A stretch of DNA of 64,000 nt from Candidatus Poribacteria bacterium. Lineage in GTDB: Bacteria > Poribacteria > WGA-4E > WGA-3G. Each line of letters opens with the position of its first letter. Positions within the stretch are counted from its first letter, which is position 1. The notes beneath the pieces were generated by a model. That model saw only the letters and a list, made by a program, of their open reading frames with translations, was not told where the DNA came from and ran no database searches. Positions 1 through 64,000 of this stretch are shown piece after piece. Both the position numbers and the translations under genes were made by a program. The stretch lies in contig JAPPES010000005.1 of NCBI GenBank assembly GCA_028824125.1, positions 6,228-70,227 of the forward strand. Reading direction: 5' to 3'.

Positions 1-125
1 AACCAATTAAAAAATATATCTCGGCCCCCCCCCCCGGTTTTGGGTTTTTACACCCCCCCCCCAAACAAAACCACCAACAAATTAACCGCCTCAAAAAAAA
101 ACCCCCCCCCTACAGAGGTGGTGGA
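1..125. other. Low-complexity contig end, probably assembly noise
   Basis: Runs of 9 to 13 C and blocks of A or T follow each other with no coding frame. This base pattern is unlike the rest of the window and looks like unreliable sequence at a contig edge. Downstream, around 172-193, there is a sequence resembling the TIR found at 44514 and 36525 (cttaaattgacgcctatgg type), so the true edge may lie in a repeat. Confidence 0.6.
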
Positions 126-210
126 AGCTTATAAATCCTACAAGAGAGGATCAAGCAATTTGTACTTAAGTTGACACCTAAAGGTTTGGCACATATCTAC
201 AACCACTTTC

Positions 211-1698
211 TTACCAATCCTCAACCAATTGCACCAACAACCGAACACCGTAGCCAGATGCTCCTTCTGGGATATAGGTAGAATTTTTCACTCCCCAAGC
301 AGTACCTGCAATATCAAGGTGAACCCACGGGTATCCTTCAGCGAATTTCTTCAGAAATGCACCGCCTGCAAGTGTGCCAGCAGTGCCATCCCCAATGTTC
401 TGCACATCAGCAACTTTACTTTTTACCCCTTCATCATAATCATCCCAAAGCGGTAATTCCCAAACGCGTTCATGCGTTTTTTCAGCTGCCTTCTTTATTT
501 TTTCCATTAAAGCGTCATCGGTCCCCATTGCTCCCGCGGCGACATGTCCGAGACAAGTAATGACAGCACCGGTAAGCGTGGCTAAATCAATAACACCTTG
601 CGGTTCATATTGGGCAGTCCATCCGAGTGCATCAGCCAAAATTAGTCTTCCTTCGGCATCAGTATTGAGGATTTCGATTGTTTTTCCACCGTAAGATGTG
701 ACAACGTCTCCCGGCTTAATTGCAGTTGAACCCGGCATATTCTCTGTTGTCGCTATCACACCGACCACGCGTACATTCGGTTTAAGATGTCCAATTACCT
801 GCATTGCGCCTAAAACTGCTGCTGCACCCGACATGTCGTGCTTCATCTCGTGCATGCCGCCTCCAGATTTAAGTGAGATTCCACCAGTATCAAAGGTAAT
901 GCCTTTTCCAACCAGTGCGACGGTATCGTGTCCTTCACCTTCAGGGGTATATTCCAAAATGATAAAGCGCGGATCTTCGGCACTGCCCTGCGCAACGGCT
1001 AACAGCGTGCGGAAACCTTTTTCCTCAAGTGTCGGTTTGTCAAAAACTGTACAGTTGAGTCCTACCGTTTCTGCTACCTCTTCAGCCTTTTCAGCAAGTT
1101 GTGTCGGTGTAAGGTGGTTCCCAGGTTGATTGCTGAGATCGCGAGCAAGGATAGTTCCTTTAGCAATCGTCTGTCCTCTTTCAACAATACGTTCCAGTGA
1201 CGATTTTTCTGCCTCACTTCCTACGAGAAGAGACATAGATTCAAGGATTTTATCTTCGTCTTTATTATCGTCTTTTTGTGTTTTGTGTTGTTTAAATTCA
1301 TAGAGTGAGAGAAGACTTGCCTCAACAGCTGCCTGTGCCCAATCGTCTTGTGTTTCGGGAGGAATGGGAACAGTGATAGATTTCAGTCCCATATCGCGTG
1401 CCTGACGAGCGGTATGTCCAGCGACCTGACGCACCTTTTCCGCGTTGAGTTCTGCATATACACCGAGACCAACCAAGATGATACGTGGGGCAGTTATAGC
1501 ACCGTTTGTATAAAGCACACTGGTTGTCTTCGGTTTGCCTTTGAAGTCTCCGAGGTTCAAAAACGCTTGTATGCGTCCCTCTAAAGCAGCGTCAGCGGCT
1601 AAGAGTAACTCATTGTGGAAGTCATCTTCAAGGATAGGGATAAGCACAGCATCGGTTTCTGATTGGCGAAAATCGCCAATTTCGACAGTAATGTTCAT
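211..1698 (-). CDS. pepA: Leucyl aminopeptidase (cytosol aminopeptidase, M17)
   Basis: A cytosolic metallo-exopeptidase of 495 aa that removes N-terminal residues, especially Leu, from peptides. The length is normal for the family. A variable N-terminal domain spans about residues 1-165 and the catalytic domain about 180-490. The family signature NTDAEGRL is at 346-353. Two-metal ligands are seen at K265, D270, D288, D347 and E349, and the catalytic K277 and R351 are present. An unusual lysine/aspartate-rich linker (QKDDNKDEDK, 141-150) lies between the domains. The gene is monocistronic as far as can be seen and convergent with nothing. Family assignment is firm. Confidence 0.97.
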   Translation of the reverse strand: MNITVEIGDFRQSETDAVLIPILEDDFHNELLLAADAALEGRIQAFLNLGDFKGKPKTTSVLYTNGAITAPRIILVGLGVYAELNAEKVRQVAGHTARQARDMGLKSITVPIPPETQDDWAQAAVEASLLSLYEFKQHKTQKDDNKDEDKILESMSLLVGSEAEKSSLERIVERGQTIAKGTILARDLSNQPGNHLTPTQLAEKAEEVAETVGLNCTVFDKPTLEEKGFRTLLAVAQGSAEDPRFIILEYTPEGEGHDTVALVGKGITFDTGGISLKSGGGMHEMKHDMSGAAAVLGAMQVIGHLKPNVRVVGVIATTENMPGSTAIKPGDVVTSYGGKTIEILNTDAEGRLILADALGWTAQYEPQGVIDLATLTGAVITCLGHVAAGAMGTDDALMEKIKKAAEKTHERVWELPLWDDYDEGVKSKVADVQNIGDGTAGTLAGGAFLKKFAEGYPWVHLDIAGTAWGVKNSTYIPEGASGYGVRLLVQLVEDW

Positions 1699-1808
1699 AA
1701 ATATTCCTTTCTATTTAGTTCGCAGCATGAATGGCTTTCGCTTCTGACTTTCAAAAGCGTAATAATTTGAGAGTAACTCTGTTTCTGATTGCTAAAAGCA
1801 GGATGCTA

Positions 1809-2114
1809 TTAAGATTTACGCATTCCCGTCAAAACGACAAGGGGTTCCGTGCTTGTGACGGTTAATGAGTGATAGGTATTCGCGGGGACGTCAATTCGAT
1901 CCCCTCGTTTGACGGTGTCGTGGTCATCGGCGACTTTTACATCTGCTGTGCCAGATAACACACACACGACTTCATCTTGACTATGGATATAATCAAGATA
2001 AGCACCGCCGGGACGACCTGTCCACTGATATGCATCAAAACCCTCAGATTGCAATTGCTCTTTTAAGGCATCGGTATCATCATTGTCTTCTAACCAACAT
2101 GTTTTCCATTTCAT
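1809..2114 (-). CDS. Small cupin-domain protein
   Basis: A 101-aa single-domain cupin, the beta-barrel fold that often binds a metal or small ligand. Visible cupin hallmarks are a Gly/Asp-rich strand region around QDEVVCVLSGTADV and the second motif region GDRIDVPANTYHSL. The first motif lacks the usual His pair, so metal binding is uncertain. The start codon overlaps the stop of the upstream antitoxin gene by 4 nt (ATGA arrangement), implying translational coupling with the toxin-antitoxin operon. The substrate cannot be read from the sequence. Confidence 0.75.
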   Translation of the reverse strand: MKWKTCWLEDNDDTDALKEQLQSEGFDAYQWTGRPGGAYLDYIHSQDEVVCVLSGTADVKVADDHDTVKRGDRIDVPANTYHSLTVTSTEPLVVLTGMRKS

Positions 2115-2452
2115 TTGCCAACTCCAAGTATATCTGTTACGTTTTTTATATCATCATTTTCTGATAGCGTACCCCGATCTTTGATATGACGTTCCAACCG
2201 ATCCCGAAAGTCAGAAAGGCATTCCAAGCTGAAATGGTCATCGTCTCCATTCTTGAGTTTCAAGATGTCTGCCAGGTCAACTGCCAGAAGTTTCGCTGCC
2301 TTCACGTTTCTTAACCGAGACTTCTTGAGAAGTGTAAATACTTCAAAAGTCAACTTCGTTCGAAACGACAAGGCTTCGGCCTCTTTATCAGAAAAACCTA
2401 TATCCTTAAACACATTTCCACTGCTTTTCTCAAATTTCACATCATCATACAT
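2111..2452 (-). CDS. HigA-type antitoxin with XRE helix-turn-helix
   Basis: A 113-aa protein resembling the phage-associated XRE/HigA antitoxin family. A helix-turn-helix is predictable around residues 25-75: EAEALSFRTKLTFEV, then VKAAKLLAVDLADILKLKNG. It follows a HigB/Gp49-like toxin frame, whose stop overlaps this start by about 8 nt, which is the toxin-first order typical of higBA. Antitoxins of this type bind and inhibit the toxin and repress their own operon (family knowledge). The C-terminal 30 residues are acidic and carry no recognised domain. Here the antitoxin is intact while the toxin is broken. Confidence 0.7.
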   Translation of the reverse strand: MYDDVKFEKSSGNVFKDIGFSDKEAEALSFRTKLTFEVFTLLKKSRLRNVKAAKLLAVDLADILKLKNGDDDHFSLECLSDFRDRLERHIKDRGTLSENDDIKNVTDILGVGK

Positions 2453-2803
2453 ATATTCCTTCCATTTCTTTTACTCGTTTTAAGTGTTGCTTGATAAGGT
2501 CTATTTCTCTTTTTGGGGTTCTTATCCCTCGTGTTGATTTTTTCTCAAAACAATGTAGGACATACAACCGTTCTCGGATGCTCACCGTGTAAACAGCCCG
2601 ATATGCATTGTTAGAATGTCGGGCAACAATCTGTAGGACTCCTGTCCCGAGACCTCGCATCGGTTTAGCGGTCGGATGTTATCTCCGAGCTGAGCGTATT
2701 CCAACGCTTTGCCAATTGTTTGTCTGGCCTCTTTGGGAAATCGCCGCAGTTGTTCACGCGAATCCCCAACCCATACAACTTCTTTCATATACACCTCTTT
2801 CAA
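2445..2803 (-). pseudogene. Frameshifted HigB/Gp49-like toxin
   Basis: Two overlapping reverse frames together make one Gp49/HigB-type mRNA interferase. Frame 1 (from 2803) reads MKEVVWVGDSREQLRRFPKE through GDNIRP. Frame 2 then supplies AKPMRGLGTGVLQIV, YRAVYTV and YVLHCFEKKS, ending in a basic helix. The family normally has a continuous AKPM(K/R)GLG segment, so the break lies at about 2666-2673 and would be repaired by one added base. Start ATGs are at 2803 and 2788. Either the toxin is inactivated, or this is a sequencing or assembly indel, or a programmed frameshift (least likely, with no slippery run seen). The intact antitoxin follows. Confidence 0.7.
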
Positions 2804-2827
2804 GGGTACTTACTTCCTAAAAAACGC

Positions 2828-5524
2828 TTAAAGAGGTTCTAATTTCACTGGACAAACCTTTAATTCGGCTGTGTGGGTTATAGGATCATAGCCTGAGCCT
2901 GTTAAAAGATTGACAGGCACATCGGCGAAACTGAAACTGGCAAAAACGGTACCACGCGGTGAGCGATTCGTTGCTTTAACTTTAATGTTGATACTTCCGC
3001 GCGCGCTGCTCATTTTGCACCATTCACCATCCGTCAATTCCCATTTTTGGAGGTCAGCGGGGTTTACTTCAAGGGATTCTTCAGGTAATAGATAATCAAT
3101 TCCTTGTGCTCTACCTGTTTGAGTCCGTGTGTGATAGGATTGCAAACGTCTTCCAGTCGTTAGCCATACAGGAAACTCAGCACTAATTGTCTCAGCAGGG
3201 TCTCGGTAGTGAACGTTGGAAAAGATTCCTTTCCCATTCACGAATGTATCTTCGTGTAAGCGCGGTGTGCCAGGGTGTTCTTTGTGTGGAACAGGCCACT
3301 GATATTCACTTTTCTCAATACGTTCCCAATCCAATCCTGCATAGATAGGTGAAAGGTGACAAAGTTCGTTGAAAATCGGTTTTGGCGCGTCAAATTCAAA
3401 CCCATCGAATCCGAGTCGCTTTGCGATTTGGCAGATAATCCACCAATCGGGCTTCGCTTTACCGAGAGGTGGGACAGCAGCGCGCATTCGTTGCACGCGG
3501 CGTTCTGTGTTTGTGCAGACTCCATCTGTTTCACCCCATGCAGTTGCGGGCAGCACAACGTCGGCAAGTTCTGCGGTTTCGGTCAGAAAGATGTCAATTA
3601 CAACCAGATGTTCTAAAGAACGAAGTGCATGTTCACAATGCTCACGATCAGGATCAGATAATAATGTATTTTCGCCATCAATGAGCATCGCATGGATACT
3701 ATCACCGCAAAGTTCTAAAGCAGTTACCTTTGTGATACCTTTCTCAAGATCAATTTCCTTACCATAAGCTACTTTGAATTTTGCCTGATGCTTGGGATCA
3801 GTGACAGACTGAAAACCGGGATAGTTGTTAGGTAGCGCGCCGCTATCGCCTGCACCTTGTATGTTATTTTGCCCGCGCATCGGGTTAATACCTGTCCCCT
3901 CGCGTCCGATATTGCCTGTCATTAACGCAAGGTTGCACAAACTCTGAACATTCTCCACACCGCAGATATGTTCTGTAATACCAAGCGTATAGTAGATAGC
4001 ACTCTTATCCGCAGTGCCGTACCACATCGCTGCAGTCTCAATGTCCTTTGCTGGCACACCTGTGATAGATTCTGCCCATTCTGGTGTCCATTGACTGATA
4101 TGTTCAAAGAAGTCATCAAATCCTGTTGTGCGATTTTCGATAAATTCTTCATCAATTAACCCTTCACGAGCAATAACGTGCGCCATTCCAAGCAGTAATG
4201 CAGTATCTGAACCTACACGGAGCGGGAGATACAGATGTGACATCTCTGCCAATCCAATACGTCTTGGGTCTGCCACAATGAGTTTAGCACCACGTGCGAT
4301 TGCTTTCTTTAATCCAGTCGCTGCCACTGGATGGCATTCTGTCATATTTGTGCCGATACAGAAAATAATATCAGGTTTCTGCATATCAACGAGCGGATTA
4401 GACATCGCCCCACGTCCGATTGTTGCTGCCAGACCGGCAACAGTCGGGGCGTGTCAGGCACGGCTGCAATTGTCAATATAGTTTGTGCCAAAACCTGCAC
4501 GGATAAACTTCTGCATCAGGTACGATGCTTCACTCGGTGCACGCCCAGAGGCAATGCCGTAGATGCTATACCTGCCGTGTTCAGCATGGACTTTTCTAAA
4601 ACCCGCAGCAGCTTTATCAAGCGCATCTTCCCATGTGGCTTCATGGAATTCGCCATCGTCACCACGAATAAGCGGTGTTTTTAATCTATCAGGATGTTGC
4701 ACAAAGTCATAAGCAAATTGTCCCTTGACACAAAGCGCTCCTTGATTCGCGGGTCCGTCCATAGCAGGATGGATACCAACAATTTTTTCGTCATTTGTTA
4801 GCACATCAACGGAGCAACCAACGCCGCAATAAGGGCAAATGGTACGGGTTTTGTTGAGTGCAGCATCAGCAACCTCATCAACAGCGCGGAGCGCTTTTTT
4901 GTCGGCAAGTGCACCTGTCGGACAGGTCTGGATACATTGTCCACAAAAAGTACAAGCGGAGTCTTTGAGAAGACCATCAAATTCTGTTGTGATCTGTGTA
5001 CGAAAACCGCGATTCATCACGTTGATGGCATGATCCCCCTCTTGTTCGGCACAAACCCTTACACAACGGTAACAAGAGATACAGAGATCGTAATCTCTGA
5101 GTATAAAAGGATTTTCATCTACTTTGCTGGTGCCGGATTTTGTCCCCGTTATATTTGTTCCCTCGATTTCGTACTTGTCACGAAGACTCATCAGCTCACT
5201 GGAAGCGTAACCGCGTAGCGGATGTACATCTACTTCGCGATTTTCACCAATCACCATCTCAAGCAGTGTCTTCCGATACTTCTCTATTGTATCGGTTGCA
5301 GTACGGATAACCATCCCAGCGGTGGCTTTTGTTGTACAAGATGCGACAGGATTACGTGCGCCTTCTAATTCAACGATGCACAGACGACATCCACCAAACG
5401 ATTCCAGGCGTGGATCATAACAAAGCGTTGGAATCTCTTTTTGATGTCGTTGTGCAACTTCAAGCACAGTTTCACCTTCGGAAAAGGTGACTTCAACGTC
5501 ATCAATTTGCATTTTTTGCGCCAT
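2828..5524 (-). CDS. fdhA: Selenocysteine formate dehydrogenase, catalytic subunit
   Basis: Molybdenum or tungsten formate dehydrogenase, interconverting formate and CO2, about 898 aa when the in-frame TGA at 4454-4456 is read as Sec (residue 357). The two open halves are in the same frame with 16 codons between the TGA and the first downstream Met. The context DNCSRA-U-HAPTV matches the family's Sec/Cys-His active site. Domain order: plant-type 2Fe-2S (CRLC, about 40-65), a His-rich segment lacking the usual cysteines, two 4Fe-4S motifs (CISCYRC and CTFCGQC), the Mo-bis-MGD Fe4S4 motif CPYCGVGC, the large molybdopterin domain, and a C-terminal dinucleotide-binding domain. The architecture resembles soluble NAD(P)-linked enzymes of about 900 aa. 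ATG at 5524 is preferred over TTG at 5545 because GGTGGAAG precedes it. No partner subunit gene is adjacent. Confidence 0.92.
4416..4456 (-). promoter_or_regulatory. UGA Sec codon and SECIS-like hairpin of fdhA
   Basis: TGA at 4456-4454 is followed after exactly 18 nt by GGTCT (4435-4431). That is the same spacing and apical-loop sequence as in the well-known E. coli fdhF SECIS. Flanking GCC and GGC can pair around the loop, and GTTGC/GCAAC offers an alternative outer pairing. This element would recruit SelB with Sec-tRNA so that UGA is decoded. Confidence 0.8.
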
Positions 5525-5579
5525 AGTCCGTGCTTCCACCTTCAAAAAGGATTACAGATTGTGCTGAATAAATAAGATT

Positions 5580-6617
5580 TCACTCCGCTTCAGTGAAATC
5601 AATTTGCGGAACCTCAAGTTCACCGGAAAGAATTTTGGCTTTTGCCGCTTCAACGGCATCAAGTACCTCTTGTGGTATTTTATCTTTCAGCTTAGGGTTA
5701 TAAGTTAGCGTGATTGCTTGATCTCTCAGCATGTTGAATGTGTAGATCTGTTTTTTGAATTTACCTTCTTTAACGATTTTAGCAATCTCAACAAAGGCTT
5801 TCGGGGTAATCACAGCGTTCGCAAGCACTGTTGTCTCGGATATCTCACTTTTGTCTCGATTTGCCCCAAATGTGTATACCGTTTTTCCCTCTGCTTGAGC
5901 GTTTTCTGCAGCGTGAAAAGCGCCAAGTCCTGCTGCATCTGCATTTGGGAACAGAAAGTCGACACCTTCATTAATAAGTGCTAATGAGAGCTCCTTGCCT
6001 TTCACAGCATCTTCCCAATTGCCCACATATACCTTGCGGACCTCTATATCAGGATTAACACTTTTCGCGCCTGCTTCAAAAGCGATAAAAGTACTCTTGA
6101 CAGAAGGAATTTCATCGCCGCCAATAGTGCCAAGTTTATTTTCTTGTGTCATCATGCCTGCCATTATGCCTAAAAGGTAGGCGGGTTGCTCAACGCGAAA
6201 ATTCACTGGCGAAATATTGTCAGTAATAGTGCCTCCCGAAGAGGTAATAAAAATTGTGTCAGGAAAATCGGAGGCTACCGCTTTTGCGGGGCCTTGAAAT
6301 TCATAACCGTGCCCGAAGACAAGGTCGTACCCTTTTTCCGCGTAAAAACGGAAGTGTTGTTCTTGTTCAGTAGGTGTGCCACTCACAACATATTTAACTG
6401 TTGCCTCAAGTTCCTTTTCGATTGCTTGAAGCCCTTCATAAGCTAAAGCATTCCACCCTGCGTCTGTAATATCGGCTGGGAGCAGCATCGCAACCTTAAA
6501 TCCATCTTTTGTCGTTGTATCTGCACATCCAACAAGCAGGGATCCGAGGACGAATAGGCATCCCATGCACAGCACAACTTTTGTGCTAATCTTATTTGAC
6601 CAACAAACCTGTTTCAT
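5580..6617 (-). CDS. BMP/PnrA-family substrate-binding lipoprotein
   Basis: A periplasmic binding lipoprotein of 345 aa in the BMP family (nucleoside or other small-ligand receptors of ABC importers). A signal peptide with lipobox LLVGC ends at about residue 30. The mature protein opens with the family strand VAMLLPADITDAGWN and carries GTIGGDEIPSV and FLFPNADAAGLGAF in the expected places. SD AGGAGAAA precedes the ATG. No ABC permease or ATPase lies nearby. The upstream neighbours are TRAP membrane subunits, which lack their own DctP receptor here, but a BMP protein is not known to serve TRAP systems. It has its own promoter. Confidence 0.88.
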   Translation of the reverse strand: MKQVCWSNKISTKVVLCMGCLFVLGSLLVGCADTTTKDGFKVAMLLPADITDAGWNALAYEGLQAIEKELEATVKYVVSGTPTEQEQHFRFYAEKGYDLVFGHGYEFQGPAKAVASDFPDTIFITSSGGTITDNISPVNFRVEQPAYLLGIMAGMMTQENKLGTIGGDEIPSVKSTFIAFEAGAKSVNPDIEVRKVYVGNWEDAVKGKELSLALINEGVDFLFPNADAAGLGAFHAAENAQAEGKTVYTFGANRDKSEISETTVLANAVITPKAFVEIAKIVKEGKFKKQIYTFNMLRDQAITLTYNPKLKDKIPQEVLDAVEAAKAKILSGELEVPQIDFTEAE

Positions 6618-6651
6618 AAAATATTTCTCCTATATAGTATTGACTGAGGCT

Positions 6652-6680
6652 ATTATAACATATTTGTCAAGGGTTGTAAA
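6652..6680 (-). promoter_or_regulatory. Sigma-70-type promoter for BMP lipoprotein
   Basis: On the minus strand, TTTACA (6680-6675) and TATAAT (6657-6652) are separated by 17 nt. They sit about 35 nt before the start codon of the BMP gene, so it can be transcribed independently of the TRAP genes. Confidence 0.6.
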
Positions 6681-6769
6681 TTGTAAAGTTGCCTAAAATT
6701 CAAATTTCAGACAACTCAGCAAAAATCGGGGAGTTTAGGTTGAAATATTTACAGTGAGTCTTTGGCAGT

Positions 6770-8077
6770 TCAAAACAACGACTCTGTCGTTTTCCCAAGT
6801 ACCTCCGGCAGCCATAGACTCAACTCTGGAATATAAGTTACAAGGATTAAAGCTATTAACAACAAACCGATGAACAATAAAACAGACCTGTAGAGTAGGA
6901 CAACCGATTTGTCAAACTTCATGCTTGAAATAAACAAATTCATTCCTACTGGCGGTGTGAGGTAACCGATTTCAAGATTTGTTAATATAATAATGCCGAG
7001 GTGTGCTTTATCAATACCGAGTTCTTCAGCAATAGGTAAAAGTAGTGGGACAACGATAACAATAGCGGAAAAGATGTCCACCAAACACCCAACTATAAGT
7101 AGGAATATATTAAGACCAATGAGTGTAATAACTCGGTTTGAAGTTATGGATTGAATCCACTCCACGACGTTTTGGGGAACTTCAAGTGTGACCAAATAGC
7201 TTTTTAATCCCAAGGCGAGACCGAGGATAATTAGGATTGCCCCGACCAGTAACATACTCTCTTTGACAAGATATGGTAACTTTTTTACAGAAATTGATCG
7301 GTGAATACAGATTTCTACGACACAGACATATATGACTGTTAATGCAGCAACTTCATCAATCAAAACCTTACCTGAGAGGATGCCTCCTAATACAAGAAAT
7401 GGTAAGAGTAGTTCCCATTTCGCATCCCAGAGTGTGCGTGCGAAATCTGACAAACTAAACGGGGTCGTTTCTGTCCGCTTGAAAACGCTCCATCCGCTGC
7501 AGTAGAGGCTAAGGATGGTGAGAATAAGTATCCCCGGAATAATCCCAGCAAAGAACATCGTATCAATCCTGATCTGAGCAACAATGGCATAAAGGATGAG
7601 AGGGATACTTGGTGGAAACAGGAGCCCAATACTGCCGGAAGCTGTGACCAAACCGAGGGAGAATTGCTCACTGTAACTACGTTTAAGGATAGGATAGAGC
7701 AAGCCTCCGAGTGCCACAATTGTTATACCAGAAGCCCCTGTGAATGTTGTAAAGAAAGCGCAAGTACCAAGCACTACAATAGCGATACCACCCGGCAGCC
7801 AACCGACACTTGCACGCGCAAATCCAACCAATCGCTGTGGCGCTTTTCCTTCGGCAATAACATATCCAGCGAACGTAAAGAGCGGAATGATCAGAATCGA
7901 CGGGTTATCTGTAAGACTGTTGAATTCAATTAGAATCGCTTCAAGTATTGAAAGTGGTGATCCTTCTGATGCGGCATAAGTGGCGTATCCGATAATTGAT
8001 GCTCCACCGAGTAAAACAAATAGAGCACCGCCAAAAAGAGCGAAGGCTACTAATCCGATGCCAATGAGTAATCCCAT
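6770..8077 (-). CDS. dctM: TRAP transporter large permease (DctM)
   Basis: The large membrane subunit of a tripartite ATP-independent periplasmic transporter, 435 aa, with about 12 hydrophobic segments. It drives Na+ or H+ coupled uptake of an organic acid captured by a periplasmic receptor. Family features include GGASIIGYATYA near the N-terminus, the GASGITIVALGGLLYPIL stretch, GLLFPPSIPLILYAIV, and the late NLEIGYLTPPVGMNLF motif. Its ATG shares one base with the dctQ stop (TAATG), so the two are translationally coupled. The expected DctP receptor gene is not found in the window. Confidence 0.93.
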   Translation of the reverse strand: MGLLIGIGLVAFALFGGALFVLLGGASIIGYATYAASEGSPLSILEAILIEFNSLTDNPSILIIPLFTFAGYVIAEGKAPQRLVGFARASVGWLPGGIAIVVLGTCAFFTTFTGASGITIVALGGLLYPILKRSYSEQFSLGLVTASGSIGLLFPPSIPLILYAIVAQIRIDTMFFAGIIPGILILTILSLYCSGWSVFKRTETTPFSLSDFARTLWDAKWELLLPFLVLGGILSGKVLIDEVAALTVIYVCVVEICIHRSISVKKLPYLVKESMLLVGAILIILGLALGLKSYLVTLEVPQNVVEWIQSITSNRVITLIGLNIFLLIVGCLVDIFSAIVIVVPLLLPIAEELGIDKAHLGIIILTNLEIGYLTPPVGMNLFISSMKFDKSVVLLYRSVLLFIGLLLIALILVTYIPELSLWLPEVLGKTTESLF

Positions 8078-8661
8078 TAGTCCACTTCTCCTTCAATATC
8101 AGCCTGAGGGTGTTCACGTTCTGTCAAATTGATAAAAATCTGCAGCACTAAGTGAATCCCAATCAGGATAAACCCTATCGGGATAATCGTTTTTGCCCAC
8201 CAAAGCGGGATAGGCCCTATCAGTGTTGCAGGACTATCCTGTTCTTTCATAAGAAATTCAAAACCGAAATAGGCTAAAATACTCACGATAATCAGACTGA
8301 GAATATCAATAATATAGGCACTGAAACGCATGATGCGTTTCGGTAAAATCCGGCTGAGAATATCTATATTAATGTGCCGTCTTTCACAGGAAGCGAGGGC
8401 TGCACCAAAAAAACACAGCCAGAGAATTAGATGCTGCAACATCGGGGCACTCCATGACAAGAGCCATTGGATTCCAAAATGAGGCAATATATAACGCGCG
8501 ACGATTTTGAGGACTGCCAGTCCTACCAGCATTGCCACAATCAGACATAACACACCGATTTCAAATTTACCAAGGAGGGTATTTACGCGCTTGAGGAATA
8601 TATTTATGCGCTGAAGGACAATCTTTATGTGTTGTAAGTAGTTCCTGAAAGAAGATTCCAT
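8077..8661 (-). CDS. dctQ: TRAP transporter small permease (DctQ)
   Basis: The small membrane subunit of the TRAP transporter, about 194 aa with four hydrophobic helices. The family-typical segment around LILWLCFFGAALASCERRHI is present, with the conserved R-R-H-I turn. ATG at 8661 is chosen over an upstream TTG because AGAGGA lies 6 nt before it. It lies 12 nt downstream of a LarA-family gene and directly upstream of dctM, so racemase-like enzyme and importer are probably cotranscribed. This suggests that the transported ligand is an alpha-hydroxy acid (inference). Confidence 0.9.
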   Translation of the reverse strand: MESSFRNYLQHIKIVLQRINIFLKRVNTLLGKFEIGVLCLIVAMLVGLAVLKIVARYILPHFGIQWLLSWSAPMLQHLILWLCFFGAALASCERRHINIDILSRILPKRIMRFSAYIIDILSLIIVSILAYFGFEFLMKEQDSPATLIGPIPLWWAKTIIPIGFILIGIHLVLQIFINLTEREHPQADIEGEVD

Positions 8662-8673
8662 CAAATTCCTCTG

Positions 8674-9933
8674 TTATTTATCCTTTGCTAATACCTGAAT
8701 TCCTGCTGACGGTAGGACAGCGACTTTCGCTTTTGCTGGAAGTTTTTCGGAGAACAGTTGGATAAGCTGTTCCAAGTCACGGAAAAGGAGGGCATTTGGG
8801 TGTTTTTTATAAAAATCGTCTACGAGAAAATTTTCGGACCAGACGTGCAGTTGATCAATATTTCCAAGTTTAGGTTCGGGGAGTTCAGGCGGAGTCTTTT
8901 CTGATCTTTGTTCAACAAAACGGGTATAATCAATTTGATCGAACAACCCGTGGTAGCAGATACCATCGCTGGCAGGATTTAGTGCCATTTTATATGCCTT
9001 CTCAAAATAGCTGGATGCCCACAACGCTTTTCCTGTTTGGATAGGGTCGCTATCAAGCGGATAACAATTTAGCACAACCAGATCAGTCTCTTTTTGAGAT
9101 TGCATCGGTATCACTGTACTGTATGTTTCTAAAGCGAAATGTGCCCCTGCGCGATGTGCCTGTACAAAGTCGCCAACAAACAACCCACAAATCTCGCGTC
9201 GAGAATTTAGCACAACATTAGCGATAACATCAAGACCGATGACAGTTGCAATCTCTTCAGCAAAATCTCGATGGTCAGGGGTACTGCCATTTCTTTCAAT
9301 GACCGCATGTCCACGGCTCGGTGAAAAGGTGTGAAAATAGAACATCGTTGCGAACCCAGAAACACCGGGGACAATCAATTTTGCCCCGCCGCCAAAACCT
9401 ACAGCACCGTGCGGATAGATTCCACCCAAACAGATTTTGAAATCCGCATCTGCAACAACCCTATTGATATAGATAGGCATGCCATTTTCAAGACTTCCAT
9501 ATCCACGCAGGTCACCACTCATAAAATCATGACTTGTCACCTCATATTCCGCTGCAATGTCAGTACCGACTTTCTTTTTTATTTCTTCGTCTGTAAGAGG
9601 TCGGTGCGATCCACCGCCAACAACAAACCTGATTTCTGATTTTGGAACACCTGCTGAGATGAGTTCACGTAATAGGAACGGGATAACTTCGGCTGCAGGA
9701 GTTGGACGGCTTAGGTCATCTACAACAATGGCAGCACTTTTTTTGCCTTTTGCAAGTTCAGCAATGCGTGGCGTTCCAATTGGCTCAGCGAACGCGCGTT
9801 CCATCTGCTTGTCAGAAAGTGCGGGTGCGTCCTTTGGTCCCAACATTTCTACTTCCCAACCCTTTGGGAAATTCAACGTTAACTCCTCATCACTATACCA
9901 AGCACGAGAGCGGATCGTTGCAGTGTTGTTCAT
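8674..9933 (-). CDS. LarA-family (DUF2088) hydroxyacid racemase, copy 1
   Basis: A homologue of nickel-pincer-dependent lactate racemase LarA, about 419 aa. Family motifs visible are VVDDLSRPTP, VVGGGSHRPLTDEE with a catalytic-type His, VTSHDF, and GGIYPHGAVGFGGGAKLIVPG. LarA enzymes racemise or epimerise short alpha-hydroxy acids using a pyridinium dithiocarboxylate nickel cofactor made by LarB, LarC and LarE, none of which is in the window. The start at 9933 (MNNTATIR) has GGAGAT before it and matches the start of the paralogue at 11566. The longer frame to 10029 is probably not translated. Substrate unknown. Confidence 0.85.
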   Translation of the reverse strand: MNNTATIRSRAWYSDEELTLNFPKGWEVEMLGPKDAPALSDKQMERAFAEPIGTPRIAELAKGKKSAAIVVDDLSRPTPAAEVIPFLLRELISAGVPKSEIRFVVGGGSHRPLTDEEIKKKVGTDIAAEYEVTSHDFMSGDLRGYGSLENGMPIYINRVVADADFKICLGGIYPHGAVGFGGGAKLIVPGVSGFATMFYFHTFSPSRGHAVIERNGSTPDHRDFAEEIATVIGLDVIANVVLNSRREICGLFVGDFVQAHRAGAHFALETYSTVIPMQSQKETDLVVLNCYPLDSDPIQTGKALWASSYFEKAYKMALNPASDGICYHGLFDQIDYTRFVEQRSEKTPPELPEPKLGNIDQLHVWSENFLVDDFYKKHPNALLFRDLEQLIQLFSEKLPAKAKVAVLPSAGIQVLAKDK

Positions 9934-9998
9934 GTCTGATCTCCATTTTCTTAAACCCATTTGAACGAACAACTGATGTTGCGCGCTGATTATCTGTT

Positions 9999-10250
9999 TC
10001 AACGGTGAGGACAACCGGGCCAACAACAAGGTCGGCGTTTTCCTTCTAATAACTCTGTGCGTACTCGCTCAATACGACGTATTCTGGTTTCCGATTTTTT
10101 GACGGAGGTCACCCAGCAAATCCATTCATTACGGGCAAGCGGAGTAAGGTCATTCCATGCGTCTTGCACCGCACTTGCAGAAATAAGTGTCTTTCGTAGA
10201 TCCGCTGGCACTTTATGTACCACGCCAGTGGCAATTCTTTTTTTAGTCAT
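9999..10250 (-). CDS. OmdA/YdeI-like small protein
   Basis: An 83-aa protein resembling the OmdA domain (YdeI/OmpD-associated, bacteriocin-protection family). The matching pattern is VPADLRKTL, then AWNDLTPLARNEWICWV, then SETRIRRIERVRTELLEGKRRPC. The family usually has this as a C-terminal module of larger proteins, and here it stands alone. It lies between the two LarA-family paralogues on the same strand, so it may be part of the same transcript, but no functional link is known. Confidence 0.75.
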   Translation of the reverse strand: MTKKRIATGVVHKVPADLRKTLISASAVQDAWNDLTPLARNEWICWVTSVKKSETRIRRIERVRTELLEGKRRPCCWPGCPHR

Positions 10251-10306
10251 CAGATTTTTTATTCAATTCTTCTATAGAAACATCCAACACATTAGTGATT
10301 TTCCTG

Positions 10307-11566
10307 TTAGTGTGGTGTTAATACTTGAATTCCTGCTACAGGCAAAATAGCAACTTTTGCACGGGTAGGAAGTTCTTCCGTTAACAATCGAATTAACTGA
10401 TTTAAGTCGCGGAAAAGAAGCGAGGATGGATATTCCTTGTAGAAATCATCTCTTTCAAAATGCTCAGACCAAACATGTAGTTGAGATCGTTTCCCAAGTT
10501 TTGGGGGAGGTGATGGCTTAGTGGGTACGTGCTCTACTTTCTGCTGGAGATACTTTTGATAATCAAGTCTGTCAAACAATCCGTGGAAGCAGGTTCCATC
10601 GGTTGCGGGATAAAGTGCTATTGTCCAAGCGTCTTCAAAATAGGAAAAAGCCGCGAGTGCTTTATCAAGTTGAATTGCATCAGCATCAAGTGGATAACAG
10701 TTAATTATAACAAGATCACTCTCTGTGCGGGTTTTTTCCGAGATTTCCGTTCTATAGGTATCCATTGCAAAATGTGCGCCTTTACGATGTGCTTTGATAA
10801 AATCCCCGACGAACAATCCACAGATTTCACGACGGCTATTAAGAACAACATTGGCGATAGCGTCAAGACCGAGCACGGCCGCTGCCATTTCAATGGTGTC
10901 GCGCCGATCTGGTTCATCGCTCTGTCCTTCAATCACTGCGGGCCCACGTCCCTGTGGAAAGGTATGGAAATAATACATCGTGGAAAACCCCGCGGTACCT
11001 GGAACAATAAGTTTAGCACCACCCGTAAAACCGACTGAGCTATGCGGATAGATACCACCAAGGCAGATTTTGAAGTCAGCATCTGCAACAGTCCGATTGA
11101 TATAGACAGGCGTCCCGTTTTTAAGGTGCCCTAATGCACGAAGGTCGTTACTGAGGAAATTATGATTGGTCACCTCATATTCCGCTGCAATGTCAGCCCC
11201 AACTTTCTTTGCCATCTCCTCCGCGGAGATAGGACGGTGTGCACCGACACCAACGACAAATCGGATTTCTGATTTTGGCACACCAGCAGCGAAAAACTCC
11301 CGTAACAGAAATGGAATTACTTTAAATGCTGGGGTCGGACGGCTTAGGTCATCTACGATGATGGTAGCACTCTTTTTCCCCTTTGCTAATTCAGAAATGC
11401 GTTTTGTCCCGATCGGCTCTGCAAATGCCTGTTCAATTTGTGCGTCAGAAAGTGTGGGGGCATCTTTAGGGTTTAACATCTCCACTTCCCAGCCAGTTGG
11501 AAATGTTAGCATCACTTCGTTATCTCCGTGCCAAGCACCAGAGCGGACTGTAGCCACGTTGTTCAT
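10307..11566 (-). CDS. LarA-family (DUF2088) hydroxyacid racemase, copy 2
   Basis: The second LarA homologue, 419 aa, clearly paralogous to the gene at 8674-9933 over its whole length. It shares MNN-AT-RS-AW at the start, VDDLSRPTP, HRPISAEEM, VTNHNF, GGIYPHSSVGFTGGAKLIVPG, and a matching C-terminus ending AGIQVL. SD GGGAGAA precedes the ATG. Differences such as GVGAHRP for GGGSHRP and SSVGF for GAVGF near the catalytic His residues could mean different substrates. The pair may form two racemases or a divergent duplicate; which is not decidable here. Confidence 0.85.
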   Translation of the reverse strand: MNNVATVRSGAWHGDNEVMLTFPTGWEVEMLNPKDAPTLSDAQIEQAFAEPIGTKRISELAKGKKSATIIVDDLSRPTPAFKVIPFLLREFFAAGVPKSEIRFVVGVGAHRPISAEEMAKKVGADIAAEYEVTNHNFLSNDLRALGHLKNGTPVYINRTVADADFKICLGGIYPHSSVGFTGGAKLIVPGTAGFSTMYYFHTFPQGRGPAVIEGQSDEPDRRDTIEMAAAVLGLDAIANVVLNSRREICGLFVGDFIKAHRKGAHFAMDTYRTEISEKTRTESDLVIINCYPLDADAIQLDKALAAFSYFEDAWTIALYPATDGTCFHGLFDRLDYQKYLQQKVEHVPTKPSPPPKLGKRSQLHVWSEHFERDDFYKEYPSSLLFRDLNQLIRLLTEELPTRAKVAILPVAGIQVLTPH

Positions 11567-11581
11567 GATTCTTCTCCCGAC

Positions 11582-13192
11582 TCAATTTTTTCTTGTTGAT
11601 AACGCAAGTACTGCTGCAATGAATTCACGGAATAGCGGGTGTGGTGTGAGGGGTTTGGATTGAAATTCGGGATGAAATTGTGAACCGACCATCCATGGGT
11701 GATCAGATACCTCTGCAATCTCCACAAGATTTCCATCAGGGGACACTCCACTGAAGCTGAGTCCCGTCTCTTTCAATTGTGTGCGGAAATCGTTATTCAA
11801 TTCATAGCGATGTCTATGCCGTTCTAAAATAATAGGTTGTTGATACGCTTCGTAACTCTTGGTTCCTTCCTTGAGAACACAGGGATAATGTCCGAGCCGC
11901 ATCGTTGCCCCTTTGTCGGCTATTGAACGTTGTTCTAACATCAAATCTATAACGGGATAGGGTGTTTTCTCATCAACTTCGGTGCTGTTAGCATTTTTTA
12001 GGTTCGCCACGTTTCGAGCAAACTCAATTACAAGACACTGCATGCCGAGACACAACCCAAAGTAAGGGATGCGGTTTTCACGCGCGTATTTAGCCGCTAA
12101 TATCATACCTTCAATGCCACGATCGCCAAATCCACCGGGCACCAAAATTCCGTCAATATTTTCAAATAGTTTATCAAGATTGGAATGGTCTGTCAACATT
12201 TCAGCTTCTATCCATTCAATATGGACCTCTGCTTCGTTTGCTATACCACCATGTTTAATAGCCTCTTGGACACTGATATAAGCATCGTTCCCAGTTGTAT
12301 ATTTTCCTACGATAGCGATGTTCGTGGTATGCTTAGGATTTTTAAGTCTTTCCACCATAGCTACCCATTCAGCATCTAAGGTTGCGCGCCGCTCGAGACC
12401 TAATTTTTTCGCGACGAGATGTCCCATGCCTTGTTCTTCAAAGTTGAGTGGAATTTCATCTACGCATTTTGTATCTAAACCTTCCAAAATAAAATCTTCA
12501 CTGATACCACAGAGCAGCGCAATCTTTCTCCGGACGCTATCATCAATATGTTGACTCGTGCGGCATAATAATAAATCCGGGTGGATACCTAACTCTTGAA
12601 GTTTTCTAATGCTATGCTGAGTCGGTTTACTTTTGCTTTCACCATTAGGTAGTGTGTAGATGAGCGAGACGTGGAGGAACAACGTATTTTCGCGTCCGAC
12701 TTCCACTGCCATTTGTCGGATAGCTTCTACAAACGGGGGTGTTTCAAAATCACCGATAGTGCCCCCGATTTCCGTGATAACGATGTCAACATCACTATCT
12801 TTTCCAATCTGGTAGATGCGGTGTTTAATTTCATCCGTAATATGTGGAATCAGTTGAACCGTTTGACCGAGGTAATCACCACGCCGTTCTTTCTCAATTA
12901 CTTCCTTATAAACTGAACCGGTTGTAAAGTTAGAATGTTTATTCAGATCGACGCCGAGAAAACGTTCATAATTGCCTAAGTCTAAGTCTGTTTCAGCACC
13001 ATCGTGTGTGACAAACACCTCACCGTGTTGGAAGGGATTCATCACCCCCGCATCAACGTTCAGATATGGATCAATTTTGATGACATTTACTCTAAAGCCT
13101 CGGTTAATGAGCAGTCTGCCCAACGCTGCGGTTGTAATGCCTTTGCCTATTCCTGAGATAACGCCGCCTGTCACAAAGATATATTTTGTCAT
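11582..13192 (-). CDS. pyrG: CTP synthase
   Basis: Makes CTP from UTP, glutamine and ATP in the cytosol, 536 aa, the usual length. The N-terminal synthetase domain starts TKYIFVTGGVISGIGKG with the phosphate-binding loop. The C-terminal class I glutamine amidotransferase domain carries LVPGGFGDRG, the nucleophile Cys in GLCLGMQC, and a final His-Glu in QFHPEFQSKP. SD GAAGGGAAGAAA precedes the ATG. It is the last gene of an SSS-kdsB-pyrG operon. CTP is the co-substrate of KdsB, so the order is functionally sensible. Confidence 0.97.
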   Translation of the reverse strand: MTKYIFVTGGVISGIGKGITTAALGRLLINRGFRVNVIKIDPYLNVDAGVMNPFQHGEVFVTHDGAETDLDLGNYERFLGVDLNKHSNFTTGSVYKEVIEKERRGDYLGQTVQLIPHITDEIKHRIYQIGKDSDVDIVITEIGGTIGDFETPPFVEAIRQMAVEVGRENTLFLHVSLIYTLPNGESKSKPTQHSIRKLQELGIHPDLLLCRTSQHIDDSVRRKIALLCGISEDFILEGLDTKCVDEIPLNFEEQGMGHLVAKKLGLERRATLDAEWVAMVERLKNPKHTTNIAIVGKYTTGNDAYISVQEAIKHGGIANEAEVHIEWIEAEMLTDHSNLDKLFENIDGILVPGGFGDRGIEGMILAAKYARENRIPYFGLCLGMQCLVIEFARNVANLKNANSTEVDEKTPYPVIDLMLEQRSIADKGATMRLGHYPCVLKEGTKSYEAYQQPIILERHRHRYELNNDFRTQLKETGLSFSGVSPDGNLVEIAEVSDHPWMVGSQFHPEFQSKPLTPHPLFREFIAAVLALSTRKN

Positions 13193-13202
13193 TTTCTTCC
13201 CT

Positions 13203-13955
13203 TCAAAAATGAGGGCCTCCCTTTTCTAAAATCTGTTTTACCCGTTCCAAATCTGCAGGCACATCAACTCCAATAACGGGTGTGTCGGTTTCAACAACAT
13301 GAATAGGGACTCCGTGTTCTAAAAAACGTAACTGTTCTAAACCCTCAGCAATCTCATAAGGAGTACGTTCCCACGATGTGAATGCAAGTAGTTGCTCTTT
13401 TCTAAAGGCATATAATCCAATATGCCGATATACTAAGGCGTTTTCATCAAAGATTTGCTGTTTGTTTATCGGTGTGTTGGGAATAGAACTTCTTGAAAAG
13501 TATAACGCATCACCTTCAAGATTAGTAACAACTTTAACGACGTTCCGATCAAGAAAATCCTCCATCGTGTGAATTCGCTCTTTTAATGTACAAACTTGGA
13601 CAGATGGTCTTTCTACAAAAGGTCGAAGCATCATATCAATCTGTTCAGGTTCAAGCAAAGGTTCATCGCCTTGGACGTTGACAACAACATCACATGTCAG
13701 TTTTTCAGCCACGACAGACACTCGATCGGTTCCAGTAGCACACTCGCCTGTCATCTGCACATTTCCACCAAAACCTTTAACAGCATCATAGATACGTTGG
13801 TCGTCTGTTGCGACAATAACTTGGCTTAGCATTTTTGATTTACAAGCACGTTCATGGACATGCTGGATCATCGGTTTGCCAAAAATATCTGCTAATGCTT
13901 TTCCTTCAAAGCGGCTTGAAGCATATCGGGCTGGAATAATTCCTACACTTATCAA
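13203..13955 (-). CDS. kdsB: 3-deoxy-manno-octulosonate cytidylyltransferase
   Basis: Activates KDO with CTP to give CMP-KDO for lipopolysaccharide inner core synthesis, 250 aa. Motifs seen: IIPARYASSRFEGKAL near the N-terminus, GTDRVS, VNVQGDEPLLEP and the late VDVPADLERV. The start is a TTG that overlaps the TGA stop of the upstream transporter by 4 nt (TTGA), so translation is probably coupled. Presence of KdsB supports an LPS-bearing, Gram-negative envelope. Confidence 0.95.
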   Translation of the reverse strand: MISVGIIPARYASSRFEGKALADIFGKPMIQHVHERACKSKMLSQVIVATDDQRIYDAVKGFGGNVQMTGECATGTDRVSVVAEKLTCDVVVNVQGDEPLLEPEQIDMMLRPFVERPSVQVCTLKERIHTMEDFLDRNVVKVVTNLEGDALYFSRSSIPNTPINKQQIFDENALVYRHIGLYAFRKEQLLAFTSWERTPYEIAEGLEQLRFLEHGVPIHVVETDTPVIGVDVPADLERVKQILEKGGPHF

Positions 13956-15739
13956 TTGTTGTTTCTCTCTTTACGCGGTAAATTATAATACATTATCGAC
14001 CCACTAATAATTGCGATGAATAGAAAAATCAATCCAGTTCCGGTAAAACCTAATAAGAGTTTGCCGATACTGAATAAAAATGAGTAGATGAAGACTACCC
14101 CGATAACCCAATTGACTAAAGCTGGAATTTTAGAATCTGTTTGGAGATTTAGGCTATTTGTATCTGGTGCTTCTTTTGTCTCCGCTGCTATAAGTTTCCA
14201 ACCACTTCTACTCGGTCTAACTTTGTTATAGAAGTTTGTTAACGTTTCAGTCGAAACAGGTTCTGTTAAGAACGTAACGACTATCCAGACTATAGTAGAA
14301 ATTGGCACAATAATCAGCATTTGGAGTGCAAATTCGTCTTTTGTTTGTGGGAGGGTAAAAACAACAATTGAAACAACCAACGCTGCCACCATCGCTGAAA
14401 TTTCCGACCATGCGTTAATTCGCCACCAATACCACCGCAAAATCTGCACGAGTCCGATGCCTGCGTTTAGTGCAATAAGAAATTTCCATGCACCTTCAAT
14501 AGAATTCATAAATAGACTTGTAACACCAGCAATTAGCATAATCAGGATTACAAAAAGGCGTGAGATGGCAACGTAATGTCCAGGTGACGCTTCGGGTTTA
14601 AAAAAGCGTTTATAGAAATCGTTAACAAGATAGGATGCGCCCCAGTTCAGATGCGTATCAATCGTTGACATGAACGCCGCCAAAAATGCAGTGAGCATGA
14701 GCCCGAGCAATCCAACAGGTAGATAGTCAAGCATCAGCATCGGATAGCCGAGTTCGGCATCATGCAGCGCGGGATTAACATGCTCAGGGTTTCCTAATCC
14801 CGGGTAAACCACCATTGCAACTAATGCAACGAGTATCCACGGCCACGGACGTAGTGTGTAGTGTGCGATGTTAAACCACAATGTTGCAAGAAGTGTATGG
14901 CGCTCATTTTTCGCTGAAAACATGCGTTGCGCGATGTATCCGCTCCCATCAACGCCATTTGATGCCCACCACTGTATACCAAGATAGACACCAAACGTAA
15001 TAATAGCCATCTCACCTGCACTAAAGTCGGGTGTAAAATTCAGTATACCGTGTTCTGCTCCGTAAACATCAACAAGTTTTTCTTTTAGGACACCGATACC
15101 ACCTACCTTATTAATGGCGATAATTGCGAGTGCGATTGACCCTACCATCGCCATACCGAACTGCACAATGTCCGTCATGACGACACCCCAAAATCCTGAT
15201 AATGTACAATAGATTCCTGCAATCAGTAAGCATCCCAAGACAACCAATATCTTTGTAGTTGCATCATCCTGGAGATCAAAGGTCAGCACAACGATTTTTT
15301 GCATTGCAAGGATAACCCACCCCATCGTAATACAGTTAATCGGTAAACCGATATAAAGGGCGCGGAAACCGCGCAGAAAACTTGCGGATGGTCCTGAGTA
15401 GCGTAGTTCGGTAAATTCAACATCTGTGATGATTTCGGAACGGCGCCATAATCGTGCAAACAGAAATGTGGCTAACATGCCGCTCAAAACAGCGTTCCAC
15501 CACAACCAATTGCCCGCTATTCCATCATTGACAACAATTCCAGTGACTGCAAGCGGAGTGTCAGCAGCGAAGGTTGTTGCTACCATAGAAGTGCCAGCTA
15601 ACCACCACGGCAGATTACGTCCAGAAATAAAAAATTCGTCGATGTTTTTTCCAGCGCGTTTAGAAAAATAAACGCCGAGTCCAAGCGCGAAGAGGATATA
15701 GCTGGCAACAATTGCCCAATCAATAATTGAAATGTTCAT
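13952..15739 (-). CDS. Sodium:solute symporter family transporter
   Basis: An inner-membrane Na+-coupled symporter of the SSS family, 595 aa with roughly 13-14 hydrophobic segments. N-terminal features are GVYFSKRAGKNIDEFFISGRNLPWW and then an AADTPLAVTG region typical of the family; the NWGASYLVNDFY segment is also characteristic. A hydrophilic stretch with no recognised domain lies between about 500 and 555. Substrate is unknown: family members carry sugars, amino acids, nucleosides or vitamins. It is cotranscribed with kdsB and pyrG. Confidence 0.88.
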   Translation of the reverse strand: MNISIIDWAIVASYILFALGLGVYFSKRAGKNIDEFFISGRNLPWWLAGTSMVATTFAADTPLAVTGIVVNDGIAGNWLWWNAVLSGMLATFLFARLWRRSEIITDVEFTELRYSGPSASFLRGFRALYIGLPINCITMGWVILAMQKIVVLTFDLQDDATTKILVVLGCLLIAGIYCTLSGFWGVVMTDIVQFGMAMVGSIALAIIAINKVGGIGVLKEKLVDVYGAEHGILNFTPDFSAGEMAIITFGVYLGIQWWASNGVDGSGYIAQRMFSAKNERHTLLATLWFNIAHYTLRPWPWILVALVAMVVYPGLGNPEHVNPALHDAELGYPMLMLDYLPVGLLGLMLTAFLAAFMSTIDTHLNWGASYLVNDFYKRFFKPEASPGHYVAISRLFVILIMLIAGVTSLFMNSIEGAWKFLIALNAGIGLVQILRWYWWRINAWSEISAMVAALVVSIVVFTLPQTKDEFALQMLIIVPISTIVWIVVTFLTEPVSTETLTNFYNKVRPSRSGWKLIAAETKEAPDTNSLNLQTDSKIPALVNWVIGVVFIYSFLFSIGKLLLGFTGTGLIFLFIAIISGSIMYYNLPRKERNNN

Positions 15740-15915
15740 ATACGTTTCTCCAAAGTACTTAACTTTTAATTTATCTTAAAACGCCTTAATAATCAAGGAA
15801 AAACTAATCGTATTTTTCATTGCAGAGACTAACAAAAAATGATATACTTTAAAACGTAACGGAGTAGCGATCAGGAGATCGCATCCATTAAATATATTAC
15901 AAAGGAGCCTCTCAA

Positions 15916-16710
15916 ATGAAACGCAATATATTGATTTTTATATGTTTGCTTTTGACATTTCAAATAAGCGGTTTGTTCGCTGATGTGTTAGATCCGGATT
16001 TAGTGCTTTATTTCGATTTTGAAGAGTTTAAAGGTGGAAATGTTATAGAAAAATCTGGGCATGGTTATGATGGCAAAATCATGGGAAAGGTGACGCAGTC
16101 CAACGATGGTAAGTTTGGAAAGGCAGCACATTTCGCATCAACCAGTTATCTCGATTTGGACGGTGCAAACGTTGATCCTGAACATATTCCGACTGAAGGG
16201 ATGAGCATTGTCGCGTGGATTAACGTTGAAGCGATAGCGGATATGGCGATTTTCAATGCACGTGCGGGAGACAATACGTGGCTTGTGCATCCAGAAGCAC
16301 GTGGTGATGGTAATTATCGCTGGTTGAATCGGAGTGCTGGTGGTGTAAAGATATTTGATATCCGTGGGGGTAGCAACAAAGCCAAACAATGGATGCATTA
16401 TGCAGGAACCTTCAGCCGCGAAGAAGGTATGGCATATCTCTATATCAATGGTGTCAAAGTCCAAGAACAAAAGGCGTTAGTTGGAACTCCGATCGCAGGA
16501 GATTGGGGGCAAGGTGCGCGCGTTGGTTATAATATTGACAATAACCGCCCTTTTAATGGACTCATGGATGAACTGAATGTCTGGAAGCGCGGGTTAACAC
16601 ATGAAGAAGTTGAATCCATTATGAATACTGGTATCACTGAACATCTGGCTGTGGAAGCACGTGGCAAATTGACGACTACATGGGGACGACTGAAATCTTC
16701 TCAGCGTTAG
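15916..16710 (+). CDS. Secreted LamG/concanavalin-like protein
   Basis: A 264-aa exported protein. A signal peptide covers residues 1-22 (KRNILIFICLLLTFQISGLFA). The rest is one LamG-type jelly-roll domain: YFDFEEFKGGNVIEKSGHG at the start, WINVEAIADM, the metal/Asn region WMHYAGTFSR, and GLMDELNVWKRGLT at the end, all classical positions. Such domains bind carbohydrates or act as adhesion modules. A strong SD (AAAGGAG) precedes the ATG. The extreme C-terminus KLTTTWGRLKSSQ closely matches the tail of the unrelated 1549-aa secreted protein at 31335. Confidence 0.87.
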   Translation: MKRNILIFICLLLTFQISGLFADVLDPDLVLYFDFEEFKGGNVIEKSGHGYDGKIMGKVTQSNDGKFGKAAHFASTSYLDLDGANVDPEHIPTEGMSIVAWINVEAIADMAIFNARAGDNTWLVHPEARGDGNYRWLNRSAGGVKIFDIRGGSNKAKQWMHYAGTFSREEGMAYLYINGVKVQEQKALVGTPIAGDWGQGARVGYNIDNNRPFNGLMDELNVWKRGLTHEEVESIMNTGITEHLAVEARGKLTTTWGRLKSSQR

Positions 16711-16745
16711 TTTATTGTAAATCTGAAATATGTAAGCAATTCTTG

Positions 16746-16780
16746 TAGGCGCGGCTTCAAACCGCGCCTATTGCTTTTAT
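16746..16780 (+). terminator. Rho-independent-type hairpin after LamG gene
   Basis: A 9-bp stem, TAGGCGCGG with CCGCGCCTA and a 7-nt loop, is followed by a T-rich stretch 35 nt after the LamG stop codon. Confidence 0.6.
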
Positions 16781-16809
16781 AGAAAAACCAATAATTTTTA
16801 CTCACTACG

Positions 16810-16848
16810 AATCAACGTCAAATGCACACATGGCATTTGACGTTGATT
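16810..16848. repeat. Hairpin repeat, AATCAACGTCAAATGC type
   Basis: A perfect 16-bp inverted repeat around a 7-nt loop. The same arm sequence, with C/T variation, recurs at 44445-44478 where it interrupts a REP-like unit, and in degenerate form at 27457-27520. It is therefore a dispersed palindrome family rather than a gene-specific site. Confidence 0.75.
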
Positions 16849-16860
16849 CCTCTTACATTC

Positions 16861-16924
16861 TGTAGGAGCGACCTCCTGGTCGCGACATCAGAGAAATGGT
16901 CACGACCAGGAGGTCGCTCCTACA
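16861..16924. repeat. Long palindrome, TGTAGGAGCGACC type
   Basis: Arms of about 26 nt (TGTAGGAGCGACCTCCTGGT and onward) pair across a short centre. The outer arms TGTAGGAGCGA are shared with the palindrome at 37567-37627, while the inner stem differs by compensating changes (ACCTCCTGGTCGCG here, GCTGTGCTCGCG there). The rest of 16925-17200 contains only short imperfect inverted repeats and no gene that I can see. Confidence 0.75.
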
Positions 16925-17200
16925 GAAGAAACGTGAGTTGAGACCTTACCTTCCAATGTTATAGTAGATTTTAGAATTATTTATACACTTTGCATAGCGA
17001 AGTTGGGAAACCTCGCCTCCCGTTAATGTAAGAGGCGCAATGAATTGCGCGACTACAAACGCGTCAAACCTATTAAGAACTGTCCAAGTAATTTTAGATT
17101 TCACTATAAACGGACATTACACTCACAAATTGACACCTATAGATTTCGCGAGTTCTACCCGACCTACGAACAAATGAGATATAATCACTCAGAAATGCCA

Positions 17201-18061
17201 TTATGATGTCAAACGCGAATGCGCTGTGACATGTAGGGGTAAGAAAAATGGACGTTTTGATGTAAGCACCTCCTCACGGATTCTTTCCCCTAATGTGTTT
17301 ATACCGACCTGTTCCGCTGTGGCAATCCCGTATTTTTCAAGAAGTGGCAGGAGACTTTGAAAGATAGTTACCATGTATCGGTACCCTGCCCAATTCGCTG
17401 CTGCGCCGATAGGGGCATGGAGGTGCATCTCTGGTGGTGGCAATCCTACCTCAACAAAAGCTGGATACAACCCGATTCCCATATTGAGATGTGCGCCTGA
17501 ATGTTCAAACACATCCAAAATCCACTGGATAAGTTGATTCATAAGCGGTGTCCCTGGATGTGAAATAGCGGGATAAAGTGTATATTCTGGTTCCTGAAAC
17601 GCGACGATTCCACCCGGCTTTAAATGTGCTACGAGTTTTTGCAGTGCCTCCACAGGGTTAGCTATATACATCAACACAAACCGACCAACAAGCGCATCAA
17701 ATTTGTCTGCAAATGTAAGTGTTCGCGCGTCATCCACTACAAATTTAACATTTTTTATTCCAGCATCCGCTGCACGTTGGCGTGCCGTTTCCAGTATCGC
17801 AGAGTTAATATCAACGCCAACAACCTGTCCTGATGTGCCAACAAGTTCCGCAAGCATGAGTGCAACATCACCAGCACCGCTACCGATTTCAAGCACCCGC
17901 ATTCCAGTACCAATACCCGCGCGTTCGCAGAGAAGCCTCGTTGACTCTCCATAGATTTTTGATTGCTCAATGAGCCGTGTTGTTTCGTGTGAGGTTCGCC
18001 CTAAGGTATAGGTAGCATCTCGATTTAATGCATGCGGTTTCTGTGAATGGTTTTCTGCCAT
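17201..18061 (-). CDS. Class I SAM-dependent methyltransferase, copy 1
   Basis: A 286-aa cytosolic methyltransferase of the Methyltransf_11/25 type. SAM-binding motif I is VLEIGSGAGDVALMLAE, then the acidic end of beta-2 VVGVDIN, the adenine-contact VDDARTL, and motif IV region FDALVGRFVLMYI, followed by LKPGGIVAFQEPEY. The N-terminus shares the DATYTLGRTSHETTRLIEQS pattern with the adjacent paralogue. Substrate unknown; the C-terminal half is where specificity would reside. It lies 11 nt downstream of copy 2 on the same strand, probably as an operon. Confidence 0.88.
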   Translation of the reverse strand: MAENHSQKPHALNRDATYTLGRTSHETTRLIEQSKIYGESTRLLCERAGIGTGMRVLEIGSGAGDVALMLAELVGTSGQVVGVDINSAILETARQRAADAGIKNVKFVVDDARTLTFADKFDALVGRFVLMYIANPVEALQKLVAHLKPGGIVAFQEPEYTLYPAISHPGTPLMNQLIQWILDVFEHSGAHLNMGIGLYPAFVEVGLPPPEMHLHAPIGAAANWAGYRYMVTIFQSLLPLLEKYGIATAEQVGINTLGERIREEVLTSKRPFFLPLHVTAHSRLTS

Positions 18062-18072
18062 GCTTTGAATTT

Positions 18073-18909
18073 TTACGTTGGAAGAGATACGTGGGCTGTG
18101 ACGTGCGGAGGCAGCATAATTGGTCGTTTTGACGCAGTGACTTCTGCTTGTATACGGACTGCGAGTGTATCAATATCTACTTCATCTGCTGTGGCAATTT
18201 CGTAAGCTTCAATCAACGGTAAGATGCTCCGAAAACTATTCTCAAGATATGCGAACCCAGGCCAATCTGCAGGACCGCCCATGGGTGCCTCAAAATGTAG
18301 TGCAGGTTCGGGTAAACCAGCATCAACATAGGCTTTGTAGAGTTCCATTCCCATCTCAACATGTGCGCCAGAACGTTCAAACACGGTACGTCCCCATTTA
18401 ATTAAATCGTTTATCAAAGGTGTATCTGGATGTACAGCAACAGTATAAGGCGAAAAATCTACCTCTTGAAAGGCAACAATACCGCCGGGGCGTAGGTGCG
18501 TTGCCAAATGTTTGAGCGCATCTGCTGGGTCTGCCATATACATCAGTACAAGTCTGCCGACAACAGCATCAAAATCGTTAGGAAGTTCGAGTGTCCGGGT
18601 GTCACCTGCGATGAATTCAATATTAGTGAGACCTACTGCGTCCGCACGTGCTTTCGCTGTTTCAAGAATATCAGCGTTGACATCTACACCGACAACTGTG
18701 CCTTCGTCTCCAACGAATTCGGCAAGCGTGAGTGCCACATCACCAGCTCCACTGCCAACGTCAAGCACCTTCATGCCTTTGGCAATACCACTCCTTAGTA
18801 GAAAACGCCGCGTTACATCGTCATAAAGCACGGACTGCTCAATCAGTCGGTCCGTTTCAGATTCACTCCTACCCATCGTATATTCAGCATCTCTGTTTTG
18901 ATTGTTCAT
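18073..18909 (-). CDS. Class I SAM-dependent methyltransferase, copy 2
   Basis: A 278-aa methyltransferase, a tandem duplicate of the 17201 gene. Motif I is VLDVGSGAGDVALTLAE, motif II VVGVDVN, then AGDTRTL and FDAVVGRLVLMYM with LRPGGIVAFQE. AGAGAGG precedes the ATG. The two copies agree best in the SAM-binding half and diverge more in the C-terminal substrate half, which suggests that the duplication was kept for different or additional acceptors (inference). Confidence 0.88.
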   Translation of the reverse strand: MNNQNRDAEYTMGRSESETDRLIEQSVLYDDVTRRFLLRSGIAKGMKVLDVGSGAGDVALTLAEFVGDEGTVVGVDVNADILETAKARADAVGLTNIEFIAGDTRTLELPNDFDAVVGRLVLMYMADPADALKHLATHLRPGGIVAFQEVDFSPYTVAVHPDTPLINDLIKWGRTVFERSGAHVEMGMELYKAYVDAGLPEPALHFEAPMGGPADWPGFAYLENSFRSILPLIEAYEIATADEVDIDTLAVRIQAEVTASKRPIMLPPHVTAHVSLPT

Positions 18910-18981
18910 GTGAATTTACCTCTCTTTCAATAAAGTTGGAGGTACAATACAAGTGCCTCACAACTACGATAATAAGAAATA

Positions 18982-20160
18982 TTACGGTGCAATAGATTGA
19001 TAGAATTGTATCTTTCCATCTTTAACCGTGTTAATAACTAAACTTTTGATTGCTTGCCGATTTTCATCAAAACGGGACAACATCATTGCGCCGTTGTAGT
19101 TCTGTGTTGCTTCTATTTCGTCCCGGATTGCTGCTGGTGTCAAATCTGTTGTTCTACGCATTGCTTCAATAACAATATTCGTAGAATCAAACCCAAGGGC
19201 AGCAGGGCCATTGGGAGCAACCTCGAATTTTTCTATATATAAGTTAACAAATAGATTCCCAAGTTCACTTAATTGAGCATCAGGAGAAAAGTGATTTGCA
19301 AAAAAGCTGCCTTCAAGTGCTGTTCCACCGATATCCACTAAGTCCGGGCGATCCCATCCATCACCACCAAGAAAAGTTGCTGCAATACCGAACTTCTTAG
19401 ACTTAGCTTGTTTCACTGCTAATGGAAATTCAGAACCTAAACCTGCCAAAAAGATGATATCTACAGCAGGATCCACAGCATTTATTTCAGTTAATTGTGC
19501 AGTAAAATCTACTGTTCCCATCTCGTAAAATTGTTGTGCAGTAACTGTGCCACCTTGTGTTTCAAAATTTTCGATAAACGCTTCCGACAGTTCTTCCGAG
19601 TAGCTATCACCTGTTTCTGTAAGAACAGCGGCAGTTATCGCTTTCAATTCTCGTGTTGCGAACTTTGCCATTATCTATGCTTGGTCTGGATCGAGGATAG
19701 CCCCCTGGAATGAGAAATTTCCATTTCTGGTAACCTTCGGATTCGTTGGATAGGTTGTCATCATCGGGATACCGTGTTCTTGTGCAACCACTCCCACCTC
19801 TACTGCTTCATCACTGTAATCTGGGCCTAAGATCACTAATGCTCCTTTACCGATCAAGTCTATTGCATGTTGAACACTGAGTGCAGGTTCTCTGTTACTT
19901 TCTCTAATGAGAAGTTCTATAGGTTTACCGTTGATTCCGCCTGCTTTATTTGCAAGTGTAACTGCTAACTCTACACCGTTGCGGGTGGTTCCGGGATCAA
20001 TAGGACTATAGATGAAACCGATTTTGATTGTTGTTTCTAAATCTTCTGGTGGGAGGACATGTTGGATTCGCTCACAACTTAAAATTAAAAAGAAAAATGC
20101 AGTGAGCGCTATAAAAATCGGGACGTTTCTGAACATAGTTCTGTTCAGTAGAAAGTACAT
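18982..20160 (-). pseudogene. ABC substrate-binding lipoprotein interrupted by amber codon
   Basis: A type I periplasmic binding protein (Peripla_BP_6, branched-chain amino acid receptor family). Two consecutive frames are in the same register: the N-terminal lobe ends DPDQA at TAG (19677-19675), and the C-terminal lobe continues IMAKFATRELKAITAAVL. In the family this junction is an uninterrupted helix, so one codon change explains the split. Start at 20160 is chosen because AAAGGA lies just before it and gives a signal peptide with lipobox LILSC. Either a recent nonsense mutation, a sequencing error or amber readthrough. No permease or ATPase genes are nearby. Confidence 0.75.
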
Positions 20161-20235
20161 CAAGTTTCCTTTCATTTGATTTTGGTATGTGTTAGGGAGC
20201 GGTTTGAAACCACTCCCTATCAAGAAGTAATAACG

Positions 20236-22839
20236 TTAGAAATTGTAACCGATTTTAGTATACCAGAAAGCACCACCAAACCCATAAGGACTATATTCAC
20301 CAAAAGGTCTGCCAACGATTGAACCGGTAAAATTTTCAATATTTGGGTCTGACCATATAACATTATTAGGTTCAACATTGAAAACATTATTGACGCCAAC
20401 CGTCATACCTAAGTTATCAGCAAATGCGTAGTTAAATTCAAGATCAACTAAAAACACATCGTCATAGATTTGTGAACCAACAGCGTACTCATACCAAGGT
20501 CCGTAGTAATTAACGCGTCCCAAAACTCCTAAATTACCTACAACATTTTGTGTTAACGTCACGTTCCCACGATGTTTGGGTAACCCTTCCTCCAATAACC
20601 GGACACGGGTGTCGTCCAGAATATCAGCATTGCGTTTGGTAACCTCAGTGTCGGTATAGTTATAGGCAACACTTACAGCGCCTTTAGCAATAGGTGCGGT
20701 AAGAACAATGTCTATACCTTGGGTCCTTGTTTCGAATTCGTTGGTAAAGAATCGGAATTCCTGCAGGTTTCCGGCACTCGTGATGCCTTCATCAACGAGT
20801 TGCTGGATCTGTTCCTCAGTAATATCTTCGCCGCGTTGGAAGTCTTTAGTGGGCGCCAACCGATCCTCAACCTTGATATTGAAATAATCTATTGTAACAC
20901 TAACGACATCATCGCTGATAACCGTTCCAACAGAAAAGTTTTTTGACTTTTCAGGTTCAAGCGCTTTACCACCCACTAATTCTGCGGCAGCATGCGTAGA
21001 AGGAATAGTCCCCTTATTGACCAACGTATTATTTTCACCGAATTCCGTTGTGACGTTAAAGGCATTTTGTTGTCCTGGCGTCGGTGCCCGAAAACCTGTG
21101 CTATAACTGCCACGAACTCTCAAGTCAACTCCGGGATCAAGTGTAAGAATTTCTTTGAGATCGTCACTGAAAGCATAACTCGTTGCGATTTTGTAGTTGA
21201 TAGTGCTACCAAAATCCTCAAAGTTTTCAGCTCGAATAGCTGCGCTGATAACCCATGGGTCAATCGGTTTCAATTCGGTTTCCAAATATCCCGCGAAATT
21301 GGAACGTGTCCAATCACCTTGTGCAATATCACTGAAACCGGGAAATCCGTTTGAGCCAGAGCTGAATCCTTGACTTGCCAATGGACCAATTTCCCAAGAC
21401 TCTTTCTGTCCCTGCACAATTTCAAAAGTCTCAGTTCTATATTCACCGCCTGCAGCGAGGAAGACAAGGTCGTGCAGCGGATAGGTTAGGTCAAGGTTAA
21501 TATTTGTATCCGCTTGGACATAATCACCTGGGTCAAATTCAGTTGGAGTGTCCGGTCCAAGTGATGCGTTCACAGTGTTTTTAATGAAGAAATCTGAAGC
21601 GTGCCGTCCGTAAGATGCACTCAAATCCCATCCCAAATCCTCAGCGGCTGTTCCTCTCAGTCCAACAAGACCAGAAACGTCTTGCGTGTCAGCTCCGAAG
21701 CGGGGCGTAAAACCACCCGGGAAGAGTTCTTGGAATGTGAAAAGGTTGGGGTCATCAAAGACGATTTGTAAAGCTTCTGGGTCTGGGACATTATCAGTTA
21801 TCTTGACCACAGGAACTTCGCCCTCCCCAGCTATACGCCCAACAAGCAAGGTTTCCCCGCCGTCGTTACTAAATACGGCAGGTCGAGTATTGGGGTTTCG
21901 GAAATAGAATCCGCCTTCAACCTGCTTTTGCGCATAATTCGCATGACCATAGAGTTCAACATTACTAACAATGTCAACTCCGTAGTTTGCGAAAAACTTG
22001 ATGTCGTCTCTAATAATCGGGTGTCCCCAAGGTTGTGCAGGATTAGCAACATGACTATTCCCGGCAGAAGTCAGTGCGATGGCATCGTCTCTTTGTACGG
22101 AACGATCTGTTTCATCAGTGTTACCATATTCCACACTTAGGTTTGCCCAGATATCTTCTCGTCCCAAACCGATATTACCCGCGACAGAATATGTTAGTCC
22201 GTCACCTACTTGATAAATACCGGGTTTAATTATCAAAGATCCGCCTTTGTGGCTGTCTTTCAATTGTAGATTCATCACACCCGCAATAGCATCAGAACCG
22301 TATTGTGCCGATGCACCATCCCGTAGCACTTCCATCTGTTTGATCGCAACAGCAGGAATAGGCGAGAGGTCCGCACCTTGCGAACCATCGGATAATCCGT
22401 TACCGAGCCAAGTAATCACAGATGCTCGGTGCCGCCGTTTACCGTTGACGAGTAACAATGTGTGATCAGGTGCTAACCCTCTCAGATTTGCAGGACGCAC
22501 GACGGTTGCTGCGTCAGCAATAGGCTGTGCATTCACATTGTAAGAGGGCACCAAATTTCTTAACAGGTCGGGCACATCTGCACCACCTTGTCTAACAAAG
22601 TCGTCGCTGAGCACGACATCAATCGGCACAGTGGATTCAAGAACAGAACGCGGTTTTGCGCGCGTGCCGACAATAACCAATCCCTCAAGCTCTACGACTT
22701 CTTCATCAGATGCTGTTTCGCTTGATTCAGTTTCACTTTCATGGTTATCTGCTTCAACAATAGGTGAAAAGACCATAAAAACCGCTAATGCTATGTAAAA
22801 CGCAAGCAGAAGCGGTTCGCTGTTAATTGTAACTTTCAT
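20236..22839 (-). CDS. TonB-dependent outer-membrane receptor, copy 1
   Basis: An 867-aa outer-membrane receptor that would import a ligand using TonB energy. A signal peptide of about 30 residues is followed by an acidic Glu/Ser-rich spacer. The TonB-box-like strand and plug domain then cover about 50-170 (VIVGTRAKPRSVLEST, ANLRGLAPDHTLLLVNGKRRH, EVLRDGASAQYGSDAIAGVMN). A 22-strand barrel ends in WYTKIGYNF, a normal terminal aromatic signal. The plug resembles iron-siderophore and carbohydrate receptors, so the ligand is not decidable. SD AAGGGAGA precedes the ATG. It is a tandem paralogue of the next receptor. Confidence 0.93.
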   Translation of the reverse strand: MKVTINSEPLLLAFYIALAVFMVFSPIVEADNHESETESSETASDEEVVELEGLVIVGTRAKPRSVLESTVPIDVVLSDDFVRQGGADVPDLLRNLVPSYNVNAQPIADAATVVRPANLRGLAPDHTLLLVNGKRRHRASVITWLGNGLSDGSQGADLSPIPAVAIKQMEVLRDGASAQYGSDAIAGVMNLQLKDSHKGGSLIIKPGIYQVGDGLTYSVAGNIGLGREDIWANLSVEYGNTDETDRSVQRDDAIALTSAGNSHVANPAQPWGHPIIRDDIKFFANYGVDIVSNVELYGHANYAQKQVEGGFYFRNPNTRPAVFSNDGGETLLVGRIAGEGEVPVVKITDNVPDPEALQIVFDDPNLFTFQELFPGGFTPRFGADTQDVSGLVGLRGTAAEDLGWDLSASYGRHASDFFIKNTVNASLGPDTPTEFDPGDYVQADTNINLDLTYPLHDLVFLAAGGEYRTETFEIVQGQKESWEIGPLASQGFSSGSNGFPGFSDIAQGDWTRSNFAGYLETELKPIDPWVISAAIRAENFEDFGSTINYKIATSYAFSDDLKEILTLDPGVDLRVRGSYSTGFRAPTPGQQNAFNVTTEFGENNTLVNKGTIPSTHAAAELVGGKALEPEKSKNFSVGTVISDDVVSVTIDYFNIKVEDRLAPTKDFQRGEDITEEQIQQLVDEGITSAGNLQEFRFFTNEFETRTQGIDIVLTAPIAKGAVSVAYNYTDTEVTKRNADILDDTRVRLLEEGLPKHRGNVTLTQNVVGNLGVLGRVNYYGPWYEYAVGSQIYDDVFLVDLEFNYAFADNLGMTVGVNNVFNVEPNNVIWSDPNIENFTGSIVGRPFGEYSPYGFGGAFWYTKIGYNF

Positions 22840-22900
22840 AATTTAATCTCCCTTATGTTATGAAAATACTTGGTTTACAGCGGTACTTACAAAGTTAGGT

Positions 22901-22950
22901 AGGCGTGAGTTGTCCGCTTTTATAGAAGCGATATACAAACACGCCTACCG
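22901..22950. repeat. Inverted repeat between the two TonB receptors
   Basis: GTAGGCGTG and CACGCCTAC face each other across about 30 nt, in the gap between the stop of the upstream receptor gene and the start of the downstream one. It can form a hairpin acting as a partial terminator or mRNA stabiliser. Confidence 0.5.
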
Positions 22951-22966
22951 AGATTATGTTACAATC

Positions 22967-25624
22967 TTAGAAACTGTAACCAACTTTAGCATACCAGTAT
23001 GCCCCATCAAAACCGAAAGGACTGAATTGCCCATATTTGTTGCCGACAGAATCAGCACCATTCGGATTTTCATCGGGATAGGTATTAAGGATATTTCTTC
23101 CACCGAGCGTGAGCGTCAATCCGGCCCCCACGGCGTAAGTGGTTTCTAAGTCGAAAATAACCCTTCCAGTGTATTCTCCAGTGCCTTCTACATCTGGATT
23201 CTGTAAGTAATCTTCAGAATCGAACCAACCACTGAAATAACTGGCGCGCCCGAGCACCCCCCACGCATCCGTTATGGATTGAGCAACAGTCAGGCTGCCG
23301 CGGTGTGCGGGTAAATTCTCTTGCAGTTCCCTGATTCGATGATCGTCCAGTGTGTCCGGATTGTGATCGGTAACCGTGGTGTTCGTGAAGTTATACACGG
23401 CGATGAGGTTTCCGTTGGGTATTGGTGCTGTAACAACAAAGTCAATACCGTTGGTTGTGGTACTGAAGTCGTTGATAAAGAACTGGAATGTTTCCAGATT
23501 CGCTGCGCTGGTTACACCTGCGGAGATGAGTTGCGCCTTCTGCGCGTCAGTCAATTGAAAGTGTTGTGACACCGATAACCGGTTTTTCAGCCGAATATCA
23601 AAAAAGTCCACTGTGAAATTTACGCCCAAAATATCAACGGTAAATCCACCTGTGAAGTTATTTGATGTTTCCGGGTCAAGCGAGTTATCTTCCTTACCTG
23701 TCACAACATCAACAGCGGGGTTGGTGGAAGGAATTGTCCCTTTATTAACGAGATCACCCTTCGCAAAATCGTATTCAGTGGTAATGTTGAACGTATTTTG
23801 CTGTCCGGGTGTCGGTGCGCGGAACCCGGTACTATAACTTCCCCGCAACCGCATCGTTTCCGTAACCTTGTAGTTTGCGGCGGCTTTGTAGTTCAGGGTG
23901 CTACCGAAAATCTCAAATTGTTCACCGCGCACAGCGAGCGCGATCAGGAGCGGATCAATCGGTCTGATTTCACTTTCCAGATACATCGCAACGTTGGAAC
24001 GGTACCACTTGCCTGCTGCAACCGGGCTGAACCCCGAAAATCCATTGGATGCGGCAGTGAAGCCTTGCGCTGCGAGGGGCCCGATCTGATGCGACTCGCG
24101 TTCGCCCTCTATGATTTCAAATCCTTCGTCCCGATATTCCAAACCAGAAGCGAGGAACACCATGTCGCTGAGCGGATAGGTTACATCAAAGTTGAGGTTA
24201 TAATCCGTCTGGATATAGTCGCCCGGATCAAAATAGGTCGGTGTATCTGGACCGAGCGAAGCATTAACGGTATTGAAGATAAAGAAATCGGCATGGTTGC
24301 GTCCAAAAGAGCCACTCAGATCCCAAGTTAAGTCGTTATCCAAGGTGTCTCCGAACGCGGTGCCTTTAACGCCAACGATGACAGAACTATCCCACATGTA
24401 TGCACCAAATCTGGGGGTGAATCCGCCTGGGAACATTTCTTGAAAATTGAATAGATTCGGGTCATTCTTAACGGCTTGCAACTTTTCGGGATCCGGAAGG
24501 TCATCGACTATTGGAATATCGTCAGCATCGTGAGGTGACAGTTCAGTAAACTCCTCTCCAGCAGCCTCCGCTGCTGCCTTTCGGGCTTCCCAATCCGCCA
24601 TCTCATCTGTCAAACCTCGCAAATCCCCGACGAGCAACGTATCATCTCTCCCGGTTGGGCTAAACACACCATTACGAGTGTTTGGATTTCGGAAATAGAA
24701 CCCACCTTCAACGCGCTTGCTTGCGTAGTTGGCATGCCCATAGAACTCGATGGTATCCGTGATGGTAGCGCCGTAGTTGGCAAACAATTTGACATCATTC
24801 TCTATAATCGGCTGTCCCCAAATTTGCGCTGGGTCTTTCACACTGAAATTGCCTGCGTTAATCAACCTTATGGCATCATTACGTTGGACAGACCGGATGG
24901 TCGGATCTGCGCCACCGTATTCAACACTGAGGCTTGTCCACGCGTTTGGACCCCCTAAACCGATGTTGCCAGCGAGCGCAAATTGTCTACCGTCGCCGTA
25001 TTGGTAGATACCGGGTTTAAATTCAATCGAACCGCCTTCATAATTGTCTTTCAATCGAAAATTCATCACGCCTGCGATTGCATCAGAACCGTATTGTGCG
25101 GATGCGCCATCACGGAGTACCTCTACCTGTTGCAGAGCAATTGCGGGAATAGGTGCCAGGTCAGGTCCCTGTGAACCATCAGACAAACCGTTCCCGAGCC
25201 AGTGAATCACTGCGGCACGGTGGCGCCTCTTGCTATTGACGAGTACCAGTGTATGGTCTGGGGCGAGTCCTCTTAAATTCGCCGGACGGACCACTGTTGA
25301 CGCATCACTAATCGGCTGCGTATTGACGTTATAGGATGGCACCAAAGTTCTCAGCAGATCTGGCAGATCCGCACCACCCTGTTTTTCAAAGGCTTCATTT
25401 GACACAATATCGATCGGTACCGCTGAATCCAAAACAGAACGCGGCTTTGCCCGAGTACCGACAACCACTACGCTTTCAAGTTCAACGGCCTCTTCTTCAG
25501 AGGCAGCGTCAGTTTCTTCTGTGCTTTCTTCCTGCGCTACTGCGCCAGGCAAATAGACCATACAAACTGCTAAAGCGATGGACATCGCTATTAAGGTTGT
25601 TTTTAAAATCACTGTAACTTTCAT
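22967..25624 (-). CDS. TonB-dependent outer-membrane receptor, copy 2
   Basis: An 885-aa receptor paralogous to copy 1 across plug and barrel. Signal peptide residues 1-31; plug motifs VVVGTRAKPRSVLDS, PANLRGLAPDHTLVLVNSKR and EVLRDGASAQYGSDAIAGVMN; C-terminal WYAKVGYSF. Compared with copy 1 it has an inserted charged loop at about 335-375 (WEARKAAAEAAGEEFTEL), probably extracellular. SD AAGGAGT precedes the ATG. The divergent upstream region to the ZIP-like gene holds two hairpins. Two adjacent near-identical plugs with differing loops suggest related but distinct ligands. Confidence 0.93.
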   Translation of the reverse strand: MKVTVILKTTLIAMSIALAVCMVYLPGAVAQEESTEETDAASEEEAVELESVVVVGTRAKPRSVLDSAVPIDIVSNEAFEKQGGADLPDLLRTLVPSYNVNTQPISDASTVVRPANLRGLAPDHTLVLVNSKRRHRAAVIHWLGNGLSDGSQGPDLAPIPAIALQQVEVLRDGASAQYGSDAIAGVMNFRLKDNYEGGSIEFKPGIYQYGDGRQFALAGNIGLGGPNAWTSLSVEYGGADPTIRSVQRNDAIRLINAGNFSVKDPAQIWGQPIIENDVKLFANYGATITDTIEFYGHANYASKRVEGGFYFRNPNTRNGVFSPTGRDDTLLVGDLRGLTDEMADWEARKAAAEAAGEEFTELSPHDADDIPIVDDLPDPEKLQAVKNDPNLFNFQEMFPGGFTPRFGAYMWDSSVIVGVKGTAFGDTLDNDLTWDLSGSFGRNHADFFIFNTVNASLGPDTPTYFDPGDYIQTDYNLNFDVTYPLSDMVFLASGLEYRDEGFEIIEGERESHQIGPLAAQGFTAASNGFSGFSPVAAGKWYRSNVAMYLESEIRPIDPLLIALAVRGEQFEIFGSTLNYKAAANYKVTETMRLRGSYSTGFRAPTPGQQNTFNITTEYDFAKGDLVNKGTIPSTNPAVDVVTGKEDNSLDPETSNNFTGGFTVDILGVNFTVDFFDIRLKNRLSVSQHFQLTDAQKAQLISAGVTSAANLETFQFFINDFSTTTNGIDFVVTAPIPNGNLIAVYNFTNTTVTDHNPDTLDDHRIRELQENLPAHRGSLTVAQSITDAWGVLGRASYFSGWFDSEDYLQNPDVEGTGEYTGRVIFDLETTYAVGAGLTLTLGGRNILNTYPDENPNGADSVGNKYGQFSPFGFDGAYWYAKVGYSF

Positions 25625-25733
25625 AAAATTTTAGACTCCTTAGGTCTTTCTTAATTACATTTTCTTTTTTGAGAGAAAACGGATTATAGTGAATTACAAA
25701 ATAATTAGACACATCACTCTTTGGTTATCTACC

Positions 25734-25836
25734 AAACTTTTAGGAATTTCCTAAAAGTTTATGCTGTATTAGACATGAAAAAACGTTTCAAGTTTAAACT
25801 TAAAATTTGCTATACGGAATTTTCAGATAGCAAATT
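25734..25836. promoter_or_regulatory. Two palindromes in the divergent TonB-receptor/ZIP promoter region
   Basis: A 12-bp perfect inverted repeat with a 3-nt centre is at 25734-25760 (AAACTTTTAGGA arm). A second, TTTGCTAT with ATAGCAAA, is at about 25808-25836. They lie in the A+T-rich gap between divergently transcribed receptor and ZIP-like genes, where an operator for a metal- or nutrient-responsive repressor would be expected. The function is inferred from position only. Confidence 0.45.
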
Positions 25837-25919
25837 ACTAAACTTACAAAATACAGTATAGCAAAAGTATAACACAAGTTTCGCTTGAATTCAAAAAAAA
25901 AATGTGATATATTGATGTC

Positions 25920-26666
25920 ATGTTGCTATTATATTTGGTAATTGCATCGGTAACAGTGCTGATTGGTGCGGGAATTGCGCTGGTTTTCTGGGGAAAACAG
26001 GCTGAATTCCGCCTCATTTTCGGTTTTACTGCCGGTGCAGTCCTCGGCTTCGTTTTGATGCTAATGGTCCATCTCTTCACAGAGGTGGGTTACCTAACAA
26101 TTGTTGTGATGTGGGGTGGTTTTCTATTAATCTGGTTGTTAGAAAACCTTACACATCGGATGCAGGAACGGGTTGAAAATCATGCAGGAACGAAAAGGAA
26201 ACATTGGGGTGTCAACTTAACTGTTATCGGGTTATCAATCCATTCGGTTATGGATGGCGTCAATCTCAGCATTGCAGCGGAAGAGCGGACAGTCGGCGTT
26301 GCCCTTGCACTCATAGTACTCCTGCATCGGTTACCTGTAGCAACAGTGATAACGACAGCGTTACGCCAAGTTTACGGATTTGGACAGACAGCGTTATGGC
26401 TCACACCCCTTATAATTACACCGTTCATCGGGGCATTCATAGGAGAACGTTTACTACACAGTATTTTTAAAGATTTAGCAGACTATTTATTCGCTTTCGC
26501 TTTGGGGACCTTGTTACATGTTGTGATGGATGGTTTACGCGGCGGACATGAGCCATCTGCAGAAAAAATTAGTCCTGCTACGAAAATAGCATTTGTTGTC
26601 GGATTGATTGTGACGTTATGTGCTATGTATTTTATTCCTGGGTTAGAGCATGAGCATGTACATTAA
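25920..26666 (+). CDS. ZIP-family-like metal transporter
   Basis: A 248-aa inner-membrane protein with about eight hydrophobic helices. The pattern GLSIHSVMDGVNLSIA followed by VLLHRLPVATVI corresponds to the metal-binding helices IV and V of ZIP proteins (HS-x-DG and H-x-x-P). A His-rich tail LEHEHVH ends the protein. ZIP proteins carry Zn2+ or other divalent metals into the cytosol. The SD is weak. It is divergent from the TonB receptors, which raises the possibility of joint metal regulation. Confidence 0.75.
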   Translation: MLLLYLVIASVTVLIGAGIALVFWGKQAEFRLIFGFTAGAVLGFVLMLMVHLFTEVGYLTIVVMWGGFLLIWLLENLTHRMQERVENHAGTKRKHWGVNLTVIGLSIHSVMDGVNLSIAAEERTVGVALALIVLLHRLPVATVITTALRQVYGFGQTALWLTPLIITPFIGAFIGERLLHSIFKDLADYLFAFALGTLLHVVMDGLRGGHEPSAEKISPATKIAFVVGLIVTLCAMYFIPGLEHEHVH

Positions 26667-26671
26667 TGTAA

Positions 26672-26729
26672 CGGGACTTACGCATTCCCCGTTGATAAGG
26701 GGACTTTAAGAAAAAATGTGTAAGTCCTG
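26672..26729. repeat. Inverted repeat, GACTTACGCATT type
   Basis: GGACTTACGCATT and AATGTGTAAGTCC face each other. The same arm is the outer terminus of the element at 36664-37171. It sits immediately after the ZIP-like gene. Confidence 0.6.
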
Positions 26730-26752
26730 TTAAATAAATATTTCGGTAATTT

Positions 26753-26834
26753 CTTTAGTCCCGTAGGGACGATATGTTTATAGAAAAACGTTGAATACCC
26801 TCTCTTTAGTCCCGTAGGGACGATATGTTTATAG
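26753..26834 (+). repeat. Two direct REP-like hairpin units upstream of the Y1 transposase
   Basis: Two near-identical units of about 31 nt at 26753-26783 and 26804-26834. Each has a hairpin core GTCCC-GTA-GGGAC followed by GATATGTTTATAG. They lie 22 nt before the transposase gene. Inverted copies follow the gene. Confidence 0.85.
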
Positions 26835-26855
26835 ACATAAAATTAAAGAAATATT

Positions 26856-27329
26856 ATGGCAAATACCTATACCCAAATCTATATACATATCGTCTTTGCA
26901 GTAGAATATAGACAAAACCTTATTCCCAAGGAACATAAAGATGAGCTCCATCAATATATAACAGGGATCGTCACTAACAAAAAACAGAAAGTGATTCAAA
27001 TCAATTCAATGCCAGATCACATACATATTTTCGTTGGCATTGATCCAAATGTTGCTATTTCGGAATTGGTCAAAACTATAAAAGCAAATTCATCACGATT
27101 TATTAATAAAAAGCAATGGACGGTTGGAAGATTCAATTGGCAAGAAGGTTTTGCAGCGTTTTCGTATTCACATTCGCAATTAGATAATGTTGCCAATTAC
27201 ATCAAAAACCAAGAGACACGTCATGCACACAAATCATTTAGAGAAGAATATATTGAGATTTTGAAACGTTTTAATGTTGATTATGATGAAAGATATATAT
27301 TTGATTCGATAGACCCAAATGATTGTTAG
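26856..27329 (+). CDS. tnpA: IS200/IS605-type Y1 transposase (REP-associated)
   Basis: A 157-aa HUH single-strand transposase. The metal-binding HUH motif is in MPDHIHIFVG (His-Ile-His, about residues 57-59), and the catalytic Tyr is in SQLDNVANYIKNQ (about 118). The protein is close to full length for REP-associated and IS200-type TnpA. No tnpB is present. REP-like hairpins flank it: two forward before, two inverted and one damaged inverted after. This layout matches a REPtron, in which the transposase acts on these repeats genome-wide (inference). Confidence 0.9.
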   Translation: MANTYTQIYIHIVFAVEYRQNLIPKEHKDELHQYITGIVTNKKQKVIQINSMPDHIHIFVGIDPNVAISELVKTIKANSSRFINKKQWTVGRFNWQEGFAAFSYSHSQLDNVANYIKNQETRHAHKSFREEYIEILKRFNVDYDERYIFDSIDPNDC

Positions 27330-27330
27330 T

Positions 27331-27521
27331 TTTTATAAACATATCGTTCCTACGGAACTCAAGAGGAGTTCATCACATTTCTATAAACATATCGTTCCTA
27401 CGGAACTCAAGAGAAGTGGAGTTGCCGTTTTTCTATAAACATATCGCCTCTACCAAATTAACGCCAAATGCGCGTGGCAGCATACGCGTGTGGTATGCTG
27501 CACGATTTGTCGGGACTAAAG
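27331..27521 (-). repeat. Inverted REP-like units downstream of the transposase
   Basis: Units at 27333-27365 and 27380-27413 carry the variant core GTTCC-GTA-GGAAC. The paired C/T and G/A changes keep the hairpin, which is covariation. A third unit begins at 27432, is broken after ATATCG, and resumes as CGGGACTAAAG near 27510. The intervening 60 nt contain hairpin sequence including GCCAAATGCG and GGCAGCATACGCG. Confidence 0.8.
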
Positions 27522-27534
27522 AGCATATCTGTTA

Positions 27535-30081
27535 ATGAGGAAAACTCGCCGAATATTGGACTTATGTGAAACAATGTTGTACAATAAGTTATTTAGCACA
27601 AGCCATTATATTCTGCAAATGACATTCTGTCTTTTAATATTAGCTATGCACGCGGGGGCGGCAGCGGTACCGATTGTTGTATCTGGCAACCCCAGAGCCA
27701 CCGTGCAAATCGGTGCTAACGCTTCAACACAAGAGCGGTTTGCTGCAGCCGAAATCCGAACTTTTATTGAAAAATGGACAGGCGCGCAACTTGAACTTCG
27801 CACCAATCAACAGTCAACGACAACGCGAACAGTTATCGTTTTAGGGACACCGACCTCAAATCCTACGATCCAGTCGCTTCGCACAAAGATGGATTTAGCG
27901 TTATCCGAAAAACTGGGTGATGAAGGGTATCAGATTAAATCCGCTGATCTTGGAACAGAAATCGTTATTGTCATATCTGCCCGGACGCCGCGCGGTGTGA
28001 TTTACGGCGCATACACCTTTATTGAGGCATGTATTACCGAGTTAACAGGTCTTAAACCTGTCCATCCTGATATAGCAGTGGAGCGCGCACCTTCGCTGTC
28101 TTTGCCGCAGTTAGACACAATCTCCCGCCCATTTTATCCTATTCGCGCAGTATTGGAAATAGATGATCCGGATTGGCTTGCAAGGCAACGTGTGAATATG
28201 AGCGGGGGTGAAGGTGTTTGGACAGGAACCGGGATTGAAGACGGATTTGGCACTGCCTTCAAATATGTGGACACTCCCGCATTTTCAGAACTGCAAGATG
28301 AACCGCGCTCACAACGATTGAAGAGAATCGAAACGCTCCAAAACCGGTTTAATGCGCTGAGAGACCGTGGTATTGATGCGTACCTATTTATGTATTTAAC
28401 AGGTGAACCGACAGAAGCACTTATTCAAGCGCGTCCCGATCTGTTGGGACCAGAAGTGTTATATGGGGCATCAAGGAACGAGGTTTCTTATCGTCCGTTT
28501 TGCTGGTCAAAACCGGAATTCCACACGTTAGCACGCCAATTGACACAGGAAATTGTGAAGACCTACCCGACCCTTGCGGGCTTTCACTTGCGATCTTGGG
28601 GGCATGAGACGCGGGCATGCAATTGCCCCGAATGTGGTGACCGCTCTCCAGAAGGACAAGCGAAACTATGGGAGGTCTACTTCACGATTATTAAAGCCGC
28701 ACAGGAAGTCCGACCCGATTTCAAGTTTTACATTTCAGGCTATAACAGAAGCTGGCTGCAAGACCCCGATGGTGACTATGCACGCCAATTACCGAAAGGC
28801 ACGATTTTTTCGCAAAAATGGGGGGCGGACGGAGAACCGATCACTGATCCGAATATTCCGATTGAGCAGATGAACACGCTCGGAGAGATGGGACACCGAT
28901 TCATCGTGCTTTCACATGATGTTGAAGAGGTTATGCCGTTCTGGATGCTTGAAAGCGATCTGTTTGTTCAAGGGGTGCGTCAGCTTGCGAACTCGCCTGA
29001 AGTTGTTGGGTTAAGCGGGTTTACTGTGCAAGGCGCAACGCAGGGTTTAGGTTACCTTGACCGCCTCGTAAGCGCGCGTATTAATTGGGATATGCAACTT
29101 GACCACCTCCAGCTAATGCATAATGAATTGATGGCACGCTACGGCAACACGGAGGCAGCTGACTTGATTCTCAGCGCGTTACGGACCAACGGTTGGACGT
29201 TAGCCAGCTACTTTTCAGATTATGCAAGTTCGCTTTCCATCGGTGGCACTTACGGCAGCGGGTCCGCGGGGTTAGCCACGCGGTTTTGGAATCTCATCGG
29301 GCCCAATGCGGTGAAAAATACATTGGCAATCCCGGAATTAAAAATTGCACAGACAGCTGTCCATCGATTCACAAATCTGCTTGCACCGCAACAACGCGCA
29401 GCAAATGAGATACGAGAAGCAAACGAAATCGCTGAACCGGTAGACCTTGCAGCAGCACAAGATTTGACGGATGCACTGCATTTAATGCGGCTGTGGGTGT
29501 TGCTATTTCAGAGCCGTGAAAAATTAGTAGAAGCGATTACCCTCGGCTATGAACGTAACACTGGTAGTCGGATTAACGCTAAACTTGCCAGTGCAGCGGA
29601 GTTTTCAAAATCAATACAACCTTTAATTAAGCAATTTAACGAATTTGGTCCGCTTTTCGGGTATTCGCATCAGACAAATGAGGTGGAATTGGTAAAGACC
29701 TTAAAAGAAGAGGTCGCATTTCTATCCAGTTTCGACTACCGAACGCTCCAAAAACATGACGAAACTTTTTCACCCGAAGAGACCGAATTGCGTATCTCTG
29801 ACGTCTACAATTATCCGAACCCGCTCAAGCGAAAAACTACGTTTACCTATCTACTGACACTTGAGGCGGATGCGGTGGAGATTACGATTTATAATGTGTC
29901 CGGACGGCGTATTCACGTTTTGAAAGATGTTTCCGCGAAGGAAGGATATAACGAGGTGTCATGGAACGCACAAGACGCGGATGGCACACCGCTTGCAAAC
30001 GGTGTCTATTTTTACAAAGTCCGTGCTGTGCTTGACGATAAAAAGGCGGAGAGTATTCGCCGATTGGCTGTGATTCGGTAG
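27535..30081 (+). CDS. Secreted glycoside-hydrolase-like protein with C-terminal sorting-type domain
   Basis: An 848-aa exported protein. A hydrophobic export signal lies at about 30-46 (TFCLLILAMHAGAAA); an internal ATG at 27574 may be the true start. Residues 48-170 resemble the N-terminal zincin-like domain of GH20/GH67 enzymes: FAAAEIRTFIEKWTG, then SARTPRGVIYGAYTFIE. The middle has a probable TIM-barrel-like region including GFHLRSWGHETRACNCPECG, whose cysteines are unusual. The last 90 residues form a YNYPNP-type module ending NGVYFYKVRA, of the FlgD-Ig or type IX sorting kind. Substrate is unknown, probably a polysaccharide containing uronic acid or amino sugar. Confidence 0.75.
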   Translation: MRKTRRILDLCETMLYNKLFSTSHYILQMTFCLLILAMHAGAAAVPIVVSGNPRATVQIGANASTQERFAAAEIRTFIEKWTGAQLELRTNQQSTTTRTVIVLGTPTSNPTIQSLRTKMDLALSEKLGDEGYQIKSADLGTEIVIVISARTPRGVIYGAYTFIEACITELTGLKPVHPDIAVERAPSLSLPQLDTISRPFYPIRAVLEIDDPDWLARQRVNMSGGEGVWTGTGIEDGFGTAFKYVDTPAFSELQDEPRSQRLKRIETLQNRFNALRDRGIDAYLFMYLTGEPTEALIQARPDLLGPEVLYGASRNEVSYRPFCWSKPEFHTLARQLTQEIVKTYPTLAGFHLRSWGHETRACNCPECGDRSPEGQAKLWEVYFTIIKAAQEVRPDFKFYISGYNRSWLQDPDGDYARQLPKGTIFSQKWGADGEPITDPNIPIEQMNTLGEMGHRFIVLSHDVEEVMPFWMLESDLFVQGVRQLANSPEVVGLSGFTVQGATQGLGYLDRLVSARINWDMQLDHLQLMHNELMARYGNTEAADLILSALRTNGWTLASYFSDYASSLSIGGTYGSGSAGLATRFWNLIGPNAVKNTLAIPELKIAQTAVHRFTNLLAPQQRAANEIREANEIAEPVDLAAAQDLTDALHLMRLWVLLFQSREKLVEAITLGYERNTGSRINAKLASAAEFSKSIQPLIKQFNEFGPLFGYSHQTNEVELVKTLKEEVAFLSSFDYRTLQKHDETFSPEETELRISDVYNYPNPLKRKTTFTYLLTLEADAVEITIYNVSGRRIHVLKDVSAKEGYNEVSWNAQDADGTPLANGVYFYKVRAVLDDKKAESIRRLAVIR

Positions 30082-30086
30082 GGGTG

Positions 30087-30166
30087 TGTTGTCTGAATCG
30101 CGGATGACGCGGAAAGTGATTTTGTGTTTTCCAATCCCGTTCCGCGCCCTCCGTGATTCAGACACT
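30087..30166. terminator. Long imperfect hairpin after the glycoside-hydrolase-like gene
   Basis: GTGTTGTCTGAATCGCGGA and TCCGTGATTCAGACAC form a long stem with an inner CGCGGAA/TTCCGCG pair, right after the stop codon. There is no clear T-run, so it may be a repeat rather than a terminator. Confidence 0.45.
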
Positions 30167-30187
30167 GTATACGTTTTAAGTACCTAA

Positions 30188-30425
30188 CCGCACCATAAGC
30201 GTCAATTTAACGGATAAATCCATTGTGACAGTGTTTCAGTCCCGTAGGGACGATATGTTTATAGAAAAATGTTATCCCACCCTCTTGAGTTCCGTAGGAA
30301 CGACATAAAAGGATAAACATATCGTCCCTACGGGACTAAAGAACTGGGGGGTACTCGTTTTCTATAAACATATCGTCCCTACGGGACTAAGGAAAATACC
30401 GAATTTATTTTTATCTTCATATAGT
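30188..30425. repeat. REP-like quartet with mixed element ends
   Basis: REP-like units are at 30236-30264 and 30283-30306 (forward) and 30312-30341 and 30361-30390 (reverse). The left flank (30188-30230) matches the TIR of the 36229 and 44217 elements. The right flank (GGAAAATACCGAATTTATTTTT to CTTCAT) matches the terminus of the 37264 type. It looks like a mosaic of two element families. Confidence 0.75.
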
Positions 30426-30502
30426 TTGTGCTACAGGTTGCGTAATCTGCGATTCAGACAATATACCTTAATATATATGTAACTCCGATGTTAATTTTCG
30501 CT

Positions 30503-30570
30503 GTTGGAGGGGTTTGTAACCCCGATCTTCAGTCTGTATATCTGAAATCGGGGTTACAAACCCCTCCAAC
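30503..30570. repeat. Long perfect palindrome, GTTGGAGGGGTTTGTAACCCC type
   Basis: A 24-bp inverted repeat (30503-30526 with 30547-30570) separated by 20 nt. A short relative, GGGGTTAAAAACCCCTCCTACAG, lies between the XPB and Bax1 genes near 45988-46014. Confidence 0.75.
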
Positions 30571-30692
30571 AAAGATGTGAGATCGATTCAGACAAATTTA
30601 TCTTTTAAACCGGAATTTTCGCAAATTTTTACAAAAAATGCAGAATTTTCTCCAAAAAAGGTGTTTTTTCCTAAAATTCTTGTAATTTTAAG

Positions 30693-30805
30693 TTGACTTA
30701 TAACGTAACATAGGATACAATATGTCTTGTAATGAATCGCAAGACATGGTATAATGTAAAAAAGTGGAAATTTAATTTGACTTAAATTAAATTGGGTGTT
30801 ATCAT
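30693..30805 (+). promoter_or_regulatory. Sigma-70-like promoters, upstream group
   Basis: TTGACT (30693-30698) with TACAAT (30716-30721) at 17 nt; TATAAT (30750-30755) preceded at 17 nt by a weak TTGTAA; and TTGACT (30777-30782) with TATCAT (30800-30805) at 17 nt. They precede the tandem array at 30939 and point toward the 1549-aa secreted protein gene. Confidence 0.5.
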
Positions 30806-30811
30806 TAATAT

Positions 30812-30916
30812 ATGTTCAAGAGAAAGACTTCAAAAAAACGGAGTAGCGAACGAAAACCGAAACAAACGAATATATTCCGAAATGGAGTCCGATTTGGACT
30901 ATTTATTTCAGTCTAA
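30812..30916 (+). CDS. Possible leaderless 34-aa basic peptide
   Basis: An ATG at 30812 opens a 34-codon frame starting MFKRKTSKKRSSERKPKQ, very basic, and ending at TAA 30914-30916. The TATCAT at 30800-30805 would place the transcription start at or next to this ATG, so translation would be leaderless; no SD is seen. It has no recognisable family. It may be chance within a regulatory region. Confidence 0.25.
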   Translation: MFKRKTSKKRSSERKPKQTNIFRNGVRFGLFISV

Positions 30917-30938
30917 GGCAATTAAAATAAAATTTAAT

Positions 30939-31043
30939 TTGACATTATATTAATTTTAACGTATAATTAGTTGACATTATATATTTTATGAGTGTATAAT
31001 TAATTTGACATTATATATTTTTGAGTGTATAATTAATTTGACA
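30939..31043 (+). promoter_or_regulatory. Tandem array of near-consensus sigma-70 promoters
   Basis: Units of about 33 nt repeat head-to-tail. TTGACA is at 30939, 30971, 31005 and 31038. TATAAT is at 30962-30967, 30995-31000 and 31028-31033, giving spacers of 17, 18 and 17 nt. The fourth -35 has a weak TAATCT at 17 nt. The array lies about 300 nt before the large secreted protein gene and would give very strong or buffered transcription. Confidence 0.75.
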
Positions 31044-31334
31044 AAGTGCAGACGTTGTGATAATCTGCACTGGACAATGTAGATTGAAAGGTCTTGCGGA
31101 TTGAAACGAAGCACTGCTTCGTAAGTTCAAGATGTAAGAATGGTAGCTACAAACGTGAGTTGGAGAACCGCACCTATTTCAGTTGTGATGGAAAAACGAG
31201 TGTGGTAACAATTCACACAGGTAAACAGGTTATCCCTGTTTTAACGTATTTTGAAATTGGAAATTGAGATTAACAGGATTTAATTTCCCTGAATCTTTAA
31301 CTTGAATTTAAAATAACTTATAAGGAGTTTTATA
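31044..31334 (+). promoter_or_regulatory. Long 5' leader of the 1549-aa protein gene
   Basis: A non-coding leader of about 300 nt. Small hairpins are visible at 31107-31121 (CGAAGC/GCTTCG), 31200-31218 (GTGTG/CACAC) and 31223-31241 (AAACAGG/CCTGTTT). I do not recognise a known riboswitch. A strong SD (AAGGAG) stands just before the ATG at 31335. Confidence 0.4.
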
Positions 31335-34300
31335 ATGTTATTGTCAAATAGATTGACATTTTGTATAACAAGTTTGATGGCGCTACTGCTATTGGTAGCA
31401 GTGCCGGTGATGGCGCACACTCCGGGAGCAGGTCATGATGCCGCTCACGATGGTGATAATCCTGCTACTACTGATGTTGTAGAGACAGATTTTGCAGAAG
31501 AGGTGAATCACACGCACACAGCCGCGCCAACGATATCTTCTATTACGGCAGTTGATACGAAGGGTAGTCCTCCAGGAACTACTACCCCTACAGCTGATAC
31601 CGTAGTCAGTAATGTGAACGGCATGAAGATCGTGCTTGTAGGTGGAACTGATCTAACGGCAGCTGGTCGTTTACTTGTTGCGGTTGCTGATGCTGATGCT
31701 GATGGTAACACACCTCATACGCTTGATGCGGGTATTTTTCAATTGAAAATCACGTTTGCTCAGGATGTGTATCCCGTAGCCGCGGCTGGTGAGGCAGCTA
31801 ATGCAGCACCCACTGTTGCTCAAACGGATGTTTTTACTGGTGTTACGATTGTCGCAGCAGCAGCAGACGCAGCTGGAGTGAATATTGGAAGTTTCTTTGA
31901 GGTTGGCACACTTACACGTGTAGAAACAAAAGAGGCTGATACTATTGCTAATACTCCTGCTGAATATTCTAAAAGAGAATTTCTTGTGCCAGTTACGATT
32001 AGTGAAACAAATGCACGCACTTTAACGCAGATGCGGCTCCCTGTATCGTTTTGGGTAAACGTAGCTGCTGATCAAGTCTTTTCCTTAACGGCCCTTGACG
32101 GCCCTAATATAGTACAAGGTCGTGGAAACGCAGAACACACGACACCAAATCCGTTCATGTTGAACGGTTATGTGGCACCAGATCCTCCAGGTCCAACACC
32201 TCGAGAAACTGATGCACCAACGGTTACCATAGCAAAACCCGCTACAGTGACTGCCCCAGGTTCTACAGCGAATTTGAATTTTGTGCTAACGTTTAACGAA
32301 GCGATTACAGGACTTGCTGCAAGTGATCTTACGATTGATGGTGGAACATTTGTTTCAGCAACAGCAAACGACGCTAATACAGTTTGGACTGTCGCTGTTG
32401 ATCCCACTGGTGATCCCGCTAACACAGAGGTTACGGTAACGCTTAATGATAACTCCGTATCAGACGAAAGCGGAAACCGTTATATGCAGCCAACTGCTGG
32501 CCCTGATAGTGCGAGATATGATACCGTTAACCCGACAATACACCCAACCGCTACAGGTACTATTACGGGTGGAGCAGGAACACTTAGCATCACTTTTAGT
32601 GAAGCATTAGGTTCTGGTGCTGGCGGTTTCATGAATGCAGATATTGATAGAGTGAATAGTACTGTGTTATTAACCAACACCGAACCTACTATGGCTGCAA
32701 CACAACCGACAGATGGCACGCAGGTCTGGGAATTGATGGTTACAAACGTGACTGGGTCACAAGCTATAGTTGTTATTCAAGCAGGTTCAGTTATGGATGC
32801 GGCTGGTAATCCACTGTTGGCGGATACGATTGTCACATGGACACGTACTCCAGATCCTGATCCTGAATCAGATGTCCCGGTTGTTACGGTCGCACTTGCA
32901 GGTGGTATGACTTACATCGACTCTGTGAGTGGTGGTAATGTCATGATCACAGCAACTGACAATGTCGCTGTTACAAATGCGGTGATGGATGCCGAAATTA
33001 CTGTCACAGGCGGTAGTAAAGGCATGATTAGCAATGATATGATTATGGTTACGCCGAACGTTGGTGCAACAACAGTAACGGTAGCGGTAGCTGCTGGTGC
33101 TGCGATGGATGCCGCTGGAAACGGCAGTGCTGCTGTTTCAATGGAATTCAACGTCGGTCCGATCTTCACTATTCCTGCAAATACTATTTTGGTTGTTACC
33201 AAAACTGCAGGGATGACTCACAATTATGTTTCAGACCAACCGAGACTGCCGATTAACCAGAATCCGCCTACCCCAGCTCCGGATATTGAAACGGCTGTTT
33301 GGAGTAATATGCCGGATTTAGAAGTGCTGTTTAGCTTTGATCGTGGTGGTAACGGTGGTACACTGAACTTAACGGAAGCAGCTGGTCAAGAGGAACTTGG
33401 GCAGTCACGCGATGGCGGCAATGGTCAACATCAATCTGTCCGTATATCTGAAGTGATGTGGGCATCCGATCTTTCCATGCGTGGTGCGCAAAACGACGCA
33501 GAAGCCGCTGAACAGTGGATCGAAATTACCAATAATACTGGCGCGGAAGTGAGCATCTTCCTGTTTGCCAGAACCGGTAGAGATTCTGCTATTAACGTTG
33601 ATGATGTAGAAGACAGAGTTGGTAATGCGTATGACGGTAGTCCTGGTAGTGCAGGATGGACCGTTCCCGGACAGAACGGTAATAGTTATACAGGTGTAGA
33701 TTTTGTCTCCATGCACAGAAGGTGGGATGGTGCCCATAGTCGTGGTTACGTTAACGGTACGTCCAAAGGTCATTGGTCTGCATCTGATCAGGTGTATCTG
33801 ACATTGGCGACAGGCAACCCGAACGATGGTAATCTTTATAATTATAAAGGTTCACCAGGGCGTCCACATAGTATTGGGCTTCCGAAACCGAGCACACGTG
33901 CTGGTGTAACACAAGTTCCGTCCAGTCCGGTTATCATTAACGAAGTTGCAAACCGTTCAGATTCAGTACGCCAATATGAATGGATTGAACTCCGCAATGT
34001 TACCGATAGCGAAGTCAATCTACGGAATTGGATGATTTCAATGGCGTTTAAAGATGGTAATACCCCTGTTGATCGTCCATTGGTTCAGTTCCCGAATAAT
34101 GATAGGGCTAAGATCGCACCGCAAGGCGTTATCCTACTACTTGCCTCTGATCCACGCCATGACGATGAACACCCGATAGCTGTCGGCTACAACGTTGATG
34201 GCGGTCCTCCAAGTGATCAGGTAGACGGTCTTGGTCTGATTGTTGAAGGTAGTAACCGTCAACCACCGAGACAGAAAGTCATTAACTTTGAAAATGGTGG

Positions 34301-35984
34301 TATGCCTGATGGTGGCGATTTCATCCTGATCTTGCGTAGACATGACAACTATGAAGGTCATAGAGCCAACCAGGATGGTGGCAAAGGTGTTGCTGAAACC
34401 TCAATATTTGGCCAGAACCCGAGAGATATTGACAAAATTATTGATATTGCTGGGTCCCATAGAAGTTTGGATGCTACCAACTATCCAGGAACAGCACCGG
34501 CAGATCTCAATAAGACGACTCTCTGGCCATTGGTCAACTTCAACAACGATATGAGACCACATTATGGACATGGTGACCTGAATCACAGACGTCATAATCG
34601 TCTTGAAGTAAACCGTGTGCGTTATCGTCAGCACGTTAAGACAACCGCGAAAAATGATCACGATGGTGGAACTCCCGGTAACCGTGCCGGCACTGGTGTC
34701 ACACACAAGAACGAAGATGTTGGGCACTACGCTTTCCGTGATGCCTATTATACTGGTCTCGGTTATAAGCGCACAGCCAGAATAACAGGTGCCCATAACG
34801 GAACACCTGGATACAACGGTAATGCCGTTGGGAATACTGGTGTTGTTAAAGGCAATGCTACGAGTGCTACGGTAACCATCAGTGAGATCATGGCTTCCAC
34901 AGGGCGTGATGCCGATAATCCTGTTTTACCGCAATGGATTGAACTCTACAACAGTTCACCGACCGACGCGGTTAATCTCAGAAATTGGAAACTGCGCTTT
35001 GAAATGCTTAACGCTGATGGTAGTCCGATGGATAGTCTGATGACCCTTGACTTAAATAAAGGGCGCGTCAAAACTATCGCCCCACAACAGACAGTGCTGA
35101 TTGTGGCGGGTAATGCCAGACAAGCGAATAGTGATGCAGCCGCAGGAACGGATGTCTTCAACGAAAATCGTGTCTTCAATGTCTTCAGAGATTATGGCGG
35201 TGCGAATAAATTCGGTGCGAACACACGTTATATGTTCTTCAATCCGAAAGCATTCCACATGGCACTCTTGGACAAAGATAACAAAGTCGTTGACGCTGTT
35301 GGGAACCTTGACGGGGATGCTCGGACAAGTGATACGAATACATGGGATTACCCCGAAGGCATAGCCGAAGACGGTAACCGAACGTCCTTCATCCGTGTCT
35401 ATGATGCCGGTAAAGCACGCATGGCCGTGAACACAGATGCAAGTAATGTGATGCCTGTCTTCGGAACCGGCGACGGGAAAAAGACAGACAACGATGGCAT
35501 TGATGCCAAGTGGGCTTGGATTCCTGCAGTGAATACTGAAAGGCAATTCAAAATCACTATCCGTTCCACATGGTACGGCGTTGAAGATGATTACGGCACA
35601 CCGAACAACCGTCCTGGTATGGTGTTACCGGTTGAGTTGTCGTTCTTCCGTCCGACACTTGAAGATGGCGTAGTAACTGTCCGTTGGACCACCGAATCCG
35701 AACTTGACAACGCTGGATTTAATATCCTCCGTAGTGAAACTCGAGACGGTGAGTACACGCAGGTGAACGCTGAGATGATCCAAGGTGCTGGCACCACAGG
35801 TGAAAGAAGTACCTATAAATGGGTTGATCCGACCGCTAAACCGGGCGTTGTTTACTACTATCAAATTGAAGATGTGTCCTTTGCTGGTGAGCGTCAAGCC
35901 CTTGCCATAACCAAGTTGAAAGGCTTAATCTCAGCAGAGAACAAACTTACAACAACGTGGAGTGAGCTAAAAGCTTCACAATAA
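31335..35984 (+). CDS. Very large secreted protein with Ig-like and lamin-tail domains
   Basis: A 1549-aa exported protein, signal peptide residues 1-27 (ALLLLVAVPVMA). About 285-610 contains SbsA-type Ig-like repeats marked by FVLTFNEAITGLAASDLTI, LSITFSEALG and VMDAAGNP. Three lamin-tail-like domains follow, each opening with an ISE or INE strand: RISEVMWASD (about 695), VIINEVANRSD (about 862) and TISEIMASTGRD (about 1182), with the repeated WIEL(R/Y)N and VNLRNW motifs. A fibronectin-like segment starts LPVELSFFRPTLEDG near 1430. The protein ends ENKLTTTWSELKASQ. Such architecture suggests a cell-surface or matrix protein. A tandem promoter array precedes it, implying high expression. Confidence 0.85.
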   Translation: MLLSNRLTFCITSLMALLLLVAVPVMAHTPGAGHDAAHDGDNPATTDVVETDFAEEVNHTHTAAPTISSITAVDTKGSPPGTTTPTADTVVSNVNGMKIVLVGGTDLTAAGRLLVAVADADADGNTPHTLDAGIFQLKITFAQDVYPVAAAGEAANAAPTVAQTDVFTGVTIVAAAADAAGVNIGSFFEVGTLTRVETKEADTIANTPAEYSKREFLVPVTISETNARTLTQMRLPVSFWVNVAADQVFSLTALDGPNIVQGRGNAEHTTPNPFMLNGYVAPDPPGPTPRETDAPTVTIAKPATVTAPGSTANLNFVLTFNEAITGLAASDLTIDGGTFVSATANDANTVWTVAVDPTGDPANTEVTVTLNDNSVSDESGNRYMQPTAGPDSARYDTVNPTIHPTATGTITGGAGTLSITFSEALGSGAGGFMNADIDRVNSTVLLTNTEPTMAATQPTDGTQVWELMVTNVTGSQAIVVIQAGSVMDAAGNPLLADTIVTWTRTPDPDPESDVPVVTVALAGGMTYIDSVSGGNVMITATDNVAVTNAVMDAEITVTGGSKGMISNDMIMVTPNVGATTVTVAVAAGAAMDAAGNGSAAVSMEFNVGPIFTIPANTILVVTKTAGMTHNYVSDQPRLPINQNPPTPAPDIETAVWSNMPDLEVLFSFDRGGNGGTLNLTEAAGQEELGQSRDGGNGQHQSVRISEVMWASDLSMRGAQNDAEAAEQWIEITNNTGAEVSIFLFARTGRDSAINVDDVEDRVGNAYDGSPGSAGWTVPGQNGNSYTGVDFVSMHRRWDGAHSRGYVNGTSKGHWSASDQVYLTLATGNPNDGNLYNYKGSPGRPHSIGLPKPSTRAGVTQVPSSPVIINEVANRSDSVRQYEWIELRNVTDSEVNLRNWMISMAFKDGNTPVDRPLVQFPNNDRAKIAPQGVILLLASDPRHDDEHPIAVGYNVDGGPPSDQVDGLGLIVEGSNRQPPRQKVINFENGGMPDGGDFILILRRHDNYEGHRANQDGGKGVAETSIFGQNPRDIDKIIDIAGSHRSLDATNYPGTAPADLNKTTLWPLVNFNNDMRPHYGHGDLNHRRHNRLEVNRVRYRQHVKTTAKNDHDGGTPGNRAGTGVTHKNEDVGHYAFRDAYYTGLGYKRTARITGAHNGTPGYNGNAVGNTGVVKGNATSATVTISEIMASTGRDADNPVLPQWIELYNSSPTDAVNLRNWKLRFEMLNADGSPMDSLMTLDLNKGRVKTIAPQQTVLIVAGNARQANSDAAAGTDVFNENRVFNVFRDYGGANKFGANTRYMFFNPKAFHMALLDKDNKVVDAVGNLDGDARTSDTNTWDYPEGIAEDGNRTSFIRVYDAGKARMAVNTDASNVMPVFGTGDGKKTDNDGIDAKWAWIPAVNTERQFKITIRSTWYGVEDDYGTPNNRPGMVLPVELSFFRPTLEDGVVTVRWTTESELDNAGFNILRSETRDGEYTQVNAEMIQGAGTTGERSTYKWVDPTAKPGVVYYYQIEDVSFAGERQALAITKLKGLISAENKLTTTWSELKASQ

Positions 35985-36068
35985 GGTTAAATTCAGGGAT
36001 ATTTAACCAATTTCTCCTCACGATAAGGACGCTGCAGATTCTTATTGAAGGAAAATCTAACTAAACAA

Positions 36069-36123
36069 TTCCCATTTAGGAGGCTGCTGTAATTTCCGGT
36101 GCAGCACCTTCCTAATGTGGAAT
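36069..36123 (+). terminator. Imperfect hairpin after the 1549-aa protein gene
   Basis: Arms ATTCCCATTTAGGAGG and CCTTCCTAATGTGGAAT pair with few mismatches, with GCTGC/GCAGC inside. It lies 85 nt after the stop codon. Confidence 0.5.
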
Positions 36124-36141
36124 GTGTAGCTAACCTAACCA

Positions 36142-36187
36142 AAAATAAAGTCGGGGCATTGCTTGCAATGTCCCGACTTTATTTTTT
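36142..36187. terminator. Bidirectional terminator hairpin
   Basis: AAAATAAAGTCGGG and CCCGACTTTATTTT flank a GCATTGCTTGCAATGT centre, with A-tract on one side and T-tract on the other. This is the textbook form of an intrinsic terminator usable from both directions. Confidence 0.75.
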
Positions 36188-36228
36188 GCAAAGTAGTAGG
36201 CACACTCCGTGTGCCGTTCACCCTCTCT

Positions 36229-36562
36229 GGTAGGTGCGTTTTGTAAACGCACCATAGCCGTCAATTTAAGGGGTAAATCCATTGTGGCAGTGTCTTCAGT
36301 CCCGTAGGGACGCAATGTTTATAGATATGAAATGTCCATATGTCTTTAGTCCCGTAGGGACGATATGTGTATCCCAACGACATATTTTCTACATATCGTC
36401 CCTACGGGACTAAAGAGGCGTTGTTCAACGTTTTTCTATAAACATATCGTCCCTACGGGACTAAGATGTGGACAGTTCCAATCGTCATGCCTATTCGAAG
36501 GGCTTTTAGGACAAGAAATATTTTCTTAAATTGACGCCTATGGTGCGTTTTGTAAACGCACC
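36229..36562. repeat. TIR element (type A) with four REP-like units
   Basis: The outer ends are the palindrome GGTGCGTTTTGTAAACGCACC, then a TIR CATAGCCGTCAATTTAAG (left) with its inverse CTTAAATTGACGCCTATG (right, 36525-36542). Inside are REP-like units forward at 36294-36324 and 36344-36370, and reverse at 36391-36415 and 36436-36465. No coding frame lies inside. The same layout recurs at 44217-44538, so this is a MITE-like non-autonomous element. Confidence 0.8.
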
Positions 36563-36714
36563 GATCCCGCACGATAACGCTGGCGAGGTTTCCTAACCTC
36601 GCCGATGTCCAGGTATTTGATTTCTTCCGAACCTCGCCACATTACTGATTTATTTTCTTAAACTTCATTCAAGGGGGAATGCGTAAGTCCTGCCTGAGAG
36701 CCGTCACATACCTC

Positions 36715-36744
36715 TTGACATTACCTTAACGATTATGCTATACT
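36715..36744 (+). promoter_or_regulatory. Sigma-70-like promoter inside the TIR-bounded unit
   Basis: TTGACA (36715-36720) and TATACT (36739-36744) with an 18-nt spacer, just upstream of the reading frames at 36762 and 36892. Confidence 0.6.
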
Positions 36745-36761
36745 AAAATATATCTGATGAG

Positions 36762-37140
36762 TTGGGAGTAATAATTGAGAGAAGAAGTACTACACAAGAA
36801 AGCACTGAGTTAGTATCTGGGTTAGCCCTCCGCCGTGAATGGATGGAACGGGTACTAACAGTTTTTTCTGTATTAATGGGTAGATCGTATTATGTTTCGT
36901 TATGCTGCATATTTAAAAGAAGTGGTAGCAAAAGCAAGAGCTGAGGGTAAAGCTGAAGGTATAGCCGAGGCAAGAGCCGAAGCCGAAGCAAGAGCCGAGG
37001 CAAGAGCCAAAGGTAAAGCTGAGGGTAGGGTCGAAGAACGCCAATTGTGGTTAGAATGGTACAACCGAAAGTTAGCGGCTGAAGCAAAAGGGGAATCTTT
37101 TGACGAACCCCCACCTGCTGAAAAAGAGATAGATAGATAG
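36762..37140 (+). pseudogene. Broken gene with Ala/Glu/Lys/Gly-repeat C-terminus
   Basis: Two frames join to give one plausible product. From TTG 36762 the first reads ELVSGLALRREWMERVLTVF. After a one-base shift at about 36860-36880, next to a T6 run, the second reads DRIMFRYAAYLKE. It continues as a highly charged repeat of (A/G)-E/K-A-(R/K) units, and ends EWYNRKLAAEAKG and EPPPAEKE. The second part alone, from ATG 36892, is an 82-aa frame. The repeat would form a long helix, like the C-terminal tails of Rpn/PD-(D/E)XK transposase-like proteins, but I cannot confirm the family. Confidence 0.4.
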
Positions 37141-37263
37141 CTCAGACTTACGCATTCCCCCTTTCAATGAACGACAATCCCCACACGATGACGCTGGCTC
37201 CTCTGGTAGGTGCGTTTTGTAAACGCGCCGATCTCATTTCACCCCCCCTGGTAGGTGCGTTTT

Positions 37264-37523
37264 GATGAAGTTTAAGTTATTAATTCGGTAATTTTCATTA
37301 TGTATATTCGGAACATTTTAAGCACTCTTCAGTCCCGTAGGGACGATATGTTTATAGCAGCGCGGACGACCATTCCATTAGTCCCGTAGGGACGATATGT
37401 GTCCGCCAACGACATACACATATCGTCCCTACGGGACTAAAGAGGCGTTGTTCAACGTTTTTCTATAAACATATCGTCCCTACGGGACTAAAGAAATTAC
37501 CGAAATATTTATTTAATCTTCAT
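37264..37523. mobile_element. TIR element (type B) with REP-like quartet, inserted in a palindrome
   Basis: Left end GATGAAGTTTAAGTTATTAA with TTCGGTAATTTT, right end AAATTACCGAAATATTTATT with TAATCTTCAT, its approximate inverse. REP-like units lie at 37327-37357, 37375-37402 (forward), 37417-37443 and 37463-37493 (reverse). The flanks GGTGCGTTTT (37254-37263) and GTAAACGCACC (37524-37534) rejoin exactly into the palindrome seen intact at 36229 and 36541, so this is an insertion with a visible empty site. Confidence 0.8.
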
Positions 37524-37566
37524 GTAAACGCACCTTATGCGTCAATTTAGTGCCCGATTTTCTTCT

Positions 37567-37627
37567 TGTAGGAGCGAGCTGTGCTCGCGACCGTTCGTCC
37601 GATGTCGCGAGCGAAGCTCGCTCCTAC
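37567..37627. repeat. Long palindrome, TGTAGGAGCGAGC type
   Basis: Arms TGTAGGAGCGAGC and GCTCGCTCCTACA with an inner GCTCGCGAC/GTCGCGAGC stem. Related in its outer arms to 16861-16924. Confidence 0.75.
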
Positions 37628-37741
37628 AGAAGAAAAGTCCCTTCAGCCAACAATAAATGTTGAATCTCTTAATGAAATAATATTTATTAGAATTGGTATA
37701 ATCACGCACACACCCACGAAATCGCGTAACCATTTATAAAC

Positions 37742-37780
37742 CGACACGTTTAAAGAATTAAACGTGTCGCAATTTTTATC
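37742..37780 (+). terminator. Hairpin with T-rich tail
   Basis: CGACACGTTTAA and TTAAACGTGTCG pair perfectly around AGAA (37742-37769), followed by CAATTTTTATCC. It is an intrinsic-terminator-like element in a region without a clear upstream gene. Confidence 0.5.
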
Positions 37781-37789
37781 CAAAAAAAC

Positions 37790-37818
37790 TTGACTAATTA
37801 CAAGATATATGTTAAAAT
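37790..37818 (+). promoter_or_regulatory. Sigma-70-like promoter upstream of the candidate RNA
   Basis: TTGACT (37790-37795) and TAAAAT (37813-37818) with a 17-nt spacer. It points toward the candidate RNA at 38131 and the secreted protein gene at 38381. Confidence 0.45.
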
Positions 37819-37944
37819 TTGACGCATAAGTTTGACGCGAAAACAAGGACTTATACGGTAATCTGTACGTATGTATTTATTGTAGGAAGTGGAAGTCTGT
37901 ACCTAAATACTCGGACATGCTATGGCGAGGCGGGGAATGCCTAA

Positions 37945-38070
37945 ATGAAGTTTAAATAAATATTTCGGCGAGGGGCGAGGTTAGGAAACCTCGCCAGCAG
38001 CAGGTGTACATCTCTGCTGGCGAGGTTTCCTAACCTCGCTAAATTACCCAATTTATTTTTTAATCTTCAT
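37945..38070. mobile_element. Short type B element inserted in a GAATGCC palindrome
   Basis: Left end ATGAAGTTTAAATAAATATT with TCGG; right end AATTTATTTTTTAATCTTCAT. Inside is a GGCGAGGTTAGGAAACCTCG hairpin family but no REP-like unit. The flanks GGGGAATGCCTAA and AAAGGCATTCATACCG correspond to the uninterrupted sequence at 59426-59458, which serves as an empty-site copy. Confidence 0.7.
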
Positions 38071-38130
38071 AAAGGCATTCATACCGTTGATTTCTTCCGA
38101 ACCTCGCCCATGCCCAGTAGGTAGGCAGAC

Positions 38131-38308
38131 TTCAGGGCAAACGTCGCGAAGGAGACAGGCGAAGGTGTCTACGAAGCGCACCGATACATTAAAGACATGA
38201 ACACAATGGTCACGGTCCATACCGTGGCGAATGAACATAGAATTAATTAGATAGCAGCGAGGCACGCGTGCGGGTTTCCCCACGAAGCCCGCGCTGAAAA
38301 CGCTATGA
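38131..38308 (+). ncRNA. Candidate structured RNA, possibly HEARO/omega-RNA-like
   Basis: A 178-nt non-coding stretch with many pairable segments. AGACA/TGTCT (38153-38157 with 38166-38170) encloses GGCGAAGG. GTCACGGT/ACCGTGGC encloses CCAT (38209-38228). An 11-bp stem GTGCGGGTTTC/GAAGCCCGCGC encloses CCCAC (38268-38294). A closing ATAGC/GCTAT pairs 38251-38255 with 38302-38306. The 3' end abuts ATGA (38305-38308). The GGGUUUCCCC-GAAGCCC hairpin and the ATGA border resemble what I recall of HEARO RNAs, the guides of IscB nucleases; no iscB is present, so it would be a stand-alone copy. Structure is seen directly; the family name is inference. Confidence 0.45.
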
Positions 38309-38310
38309 GA

Positions 38311-38346
38311 TTTGCAGGGCAAGGCCGCTGTGCCGCCGCCATGCAA
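38311..38346 (+). promoter_or_regulatory. Hairpin in the 5' leader of the 1519-aa protein gene
   Basis: TTTGCA and TGCAAA close a GC-rich interior (GGGCAAGGC, GCCGCC) 35 nt before the start codon of the next gene. It could control translation or be a repeat remnant. Confidence 0.35.
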
Positions 38347-38380
38347 AACGCTTAAAAAATTTAAATGAGGTATTTTTTTA

Positions 38381-41300
38381 ATGAATAACACATTTTTCAC
38401 ACGAAAGATCGTGCTCGGCATGCTAATAGCACTTGTGTTGGCGTTTGGTGTGCAGAGCGTGGCAGACGCGGCGTTGACTGCAAGAAAAATCAGTGGTGAT
38501 TTAGAAGTCAAACCTTTGGTTACGAACCAAACGTTTGAGTTCTCTTTTTCTATAAGCGGTGTTCCGGGAAGCAGACCTGATGTTGGTGGGAGTCCCGATG
38601 AGAATCGAGAAAGCATAACGATAACGCCAGCTGGCGGAAGGATCGTTGAGGTAAGAATGGGGAGCAGGACCTACTCCTCACTAAACATAGAGGCTGGAAA
38701 TTCTTTCACGTTAGAAGAATGGCATACCGATAGTGGCAATGGTAGCACCGCGGGTGATGATGAGGCTCTTACTACTGGTACTGAAGGTGATCTTACGAGC
38801 GGCACCGTATATGTGAAGGTTGAACCTAGAACTACGGCGGCAGCAGAGCTAACTGTGGGAGAGAAAACAATTACGGTAGTCGATGCTGAAACTGATGGGG
38901 ACACTACTGACACTGCTTTTACGTCATTGGTATTCACGGCTTACGCTGTGCGACTGCCTGGGGACGTTCAAAGTCTCAGGTTTGCCGCAACCACTACGAC
39001 TCCTGAGGTAAACCCTACAACCAAAACAGTCTATCCACCATTCGATCCGAGCGACCCCTTATATGATGAGTTAGTTTCAGTCACGGTAGCGGATGTTGCC
39101 ACTACTACCAATAGCTCGTGGGCACTTGTTGATTTTGAAGTTGTTGAGGGAGACGGATTTGTTTATCAGGATCTGAACGGTGATTCACAACCTGACACGC
39201 CTGCGGACAGAAACACACAAACCACCACCACATTAACTAATGGTGACAGTGTGGCAATGGTGAGGCTGCGGCTGAATGGCGGAACCAACAAAATTCGGGC
39301 ACAAATTAAGAACACAGATCATACCTACACTGTTACTTATCTCTTTCAAGGTACGGGAACAACGCCGACACCAGGGCAGCCCCCACCAGGGGCAAGTCTT
39401 ACCGTAAGCGCACCTACCAGTGGCACTGTTGGTCAGACGATTACTGTTACAGCGAGTACCTCTGATAGGAGTGGTGACCGGGAGGTGACATTCACCAGTA
39501 ATCGGGGCGGCACTTTTTCACCAGCTTCTGGCTCTGTACAAACGGCAAATAACGGCGTTGCAACGATACGGTTCACACTGCCGAGTACTACTGGACAGGT
39601 AACCATCAACGCAAGCGCGACCGGCTATACAACACTTCCAGCTATGGTGGATGTAACTTCAGGCCTCGGTAGTCTCACAGTAAGTACACCGAGACCTTTC
39701 TCTGGAAATGCGGGTGAAACGGTAAACATAGTTGTTGGGACAGGAACAGCTGGCGTATCGATTACACTGAGTGGTGTCGGTTTCACGTCTGCCACAGGTA
39801 CAACGGTTGCCAGCGGTTTTGCAACCATACCTATTGTCTTACCGACTACTGCTGGCAATTATCAACTCTACGCAAATGCTAATGGATATGAACGTGAACT
39901 CATTGTCGTGATTGTTTCAGGTACGGCACCTACGAATGTCCCAGTGCGGTTAACGATTCCCAGCGGGACAAATCCAGCACAAACCGTGACTATCGGAAGT
40001 AATGCGACATTGCGGGTACTTGTGACAAATACAAATACGAATCAGCCACAATCGGGTGTGGCAGTCACGTTCCGCAATAGCAGTGGGAATGACTTGGCTA
40101 CAGTAAACACCGGCACTAACGGTGAAGCCACGCATCAATTGACTGTATCACAGCTGCAACCACAGGTGATAAGTGCGGTTATTACGGATACTAACGTAGA
40201 CACAAGCGGTACAACGCCTGTAACCTTTACGATCACAGGAAGAGCGCAACAGCCAACGGAATCCACGCGGCTCAGTATTATCCGCCCCGTTGACGGTAGC
40301 GGCCAAATGGTGATCAGTGGCGGCCCCGGTGCAACGTATCCACTAACAATCCTATTCAACAATGAAAATAACACACCGGCAGTCAACCAGGTTGTCACAC
40401 TTACTGTTAGGAACGCTGCGCAAGTCGTTCAGTCTACGACTGTGCTAATAACAGATAACACGGGTAGGGCTACCACACCGGATACGTTCAGGCTACCGAT
40501 AGCAGCTGGACAGTATACCATCACCGCTGTTTCAGGGACTCAAACCCGTTCCGTTACAGTTACGGTGGTGGCAGTTAGGCTCGTGAAAAACACAAGCAAT
40601 AGTATTTCTGGTGATAACCAGGAAGGCGATCGCGGCGAAGTGCTTGACGATCCGTTTGTCGTCAAAGTCGTTCAGGATATCACTACTACTGAAACACCTG
40701 TGCAAGGTGTAGCGGTGACGTTTACGGTGGTAGATGGTAACGGTGAACTTTCTGCTGCCAGCAATGCCACAAGTGGCGATTCTTCATTGGTTGTCCGAAG
40801 TGATACTAACGGAGATGTGCGTGCGTATCTTGTCTTAGACGAAGACGATGAAGATAATAGGGTTCGCGCAAGCCTCGGCATCACGAATGTGGCAGATGTC
40901 TTCTTTGACGCTACGGGTGCCGTTGTACCAGACGACATAGAAATCGTTTCTGGTGATAATCAACGAGTTATACCGAACCGTTATACGGATCCAATGGTCG
41001 TCCGGGTTACAGATGAGGATGGCGCTGATCTTCAAGGCGCAACCGTTACGTTCAGTTTGAGAGGCGGTAGCGGTACACTGACGCCACGTAGCGCAACAAC
41101 AGATCGCAACGGTGAAGCGGAGGCAGAATTATTGCCACGTGAGGCCGGTACCTACTTCGTTACTGCGAGTGTTCAGGGCGTGCCATCTGTTCGCTTTACC
41201 ATTAATGTCGGTGATTTAGCGGATTCCATAGAAATCGTTTCCGGTAATAACCAACGTGGTACCCCGGGTACCGTACTGGATGATCCGTTCGTTGTGGAAG

Positions 41301-42940
41301 TGCTTGATGACGATGACGACGTTGTTTCAGGCGTTACCGTAACGTTTAGCGTAACAGCAGGGGGCGGCAGCCTCTCGGCAACATCGGTCACGACGAATTC
41401 CAGAGGACGCGCACAGACAACTCTCACCCTCGGTGATGACCTGGGTCGTAACACTGTTCGTGCAAGTGTCTCAGGTGTTTCAACGACAGTCACCTTTACG
41501 GCAACTGCGGGCCCCACAGAACCCGATGTCCGCCTGCCAGCAACACAGCGAGCGCATACCTATTGGGTAAACACAGATAGTGGCACGCTCCACCGTCTCG
41601 TGGGCAGCAGTGTTGAAAACATTGCGTCCGGTGTCCAAAATGTGGTCAGTCTTGCTGTAACGAACAATCGGCTCTACTGGGTTGAGAAGACAAGCGGTAA
41701 TAGCGGTAGAATTCGCCGGTCAGACCTGAATGGTAGTAACGTTCAGTTGGTTCGGGATCTCACGGCTGCCCCCGCAGGGATTGCTGTGGACACCAACAAT
41801 AGTAAGATTTACCTGACCAACGGTTTTGGTAAAGTGCAGTCCATCAACTTTAATGGTTCAGGGTATGAACCGGACCTCATTACCGGTTTGAACAACCCGA
41901 AAGACATTGCGGTTGGCTCTGGTAGAGTCTATTGGATAACAGGTGATAACACTGTCCACTCAGCGAACGTTGATGGTTCAGGTGTTACACGGATCGCTAC
42001 TGGATATAGGTATGATACATTGCATAGTATCGCTGTCGGTGGAGGTAAAGTCTTCTGGACAGAAGAAACCAACGACTCCGCTGGTTATATCCACAGTGCC
42101 AACCTTGACGGCAGTAATGTGCAAGAACTGGCATCCTTATTAGCTGCACCGGAAGGGATATCCGTTGATACCACTGCGAACAAGCTGTATTTCACAAACA
42201 GTCGTGGCAGAATCATGCAGAGCGACCTCAGCGGTGGTTCTATCAAGATTGTCGTTGCAGATTTGACCGCACCGGGTGATATCTCCGTGCCATCTGGCAC
42301 GACGCGTCCACCTGGCACCTTCTCGCGGTATGATGTTAACCGTGACGGCGTAGTCAATAACACAGATGCCGCATTGGTCGCAGATGCGCTTGGGGAAAGC
42401 CCACCGAGTAATCCTCGTCTGGATGTCAACGGCGACGGTTCAGTGAATTTCCTTGATCTGCTCCTTGTGTTTGACAACCGTGAAAATGTCAACGCTGCCC
42501 CAACAGTGGCAGTTGCGAAACTTCCAAAGGTGTCACGTGAGGAAATACAGAAGCAAATTAACCTGTTGATCGCAACAGATAACCACTCGCTTACGGCACA
42601 GCACACGCTGGCATACCTGCAGCGTTTGTTAGAAGTCGTAACACCAGAAAAGACCCGTTTGCTCGCGAACTATCCGAATCCGTTCAATCCGGAGACATGG
42701 ATACCGTATCAGTTGGCAACGGATTCTAATGTGCAGATTACGATTTACGACGCAGCTGGAAGCATGGTGCGCACCTTGATGCTTGGACATCAGGCTGAAG
42801 GCTACTACACAGACCGGAGCCGCGCAGCCTATTGGGATGGGCGCAATGCTATCGGTGAACGTGTGGCAAGTGGTGTTTATTTCTACACACTCACCACAGA
42901 TACGTTTTCTGCTACACGCAAAATGTTGATCCTGAAATAG
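38381..42940 (+). CDS. Very large secreted protein: Big_1 domains, propeller, dockerin, sorting-type C-terminus
   Basis: A 1519-aa exported protein with signal peptide 1-29. Repeated bacterial Ig-like (Big_1/invasin) modules recur from about 340 to 1040, each with a GVAVTF or VTFSV strand and a TTLTL or AEAELLP ending; the units opening IEIVSGDNQR and IEIVSGNNQRGTPG are near-duplicates. About 1060-1320 has repeated YWV/YWIT-NLDGS units, like a YWTD-type beta-propeller. About 1335-1395 has a dockerin-like pair of calcium loops, DVNRDGVVNNTD and DVNGDGSVNFLD. The last 90 residues are an NYPNPFNPETWIPY module ending GVYFYTLTTD, typical of type IX-like or FlgD-Ig tails. Probably an adhesive surface or matrix scaffold. 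Confidence 0.88.
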   Translation: MNNTFFTRKIVLGMLIALVLAFGVQSVADAALTARKISGDLEVKPLVTNQTFEFSFSISGVPGSRPDVGGSPDENRESITITPAGGRIVEVRMGSRTYSSLNIEAGNSFTLEEWHTDSGNGSTAGDDEALTTGTEGDLTSGTVYVKVEPRTTAAAELTVGEKTITVVDAETDGDTTDTAFTSLVFTAYAVRLPGDVQSLRFAATTTTPEVNPTTKTVYPPFDPSDPLYDELVSVTVADVATTTNSSWALVDFEVVEGDGFVYQDLNGDSQPDTPADRNTQTTTTLTNGDSVAMVRLRLNGGTNKIRAQIKNTDHTYTVTYLFQGTGTTPTPGQPPPGASLTVSAPTSGTVGQTITVTASTSDRSGDREVTFTSNRGGTFSPASGSVQTANNGVATIRFTLPSTTGQVTINASATGYTTLPAMVDVTSGLGSLTVSTPRPFSGNAGETVNIVVGTGTAGVSITLSGVGFTSATGTTVASGFATIPIVLPTTAGNYQLYANANGYERELIVVIVSGTAPTNVPVRLTIPSGTNPAQTVTIGSNATLRVLVTNTNTNQPQSGVAVTFRNSSGNDLATVNTGTNGEATHQLTVSQLQPQVISAVITDTNVDTSGTTPVTFTITGRAQQPTESTRLSIIRPVDGSGQMVISGGPGATYPLTILFNNENNTPAVNQVVTLTVRNAAQVVQSTTVLITDNTGRATTPDTFRLPIAAGQYTITAVSGTQTRSVTVTVVAVRLVKNTSNSISGDNQEGDRGEVLDDPFVVKVVQDITTTETPVQGVAVTFTVVDGNGELSAASNATSGDSSLVVRSDTNGDVRAYLVLDEDDEDNRVRASLGITNVADVFFDATGAVVPDDIEIVSGDNQRVIPNRYTDPMVVRVTDEDGADLQGATVTFSLRGGSGTLTPRSATTDRNGEAEAELLPREAGTYFVTASVQGVPSVRFTINVGDLADSIEIVSGNNQRGTPGTVLDDPFVVEVLDDDDDVVSGVTVTFSVTAGGGSLSATSVTTNSRGRAQTTLTLGDDLGRNTVRASVSGVSTTVTFTATAGPTEPDVRLPATQRAHTYWVNTDSGTLHRLVGSSVENIASGVQNVVSLAVTNNRLYWVEKTSGNSGRIRRSDLNGSNVQLVRDLTAAPAGIAVDTNNSKIYLTNGFGKVQSINFNGSGYEPDLITGLNNPKDIAVGSGRVYWITGDNTVHSANVDGSGVTRIATGYRYDTLHSIAVGGGKVFWTEETNDSAGYIHSANLDGSNVQELASLLAAPEGISVDTTANKLYFTNSRGRIMQSDLSGGSIKIVVADLTAPGDISVPSGTTRPPGTFSRYDVNRDGVVNNTDAALVADALGESPPSNPRLDVNGDGSVNFLDLLLVFDNRENVNAAPTVAVAKLPKVSREEIQKQINLLIATDNHSLTAQHTLAYLQRLLEVVTPEKTRLLANYPNPFNPETWIPYQLATDSNVQITIYDAAGSMVRTLMLGHQAEGYYTDRSRAAYWDGRNAIGERVASGVYFYTLTTDTFSATRKMLILK

Positions 42941-42967
42941 GATCATACCCTTTGCGTCTCAGACATT

Positions 42968-43010
42968 CAAAGATGGGGCGAGGTTGCTGAACCTCGCCCC
43001 ATCTTTGTTT
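42968..43010 (+). terminator. Strong intrinsic terminator
   Basis: An 18-bp perfect stem (42968-42985 with 42990-43007), tetraloop GCTG, then TTT, 28 nt after the stop codon of the secreted protein gene. Confidence 0.85.
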
Positions 43011-43143
43011 AAACCTTCAATGGAGCGGACCTTCCCAACTGAACATCCCAGCGTTAACAAATTTCTTTTATCTTAACGGAAAGTATGGTATAATGCAAAT
43101 GAAAAGATATAAGAAATTAGCGAAACTGTTATAGGATCAGCGT

Positions 43144-43635
43144 TTGCAAAATCAATTTCAAAATTTAAAAATCTATCTTGACACTTGTTGTTTAAGTCGT
43201 CTCTTTGACAATCAAACACAGAAGCGAATTCAGCAGGAAACCCAAGCTATAGTAGCAATAATAGGTTTCTTTGCAACAAACTGGCAATGGGTTATTAGTG
43301 ATTTTTTGATGGTGGAAATATTAAAGAATCCTAATTCAAATCAACGGAATATGATAAAAGATCTTCTAAATTACGCACATCACACTGTTTATGTTAGCGA
43401 ACAAGAAGTCCTGAAAGCCATACATTTTGAATTATTGGGTTTCAAGATAGAAGACGCTTTGCATCTTGCATGTGCAGAGCGAGGCAATGCGGATGTATTC
43501 TTGACAACGGATGACAAGTTTGTCCGGAAAACGAAAAGTGTGCAAGTGCGTAATAAACTTTCCGTTCAGGTTGAAAACCCTTACACATGGTTACAGGAGG
43601 TTCTTAAAAATGAATATCCAAGCGATACTCACTAA
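43144..43635 (+). CDS. PIN-domain ribonuclease, probable toxin
   Basis: A 163-aa single-domain PIN protein. Acidic active-site residues appear in IYLDTCCLSRLFD (first Asp), VEILKNPN (Glu), KIEDALHLACAE (Asp) and VFLTTDDKFV (Asp), the normal four-acid pattern. The start is TTG at 43144 with AGGA before it, and a TATAAT -10 lies at 43089-43094. PIN proteins usually cut RNA and are commonly toxins. The next gene begins inside this one behind its own strong SD, so the two are coupled. Confidence 0.8.
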   Translation: MQNQFQNLKIYLDTCCLSRLFDNQTQKRIQQETQAIVAIIGFFATNWQWVISDFLMVEILKNPNSNQRNMIKDLLNYAHHTVYVSEQEVLKAIHFELLGFKIEDALHLACAERGNADVFLTTDDKFVRKTKSVQVRNKLSVQVENPYTWLQEVLKNEYPSDTH

Positions 43636-43804
43636 AAAGATGGAAGAACTACGGCATAGTGATCCGGAACTTCATGCACTTTTAGATAAAATCCTTAAAG
43701 ACAAAAGCGGTGAAGGTGATTACACTCTTGACCGACATAAACTACCTGAACAAGATATTAAAATAATTCTCAAGGAGATTCAACAGACACGAGAATTAGG
43801 ATAG
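43610..43804 (+). CDS. Small PIN-partner protein, possible antitoxin
   Basis: A 64-aa protein starting MNIQAILTKKMEELRHSDPE, with helical, charged sequence. It overlaps the 3' end of the PIN gene by 26 nt. AGGAGG at about 43597 lies within the PIN frame and fixes this start; the longer upstream frame is not a gene. I do not recognise a domain. A small partner overlapping a PIN gene is often an antitoxin, although this toxin-first order is less common for PIN pairs. Confidence 0.55.
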   Translation: MNIQAILTKKMEELRHSDPELHALLDKILKDKSGEGDYTLDRHKLPEQDIKIILKEIQQTRELG

Positions 43805-43878
43805 AGACCGAAGTTATTTGTTCTTAATTGAGCCAATTAATGAGGAGTCCGATGAGGCTTCCAATACCAACAACAATA

Positions 43879-44103
43879 CTAATTACCGATGGCAAGGTTC
43901 GCGCGGTGCGTTGATGACGACTCAGAACGGCCTTCTATTTTACCTTTTATCCAACTTACATCCTGCTCAAGTGAACCAAGGCGGCTATCGAAGCGCTCAA
44001 GACGACCATCAAAGCTTTCAAGGCGATTATCCATGCGCTCAAGGCGACCATCCACGCGCTCCATCCAATTTAAGATGAGTTTTTGAAATTCTTGATTATC
44101 CAT
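43879..44103 (-). CDS. Small coiled-coil protein
   Basis: A 74-aa protein starting MDNQEFQKLILNWMERVDGR, with a good SD (AGGAGTT) before ATG 44103. About 25-60 contains near-perfect heptad repeats (RLERMDNRLESFDGRLERFD and onward), so it should form a coiled-coil oligomer. The longer upstream frame to 44193 lacks an SD. Function unknown. It faces the PIN pair convergently. Confidence 0.6.
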   Translation of the reverse strand: MDNQEFQKLILNWMERVDGRLERMDNRLESFDGRLERFDSRLGSLEQDVSWIKGKIEGRSESSSTHRANLAIGN

Positions 44104-44216
44104 GTGTAACTCCTGAGTATGAAAAACTAAACCGAACTTCATTAAGATTTTAACACAATTCCACAGAAATGTCAAATTCTTGTTGTATCGCAAACTGTTA
44201 GTTTGCGTTCATGTAT

Positions 44217-44538
44217 GCACCATAGGCGTCAATTTAAGAAAACATAAGAATTATTATGCTCACTTTTCGATACACCCGGTTATTGGGTTTACCCTCTTTT
44301 TAGTCCCGTAGGGACGCAATGTTTATAGATAACGTTAAAAACCTTCACTTTAGTCCCGTAGGGACGATATGTTTATCTTTCTATGCCGTTCCTACGGAAC
44401 TCAAGAGGGGAGGGGCAACATTTTTCTATAAACATTGCGTCCCCGCCAAATACCAAACGCGTATTTGGCGTTGATTCACGGGACTAAAGATACCGCATAA
44501 TACAAATCAAAATTCTTAAATTGACGCCTATGGTTTGC
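44217..44538. repeat. TIR element (type A) with REP-like quartet, one unit interrupted
   Basis: TIR CATAGGCGTCAATTTAAG (44221-44238) and inverse CTTAAATTGACGCCTATG (44514-44531). REP-like units forward at 44296-44328 and 44348-44376, reverse at 44385-44407 (GTTCC variant). A fourth reverse unit is split: its first half ends at about 44444 and its second half resumes as CGGGACTAAAG at 44479. The 34-nt insert is a GCCAAATAC/GTATTTGGC hairpin followed by GTTGATT. There is no coding frame. Confidence 0.8.
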
Positions 44539-44600
44539 GTTTATGTATGCACAACCTAAAAGTTTATGCTACAGATTTGGTGGGCAAAGGGAACAGTATC

Positions 44601-45977
44601 ATGGCTTCACTCAAAATAGACTTTGACAAAGGCACCCTTATCCTACAGAACGTCCCAGAGGCACTCCAATCACAGTTACCAGACATCCGCTGGGATGAAC
44701 GCACCTTGACTTTCCGTGCGCCCGCCTACCGTTACCGTCATATTGTCTCACAGCTGCGCGCGCACAACATCCCATACACGGATACAGCACGACAATTCAC
44801 TGTCAAACCTTTTACCAATGAAAAAAACGTATCACCCTATCCCTATCAATCTGAAGCAATTGATGCATGGCATGCTAACAACAAGCGCGGCGTTATCAGC
44901 CTGCCGACAGGTGCAGGTAAGACATTCATCGCGGTTCTGCTCATCGCGGATACGCAACGGCCAACGCTCGTGCATGTGCCGACAATTGATTTGATGCACC
45001 AATGGTACGAAGTGCTAAAAGAACATTTTGGAGAGGAGGTTGGGCTTTACGGTGGTGGACAACACGAATTACAAGACCTCACCGTGACAACATATCAATC
45101 CGCAGTCATGCATGCACCTCACTACGGGAATCGGTTCGGGTTCGCCATTTTTGACGAATGCCACCACCTACCGGGTGACCAATATCAATACGCGGCAATC
45201 AGTAGTATTGCCCCTTTCCGTTTAGGGTTGACAGCTACGCCCGAGCGCGTTGATGGAAAAGAGAGTAGGCTTTATGCGCTTGTGGGTGAATGTTGTTATG
45301 AAGCACAGGTGCAGGAACTTTCTGGGAAAACGCTCTCCGAATATCGTGTCGTTACGATTGCTGTTGATATGGAAGACACGGAACGGATTCAGTATGAAGA
45401 AGCACGCCGAACTTATTTGAACTTCCTTAAGAAAGCACAAATCAACATGGGATCGCCTCGCGGATGGCAAACATTTCTGTGGAAATCCTCACAATCTGAA
45501 GAGGGACGGACTGCTTTCAAAGCGTATCTCACACAGAAGCAGCTCAGTTTCGCCTCCGCCGCAAAACAGGAGTGGGTGTGGAAACTGATTCAACGGCATC
45601 ATGGCGATCGTATCCTTATTTTTACACAAGATAATGACACGGCATATCAGATAGGGACGCGTTTTTTTCTGCCTGTGCTAACGCATCAAACAAAACTGAA
45701 AGAGCGGAACGCCTTTTTGAACGGATTTCGGGATGGCACATTTTCTGTCCTTGTTACCTCCAAAGTGTTGAATGAGGGCGTAGATGTGCCGGAAGCGAAT
45801 GTCGCTATTATTGTTTCAGGGAGTGGGAGTGTGCGTGAGCATGTGCAGCGGTTAGGACGTATCCTCCGCAAACGTGAGGGCAAACAAGCTGTGCTTTACG
45901 AACTTATTTCTAAACAGACCAGCGAACAGTTTGTTAACAAACGGCGAAGACAACACCACGCGTACCAAACAAGGTAG
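44601..45977 (+). CDS. XPB-family SF2 DNA helicase
   Basis: A 458-aa helicase of the XPB/Ssl2 branch of superfamily 2. An N-terminal damage-recognition-like domain (about 1-70) precedes the helicase motifs: Walker A LPTGAGKT, DECHH in place of DEAH, motif III GLTATPERVDG, and motif VI QRLGRILRKREGKQ. XPB unwinds DNA in nucleotide-excision repair (family knowledge). ATG 44601 is chosen because AAAGG precedes it and an XPB-like start is obtained; the frame extends up to 44535. The next gene is a Bax1-type nuclease, the known XPB partner, 53 nt downstream. Confidence 0.88.
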   Translation: MASLKIDFDKGTLILQNVPEALQSQLPDIRWDERTLTFRAPAYRYRHIVSQLRAHNIPYTDTARQFTVKPFTNEKNVSPYPYQSEAIDAWHANNKRGVISLPTGAGKTFIAVLLIADTQRPTLVHVPTIDLMHQWYEVLKEHFGEEVGLYGGGQHELQDLTVTTYQSAVMHAPHYGNRFGFAIFDECHHLPGDQYQYAAISSIAPFRLGLTATPERVDGKESRLYALVGECCYEAQVQELSGKTLSEYRVVTIAVDMEDTERIQYEEARRTYLNFLKKAQINMGSPRGWQTFLWKSSQSEEGRTAFKAYLTQKQLSFASAAKQEWVWKLIQRHHGDRILIFTQDNDTAYQIGTRFFLPVLTHQTKLKERNAFLNGFRDGTFSVLVTSKVLNEGVDVPEANVAIIVSGSGSVREHVQRLGRILRKREGKQAVLYELISKQTSEQFVNKRRRQHHAYQTR

Positions 45978-46030
45978 CAGATACATTATCGGGGTTAAAA
46001 ACCCCTCCTACAGAATAGAATTAGAAGGCT

Positions 46031-47278
46031 ATGCTTACCAAAGACCTACTCCGATACAAAATTCAGAACGGACAGATCTATCCTCAATTTGTAAAACCTA
46101 CTGATAGTCAATTGTTGGCAATTGCCGAACAATTAATTTCTGTCTTTGAAGAATCTACGGATAAAGCACGGTCAACATTATTAGAGGCGAGTAAACATGT
46201 TATTGATAGCACACCAGGCACACCTTTAGTCAAGCGTGGACTTGAAAAACTGCTATTAGATAGAACCGAGTTTGACACTGCACCTAACGAAGAACTGATT
46301 GCGTTTCGGCAAAAACTTTTCACAGAGACGAGTCGCCTGCTTTCACAAGAACAGTTGCAGGATTATGCGGACTACCAGCAGAAAGTCGAACAGATAGTTC
46401 GAAACGAAGGGCTACCAGAGGGAACAGCGTTAGGGGATAGACTCTATGCAGATCTGCCAAGTTGTCAGCCAATTTTGTCTTTCAAAACACTTTCTGCTGA
46501 GCATTTACTGCATCGTTATAACACTGCACAGGTACAAGGCTTGCTTTTGCATTGTAATTCCCTCACTTTAAATCTCACCGATTCCATGACAGCCGAACTG
46601 CGTCAGCTGTTCAAATATCTAAGATTTAACCAACTCCTCTCCACAATTCGGAAAGAGAGAGTAGAAAACGAGGATCTGTTTCAGATTACAGTAGACGGAC
46701 CGCTCAACCTGTTTTACAAAACGAAGCGATACGGCATGAATCTGGCGAACTTTTTTGTTGCCGTGTTGCATCAACCGAAATGGGAACTCACGGCGGAGGT
46801 TCAGTTTCGAAATAAAAGACGTTCTCGGTTATATCTCAATGAATCGTGTGGGATAAAACCGATTTCACAACAATTTCTTGCCTATATTCCTGAAGATATT
46901 CAACTCTTTCAAGAGATGCTCCACAACAAAACAGCTGATTGGCAGATTCATCCAGGTAGCCAGTTTCTACCTTTACCGGGAGATTTCTACTGTTTTCCAG
47001 ATTATCAATTGATGCATACCAGCGGTGTAGAAGTAGCGATTGAATTATTTCATCCGTGGCACCAAGGTCATCTGCTTGCGCGTCTCAACACACTTGCCGA
47101 ACAGACCGATACTCGCCTTATCCTTGGTGTTTCAAAGGAATTGGAGAAAAAACCGATAATCGCGGAGGCATTGGAAGCTTCTACGTATTTCTCAAAGTTC
47201 GGTTTTACTTTCCGCGATGTGCCAACGATGGGGACATTGCTTCCTATTTTGAAATCACTTGTTGACATTGACCGTTAA
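46031..47278 (+). CDS. Bax1-type (DUF790) nuclease partner of XPB
   Basis: A 415-aa protein of the DUF790 family, which in archaea is Bax1, an endonuclease that binds XPB and makes an incision at a DNA bubble. Recognisable features are the N-terminal LLRYKIQNGQIYPQFV, the ARSTLLEASKHV segment and the C-terminal nuclease-like stretch EVAIELFHPWHQGHLLARL. Its placement directly after the XPB gene on the same strand makes a helicase-nuclease operon. The gap holds a short GGGGTTAAAAACCCC palindrome. Confidence 0.85.
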   Translation: MLTKDLLRYKIQNGQIYPQFVKPTDSQLLAIAEQLISVFEESTDKARSTLLEASKHVIDSTPGTPLVKRGLEKLLLDRTEFDTAPNEELIAFRQKLFTETSRLLSQEQLQDYADYQQKVEQIVRNEGLPEGTALGDRLYADLPSCQPILSFKTLSAEHLLHRYNTAQVQGLLLHCNSLTLNLTDSMTAELRQLFKYLRFNQLLSTIRKERVENEDLFQITVDGPLNLFYKTKRYGMNLANFFVAVLHQPKWELTAEVQFRNKRRSRLYLNESCGIKPISQQFLAYIPEDIQLFQEMLHNKTADWQIHPGSQFLPLPGDFYCFPDYQLMHTSGVEVAIELFHPWHQGHLLARLNTLAEQTDTRLILGVSKELEKKPIIAEALEASTYFSKFGFTFRDVPTMGTLLPILKSLVDIDR

Positions 47279-47367
47279 GCAGATACAGAACCCAATCTAA
47301 AACAGTTGTAATCGGTCTTGATTAACACCCTGGATTTTGGTACAATAAATCCAAGTTGCTACTATGT

Positions 47368-47390
47368 AGCACAATCTATTAGATTGTGCT
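47368..47390. repeat. Short perfect palindrome between Bax1 and the AAA ATPase gene
   Basis: AGCACAATCTA, a single T, and TAGATTGTGCT. It is followed by a partial third copy (CACAATCTAAATTGTACGG). The remaining 47279-47533 region shows no gene. Confidence 0.55.
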
Positions 47391-47533
47391 TGTGCGGACA
47401 CAATCTAAATTGTACGGAATCTTGCGAAAGATGGATTATTCTCTATAAAAAACGGTGTTTGCAGGTCTAAAATCTTATAGATGGCAATTTGAGTTACAAT
47501 AAAGGCGAACAGTGCCGATGATCAGGAAAGAAA

Positions 47534-49117
47534 ATGAGATATTTTGAAACCCGGGGCCCCGTCAATCCACAGAAGAATTACGTCGTTTCACGCTCAGAAG
47601 CGACCGCTGATTTCATTGAACGCATCAAAAATGGCAGATATATCGTTCTTTATGCGCCGCGTCAGACTGGCAAAACTACCTTTTTCCGTCGCGCGCTTGA
47701 CACGCTTTCAACAGAAGATCCGAACTACTTCCCAATTCAATTAGATTTCCAAATACTGCGCAACCTTTCTCCTAATGTTTTTTACGAACGGTTCTATGAG
47801 CTGGTCCGTGGTCAAATAGAAACTGTTTTACGCCAGCGTGGAAAGAACGCATCCGAGGAACTAACGCAATTTTTGGAGCATACACAACTTACCGACTCTT
47901 TTTCAATGCTGCAATTCTTTAAACAGCTTGAAAATTTACTTGGAAATTCACATGTTGTGGTTCTTATAGACGAATTCGATGGCATTCCAGAAACAGTTGT
48001 CAGTGATTTTCTCTATACGCTACGTCACATCTATCTTTCTAATGAACTTCATTGCCCATATAGTGTCGGCATCGTCGGTGTCAAAAGTATTACGCAGTTA
48101 AACTATGACCGATCAATTTCGCCATTCAATATCCAAGATGATTTCAACTTATCTAATTTCACGCTTGAACAAGTGCAGGAACTGCTATCGCAGTATACCG
48201 AAGAAGCTGGACAAACTTTCAACCCAGAAGTAATTGAAATGTTGCATAGACAGACAGGCGGGCAACCCTTTCTCGTTAATCGGTTTGCACAGATTCTTAC
48301 AGAGGAATCAGATATCCCGAAAACCGAGCCAATTCGTATGGAACACTTTCTAACGGCACACACAAAAATCGTTCAAGAAGGGAATGTCAACATTCAGCAT
48401 CTGATTACCAATGTCCGTAGAGAACCGCGCTTTAGAAGCATCCTCATGAAGATCGCTGCTTATGAGGGCGGGGTGGCCTTCAATCCCTACGATGACGTCA
48501 TGAATGAACTTGCCATTTATGGTGTCATCACAAAAGGCACAGGTAACTTGTGTGAGATTGTCAACCCAATTTATCAGCAGTGCATCTTGCTGACATTTAG
48601 ACCGCTATTTAATGGACTTGAACACGATTACTTTCCAGAAGACACCGATTTTGAGGATTACCTTACCCCTACTGGACATATTGATTTAGAACGGCTCCTT
48701 GATAATTTCAGCAACTTTATCGCTCGCGTCGGCTTTCGGATACTCCAAGTGCCAGACACACCACAAGAATTCGTCGGGCAGGACCTACTTTACACCTACC
48801 TTGACCAGTTTGTCAGAATTGTACGCGGTGCCATGTATCTTGAAGTGCAAACAGGACGTGGCAGAATCGATCTCGTGATCTTTCACAGTGGACGGAAATA
48901 TATTGTGGAAACAAAGATATGGGAAGGTGAAAAACGTTATCAAGCAGGTAAAAAACAACTTATGACATATCTCAAATTAGAACAAGCAGTAGAAGGTTAC
49001 TACGTTGTCTTTGATCATCGCGAGAACCCTACGCCACTCGTTGAATCAGAAACAGAGGGAGATGTGAGGATACGTAGTTACGTGATCCCTGTAATACAGG
49101 AACGCCCTTCATCATGA
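47534..49117 (+). CDS. AAA ATPase fused to a PD-(D/E)XK nuclease-like domain
   Basis: A 527-aa two-part protein. The N-terminal AAA-like ATPase domain has Walker A APRQTGKTT (about 41-49) and Walker B VVVLIDEFDGI (about 141-151). A C-terminal domain (about 430-510) has EVQTGRGRIDLVIFHSGRKY followed by IVETKIWEG, the D-x(n)-E-x-K pattern of restriction-like nucleases. Such proteins occur widely in uncultured bacteria and are often linked to mobile elements or defence; the role is not established. It follows the XPB-Bax1 pair on the same strand. Confidence 0.8.
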   Translation: MRYFETRGPVNPQKNYVVSRSEATADFIERIKNGRYIVLYAPRQTGKTTFFRRALDTLSTEDPNYFPIQLDFQILRNLSPNVFYERFYELVRGQIETVLRQRGKNASEELTQFLEHTQLTDSFSMLQFFKQLENLLGNSHVVVLIDEFDGIPETVVSDFLYTLRHIYLSNELHCPYSVGIVGVKSITQLNYDRSISPFNIQDDFNLSNFTLEQVQELLSQYTEEAGQTFNPEVIEMLHRQTGGQPFLVNRFAQILTEESDIPKTEPIRMEHFLTAHTKIVQEGNVNIQHLITNVRREPRFRSILMKIAAYEGGVAFNPYDDVMNELAIYGVITKGTGNLCEIVNPIYQQCILLTFRPLFNGLEHDYFPEDTDFEDYLTPTGHIDLERLLDNFSNFIARVGFRILQVPDTPQEFVGQDLLYTYLDQFVRIVRGAMYLEVQTGRGRIDLVIFHSGRKYIVETKIWEGEKRYQAGKKQLMTYLKLEQAVEGYYVVFDHRENPTPLVESETEGDVRIRSYVIPVIQERPSS

Positions 49118-49219
49118 TTTTGGTAGATTCAGGAATCTTCTTGTCAAAATTATAAGAGTCTGTTAGTATTTCTACACAGATGCTTGACCTTTATACATCA
49201 AAATAAATAGGAGACGGAC

Positions 49220-49642
49220 ATGGCAATATTTTTACATACACGGGTTCGCGTCAGCGACCTTGATCATTCTATTAAATGGTATTGTGACCATCTGGGATTC
49301 AAAGTTTTGAGTCGAAGCGATAAATCCCCTGCGGGCAACCAAATCGTGCATCTTGAACTTCCGGGCAATGCTCACACTTTGGAGTTAACCTATTCACCCG
49401 ATTTTGATCTACAGGTACAGGAAGACTTGATGCATTTCGCTATCGGTGTTCCCGATATTGTCGAATTTTGCGATGGCTTGGAGAAAGCAGGATTGGAGAT
49501 TTGGCCAGATGAATGGCGCAAGCAATTTACCTCCGGTGGAATGAAGATGGCTTTTATCACCGATCCAGACGGTTATGAAGTTGAACTGTTGGAACGCAAA
49601 GACACTTCAGGGGATCCGCTTGATGTTCTTGAAGAATCTTAA
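49220..49642 (+). CDS. VOC-superfamily (glyoxalase-like) protein
   Basis: A 140-aa protein with two beta-alpha-beta-beta-beta modules. Potential metal ligands are H6 (FLHTRVRV), an acidic residue in the LELPGN/TLELTY strand, His in LMHFAIGV, and Glu in YEVELLE, the same arrangement as lactoylglutathione lyase. The substrate could be methylglyoxal-glutathione or something else. AGGAGA lies 5 nt before the ATG. Confidence 0.85.
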   Translation: MAIFLHTRVRVSDLDHSIKWYCDHLGFKVLSRSDKSPAGNQIVHLELPGNAHTLELTYSPDFDLQVQEDLMHFAIGVPDIVEFCDGLEKAGLEIWPDEWRKQFTSGGMKMAFITDPDGYEVELLERKDTSGDPLDVLEES

Positions 49643-49683
49643 TCTGTGGTGAAATATTAACATCCGCTGGATAGGCGCGCTTT

Positions 49684-49796
49684 GATGAGGTTTAAGTTTT
49701 TAACTCGGTAATTTTTTGTCCGCGCAAGGCAGGTGTACCCTTTGCTGGCGAGGTTTCCTAACCTCGCTAAAGGACCGAATTTATTTTAATCTTCAT
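49684..49796. mobile_element. Short type B element inserted in a palindrome
   Basis: Left end GATGAGGTTTAAG with ACTCGGTAATTTTTTGTCC; right end GGACCGAATTTATTTTAATC and TTCAT. Between them lies the GCTGGCGAGGTTTCCTAACC hairpin family. The flanks GGCGCGCTTT (49674-49683) and GTAAGCGCGCC (49797-49807) join into one palindrome. This is the same insertion geometry as at 37264, in a different palindrome allele. Confidence 0.75.
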
Positions 49797-49822
49797 GTAA
49801 GCGCGCCGTTGAAAACAAAGTT

Positions 49823-50638
49823 TTAGACATAAGGCCAGAACTGGTTCCACGCTGTCATCCAATCCTTTGCACGGCTCTCAGCGGTGACAGGTCCTGTTAT
49901 TTCAACGCCGGGTCGTCCTTTGAAGTCTGCAAGTTTATCTACACTTGAGACTTCAATTTTGATTGTTGTGGGTTGAGCAGGTAGGTATGGTCGCACCTTT
50001 GTTAAATCCGAAAGCGCGTCTTTAGTGGCGTCTTCTATCATCTGGCGGGCACGTATGGGCGGGATATGTCTTGCGCTGTATCGACTGAGTCCTTTCTTAA
50101 CAGCTACTGTCGGCAAGTTATCCCCGAGCAGTTCTTTGGCTTCTCTACACACTGCTGTATCGCCTGTAACAAGCGCGATAGGAACACCATAGTGTCCGTT
50201 GAGTGCCGCGTTTACGCCGGTTTCTCCAACGAGATCGTCATTGAACCAAAGATTCCGGTATCGAACGGTAGAAATAGTATGACACAACACACCATCGGGG
50301 GTGCCACTTCGGGCATGCATCCCGATGAGCAAACACGCGTCACATCCATCTTTCCACATGTCGTCAAACCGTCCCCATCCATGATGTGCCACCCATTCAC
50401 AATCTGGATGTATTTTGTCTGGAATAAGCGAATTAAATGTCCAGCCTTGTCCGGCGCCGTGGCAATCCACAACGACGATCTCCGTTGCGCCAGCGGCTTT
50501 AGCACCGCGTACAGCAGCGTTAATTTCTTCAGTGTAGAGGAGTCTGCCCTCTTCAAACATTGCAGCACCACCATCAACCTGATCCCACACAACGATGCCG
50601 CTTACGCCCTCCATATCGGACATAATCAATACTCTCAC
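49823..50638 (-). CDS. M55-family D-aminopeptidase (DppA-like)
   Basis: A 271-aa zinc aminopeptidase of the DppA fold, releasing D-amino acids (D-Ala) from peptides. Family marks: MSDMEGVSGIV at the N-terminus, the DCHGAGQGW region with DCHG ligand residues, HHGWGRFDDMW, LLIGMHARSGTPDGVLCHT, and VGETGVNAALNGHYGVP. The start is set at GTG 50638 because AAGAGGTGA lies 9 nt upstream; the annotated frame could extend to 50692. It suggests use of peptidoglycan-derived or other D-peptides. It is divergent from the MATE gene. Confidence 0.85.
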   Translation of the reverse strand: MRVLIMSDMEGVSGIVVWDQVDGGAAMFEEGRLLYTEEINAAVRGAKAAGATEIVVVDCHGAGQGWTFNSLIPDKIHPDCEWVAHHGWGRFDDMWKDGCDACLLIGMHARSGTPDGVLCHTISTVRYRNLWFNDDLVGETGVNAALNGHYGVPIALVTGDTAVCREAKELLGDNLPTVAVKKGLSRYSARHIPPIRARQMIEDATKDALSDLTKVRPYLPAQPTTIKIEVSSVDKLADFKGRPGVEITGPVTAESRAKDWMTAWNQFWPYV

Positions 50639-50780
50639 TATATGATTCACCTCTTTTTTTAAGATTGTGTGTTTTGTTTGAGTATAAATCAATCGCTTTT
50701 TAAATTCAAGGGTAAATTTAGATCACCAAAGTTAGGAGCGGTGACAAGGAAATTGCCTACAGCATAGCAGTAAGGATGTA

Positions 50781-52169
50781 ATGAATAAAACACAGGGTGA
50801 TTTAACTCAAGGTAATCTTCTCCGCCATCTGTTACAACTTGCAGTGCCGATAACGTTTGGTTATATTCTTCAAGACGCGTTCAATATCGTTGATATGATT
50901 TTTGTTGGCAGATTAGGACCTGCTGCAATCGCAGCCGTTGGTGTGAGCGGTAATTTGCTCCGGTTAATTGCAGTTTTTTCTCTCGGTATTTCAACAGGCG
51001 CGGGGATTATGGTGGCGCAGTATCTTGGCGCAAGAAATCACGCCCAAGCCGGATACGTAGCGATGCAGGCTATCCTACTTGCTTTTTTCTTTGCTATCGG
51101 CATCGGTATTGTTGGCTACCCATTAGCAGAATTTGGTTTGCGCGCTGTCCGAACAATAGACTCAGATGTGATACAGTTCGGCATAACTTACATGCAAATA
51201 ATACTTGTCGGCATCAGCACAATGTTTTTGTCAATGACGCTCAGCTCAATCTTCCGGGCAGGCGGCGATGCCGTCACGCCGATGGTTGTGTTAATTTTAT
51301 CCACACTGATTAACATTGTACTTGACCCATTGTTAATCTTTGGACTTTGGAAATTCCCGAAATTAGGTGTAGCAGGTTCAGCGTATGCAACGCTCATCGG
51401 CAGAGGGGTCGGTGTCATTATTCTACTTTTTCTATGTTTCAGTGGACGCGCGCCAATATCGTTACGAAACGTCCAATTTCGCGCAGACCTCGTAGAAATG
51501 CTTGACATTTTAAGGTTAGGCGTTTATAGTTCTATGCAAGGGTTCTGGCGGCATTTATCTCGTCTCGGTTTCCTTTGGGTGTTAGGTCCTTACGGTAAAA
51601 ATGTAGTTGCTGCCTATACGGTTTGCATGCGCCTCCGAATATTCGTTATGAACCCCGGTTTTGGCATTGCGAATGCTGTTGCACCTGTGGTCGGGCAGAA
51701 TTTAGGCGCGAACCAGATAGAAAGAGCAGAAAAATCAACCCGGATGGGAAATATATTAGGCACAACGGTCATGGCGGGTATTGGCGCACTATTTCTCATC
51801 TTTCCGCAGATATTTATTCAAATTTTCTCTAATGACGCAGAAGTTATAAAAATTGGATCCGTTTACCTACAGTTTCTGTCGCTCACATTTGGATTTATAG
51901 CGTTTTCTTTAGTGTTAGGCAAGGCACTTAACGGTGCTGGTGATACCTTTTCACCGATGATTATCACGCTCGCTGCCCAGATGGGAGTAGGCTTGGGACT
52001 TGTTATTCTATTATCACACTTTATCGGATTAAAAGGGGTTTGGATCGGAATTGCTCTTTCAAATGTGGTACAAGGTGCCGCCATGTGGCTTTGGTACCGC
52101 ACCGGCAGATGGAAAACAATAAAGATTATTAAAAATGGTAGTAAAAGTCCTACCAGAAAGGTAGTTTGA
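50781..52169 (+). CDS. MATE-family multidrug/metabolite exporter
   Basis: A 462-aa inner-membrane antiporter with about 12 helices. Conserved elements are VPITFGYILQDAFNIVDMIFVGRLG near the N-terminus, MVAQYLGARNH, and FRAGGDAVTP then the repeated NLGANQIERAEKSTR in the second half. It exports cationic compounds or metabolites with Na+ or H+ exchange. It is coupled to the next gene: one base separates the TGA stop from the ATG of the sulfurtransferase. Confidence 0.92.
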   Translation: MNKTQGDLTQGNLLRHLLQLAVPITFGYILQDAFNIVDMIFVGRLGPAAIAAVGVSGNLLRLIAVFSLGISTGAGIMVAQYLGARNHAQAGYVAMQAILLAFFFAIGIGIVGYPLAEFGLRAVRTIDSDVIQFGITYMQIILVGISTMFLSMTLSSIFRAGGDAVTPMVVLILSTLINIVLDPLLIFGLWKFPKLGVAGSAYATLIGRGVGVIILLFLCFSGRAPISLRNVQFRADLVEMLDILRLGVYSSMQGFWRHLSRLGFLWVLGPYGKNVVAAYTVCMRLRIFVMNPGFGIANAVAPVVGQNLGANQIERAEKSTRMGNILGTTVMAGIGALFLIFPQIFIQIFSNDAEVIKIGSVYLQFLSLTFGFIAFSLVLGKALNGAGDTFSPMIITLAAQMGVGLGLVILLSHFIGLKGVWIGIALSNVVQGAAMWLWYRTGRWKTIKIIKNGSKSPTRKVV

Positions 52170-52170
52170 A

Positions 52171-53007
52171 ATGGCGTACAAAGGTTATGCAAATCCTCAA
52201 CTCGTAATTTCAGTTGAGGAATTGAAAAGCAATCTTGATGATGAATCGTATTGTATCGTTGATACGCGTCCAACGCATGAATATATAAGCGGACATATTC
52301 CAGGGGCGCTTCACCTTGATCTGTTCGGCTTGAGCCTCATCAACACTCGGAAAGAGATGTTTGACACTTTTATGTGGATGATAGCGTACCTGTTCCAACA
52401 AAGAGGTCTTGATCCAGCAAAAACAATTATATGGTATGAAGATATTTCAGGGACGAAGGCATCTCGCGGTCTCTGGTTTTGCGAGTATTTGGGACATTCC
52501 AAAACCCGTGTGTTAGATGGTGGGTATAAAGCATGGATAGCAGCAGGCGGACCGGTCAGTACAGAAGGCGTAGTACCCCCCAACGTATCGGAATTTCCGA
52601 TAGAAGCAAAGCATGAAACGCACATGGATGCGGATATGATTCATGCCTCACTAAACCAAGAAGATTTCATTCCTTTGGACACACGCACAGATGATGAACA
52701 CTACGGTAGAGTCGCCCGCGCAGAACGCGCAGGTGCAATTCCAAGTTCAATTCATATAGAATGGGTCAACAACCTTGATGAAACTGGTGCATTCAAACCT
52801 GCTGATAAACTCCGAGAGATGTATGCTGCAGCAGGCATCACACCGGAAAAGCAGGTAATGTGTTACTGACAGGGTGGGTACCGTTCTTCCCAAACCTATT
52901 TGGCGTTGCGGCTTATCGGTTATACGAGGGTAAGCAACTACATCGGGTCTTGGAAAGAATGGGGAGACCGGCTGGATTTGCCGGTTGAAATTCCTGAGGA
53001 AGGCTAA
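52171..53007 (+). CDS. Selenocysteine rhodanese-type sulfurtransferase
   Basis: A two-domain rhodanese (thiosulfate/3-mercaptopyruvate sulfurtransferase type), 278 aa when the in-frame TGA at 52867-52869 is read as Sec at residue 233. Domain 1 (about 1-135) starts VEELKSNLDDESYCIVDTRP and has an inactive-type loop. Domain 2 ends PEKQVMCY-U-QGGYRSSQTY, then LALRLIGY and GSWKEWG, terminating with TAA at 53005. In ordinary rhodaneses the residue before QGG is the catalytic Cys, so UGA falls exactly on the nucleophile. The 46 codons after it are conserved and in frame. The ATG lies one base after the MATE stop, with AAAGG upstream. Confidence 0.85.
52867..52912 (+). promoter_or_regulatory. UGA Sec codon and possible SECIS hairpin of the rhodanese
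   Basis: A 5-bp perfect stem CCAAA/TTTGG with loop CCTA (52890-52903) begins 20 nt after the UGA. Its distance suits bacterial SECIS elements, but the loop lacks the usual conserved G, so the exact structure is unproven. GGG/CCC (52877-52879 with 52889-52891) is an alternative pairing. Confidence 0.4.
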
Positions 53008-53016
53008 TTGGAACAA

Positions 53017-53754
53017 TTATGAAAATGTTTCCACAAATTTAATGCAGATATCAGACACCGCCTCCGGATATTCATGTGGTAGATAGTGTCCTGCATTAGG
53101 TACCCATATTACCTTAATATTGGGGTTAGGTGGGATGCGTAACTTCTGCTCCGTCAATTTATTCTTACCCATCTCACCAAATACCTCATAGATAGGAATG
53201 CATGCCTGTTTAAGATAAACATAAGCGTCAAAATCTTGGACAGATGTCCAAAAACTTTCCCAGACATTCGGTTTAAAGCGGTTCCGTGTCTTTTCAGCTT
53301 TCTGCTGAATACTTGTCCTTTCTGTTTGGGAGAGCGCACCGTAAAACCTGCCTGTGTCAAAAGCACTACCAGCAGATGAAAGACTTGTCCACCCCTCAAG
53401 CAAAACAAGTCCAGCAACACAAGATGAACGTTTTGCCACTTCCATTGCAACCATACCACCAAGGCTATGCCCAACGAGTATTACTTCCTGAATCCCGATT
53501 GAATTGACAAGGTGTAGAACATCGTTAGCAAGGTGAGTTAATGTAAACGGTTCAGTGGGGACACTGCTCTGCCCATGTCCACGAAAATCAAACGTAATCA
53601 AACGTTGGTTCTGTGGTAATTTCTCAGTTACAGATGTCCAATCCGCTGAATCACATCCTGTCCCATGCAAGAAAAGCAAAGACTTACCTGAACCACCAGT
53701 ATCCGAGTAAGCCATTTCTCCCCAATCTGTGGTAAGGGTTGTTGCGCTTGCCAT
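53017..53754 (-). CDS. Alpha/beta hydrolase
   Basis: A 245-aa alpha/beta-fold hydrolase. Oxyanion-hole region LLFLHGTGCDSADW, nucleophile elbow VGHSLGGM (Ser), acid region in YEVFGEMGKN, and catalytic His in NAGHYLPHEYPEAV are all present. Substrate unknown; the family includes esterases, C-C hydrolases and dehalogenases. It begins 11 nt after moeA on the same strand, so it is probably cotranscribed. It converges on the rhodanese gene. Confidence 0.87.
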   Translation of the reverse strand: MASATTLTTDWGEMAYSDTGGSGKSLLFLHGTGCDSADWTSVTEKLPQNQRLITFDFRGHGQSSVPTEPFTLTHLANDVLHLVNSIGIQEVILVGHSLGGMVAMEVAKRSSCVAGLVLLEGWTSLSSAGSAFDTGRFYGALSQTERTSIQQKAEKTRNRFKPNVWESFWTSVQDFDAYVYLKQACIPIYEVFGEMGKNKLTEQKLRIPPNPNIKVIWVPNAGHYLPHEYPEAVSDICIKFVETFS

Positions 53755-53765
53755 AGCAGTCTTAT

Positions 53766-54968
53766 TCAGTCCAAAAATTGGGCGTCCACCGTCTCTCCTG
53801 CATGTAAGGTCGCACCGGATGGAATCGTAATCAATCCATTTGCTAATACAAGGGAATGTAGAATACCAGAGCCTTGCGGTCCAGTAGTTTTGGCAATGTA
53901 TTGCCCATCCTGTTCCGTAAGAATCGCACGCATATAATTCACGCGCCCATCTTTGTTCGTAACGTCTGCTGCTAAGGTAGCTTTGAAGGTAGGACGTAAT
54001 AGGTCGGTGTGACCAGCCATTTTCAGGAGAGCAGGACGTACGAAAAGCTCAAACACAACAAGCGAAGACACAGGATTACCGGGTAGTCCAAAAATCGGCT
54101 TTCCATCTATAATACCGTAAGCCTGCGGTTTGCCCGGCTTCATTGCCACACGCCAAAAATTCATTTTGCCCAATTTTGTTAGGACGTTTTTCACCACATC
54201 GTGTTCACCGACCGAAACACCGCCACTCGTAATCAGCGCATCTGCTTTCGCAAGGGATTCACGAAAGATACGTTCAGTTTCAGCTTCATCGTCAGGCGCA
54301 ATACCCATATCAATTGGGATGCCGCCAGCGTTTTGAACTTGTGCGGACATACCGTATCGATTACTATCCCGAATTTTTCCCGGCATCAGCGGTTTACCGA
54401 GTGGCGTAAGTTCATCACCTGTGGAGACAACGGCTACTGTTGGTTTCCGAAATACTGTTACTTCAGCACAATTAAGTGAAGCAAGCATTGATACTTCTGG
54501 CGGACGAAGCAGTTTCCCTGGAGACATTACGCAATCGCCTTGCTTAACACTCTCACCAGTGAAGCGGACATTTTCGTTTTCGTCAACGTTTTCAAAGATT
54601 TTGACCTTATCACTGACAAGGTCGGTTACTTCCTGCATAACGACAGCATCTGCACCATTAGGCATCATCGCCCCCGTCATAATCCGTGCTGCTTGTCCAG
54701 AGGAAACATGTTTTTCGGGTGCATATCCTGCAGCGATTGTCTCAACAACCGAAAGCACGGCAGGATTCTCTTTAGATGTGTCCTTTACGTCTGTTGAACG
54801 GACTGCAAAACCATCCATCGCTGAATTGTCAAAAGGTGGGATATTTTCAGCAGCATGCAGTGTTTCGGCGAGAACATAACCTGCACAGTCAAGAATTTCT
54901 CGCTTTTCTGTCGGTAAAACAGGGATGGTATCTAACATCTGTTGCCGTGCTTCTTCAACACTTAACAT
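53766..54968 (-). CDS. moeA: Molybdopterin molybdotransferase
   Basis: Inserts molybdate into adenylated molybdopterin in the last step of Mo-cofactor synthesis, cytosolic, 400 aa. Family marks: PPFDNSAMDGFAVR near residue 45, RIMTGAMMPNGAD, the MoaB-like domain VAVVSTGDEL and TSGGVSVGEHD, then GKPIFGLPGNPVSS and a C-terminal beta domain. The formate dehydrogenase in this window needs this cofactor. No other moa or moe gene is present nearby. Confidence 0.94.
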   Translation of the reverse strand: MLSVEEARQQMLDTIPVLPTEKREILDCAGYVLAETLHAAENIPPFDNSAMDGFAVRSTDVKDTSKENPAVLSVVETIAAGYAPEKHVSSGQAARIMTGAMMPNGADAVVMQEVTDLVSDKVKIFENVDENENVRFTGESVKQGDCVMSPGKLLRPPEVSMLASLNCAEVTVFRKPTVAVVSTGDELTPLGKPLMPGKIRDSNRYGMSAQVQNAGGIPIDMGIAPDDEAETERIFRESLAKADALITSGGVSVGEHDVVKNVLTKLGKMNFWRVAMKPGKPQAYGIIDGKPIFGLPGNPVSSLVVFELFVRPALLKMAGHTDLLRPTFKATLAADVTNKDGRVNYMRAILTEQDGQYIAKTTGPQGSGILHSLVLANGLITIPSGATLHAGETVDAQFLD

Positions 54969-55027
54969 TTAATTTGCTCCAGTTGAGTTTTATTTCATAC
55001 ATTCACAGGTAATTTAACCGATTCTTT

Positions 55028-55522
55028 TCATTTCGCATGTCCGATGAGAAGCACTGCAGCAGGTAAAGATATTTCCGCAGATTTGCCATAAGCCCAATCA
55101 ATGCTTTTAATATCAGCATCTGTTTCTAACTTATGATAGGGCAAATTCCACGCTTTAAGTGTCGGTTCAAGGAAAGCAGCAACAGAGTCAACCCACTTTC
55201 CATCAGCGTCACGGTTGTGATACCCGCGATATCCAATAATAATGACAACAGGGATTCTCATGTTAAAAACTGTGCCACGGAATGCGTCACCGGATTCCAA
55301 GAAACCCGTATTTTGAATGATAATCACAGGCTTTTTGCCGCCAACGAACAATCCTGCTGCAATAGCGAATGCCTCACCTTCACGAGTTACCGTGATGACC
55401 TCAATCTCCGGTTCTTCTCGTAAAAGTTCATAAATCTTCGCGCTGCCATTGTCTGGTACACCAATGGCGTGGGTGATATTCTGTTTTTTTAACGCATCTA
55501 CTATTTTTTGTGCTGATGCCAC
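55028..55522 (-). CDS. Orphan TPP-enzyme alpha subunit, sulfopyruvate decarboxylase-like
   Basis: A 164-aa protein equal to the pyrimidine-binding (alpha) half of a split ThDP enzyme, most like ComD (sulfopyruvate decarboxylase alpha) or the N-part of phosphonopyruvate decarboxylase. Motifs: IGVPDNGSAKIYELL, the catalytic-type Glu in TREGEAFAIAAGL, IIIQNTGFLESGDAFRGT. It starts at GTG with GAGGG just upstream. A functional enzyme would need a ComE-like beta subunit, which does not follow; the next gene is acetyl-CoA synthetase. Substrate assignment is tentative. Confidence 0.7.
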   Translation of the reverse strand: MASAQKIVDALKKQNITHAIGVPDNGSAKIYELLREEPEIEVITVTREGEAFAIAAGLFVGGKKPVIIIQNTGFLESGDAFRGTVFNMRIPVVIIIGYRGYHNRDADGKWVDSVAAFLEPTLKAWNLPYHKLETDADIKSIDWAYGKSAEISLPAAVLLIGHAK

Positions 55523-55580
55523 AAGTGTCCCTCATTCATGCAATTGGGCAGGCACAGTGACCTGTCCTTATGAAATTATT

Positions 55581-55695
55581 GGGACACTTTGATAAACCTG
55601 TTTTGGAAACATAACGTACAACAGAAGTTGTAGCACAAACTTTTAGTTTGTGCATATTTGACGCAAACTAAAAGTTTGCGCTACAGAAGTGTCCC
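55581..55695. repeat. Nested inverted repeats between the TPP-subunit and acs genes
   Basis: Outer GGGACACTT (55581-55589) and AAGTGTCCC (55687-55695) enclose a palindrome with arms TGTAGC(A/G)CAAACTTTTAG and CTAAAAGTTTGCGCTACA. A third CAAGTGTCCC lies at 55522-55532. Confidence 0.6.
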
Positions 55696-55744
55696 ATTAA
55701 TTATAGATTTTATTATAATTCACATTTCGGACGATAAATCAACT

Positions 55745-57688
55745 TTACTGTCTACCTTCAACCAATGCGTCAACCACTGTTGGATCAGCAAGGGTTGAAG
55801 TGTCACCGAGATCAGATATATCGCCTTCTGCTATTTTACGGAGAATGCGCCGCATGATTTTACCCGATCGAGTCTTCGGTAAAGCAGGCGTAAACTGTAT
55901 CTTATCCGGTGTTGCGATGGGTCCAATATGTTGTCGCACCGCCTGTTTGATACCTGTTGCCACATCATCTGACGCAGATTCACCCGTCATAAGCGTCACA
56001 TAAGCATAGATACCTTGCCCCTTAATATCGTGTGGATATCCGACAACTGCAGCTTCTGCAACAGCATCATGTTGCCCGATTGCACCTTCAACCTCTGCCG
56101 TGCCCAATCTATGTCCAGAGACATTCAGCACATCGTCTACACGACCTGTAATCCAGTAATATCCATCTTCATCACGCAGCACGCCATCACCTGTCATGTA
56201 ATAGCCGGGGAACCTACTAAAATAGACATCAATGAAACGTTCATGGTCACCATACACTGTCCGCATGATGCCGGGCCACGCTGTTTTAATGCAGAGATAA
56301 CCAGTCGCAGGATTGCCTTCCACTTCGTTTCCTTCTTCATCCAAGATCACGGGTTCAATACCGAAGAATGGGAACGTTGCAGAACCGGGTTTCAGGGGCG
56401 TTACAGCGGGTAATGGCGTAATCAAAATTCCACCTGTTTCGGTCTGCCACCATGTATCAACAATCGGACACCGTTTGTCGCCAACAATATTATAATACCA
56501 CAACCATTCCGGTTCTTTAATCGGTTCACCGACTGTGCCAAGCAATCGGAGCGTAGACCTATCATATTTCTCTACCCATGTATCCCCCTCCTTCATTAAG
56601 GCACGCAGGGCAGTGGGAGCAGTATAAAATAGATTGATTTTATGTTTTTCAACTACTTGCCAAAATCGTCCAAAATCGGGGTAGTTCGGTACACCTTCAA
56701 ACATGACGGTAATTGCACGATTTGCAAGTGGTCCGTAGATAATATAAGAATGTCCGGTAATCCAGCCTATATCAGCAGTGCACCAATATACATCACCTTC
56801 ATGGTAGTCAAAAATCTGTTGATGCGTATAAGAGGTATACACCAGATAACCGCCAGTAGTATGTAAAACGCCTTTCGGTTTTCCTGTTGAACCGGAGGTA
56901 TAAAGAATAAAAAGCGGGTCTTCAGCATTCATCACTTCAGGTTCACATTCGGCATCGGCTGTTTCCATCGCTTCATGCCACCAAACATCGCGCGATGCGT
57001 CAAAATCAACCGCATCACCTGTACGTTGGACGACAACTACCTTTTCAATAGAGGGACAATCTGAAACTGCAGCATCGGCGTTTGCCTTCATTGGGATGTC
57101 ACTTCGGGCACCGCGCATTGCTGTGTCCTGTGTTATCAACAGTTTGCAAGCAGAATCATTAATCCTATCTCGCAGCGATTCCGCTGAAAACGCACCGAAA
57201 ACGATGGAATGAACCGCACCAATTCTGGCACATGCCAACATTGCAATTGCCAACTCTGGTACCATTTGCAAGTAGATACAGACACGGTCGCCTTTTTCAA
57301 TACCTTGCGCTTTCAACACATTTGCAAACTTTTTGACCTCTGCAAGCAGTTCATTAAAACTATATGTCTTATCTTCGGAAGGGTCGTTGCCTTCCCAGAT
57401 AACCGCTGTTTCATCGCCGTGTCCTGCTTCCACGTGTCGATCAAGGCAGTTATAACAGGCGTTCAGCGTGCCGCCTTCAAACCATTTTATCTGTGCTTTG
57501 ACAAAATCGTAATCCCGAACTGTATCCCATTTTTGATACCACGTCAACCGTTCAGCAATTGTTGCCCAAAAGCCTTCCGGGTCCTGAATTGATTCTGCAT
57601 ATCGCTCCTGATACGCTTCTAAGCTGTTGACGTGAGCATCACTGATCGGATAGGCAGTTTCCATCGGTGGAAAAATATTGTTAGCCAT
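55745..57688 (-). CDS. acs: Acetyl-CoA synthetase
   Basis: Converts acetate, ATP and CoA to acetyl-CoA, cytosolic, 647 aa, normal for the family. The ATP loop [20 protein letters not shown] (about 265-284), [10 protein letters not shown] (about 410), the ATP/hinge region [15 protein letters not shown], and the C-terminal [14 protein letters not shown] with its regulatory Lys are present. SD AGGAGATG is upstream. Together with formate dehydrogenase it suggests one- and two-carbon acid use. Confidence 0.97.
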
Positions 57689-57928
57689 TTTATATTTTCA
57701 TCTCCTCTAAAATCAATCTGCGGTTCTCAAAACGCCTCTACAAGTTGTATAGGACATATTTTATAGGAAAACAGTGAGTATGTCAACTGCAATTAGGGAT
57801 ATTTTATAAGAATGTGAGTTTCAGAAAAATATAGGTGTGTTTGTGTTTCCATCATTCGCCAAAGTGTCTATTTATTTTTTTTCTCAAAATGGAAAATTGG
57901 ATGACTCTGCCCTTATCCCTACATTTCC

Positions 57929-57958
57929 TTGACATTATAAATAGATTTGTAGTAAAAT
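57929..57958 (+). promoter_or_regulatory. Sigma-70-type promoter for the TPR lipoprotein
   Basis: TTGACA (57929-57934) and TAAAAT (57953-57958) with an 18-nt spacer, about 25 nt before the ATG at 57984. Confidence 0.6.
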
Positions 57959-57983
57959 TGAGTTTACAAGGATGGTTAATAAT

Positions 57984-58382
57984 ATGCAAAAAATATATAC
58001 CAGAATCCAATTAGTCTCTGTTTTCGTCCTTTTAATCTTGATTGGGTGTGCGTCACACGACGTGACCCGTGTAGAAGATTATAATCAGTTTGCCATAAAA
58101 GCGGCACAGGCGGGGCTTTGGAATGAGGCAATTTTTCGATGGCAGCAAGCTGTGTCCATAGACCCAGATAACGCTGGCGCACACAACAACCTTGGAGTCG
58201 GTTATGAGGCTTTAGGCAAGATAGCTGAGGCAGTATCAGCATATCAACGCGCAACCGAACTTGATCCTGAGAGTAAATATTACCGCATCAATTACCGGAG
58301 ATGCCGCCTACACATACGGCGAAGCGGAGTTGACAGCGAAGAAACACAACCTGAATCCTCGGAAGAACTTGTAGAAAATTAA
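57984..58382 (+). CDS. TPR-repeat lipoprotein
   Basis: A 132-aa exported lipoprotein, lipobox LIGC near residue 22, with two to three tetratricopeptide repeats (AAQAGLWNEAIFRWQQAVSI, then DNAGAHNNLGVGYEALGKIA). It should sit in a membrane as a protein-interaction scaffold. ATG 57984 is preferred over 57972 because AAGGA is better spaced. The next gene, also a lipoprotein, starts 16 nt downstream in the same orientation. Confidence 0.8.
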   Translation: MQKIYTRIQLVSVFVLLILIGCASHDVTRVEDYNQFAIKAAQAGLWNEAIFRWQQAVSIDPDNAGAHNNLGVGYEALGKIAEAVSAYQRATELDPESKYYRINYRRCRLHIRRSGVDSEETQPESSEELVEN

Positions 58383-58398
58383 CTTTGGGACTATTCTG

Positions 58399-59154
58399 AT
58401 GCAGAAAAAAATACAATCTTTCATTTTACAATCCTATACGCAACATAAGATAACTTGCATGTTGGTTATGGGACTCCTCTTCTTGAGTGCCTGCGGGAGT
58501 AAGGTGACACGCGTTCCGATACCAGTTAAAGTCCAATCTGAAATTGATATTAATACCTATTCAAACTTTGCCGTGCTGCCTTTTGTCAGTGAAAAAAGTT
58601 CTGCTAAGTTGGGTGAATTACCTGTTGAAATAGGAACCGAAATTGCTGCACTCCTAAGAAGCAGTTTGGCACGGCAAAAACATTTTGAGGTCGTAGGCAA
58701 ACAAGAAACCGCACGGATAATGACTGGAGAAGTTGTTGAAGAAGAATTGCTTTCAGACACCGAGCGCTTGAGCGAGTTAGGTCGCTACTTTGAAGTCAAA
58801 GGTATCATTGTTGGAAGTTACCGATTCTATACAGATACCCGACCAGCACGCTACTACGGTGAACGCTACTCAGCTCGTCAACAACGTTATGTCATGGATT
58901 ATCAGGACTATATGCAGAAAAGATACCTACTCTCACTTCGTATTATGATAATTGATGTTGACACCGAAAAAATTATCTGGGATGAAGCATATCAGCAAAG
59001 CACCGCAGAGGCACACAGTATAGGCTCCTTTGTCTTTTCGCAGATGGCACCGCAAGAAGCCACGCTTAGAGAACTTAGTAAACGCGCTGCCGCTGAATTT
59101 ACACGCGACATCTCACCACACTATGAACAAGAGGACCGATTTCTGATGCGGTAA
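58399..59154 (+). CDS. CsgG/LpoB-like outer-membrane lipoprotein
   Basis: A 251-aa lipoprotein with lipobox FLSAC (about residue 32). The body has a small alpha/beta fold of the CsgG/LpoB/DUF799-like superfamily: VLPFVSEKS, EIAALLRSSLARQKHFEVV, RYFEVKGIIVGSYRF and a late IWDEAYQQS. Such proteins act in secretion or as activators of envelope enzymes; this one cannot be specified. It shares an operon with the preceding TPR lipoprotein. Confidence 0.65.
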   Translation: MQKKIQSFILQSYTQHKITCMLVMGLLFLSACGSKVTRVPIPVKVQSEIDINTYSNFAVLPFVSEKSSAKLGELPVEIGTEIAALLRSSLARQKHFEVVGKQETARIMTGEVVEEELLSDTERLSELGRYFEVKGIIVGSYRFYTDTRPARYYGERYSARQQRYVMDYQDYMQKRYLLSLRIMIIDVDTEKIIWDEAYQQSTAEAHSIGSFVFSQMAPQEATLRELSKRAAAEFTRDISPHYEQEDRFLMR

Positions 59155-59552
59155 ATACTTTTGTAGCACCAACTGTCCGCAGATAAAAAATGGGTAATTT
59201 AGCGAGGTTAGGAAGAAATCAACGGTATGAATGCCATTTAGGCATTCCCCGCCTCGCCAGCAGTGGGGACACCTGTCTTGTACAGATGGAAAATGACCAA
59301 ATTAAAAAATAATCTTCATAAAGTTTGCGGAACAAAGACTTGGACCGAGTTTACGTTATGGTAAAATCCGAAAATATGTTTACATCTCAAGTGAACAATC
59401 CCAAACCATAGTGCTGGCGAGGCGGGGAATGCCTAAATGGCATTCATACCGTTGATTTCTTCCTAACCTCACCAATGTAAAGGTAATTGTGGATTTTACT
59501 ATAATCTTAAATCCAAAATTCTTGACGGGAACAATCATACAAAGGAAAACTG
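59155..59552. other. Gene-free region with type B end and GAATGCC palindromes
   Basis: Contains the right end of a type B element (AAATTAAAAAATAATCTTCAT near 59302-59320), a left remnant (GGGTAATTTAGCGAGG near 59190-59206), and two copies of the GAATGCC-GGCATTC palindrome (59240 region and 59426-59458). The latter is the empty-site form of the insertion at 37945-38070. No gene is visible. Confidence 0.6.
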
Positions 59553-62465
59553 ATGAACACTCAAAAAAAACTCACAGCAAAGAATACATCCGCTGATACC
59601 CAAATTATGCGCTTTTTCCTCTGTTTTTGTCTCACGGTGCTTATTTCATCAAGTGTGTTGGCACAAGGTTTTGGAAAAAACAAGATTACTGCCCAACGTT
59701 TTGATTGGCACATCCATCGAACAGAACATTTTGACATTCACTACTACCCAAGCGAGGCGAAACTTGTACCGGTAATGGCTGCCATCGCGGAAGACGCTTA
59801 TGACAAACATAGTGAAGACTTTGAGCATGAACTTAAAAATAGAACGCCACTCATCCTTTACAAATCGCATAAAGATTTTCAAGAAACCAACATCATACTT
59901 CAGGAGTTACATGAAGGTATTGGCGGCTTTGCAGAACTCTTTAAACATCGCATTGTCATACCCTTTACAGGATCACTTGAGGCTTTCCGCGAGGTTATTT
60001 ACCATGAACTCATTCACATCTTTCAATACGACATTCTTTACCAGAAACCTCATGCAAGGATCTATAGTGGAGAGTTTTTCTACGCTCCACCTATATGGTT
60101 TATGGAAGGAATGGCAGATTATTTCGCGGAAGATAATGACGCTATTGGTGAGATGGTCTTAAGAGATGCAAGTATCAACAACAATATTGCACCTCTAACA
60201 GAATTGCAGAACTTTAATCGGCTAAGTTCACCTTACCTCGGATATAAGATGGGGCAGTTAGCTGTCGGTTACCTTGTACAAACTTATGGACGTGAAAAAA
60301 TTGCTGAGATTCTGCAAGGCTTAAGACAAAGTAGAACAAAAAATATAGACGTGGTTTTTAAAAATGTCTTGGGAAAAAGTCTCGCTGATTTTGATAAAGA
60401 GTGGCAGCAGATGGTGCGTAAACGTTACTGGCCATTAATTCAGGATATGGAACTCCCCAGCATCGCTGCTAAGATACTTACTGAAAATGCAAGATTCTCT
60501 CATAATATTAAACCCGTATGGTCACCCAGTGGTGATATAATCGCTTATATTACTGGTAATGAAGGATTTTTGGAAATCGTCCTCATGTCCGCAAAAACTG
60601 GGGAAAAATTGGATCGGATTACGAAACGTTTTTTCCGTAATAAATACGAGGAAATCCGTACCGATTCGAGTGGATTTGACCAAAGCCTTACCTGGGCACC
60701 AGGTGGTGATCATATCGTGTTTATCGGCAAACATCACAATGCTAACTATCTATTTGAAGTCAATGTCCTTACACATAAATTGACACACTATATTAAACTG
60801 GATTTTGATACTGCCACTTCCCCTAATTATGATGGTACCGGCAAACGTATTGTTTTTTCTGCCTTAAAGGAGGGACAAACAGATCTTTATACGCTTGATT
60901 TAGAAACCGAAACGATCAACAGATTAACCCAGGACTCCTTTAACGATACCCACCCATCTTGGCATCCAACAAAAAACGTAATCATTTACGCATCAGAACG
61001 AGAACGTAAGAATAGGCTCGTGTTAATTGATATTGACCAACGAACCCAACAAATACTTACAGACAACTCTTCAAACGCTATCAGTCCGGTATGGATGTCT
61101 GATGGTGAATCTGTGCTGTTTTGTGCTGATCGGGCAGGGGTATTCGACGCATACAAACTTCATATTACTAATATGGAGACAACACGTCTCACTAACTTTA
61201 TAACAGGCTGTTTTAATCCGAGTTTTTCGCCAGATGGAAAACAGCTATTGTTTAGTGCATATCAAAACGGCAAATATGATATTTGCGTCATGGAATCCAC
61301 AAAAATACTTGACGAAAAAATTGAGACTACTCCGTTAGCAGCACAACCGGTTTCCATCGTTTTAGACACTGACATCTCTGAACCAAACTATAGAATTGCT
61401 AAACGAAAGTACAGCACAAGATCTTCTTTCCGCTTTGATGCTATTTTCCCGCAATTTAGTTATGGTGCAGATGGTCTACTCCGTAGCCAAATTCAAATGA
61501 GTGCAAGCGATATGTTAGGAAATCATCGCGTTGAAGTGGGTGTGATTAACCAATCTGGTGGGTATCTCATTCCCGATTTTATTGCACAGTATGGGTTTTT
61601 GACGCATCGTGCCGATGTTGGCGCAGCAGTTTACAACTACCATCAATACCATCTTCTCGGTTCAATCCGCAATCAACGTGGATTTTTACAACGTATTACA
61701 GGCGCTGACGGCTACTTCACTTATCCATTTGATCGGTATCGCCGGTTAGACCTTCGGTTTTCAATGTATACAGCACCATTTGCCTATAATTTTCGGACAA
61801 GCGAGCCTTTTAGCTTTTATGAACGCGGACTGATCTCACTCGGTTCTATCGCTTTTGTTGGTGACAACACGATGTGGAGAGAATGGGCACCCTACAGAGG
61901 CACGCGTTACCGCGTTCAAATTGAACGCTCATTCCCGGCTATTGGCAGTCAGTTAGCACTCACAAATGCCATTTTTGATTTCCGAAATTATTTAGGTTTA
62001 GGGAGGCGCTCCACTATTGCCACCCGTTTGCTGCTTGGTGGTAGTTTTGGCACTGACAAATCTCTATTTTATCTCGGCGGAATTGATACACTCCGTGGTT
62101 ATAACTATGAGGATTTTGTTGGTTCTCGTGTCGGTCTGTTCAGTGTTGAACTACGCATTCCGTTCATAGATGCTCTCTATTTTGGATGGCCGATTCGTTG
62201 GTCAATCGGTGGCATCGGTGGTATCCTTTTTGCAGATTTCGGCAGCACATGGTCAGATTGGCAGTACGGTCCCGATAACCCTTTCCAAGCATTTCGGCGC
62301 AATGGCAACCGCATCCGTCTTGCAGATATAAAAGGATCTGTAGGTGTTGGACTTAGACTCCGGCTCGGTCTATTCTCAATAGATTTTGCAGCAGCGCGGC
62401 ACACAGATTTAGCAAGCATCAAACCGGGTTTCAAATATCAATTTGGTTTGGGACAAGCGTTTTAG
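59553..62465 (+). CDS. Peptidase-MA-like, TolB-like propeller and outer-membrane barrel fusion
   Basis: A 970-aa exported protein with signal peptide about 20-38. About 45-290 is a gluzincin-type metallopeptidase domain: HELIH at 151-155 (zinc His pair and catalytic Glu) and EGMADYFAE at 185 (third ligand). About 310-600 has repeated WSPSGD, WAPGGDH, WHPTKN and FSPDGKQ units, a TolB/WD40-like beta-propeller. About 640-970 is a beta-barrel resembling the BamA/surface antigen family, with FRNYLGLGRRS, GGIDTLRGYNYEDF and a terminal aromatic GLGQAF. It probably sits in the outer membrane with its peptidase exposed in the periplasm. Confidence 0.88.
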   Translation: MNTQKKLTAKNTSADTQIMRFFLCFCLTVLISSSVLAQGFGKNKITAQRFDWHIHRTEHFDIHYYPSEAKLVPVMAAIAEDAYDKHSEDFEHELKNRTPLILYKSHKDFQETNIILQELHEGIGGFAELFKHRIVIPFTGSLEAFREVIYHELIHIFQYDILYQKPHARIYSGEFFYAPPIWFMEGMADYFAEDNDAIGEMVLRDASINNNIAPLTELQNFNRLSSPYLGYKMGQLAVGYLVQTYGREKIAEILQGLRQSRTKNIDVVFKNVLGKSLADFDKEWQQMVRKRYWPLIQDMELPSIAAKILTENARFSHNIKPVWSPSGDIIAYITGNEGFLEIVLMSAKTGEKLDRITKRFFRNKYEEIRTDSSGFDQSLTWAPGGDHIVFIGKHHNANYLFEVNVLTHKLTHYIKLDFDTATSPNYDGTGKRIVFSALKEGQTDLYTLDLETETINRLTQDSFNDTHPSWHPTKNVIIYASERERKNRLVLIDIDQRTQQILTDNSSNAISPVWMSDGESVLFCADRAGVFDAYKLHITNMETTRLTNFITGCFNPSFSPDGKQLLFSAYQNGKYDICVMESTKILDEKIETTPLAAQPVSIVLDTDISEPNYRIAKRKYSTRSSFRFDAIFPQFSYGADGLLRSQIQMSASDMLGNHRVEVGVINQSGGYLIPDFIAQYGFLTHRADVGAAVYNYHQYHLLGSIRNQRGFLQRITGADGYFTYPFDRYRRLDLRFSMYTAPFAYNFRTSEPFSFYERGLISLGSIAFVGDNTMWREWAPYRGTRYRVQIERSFPAIGSQLALTNAIFDFRNYLGLGRRSTIATRLLLGGSFGTDKSLFYLGGIDTLRGYNYEDFVGSRVGLFSVELRIPFIDALYFGWPIRWSIGGIGGILFADFGSTWSDWQYGPDNPFQAFRRNGNRIRLADIKGSVGVGLRLRLGLFSIDFAAARHTDLASIKPGFKYQFGLGQAF

Positions 62466-62544
62466 GGAACCCAACGCAGTTCTTGCATATAACACAATGC
62501 AAGATAGGCACTAAAAACACACTATTTAGATACAAGGAGAAAAA

Positions 62545-64000
62545 ATGGAATCACGGGTAAAACGTTTTATTATTATTATTGGAATTTTAGCGATTCTCGG
62601 TGGGATATTTGCCGCTTGGGTTAATATTTATCCCGATTATTTATGGTTTGAGATGGTGCAATACGACAATGTTTACATCAAAATTCTTACAACAAAAATC
62701 TTCTTTGGTGTAATTGTTGGAGTTGCCTACCTTGCCATTCTCTTGGTAAATCTCTACATAGTCTATCGGTTCACGCCAGCACATCTCAGTCCTGCTTTCA
62801 TGGGAGGCACTGAATTTACTGGTGGACAAACAGACACGCGAAAGACGATTTACGGCGGACTCCTGGTACTCTCAATCCTCTTTAGCATTTTAATGGGATA
62901 CTCAGCGACTGCCCGATGGGAAACCTGGTTGCGATATACTCACGCTGAGGATCTGAATTTCCAGTCCGCAACGCCTATAGTTGTTGCAGAGAACCTTGAT
63001 TCAAACGAAATATCTGTTCCAACGTTAGAACTTGAGGCAAAGAATATACAGGTTGGTGATCAAGTAAGTGTCCACGTTGATGGGAATGAGCCAATTACTG
63101 CACAAGTTGAAGATGTAATTACAGAAGGGGGTAAACAGGTTGGGATCCGTTTAAATGAACCGATACAAGTAGAGAGCGGACAAAAAGCGTATTTTACATC
63201 ACTTGCACGTGACCCAATTTTTGATAAGGATGTCGCCTATTATGTTTTCAAAATGCCAATGGAACGATATATTATCGGTACACTATTTGGTATTTTCATG
63301 TTGGTGACAATTTTTGCAGTAATTATCTACTTTTTCCATGGATTAATTACAGGTGAAACAAATCAACTTCGATTTCAACCTCCTGCCCGGGTGAAAGCAC
63401 ATCTGTTCATACTTATAGGGTTGACACTTTTATTCCGCGCGTGGAACTATCGTTTTGTCATGTTTGACCTGCTGCATACCTCAAACGATGTTGTACGAGG
63501 CGGCGGTGGATATGCTGCAATGAACGCACGTCTTCCTGTTTTATGGATTATGTTGGTAATCACCGGTTTGTGTGCTGTGGTTTTCATTATTAGCATCTTC
63601 ATGCGGCGCAACACTTTCGCTTTTGCTGGATTCATAATCTTCATAATTGCTGGTTTTCTTGGACAACTGTATCCACGACTTATACAGACATGGCGTGTTG
63701 AACCTAACAAACAGGTATTAGAGCAGAAATATATTAACTATAACATCAAGGCAACGCTCCATGCTTACGGTTTAGAGAATAACAAGGTAACCGAAGAGGA
63801 ATATCCGATTACAGAGAAACTTTCTTATACTGACATAACAAGCCCCGAAAACGAACCTGTTATTAACAGCATTCGTCTCTGGGATTGGCGACCGATACGT
63901 AGAATTTTTCGACAACTGCAAGAATTACGTTCACAGTACGATTTCTATGATGTGGACATTGACAGATACACTGTCAATGACAACATTCAGCAGGTAATGC
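62545..64000 (+). CDS. UPF0182-family membrane protein (partial)
   Basis: Starts at ATG 62545 behind AAGGAG and stays open to the window end (485 codons). The family usually has about 900 residues, so roughly half is missing. Seven hydrophobic helices are in the first 370 residues, followed by a soluble domain beginning PRLIQTWRVEPNKQVLEQKY and containing DWRPIRRIFRQLQELRSQYD with FYDVDIDRY, a hallmark of UPF0182. An inserted soluble loop with EISVPTLELEAKNIQVGDQV lies between helices 3 and 4. The function of the family is unknown. Confidence 0.88.
   Translation, partial: MESRVKRFIIIIGILAILGGIFAAWVNIYPDYLWFEMVQYDNVYIKILTTKIFFGVIVGVAYLAILLVNLYIVYRFTPAHLSPAFMGGTEFTGGQTDTRKTIYGGLLVLSILFSILMGYSATARWETWLRYTHAEDLNFQSATPIVVAENLDSNEISVPTLELEAKNIQVGDQVSVHVDGNEPITAQVEDVITEGGKQVGIRLNEPIQVESGQKAYFTSLARDPIFDKDVAYYVFKMPMERYIIGTLFGIFMLVTIFAVIIYFFHGLITGETNQLRFQPPARVKAHLFILIGLTLLFRAWNYRFVMFDLLHTSNDVVRGGGGYAAMNARLPVLWIMLVITGLCAVVFIISIFMRRNTFAFAGFIIFIIAGFLGQLYPRLIQTWRVEPNKQVLEQKYINYNIKATLHAYGLENNKVTEEEYPITEKLSYTDITSPENEPVINSIRLWDWRPIRRIFRQLQELRSQYDFYDVDIDRYTVNDNIQQVM

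Follow-up and report, generated by a model that had tools for sequence, protein, structure and literature searches.

A probable selenocysteine-containing rhodanese of Candidatus Poribacteria with a candidate split SECIS element reaching about 100 nt beyond its UGA codon

Selenocysteine (Sec)-containing rhodaneses of the COG2897 type have been described from the Sargasso Sea in 2005 (PMC1088965) and from GOS in 2008 (PMC2398784), and they are listed in the table of a 2022 review (PMC9312934). The table of a 2026 review includes a Sec-rhodanese form 4 with the motif UxxG (PMC13188914), which, judging from a shared source reference in the accessible part of that review, should be the same COG2897 family. 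As to the RNA signal, bacterial SECIS elements are described as lying near the UGA codon (PMC10778597, PMC4607533, PMC12013277); the Sargasso Sea paper places them immediately downstream of UGA and reports SECIS-like downstream stem-loops for its new families (PMC1088965), and far-downstream SECIS elements are placed in eukaryotes (PMC8659212). The bacterial SECIS (bSECIS) model consists of a loop of 3–9 nt, a stem of 4–16 bp, a G in the first two loop positions, an energy of −7.5 or less and a spacing of 16–37 nt between UGA and apical loop, with a subset of genes that does not fit (PMC13188914). The locus described here shares with the COG2897/SseA-type Sec-rhodaneses the two domains, Sec at the active-site Cys and the many Cys homologues, but the accessible portions of their descriptions mention neither members from Poribacteria nor a split RNA signal in a distal position. 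In the openly licensed literature searched, no paper combined ‘Poribacteria’ and ‘selenoprotein’, and the portions of text available did not describe any bacterial SECIS that is distal or long-range. Measured against these sources, as far as their text is accessible, a Sec-rhodanese is known as a kind and the distal split RNA signal is the new part.

The gene lies in a window of 64,000 nt, the whole stretch of DNA that was analysed, taken from a genome of 5.59 Mb in 162 contigs (94% complete); the nearest relatives of the locus are labelled Candidatus Poribacteria. The features discussed are collected in Table 1. Pfam PF00581 matches the protein in two stretches (121 bits), and the AF2 model, based on 26 sequences and with Cys substituted for Sec, has a mean pLDDT of 93.6 and superposes in Foldseek on 1e0c, the RhdA of Azotobacter vinelandii, with TM values of 0.84/0.86. 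Domain 2 aligns across the UGA with solved two-domain sulfurtransferases, and U233 falls on the active-site-loop Cys of 1e0c and of the Thermus/Mycobacterium enzymes 1uar and 3aax, which we take to be the catalytic Cys. These proteins share with the rhodanese the fold, a similar length and the aligned active-site loop, but differ in having Cys for Sec and in an identity of only about 29–31%. Fold and active-site loop are therefore those of the thiosulfate/3-mercaptopyruvate sulfurtransferases; no NCBIfam equivalog is assigned, the best candidate, NF008557, scoring 97.9 bits against a cut-off of 250. Judged on domain and motif, the protein also has what defines form 4, namely a rhodanese domain, Sec and UxxG, here U-Q-G-G. 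The original prediction had put UGA at the catalytic Cys in the context CY-U-QGGYRSSQTY, and the translation and these alignments bear this out; the coding stretch that it described beyond the UGA does remain in frame to the TAA at 53005 but is 45 residues long, not 46. Cys231, two residues ahead of Sec233, is not general: other Sec members have Ser or Pro at this position, so no CxU redox pair is needed.

Table 1. Positions of the rhodanese gene, its candidate RNA element and other genes within the window.
Feature	Position	Strand	Remarks
Two-domain rhodanese (thiosulfate/mercaptopyruvate sulfurtransferase type)	52171–53007	+	278 residues if UGA is read through; ATG at 52171, TAA at 53005–53007, a single internal TGA; translation, Pfam, AF2, Foldseek
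UGA codon 233 at the active-site Cys position, almost certainly read as selenocysteine	52867–52869	+	Translation, related loci, structure-family alignment
Helix P1, 5' strand	52881–52890	+	Starts 11 nt after UGA; RNAalifold, pair counts, pairing probability
Helix P1, 3' strand	52952–52962	+	One bulged base; RNAalifold, pair counts, pairing probability
Hairpin P3	52966–52986	+	7-bp stem 52966–52972/52980–52986, loop UGGAUUU 52973–52979; proposed SelB-binding SECIS hairpin
MATE efflux transporter	50781–52169	+	Directly upstream of the rhodanese; lineage-specific neighbour, probably outside rhodanese function
Sec-containing formate dehydrogenase alpha subunit	2828–5545	-	Proximal SECIS-type hairpin, loop 18 nt after UGA

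The genome carries the complete set of genes for Sec insertion, each above its curated cut-off: selA (611 bits, cut-off 268), selB (349.8 bits, cut-off 242) adjoining selC (80.1 bits, cut-off 47), and selD (369 bits, cut-off 125). A lack of selB or selC, which would have spoken against the original prediction, is thus not seen. The selD gene (contig C40, 806–1732) itself has one internal in-frame TGA in the context CAGUASK and is probably a selenoprotein gene as well. The formate dehydrogenase (FDH) that had been invoked as independent support is real, its one TGA (4454–4456, minus strand) lying inside a TIGR01591 match that scores 756 bits against a cut-off of 666.

The search for related loci found 113, of which 80 were kept, and in these 80 codon 233 is TGA in 72, TGC in eight and TAA or TAG in none. 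Among 84 Poribacteria genomes searched, 70 matched at 1e-40, and 66 of these have exactly one internal TGA and four have none. In a second phylum set, reached through a Latescibacteria genome, 21 of 64 genomes match at 1e-60, 19 of them with TGA; the other two are a full-length gene with TGC (L147) and a partial match whose codon is itself TGA (L155). The L155 match, in genome G123, comes in pieces and sits on a very long branch, with TGA, P1 and P3 intact, and its breakage may be a frameshift or an assembly fault. In a five-genome set around locus L082, the L082 gene was the sole match. The UGA is thus aligned with a conserved Cys, and the frame is conserved beyond it: across 61 sequences, pN/pS is 0.103 after the UGA (42 codons) and 0.266 before it (90 codons), so the downstream amino acids are more constrained than the upstream ones, and the degraded downstream sequence in homologues that would have counted against a selenoprotein is not seen. 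An in-frame stop alone could also point to a pseudogene or an assembly error; this explanation has next to no probability and is refuted by the single UGA within the match in 66 Poribacteria genomes and 19 of the second set, together with an intact downstream frame.

A selB match above cut-off is present in 75 of the 84 Poribacteria genomes; among the 66 that carry the UGA codon, 62 have one and the remaining four are 73–83% complete. Two of the Cys-form Poribacteria genomes have selB (G025, G026) and two do not (G024, 80% complete; G010, 61%). All ten other genomes tested have it, including the Cys-form genomes of L078, L087 and L147, whose Cys forms are thus not explained by loss of the Sec trait. 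In the tree, the Cys genes L077 and L081 branch within the Sec-bearing Poribacteria, where the Poribacteria group has a support of 90/99 and the inner group one of 87/84, and the Cys gene L078 stands beside the Sec gene L082 with a support of only 88/69; the direction of change between Sec and Cys depends on the root. The same data bear on the reading that no selenium is involved, the UGA being decoded by an ordinary near-cognate tRNA or serving as a regulated stop that gives a short and a long protein. Such a stop would yield a 232-residue product retaining domain 1, and the layout of P1 recalls viral stop-codon readthrough elements, in which sequence just after the stop pairs with distal sequence, although these differ from the rhodanese signal in that SelB and Sec are not involved. 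With UGA or UGC as the codon in 80 of 80 loci, no TAA or TAG, and the sel genes present, this reading is very improbable. The placement of Sec on the nucleophile, as predicted, draws support from the sel gene set, the Cys at this codon in relatives (the comparison of Cys and Sec homologues that had been proposed), the downstream constraint and the RNA element tied to the UGA described below. On this sequence evidence the rhodanese is almost certainly a selenoprotein with Sec at the nucleophile position, and sulfane-sulfur chemistry with Sec as carrier is predicted from its family membership.

A canonical proximal SECIS is not conserved in the rhodaneses, whether sought in single-sequence folds, with RNAalifold or with a coded version of the bSECIS model. 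At a spacing of 16–37 nt the coded model finds a hairpin in one of 83 Sec rhodaneses (4 of 332 synonymous shuffles, 0 of 9 Cys genes); at 95–110 nt it finds one in 82 of 83 (72 of 332 shuffles, 2 of 9 Cys genes), and in 81 of 83 Sec genes this distal hairpin is P3, with its loop at exactly 103 nt. The FDH of the window, as a positive control, passes the coded model with the loop GGTCT at 18 nt. SelD fails it, the coded model returning no hairpin, and the filter therefore overlooks some likely SECIS elements; by eye, a weak 5-bp hairpin with the loop CGGGT can be seen in selD 16 nt from the UGA, although it is absent from the lowest-energy fold predicted for the first 60 nt. The original prediction had looked for the SECIS just after the UGA, at 52867–52920, but no model hairpin lies there in this gene, the structured element extends to 52986, and the data point to a distal SECIS instead. 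A hairpin GGGCGG/CCGCUC directly after the UGA was dropped by eye, being too near the UGA and broken in several sequences.

Helices P1 and P3 were compared in 84 Sec and nine Cys genes, with 83 distinct Sec elements; alignment column n corresponds to window position 52851+n. With 29 diverse sequences, RNAalifold pairs columns 30–39 with 101–111 (P1) and columns 115–121 with 129–135 (P3). P1 is a 10-bp long-range helix whose 3' strand ends 3 nt ahead of P3, so the path from UGA to the P3 loop is about 21 nt through the fold (11 nt, a 3-nt linker and a 7-nt stem), as against 103 nt along the chain. P3 agrees with the bSECIS consensus and E. coli fdhF in its 7-bp stem, its 7-nt loop with G at positions 2–3 and an energy below −7.5, and the start of P1 matches the approximately 11 nt of mRNA in the ribosome tunnel given in the accessible text of PMC4513850. 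The element differs from them in the distance of the P3 loop, which falls within 16–37 nt only when counted through P1, in the additional long-range helix, and in the loop UGGAUYU, which also differs from the loop GGUCU of the FDH of the same genome.

The first seven pairs of P1 are all formed in 83 of 83 Sec elements and in two of nine Cys genes, and the inner six pairs of P3 in 81 of 83 and in none of nine, the Cys side being nine sequences only and mostly more distant ones. The weak spots are the last pair of P1 (39:101), broken in 14 of 83, and the P3 pair 115:135, broken in eight; locus L083 has only five of the seven P3 pairs and an alternative hairpin instead. Conservation of the protein alone might have produced the helices: the codons for YRSS, SWKEWG and GDR..LP dictate several of the pairs, and five of the ten P1 pairs and two of the seven P3 pairs are formed in all nine Cys genes as well, because the protein sequence fixes those codons. 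Against this stands the effect of protein-preserving synonymous shuffles. Mean pairing probability is 0.70 for P1 and 0.93 for P3 in 83 Sec genes, but only 0.031 and 0.035 in 498 such shuffles, and 0.036 and 0.004 in the nine Cys genes. Codon use points the same way. In 73 Sec loci, codon +35 is CTG in all 73, codon +34 is CGG in 68 and AGG in four, and codon +38 is CCG in 69, much less variable than the codons for these residues upstream, where the yardstick is only 1–4 columns per amino acid. As third-codon positions also covary, the by-product explanation is extremely improbable and largely refuted, and the RNA element is, as far as these comparisons of sequences go, one that accompanies the UGA codon and has mostly disappeared from the Cys genes.

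In 47 sequences, 97.7% of cells are paired, compared with 35–49% (maximum 49.2%) when the partners are slid, and double changes occupy 27 cells, where 500 shuffles average 5.4; double-change cells, percentage paired and covariation score each exceed all 500 shuffles. Two measures are not extreme, namely the number of pairs with a double change (4 against 2.5, as high in 50 of 500 shuffles) and that of further pair types (7 against 7.5, as high in 452 of 500). For P1, columns 33:108 are CG in 33 sequences, UA in 11 and UG in three, and columns 36:105 are UA in 42 and CG in five, none broken; for P3, columns 117:133 are CG in 39 and UA in eight, and columns 118:132 are CG in 43 and AU in three, with one broken. 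In a G-test with APC over all column pairs of 73 sequences, the first three ranks are P3 117:133, P1 33:108 and P1 36:105, each 100% paired. Under a tree-based null their E-values are 0.15, 0.4 and 3.45, and that of 118:132 (rank 8) is 11.6, so none of the four pairs reaches E 0.05 individually. Counting changes on the same branch among 2168 variable column pairs gives P3 117:133 rank 1 (p 2e-6) and 118:132 rank 2 (p 8e-6); P1 is weaker than P3, with 36:105 at rank 9 (p 9e-4) and 33:108 at p 0.02, and ranks 3 and 4 are held by the non-structure pairs 9:36 and 12:141. On these sequence comparisons, P1 and P3 both covary. An inner helix P2 (GUUGC/GCAAC within P1) is not claimed, as four of its five pairs fail in 5–13 of 83 sequences. 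P3 was also considered as a transcription terminator and rejected: it is absent from the terminator scan, has no T tail, lies inside the coding frame and is kept despite different neighbours.

Given a selenoprotein, insertion could still be driven by a weak or unusual proximal element, with P1 and P3 as accessories acting through a ribosome pause, mRNA stability or enhanced efficiency. Synonymous conservation does occur near the UGA too (codons -1, +4, +5, +12 and +13, partly outside P1/P3): codon -1 is TAC in 72 of 72 Sec loci with Tyr and codon +4 is TAC in 73 of 73; between these codons and the fixed ones at +34, +35 and +38, fixation returns to upstream levels, for example at +15, +17 and +25–26. 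Folds of the first 45 nt after the UGA are slightly more stable than those of synonymous shuffles, the mean z being −1.4 for Sec genes and −0.5 for Cys genes; this leaves room for a proximal element, and some bacterial SECIS elements do not fit the standard model, according to the accessible parts of PMC12013277 and PMC13188914. On the other side, RNAalifold on the first 60 nt gives just three pairs at −1.5 kcal/mol for 65 distinct Sec sequences (six pairs at −7.4 for eight Cys sequences), a proximal model hairpin is found in a single Sec element, and the P1 and P3 cores are complete in nearly all Sec genes and in few or none of the Cys genes. Overall, a proximal driver seems unlikely. The conserved TAC at 52864–52866 and GCG TTG at 52903–52908 (+12, +13), both outside P1/P3, could be part of the signal.

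The explanation preferred here, and judged probable, is a Sec233 sulfurtransferase whose UGA is served by a split SECIS made up of the long-range helix P1 and the distal SelB-binding hairpin P3. Sec233, the active-site nucleophile, would be inserted at the UGA by the SelA, SelB, SelC and SelD of the organism. P1 would begin about where the mRNA enters the ribosome and take the intervening sequence out of the path, bringing P3 to within some 21 nt of the UGA; SelB bound to P3 could then deliver Sec-tRNA while the UGA occupies the A site, with P1 bridging the distance, and the ribosome would afterwards melt both helices. SelB binding by P3, the supply of geometry by P1 and a Se–S intermediate for sulfane-sulfur transfer are what we infer from this arrangement. 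Besides Poribacteria, genomes labelled Latescibacterota, Gemmatimonadota and Nitrospinota conserve the element in their Sec-rhodanese genes. That it represents a bipartite SECIS class of its own in bacteria, with a SelB-binding hairpin in the coding sequence about 100 nt downstream and a long-range helix to the mRNA entry, and decaying on reversion from Sec to Cys, is put forward somewhat more cautiously, as reasonably likely. If true, a coding-sequence SECIS acting over 100 nt by means of a long-range helix would alter the geometry thought necessary for SelB delivery, the 16–37 nt rule of selenoprotein finders would be too narrow, and some genes missed by model-based searches could be accounted for. 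The UGA genes with the element and the Cys genes with a decaying one offer a natural test series.

The Cys-form gene L078 (4902–5732) has ten of ten P1 pairs, six of seven P3 pairs and a loop sequence known from Sec genes, and the folding algorithm gives it near nil pairing (P1 0.05, P3 0.00); on its sequence it appears to have changed from Sec to Cys and to retain a decaying remnant of the element. Rfam gave no match in the window above gathering scores. A covariance model of the element (R1), which relies in part on coding sequence and would overlook genes of unrelated families, found no further convincing site in the source genome: the rhodanese itself scores 170 bits, and the lesser matches are its Cys paralogue, whose homologous coding sequence gives 25.6 bits (E 0.002), and sites at 15.5 bits (E about 1) and 11.9 bits.

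The rhodanese had been proposed to be coupled to the MATE exporter gene. The two are indeed adjacent, one base separating the end of the MATE gene from the rhodanese ATG, but the arrangement does not extend beyond close relatives and is a lineage feature: MATE lies upstream in 48 of 81 loci, all from Poribacteria and sharing 73% or more protein identity with this rhodanese, and the 33 loci without it include two close relatives (L029, L034) that end at a contig end. The linkage was dropped as a functional clue. Downstream, on the other strand at 53766–57688, lie genes for MoeA, a small protein with a TPP-enzyme N domain that comes nearest to sulfopyruvate decarboxylase alpha, though with a score under the cut-off, and an acetyl-CoA synthetase, which occur together in several close relatives. 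At 44535–47278 a gene for an XPB-like helicase (XPB_DRD, ERCC3_RAD25_C) is directly followed by a DUF790 gene, a pairing known from archaeal repair (Bax1). The window also holds two giant open reading frames, one of 1549 aa (31335–35984) with lamin-tail and Ig-like domains and one of 1519 aa (38381–42940) with Ig-like, dockerin and C-terminal sorting domains.
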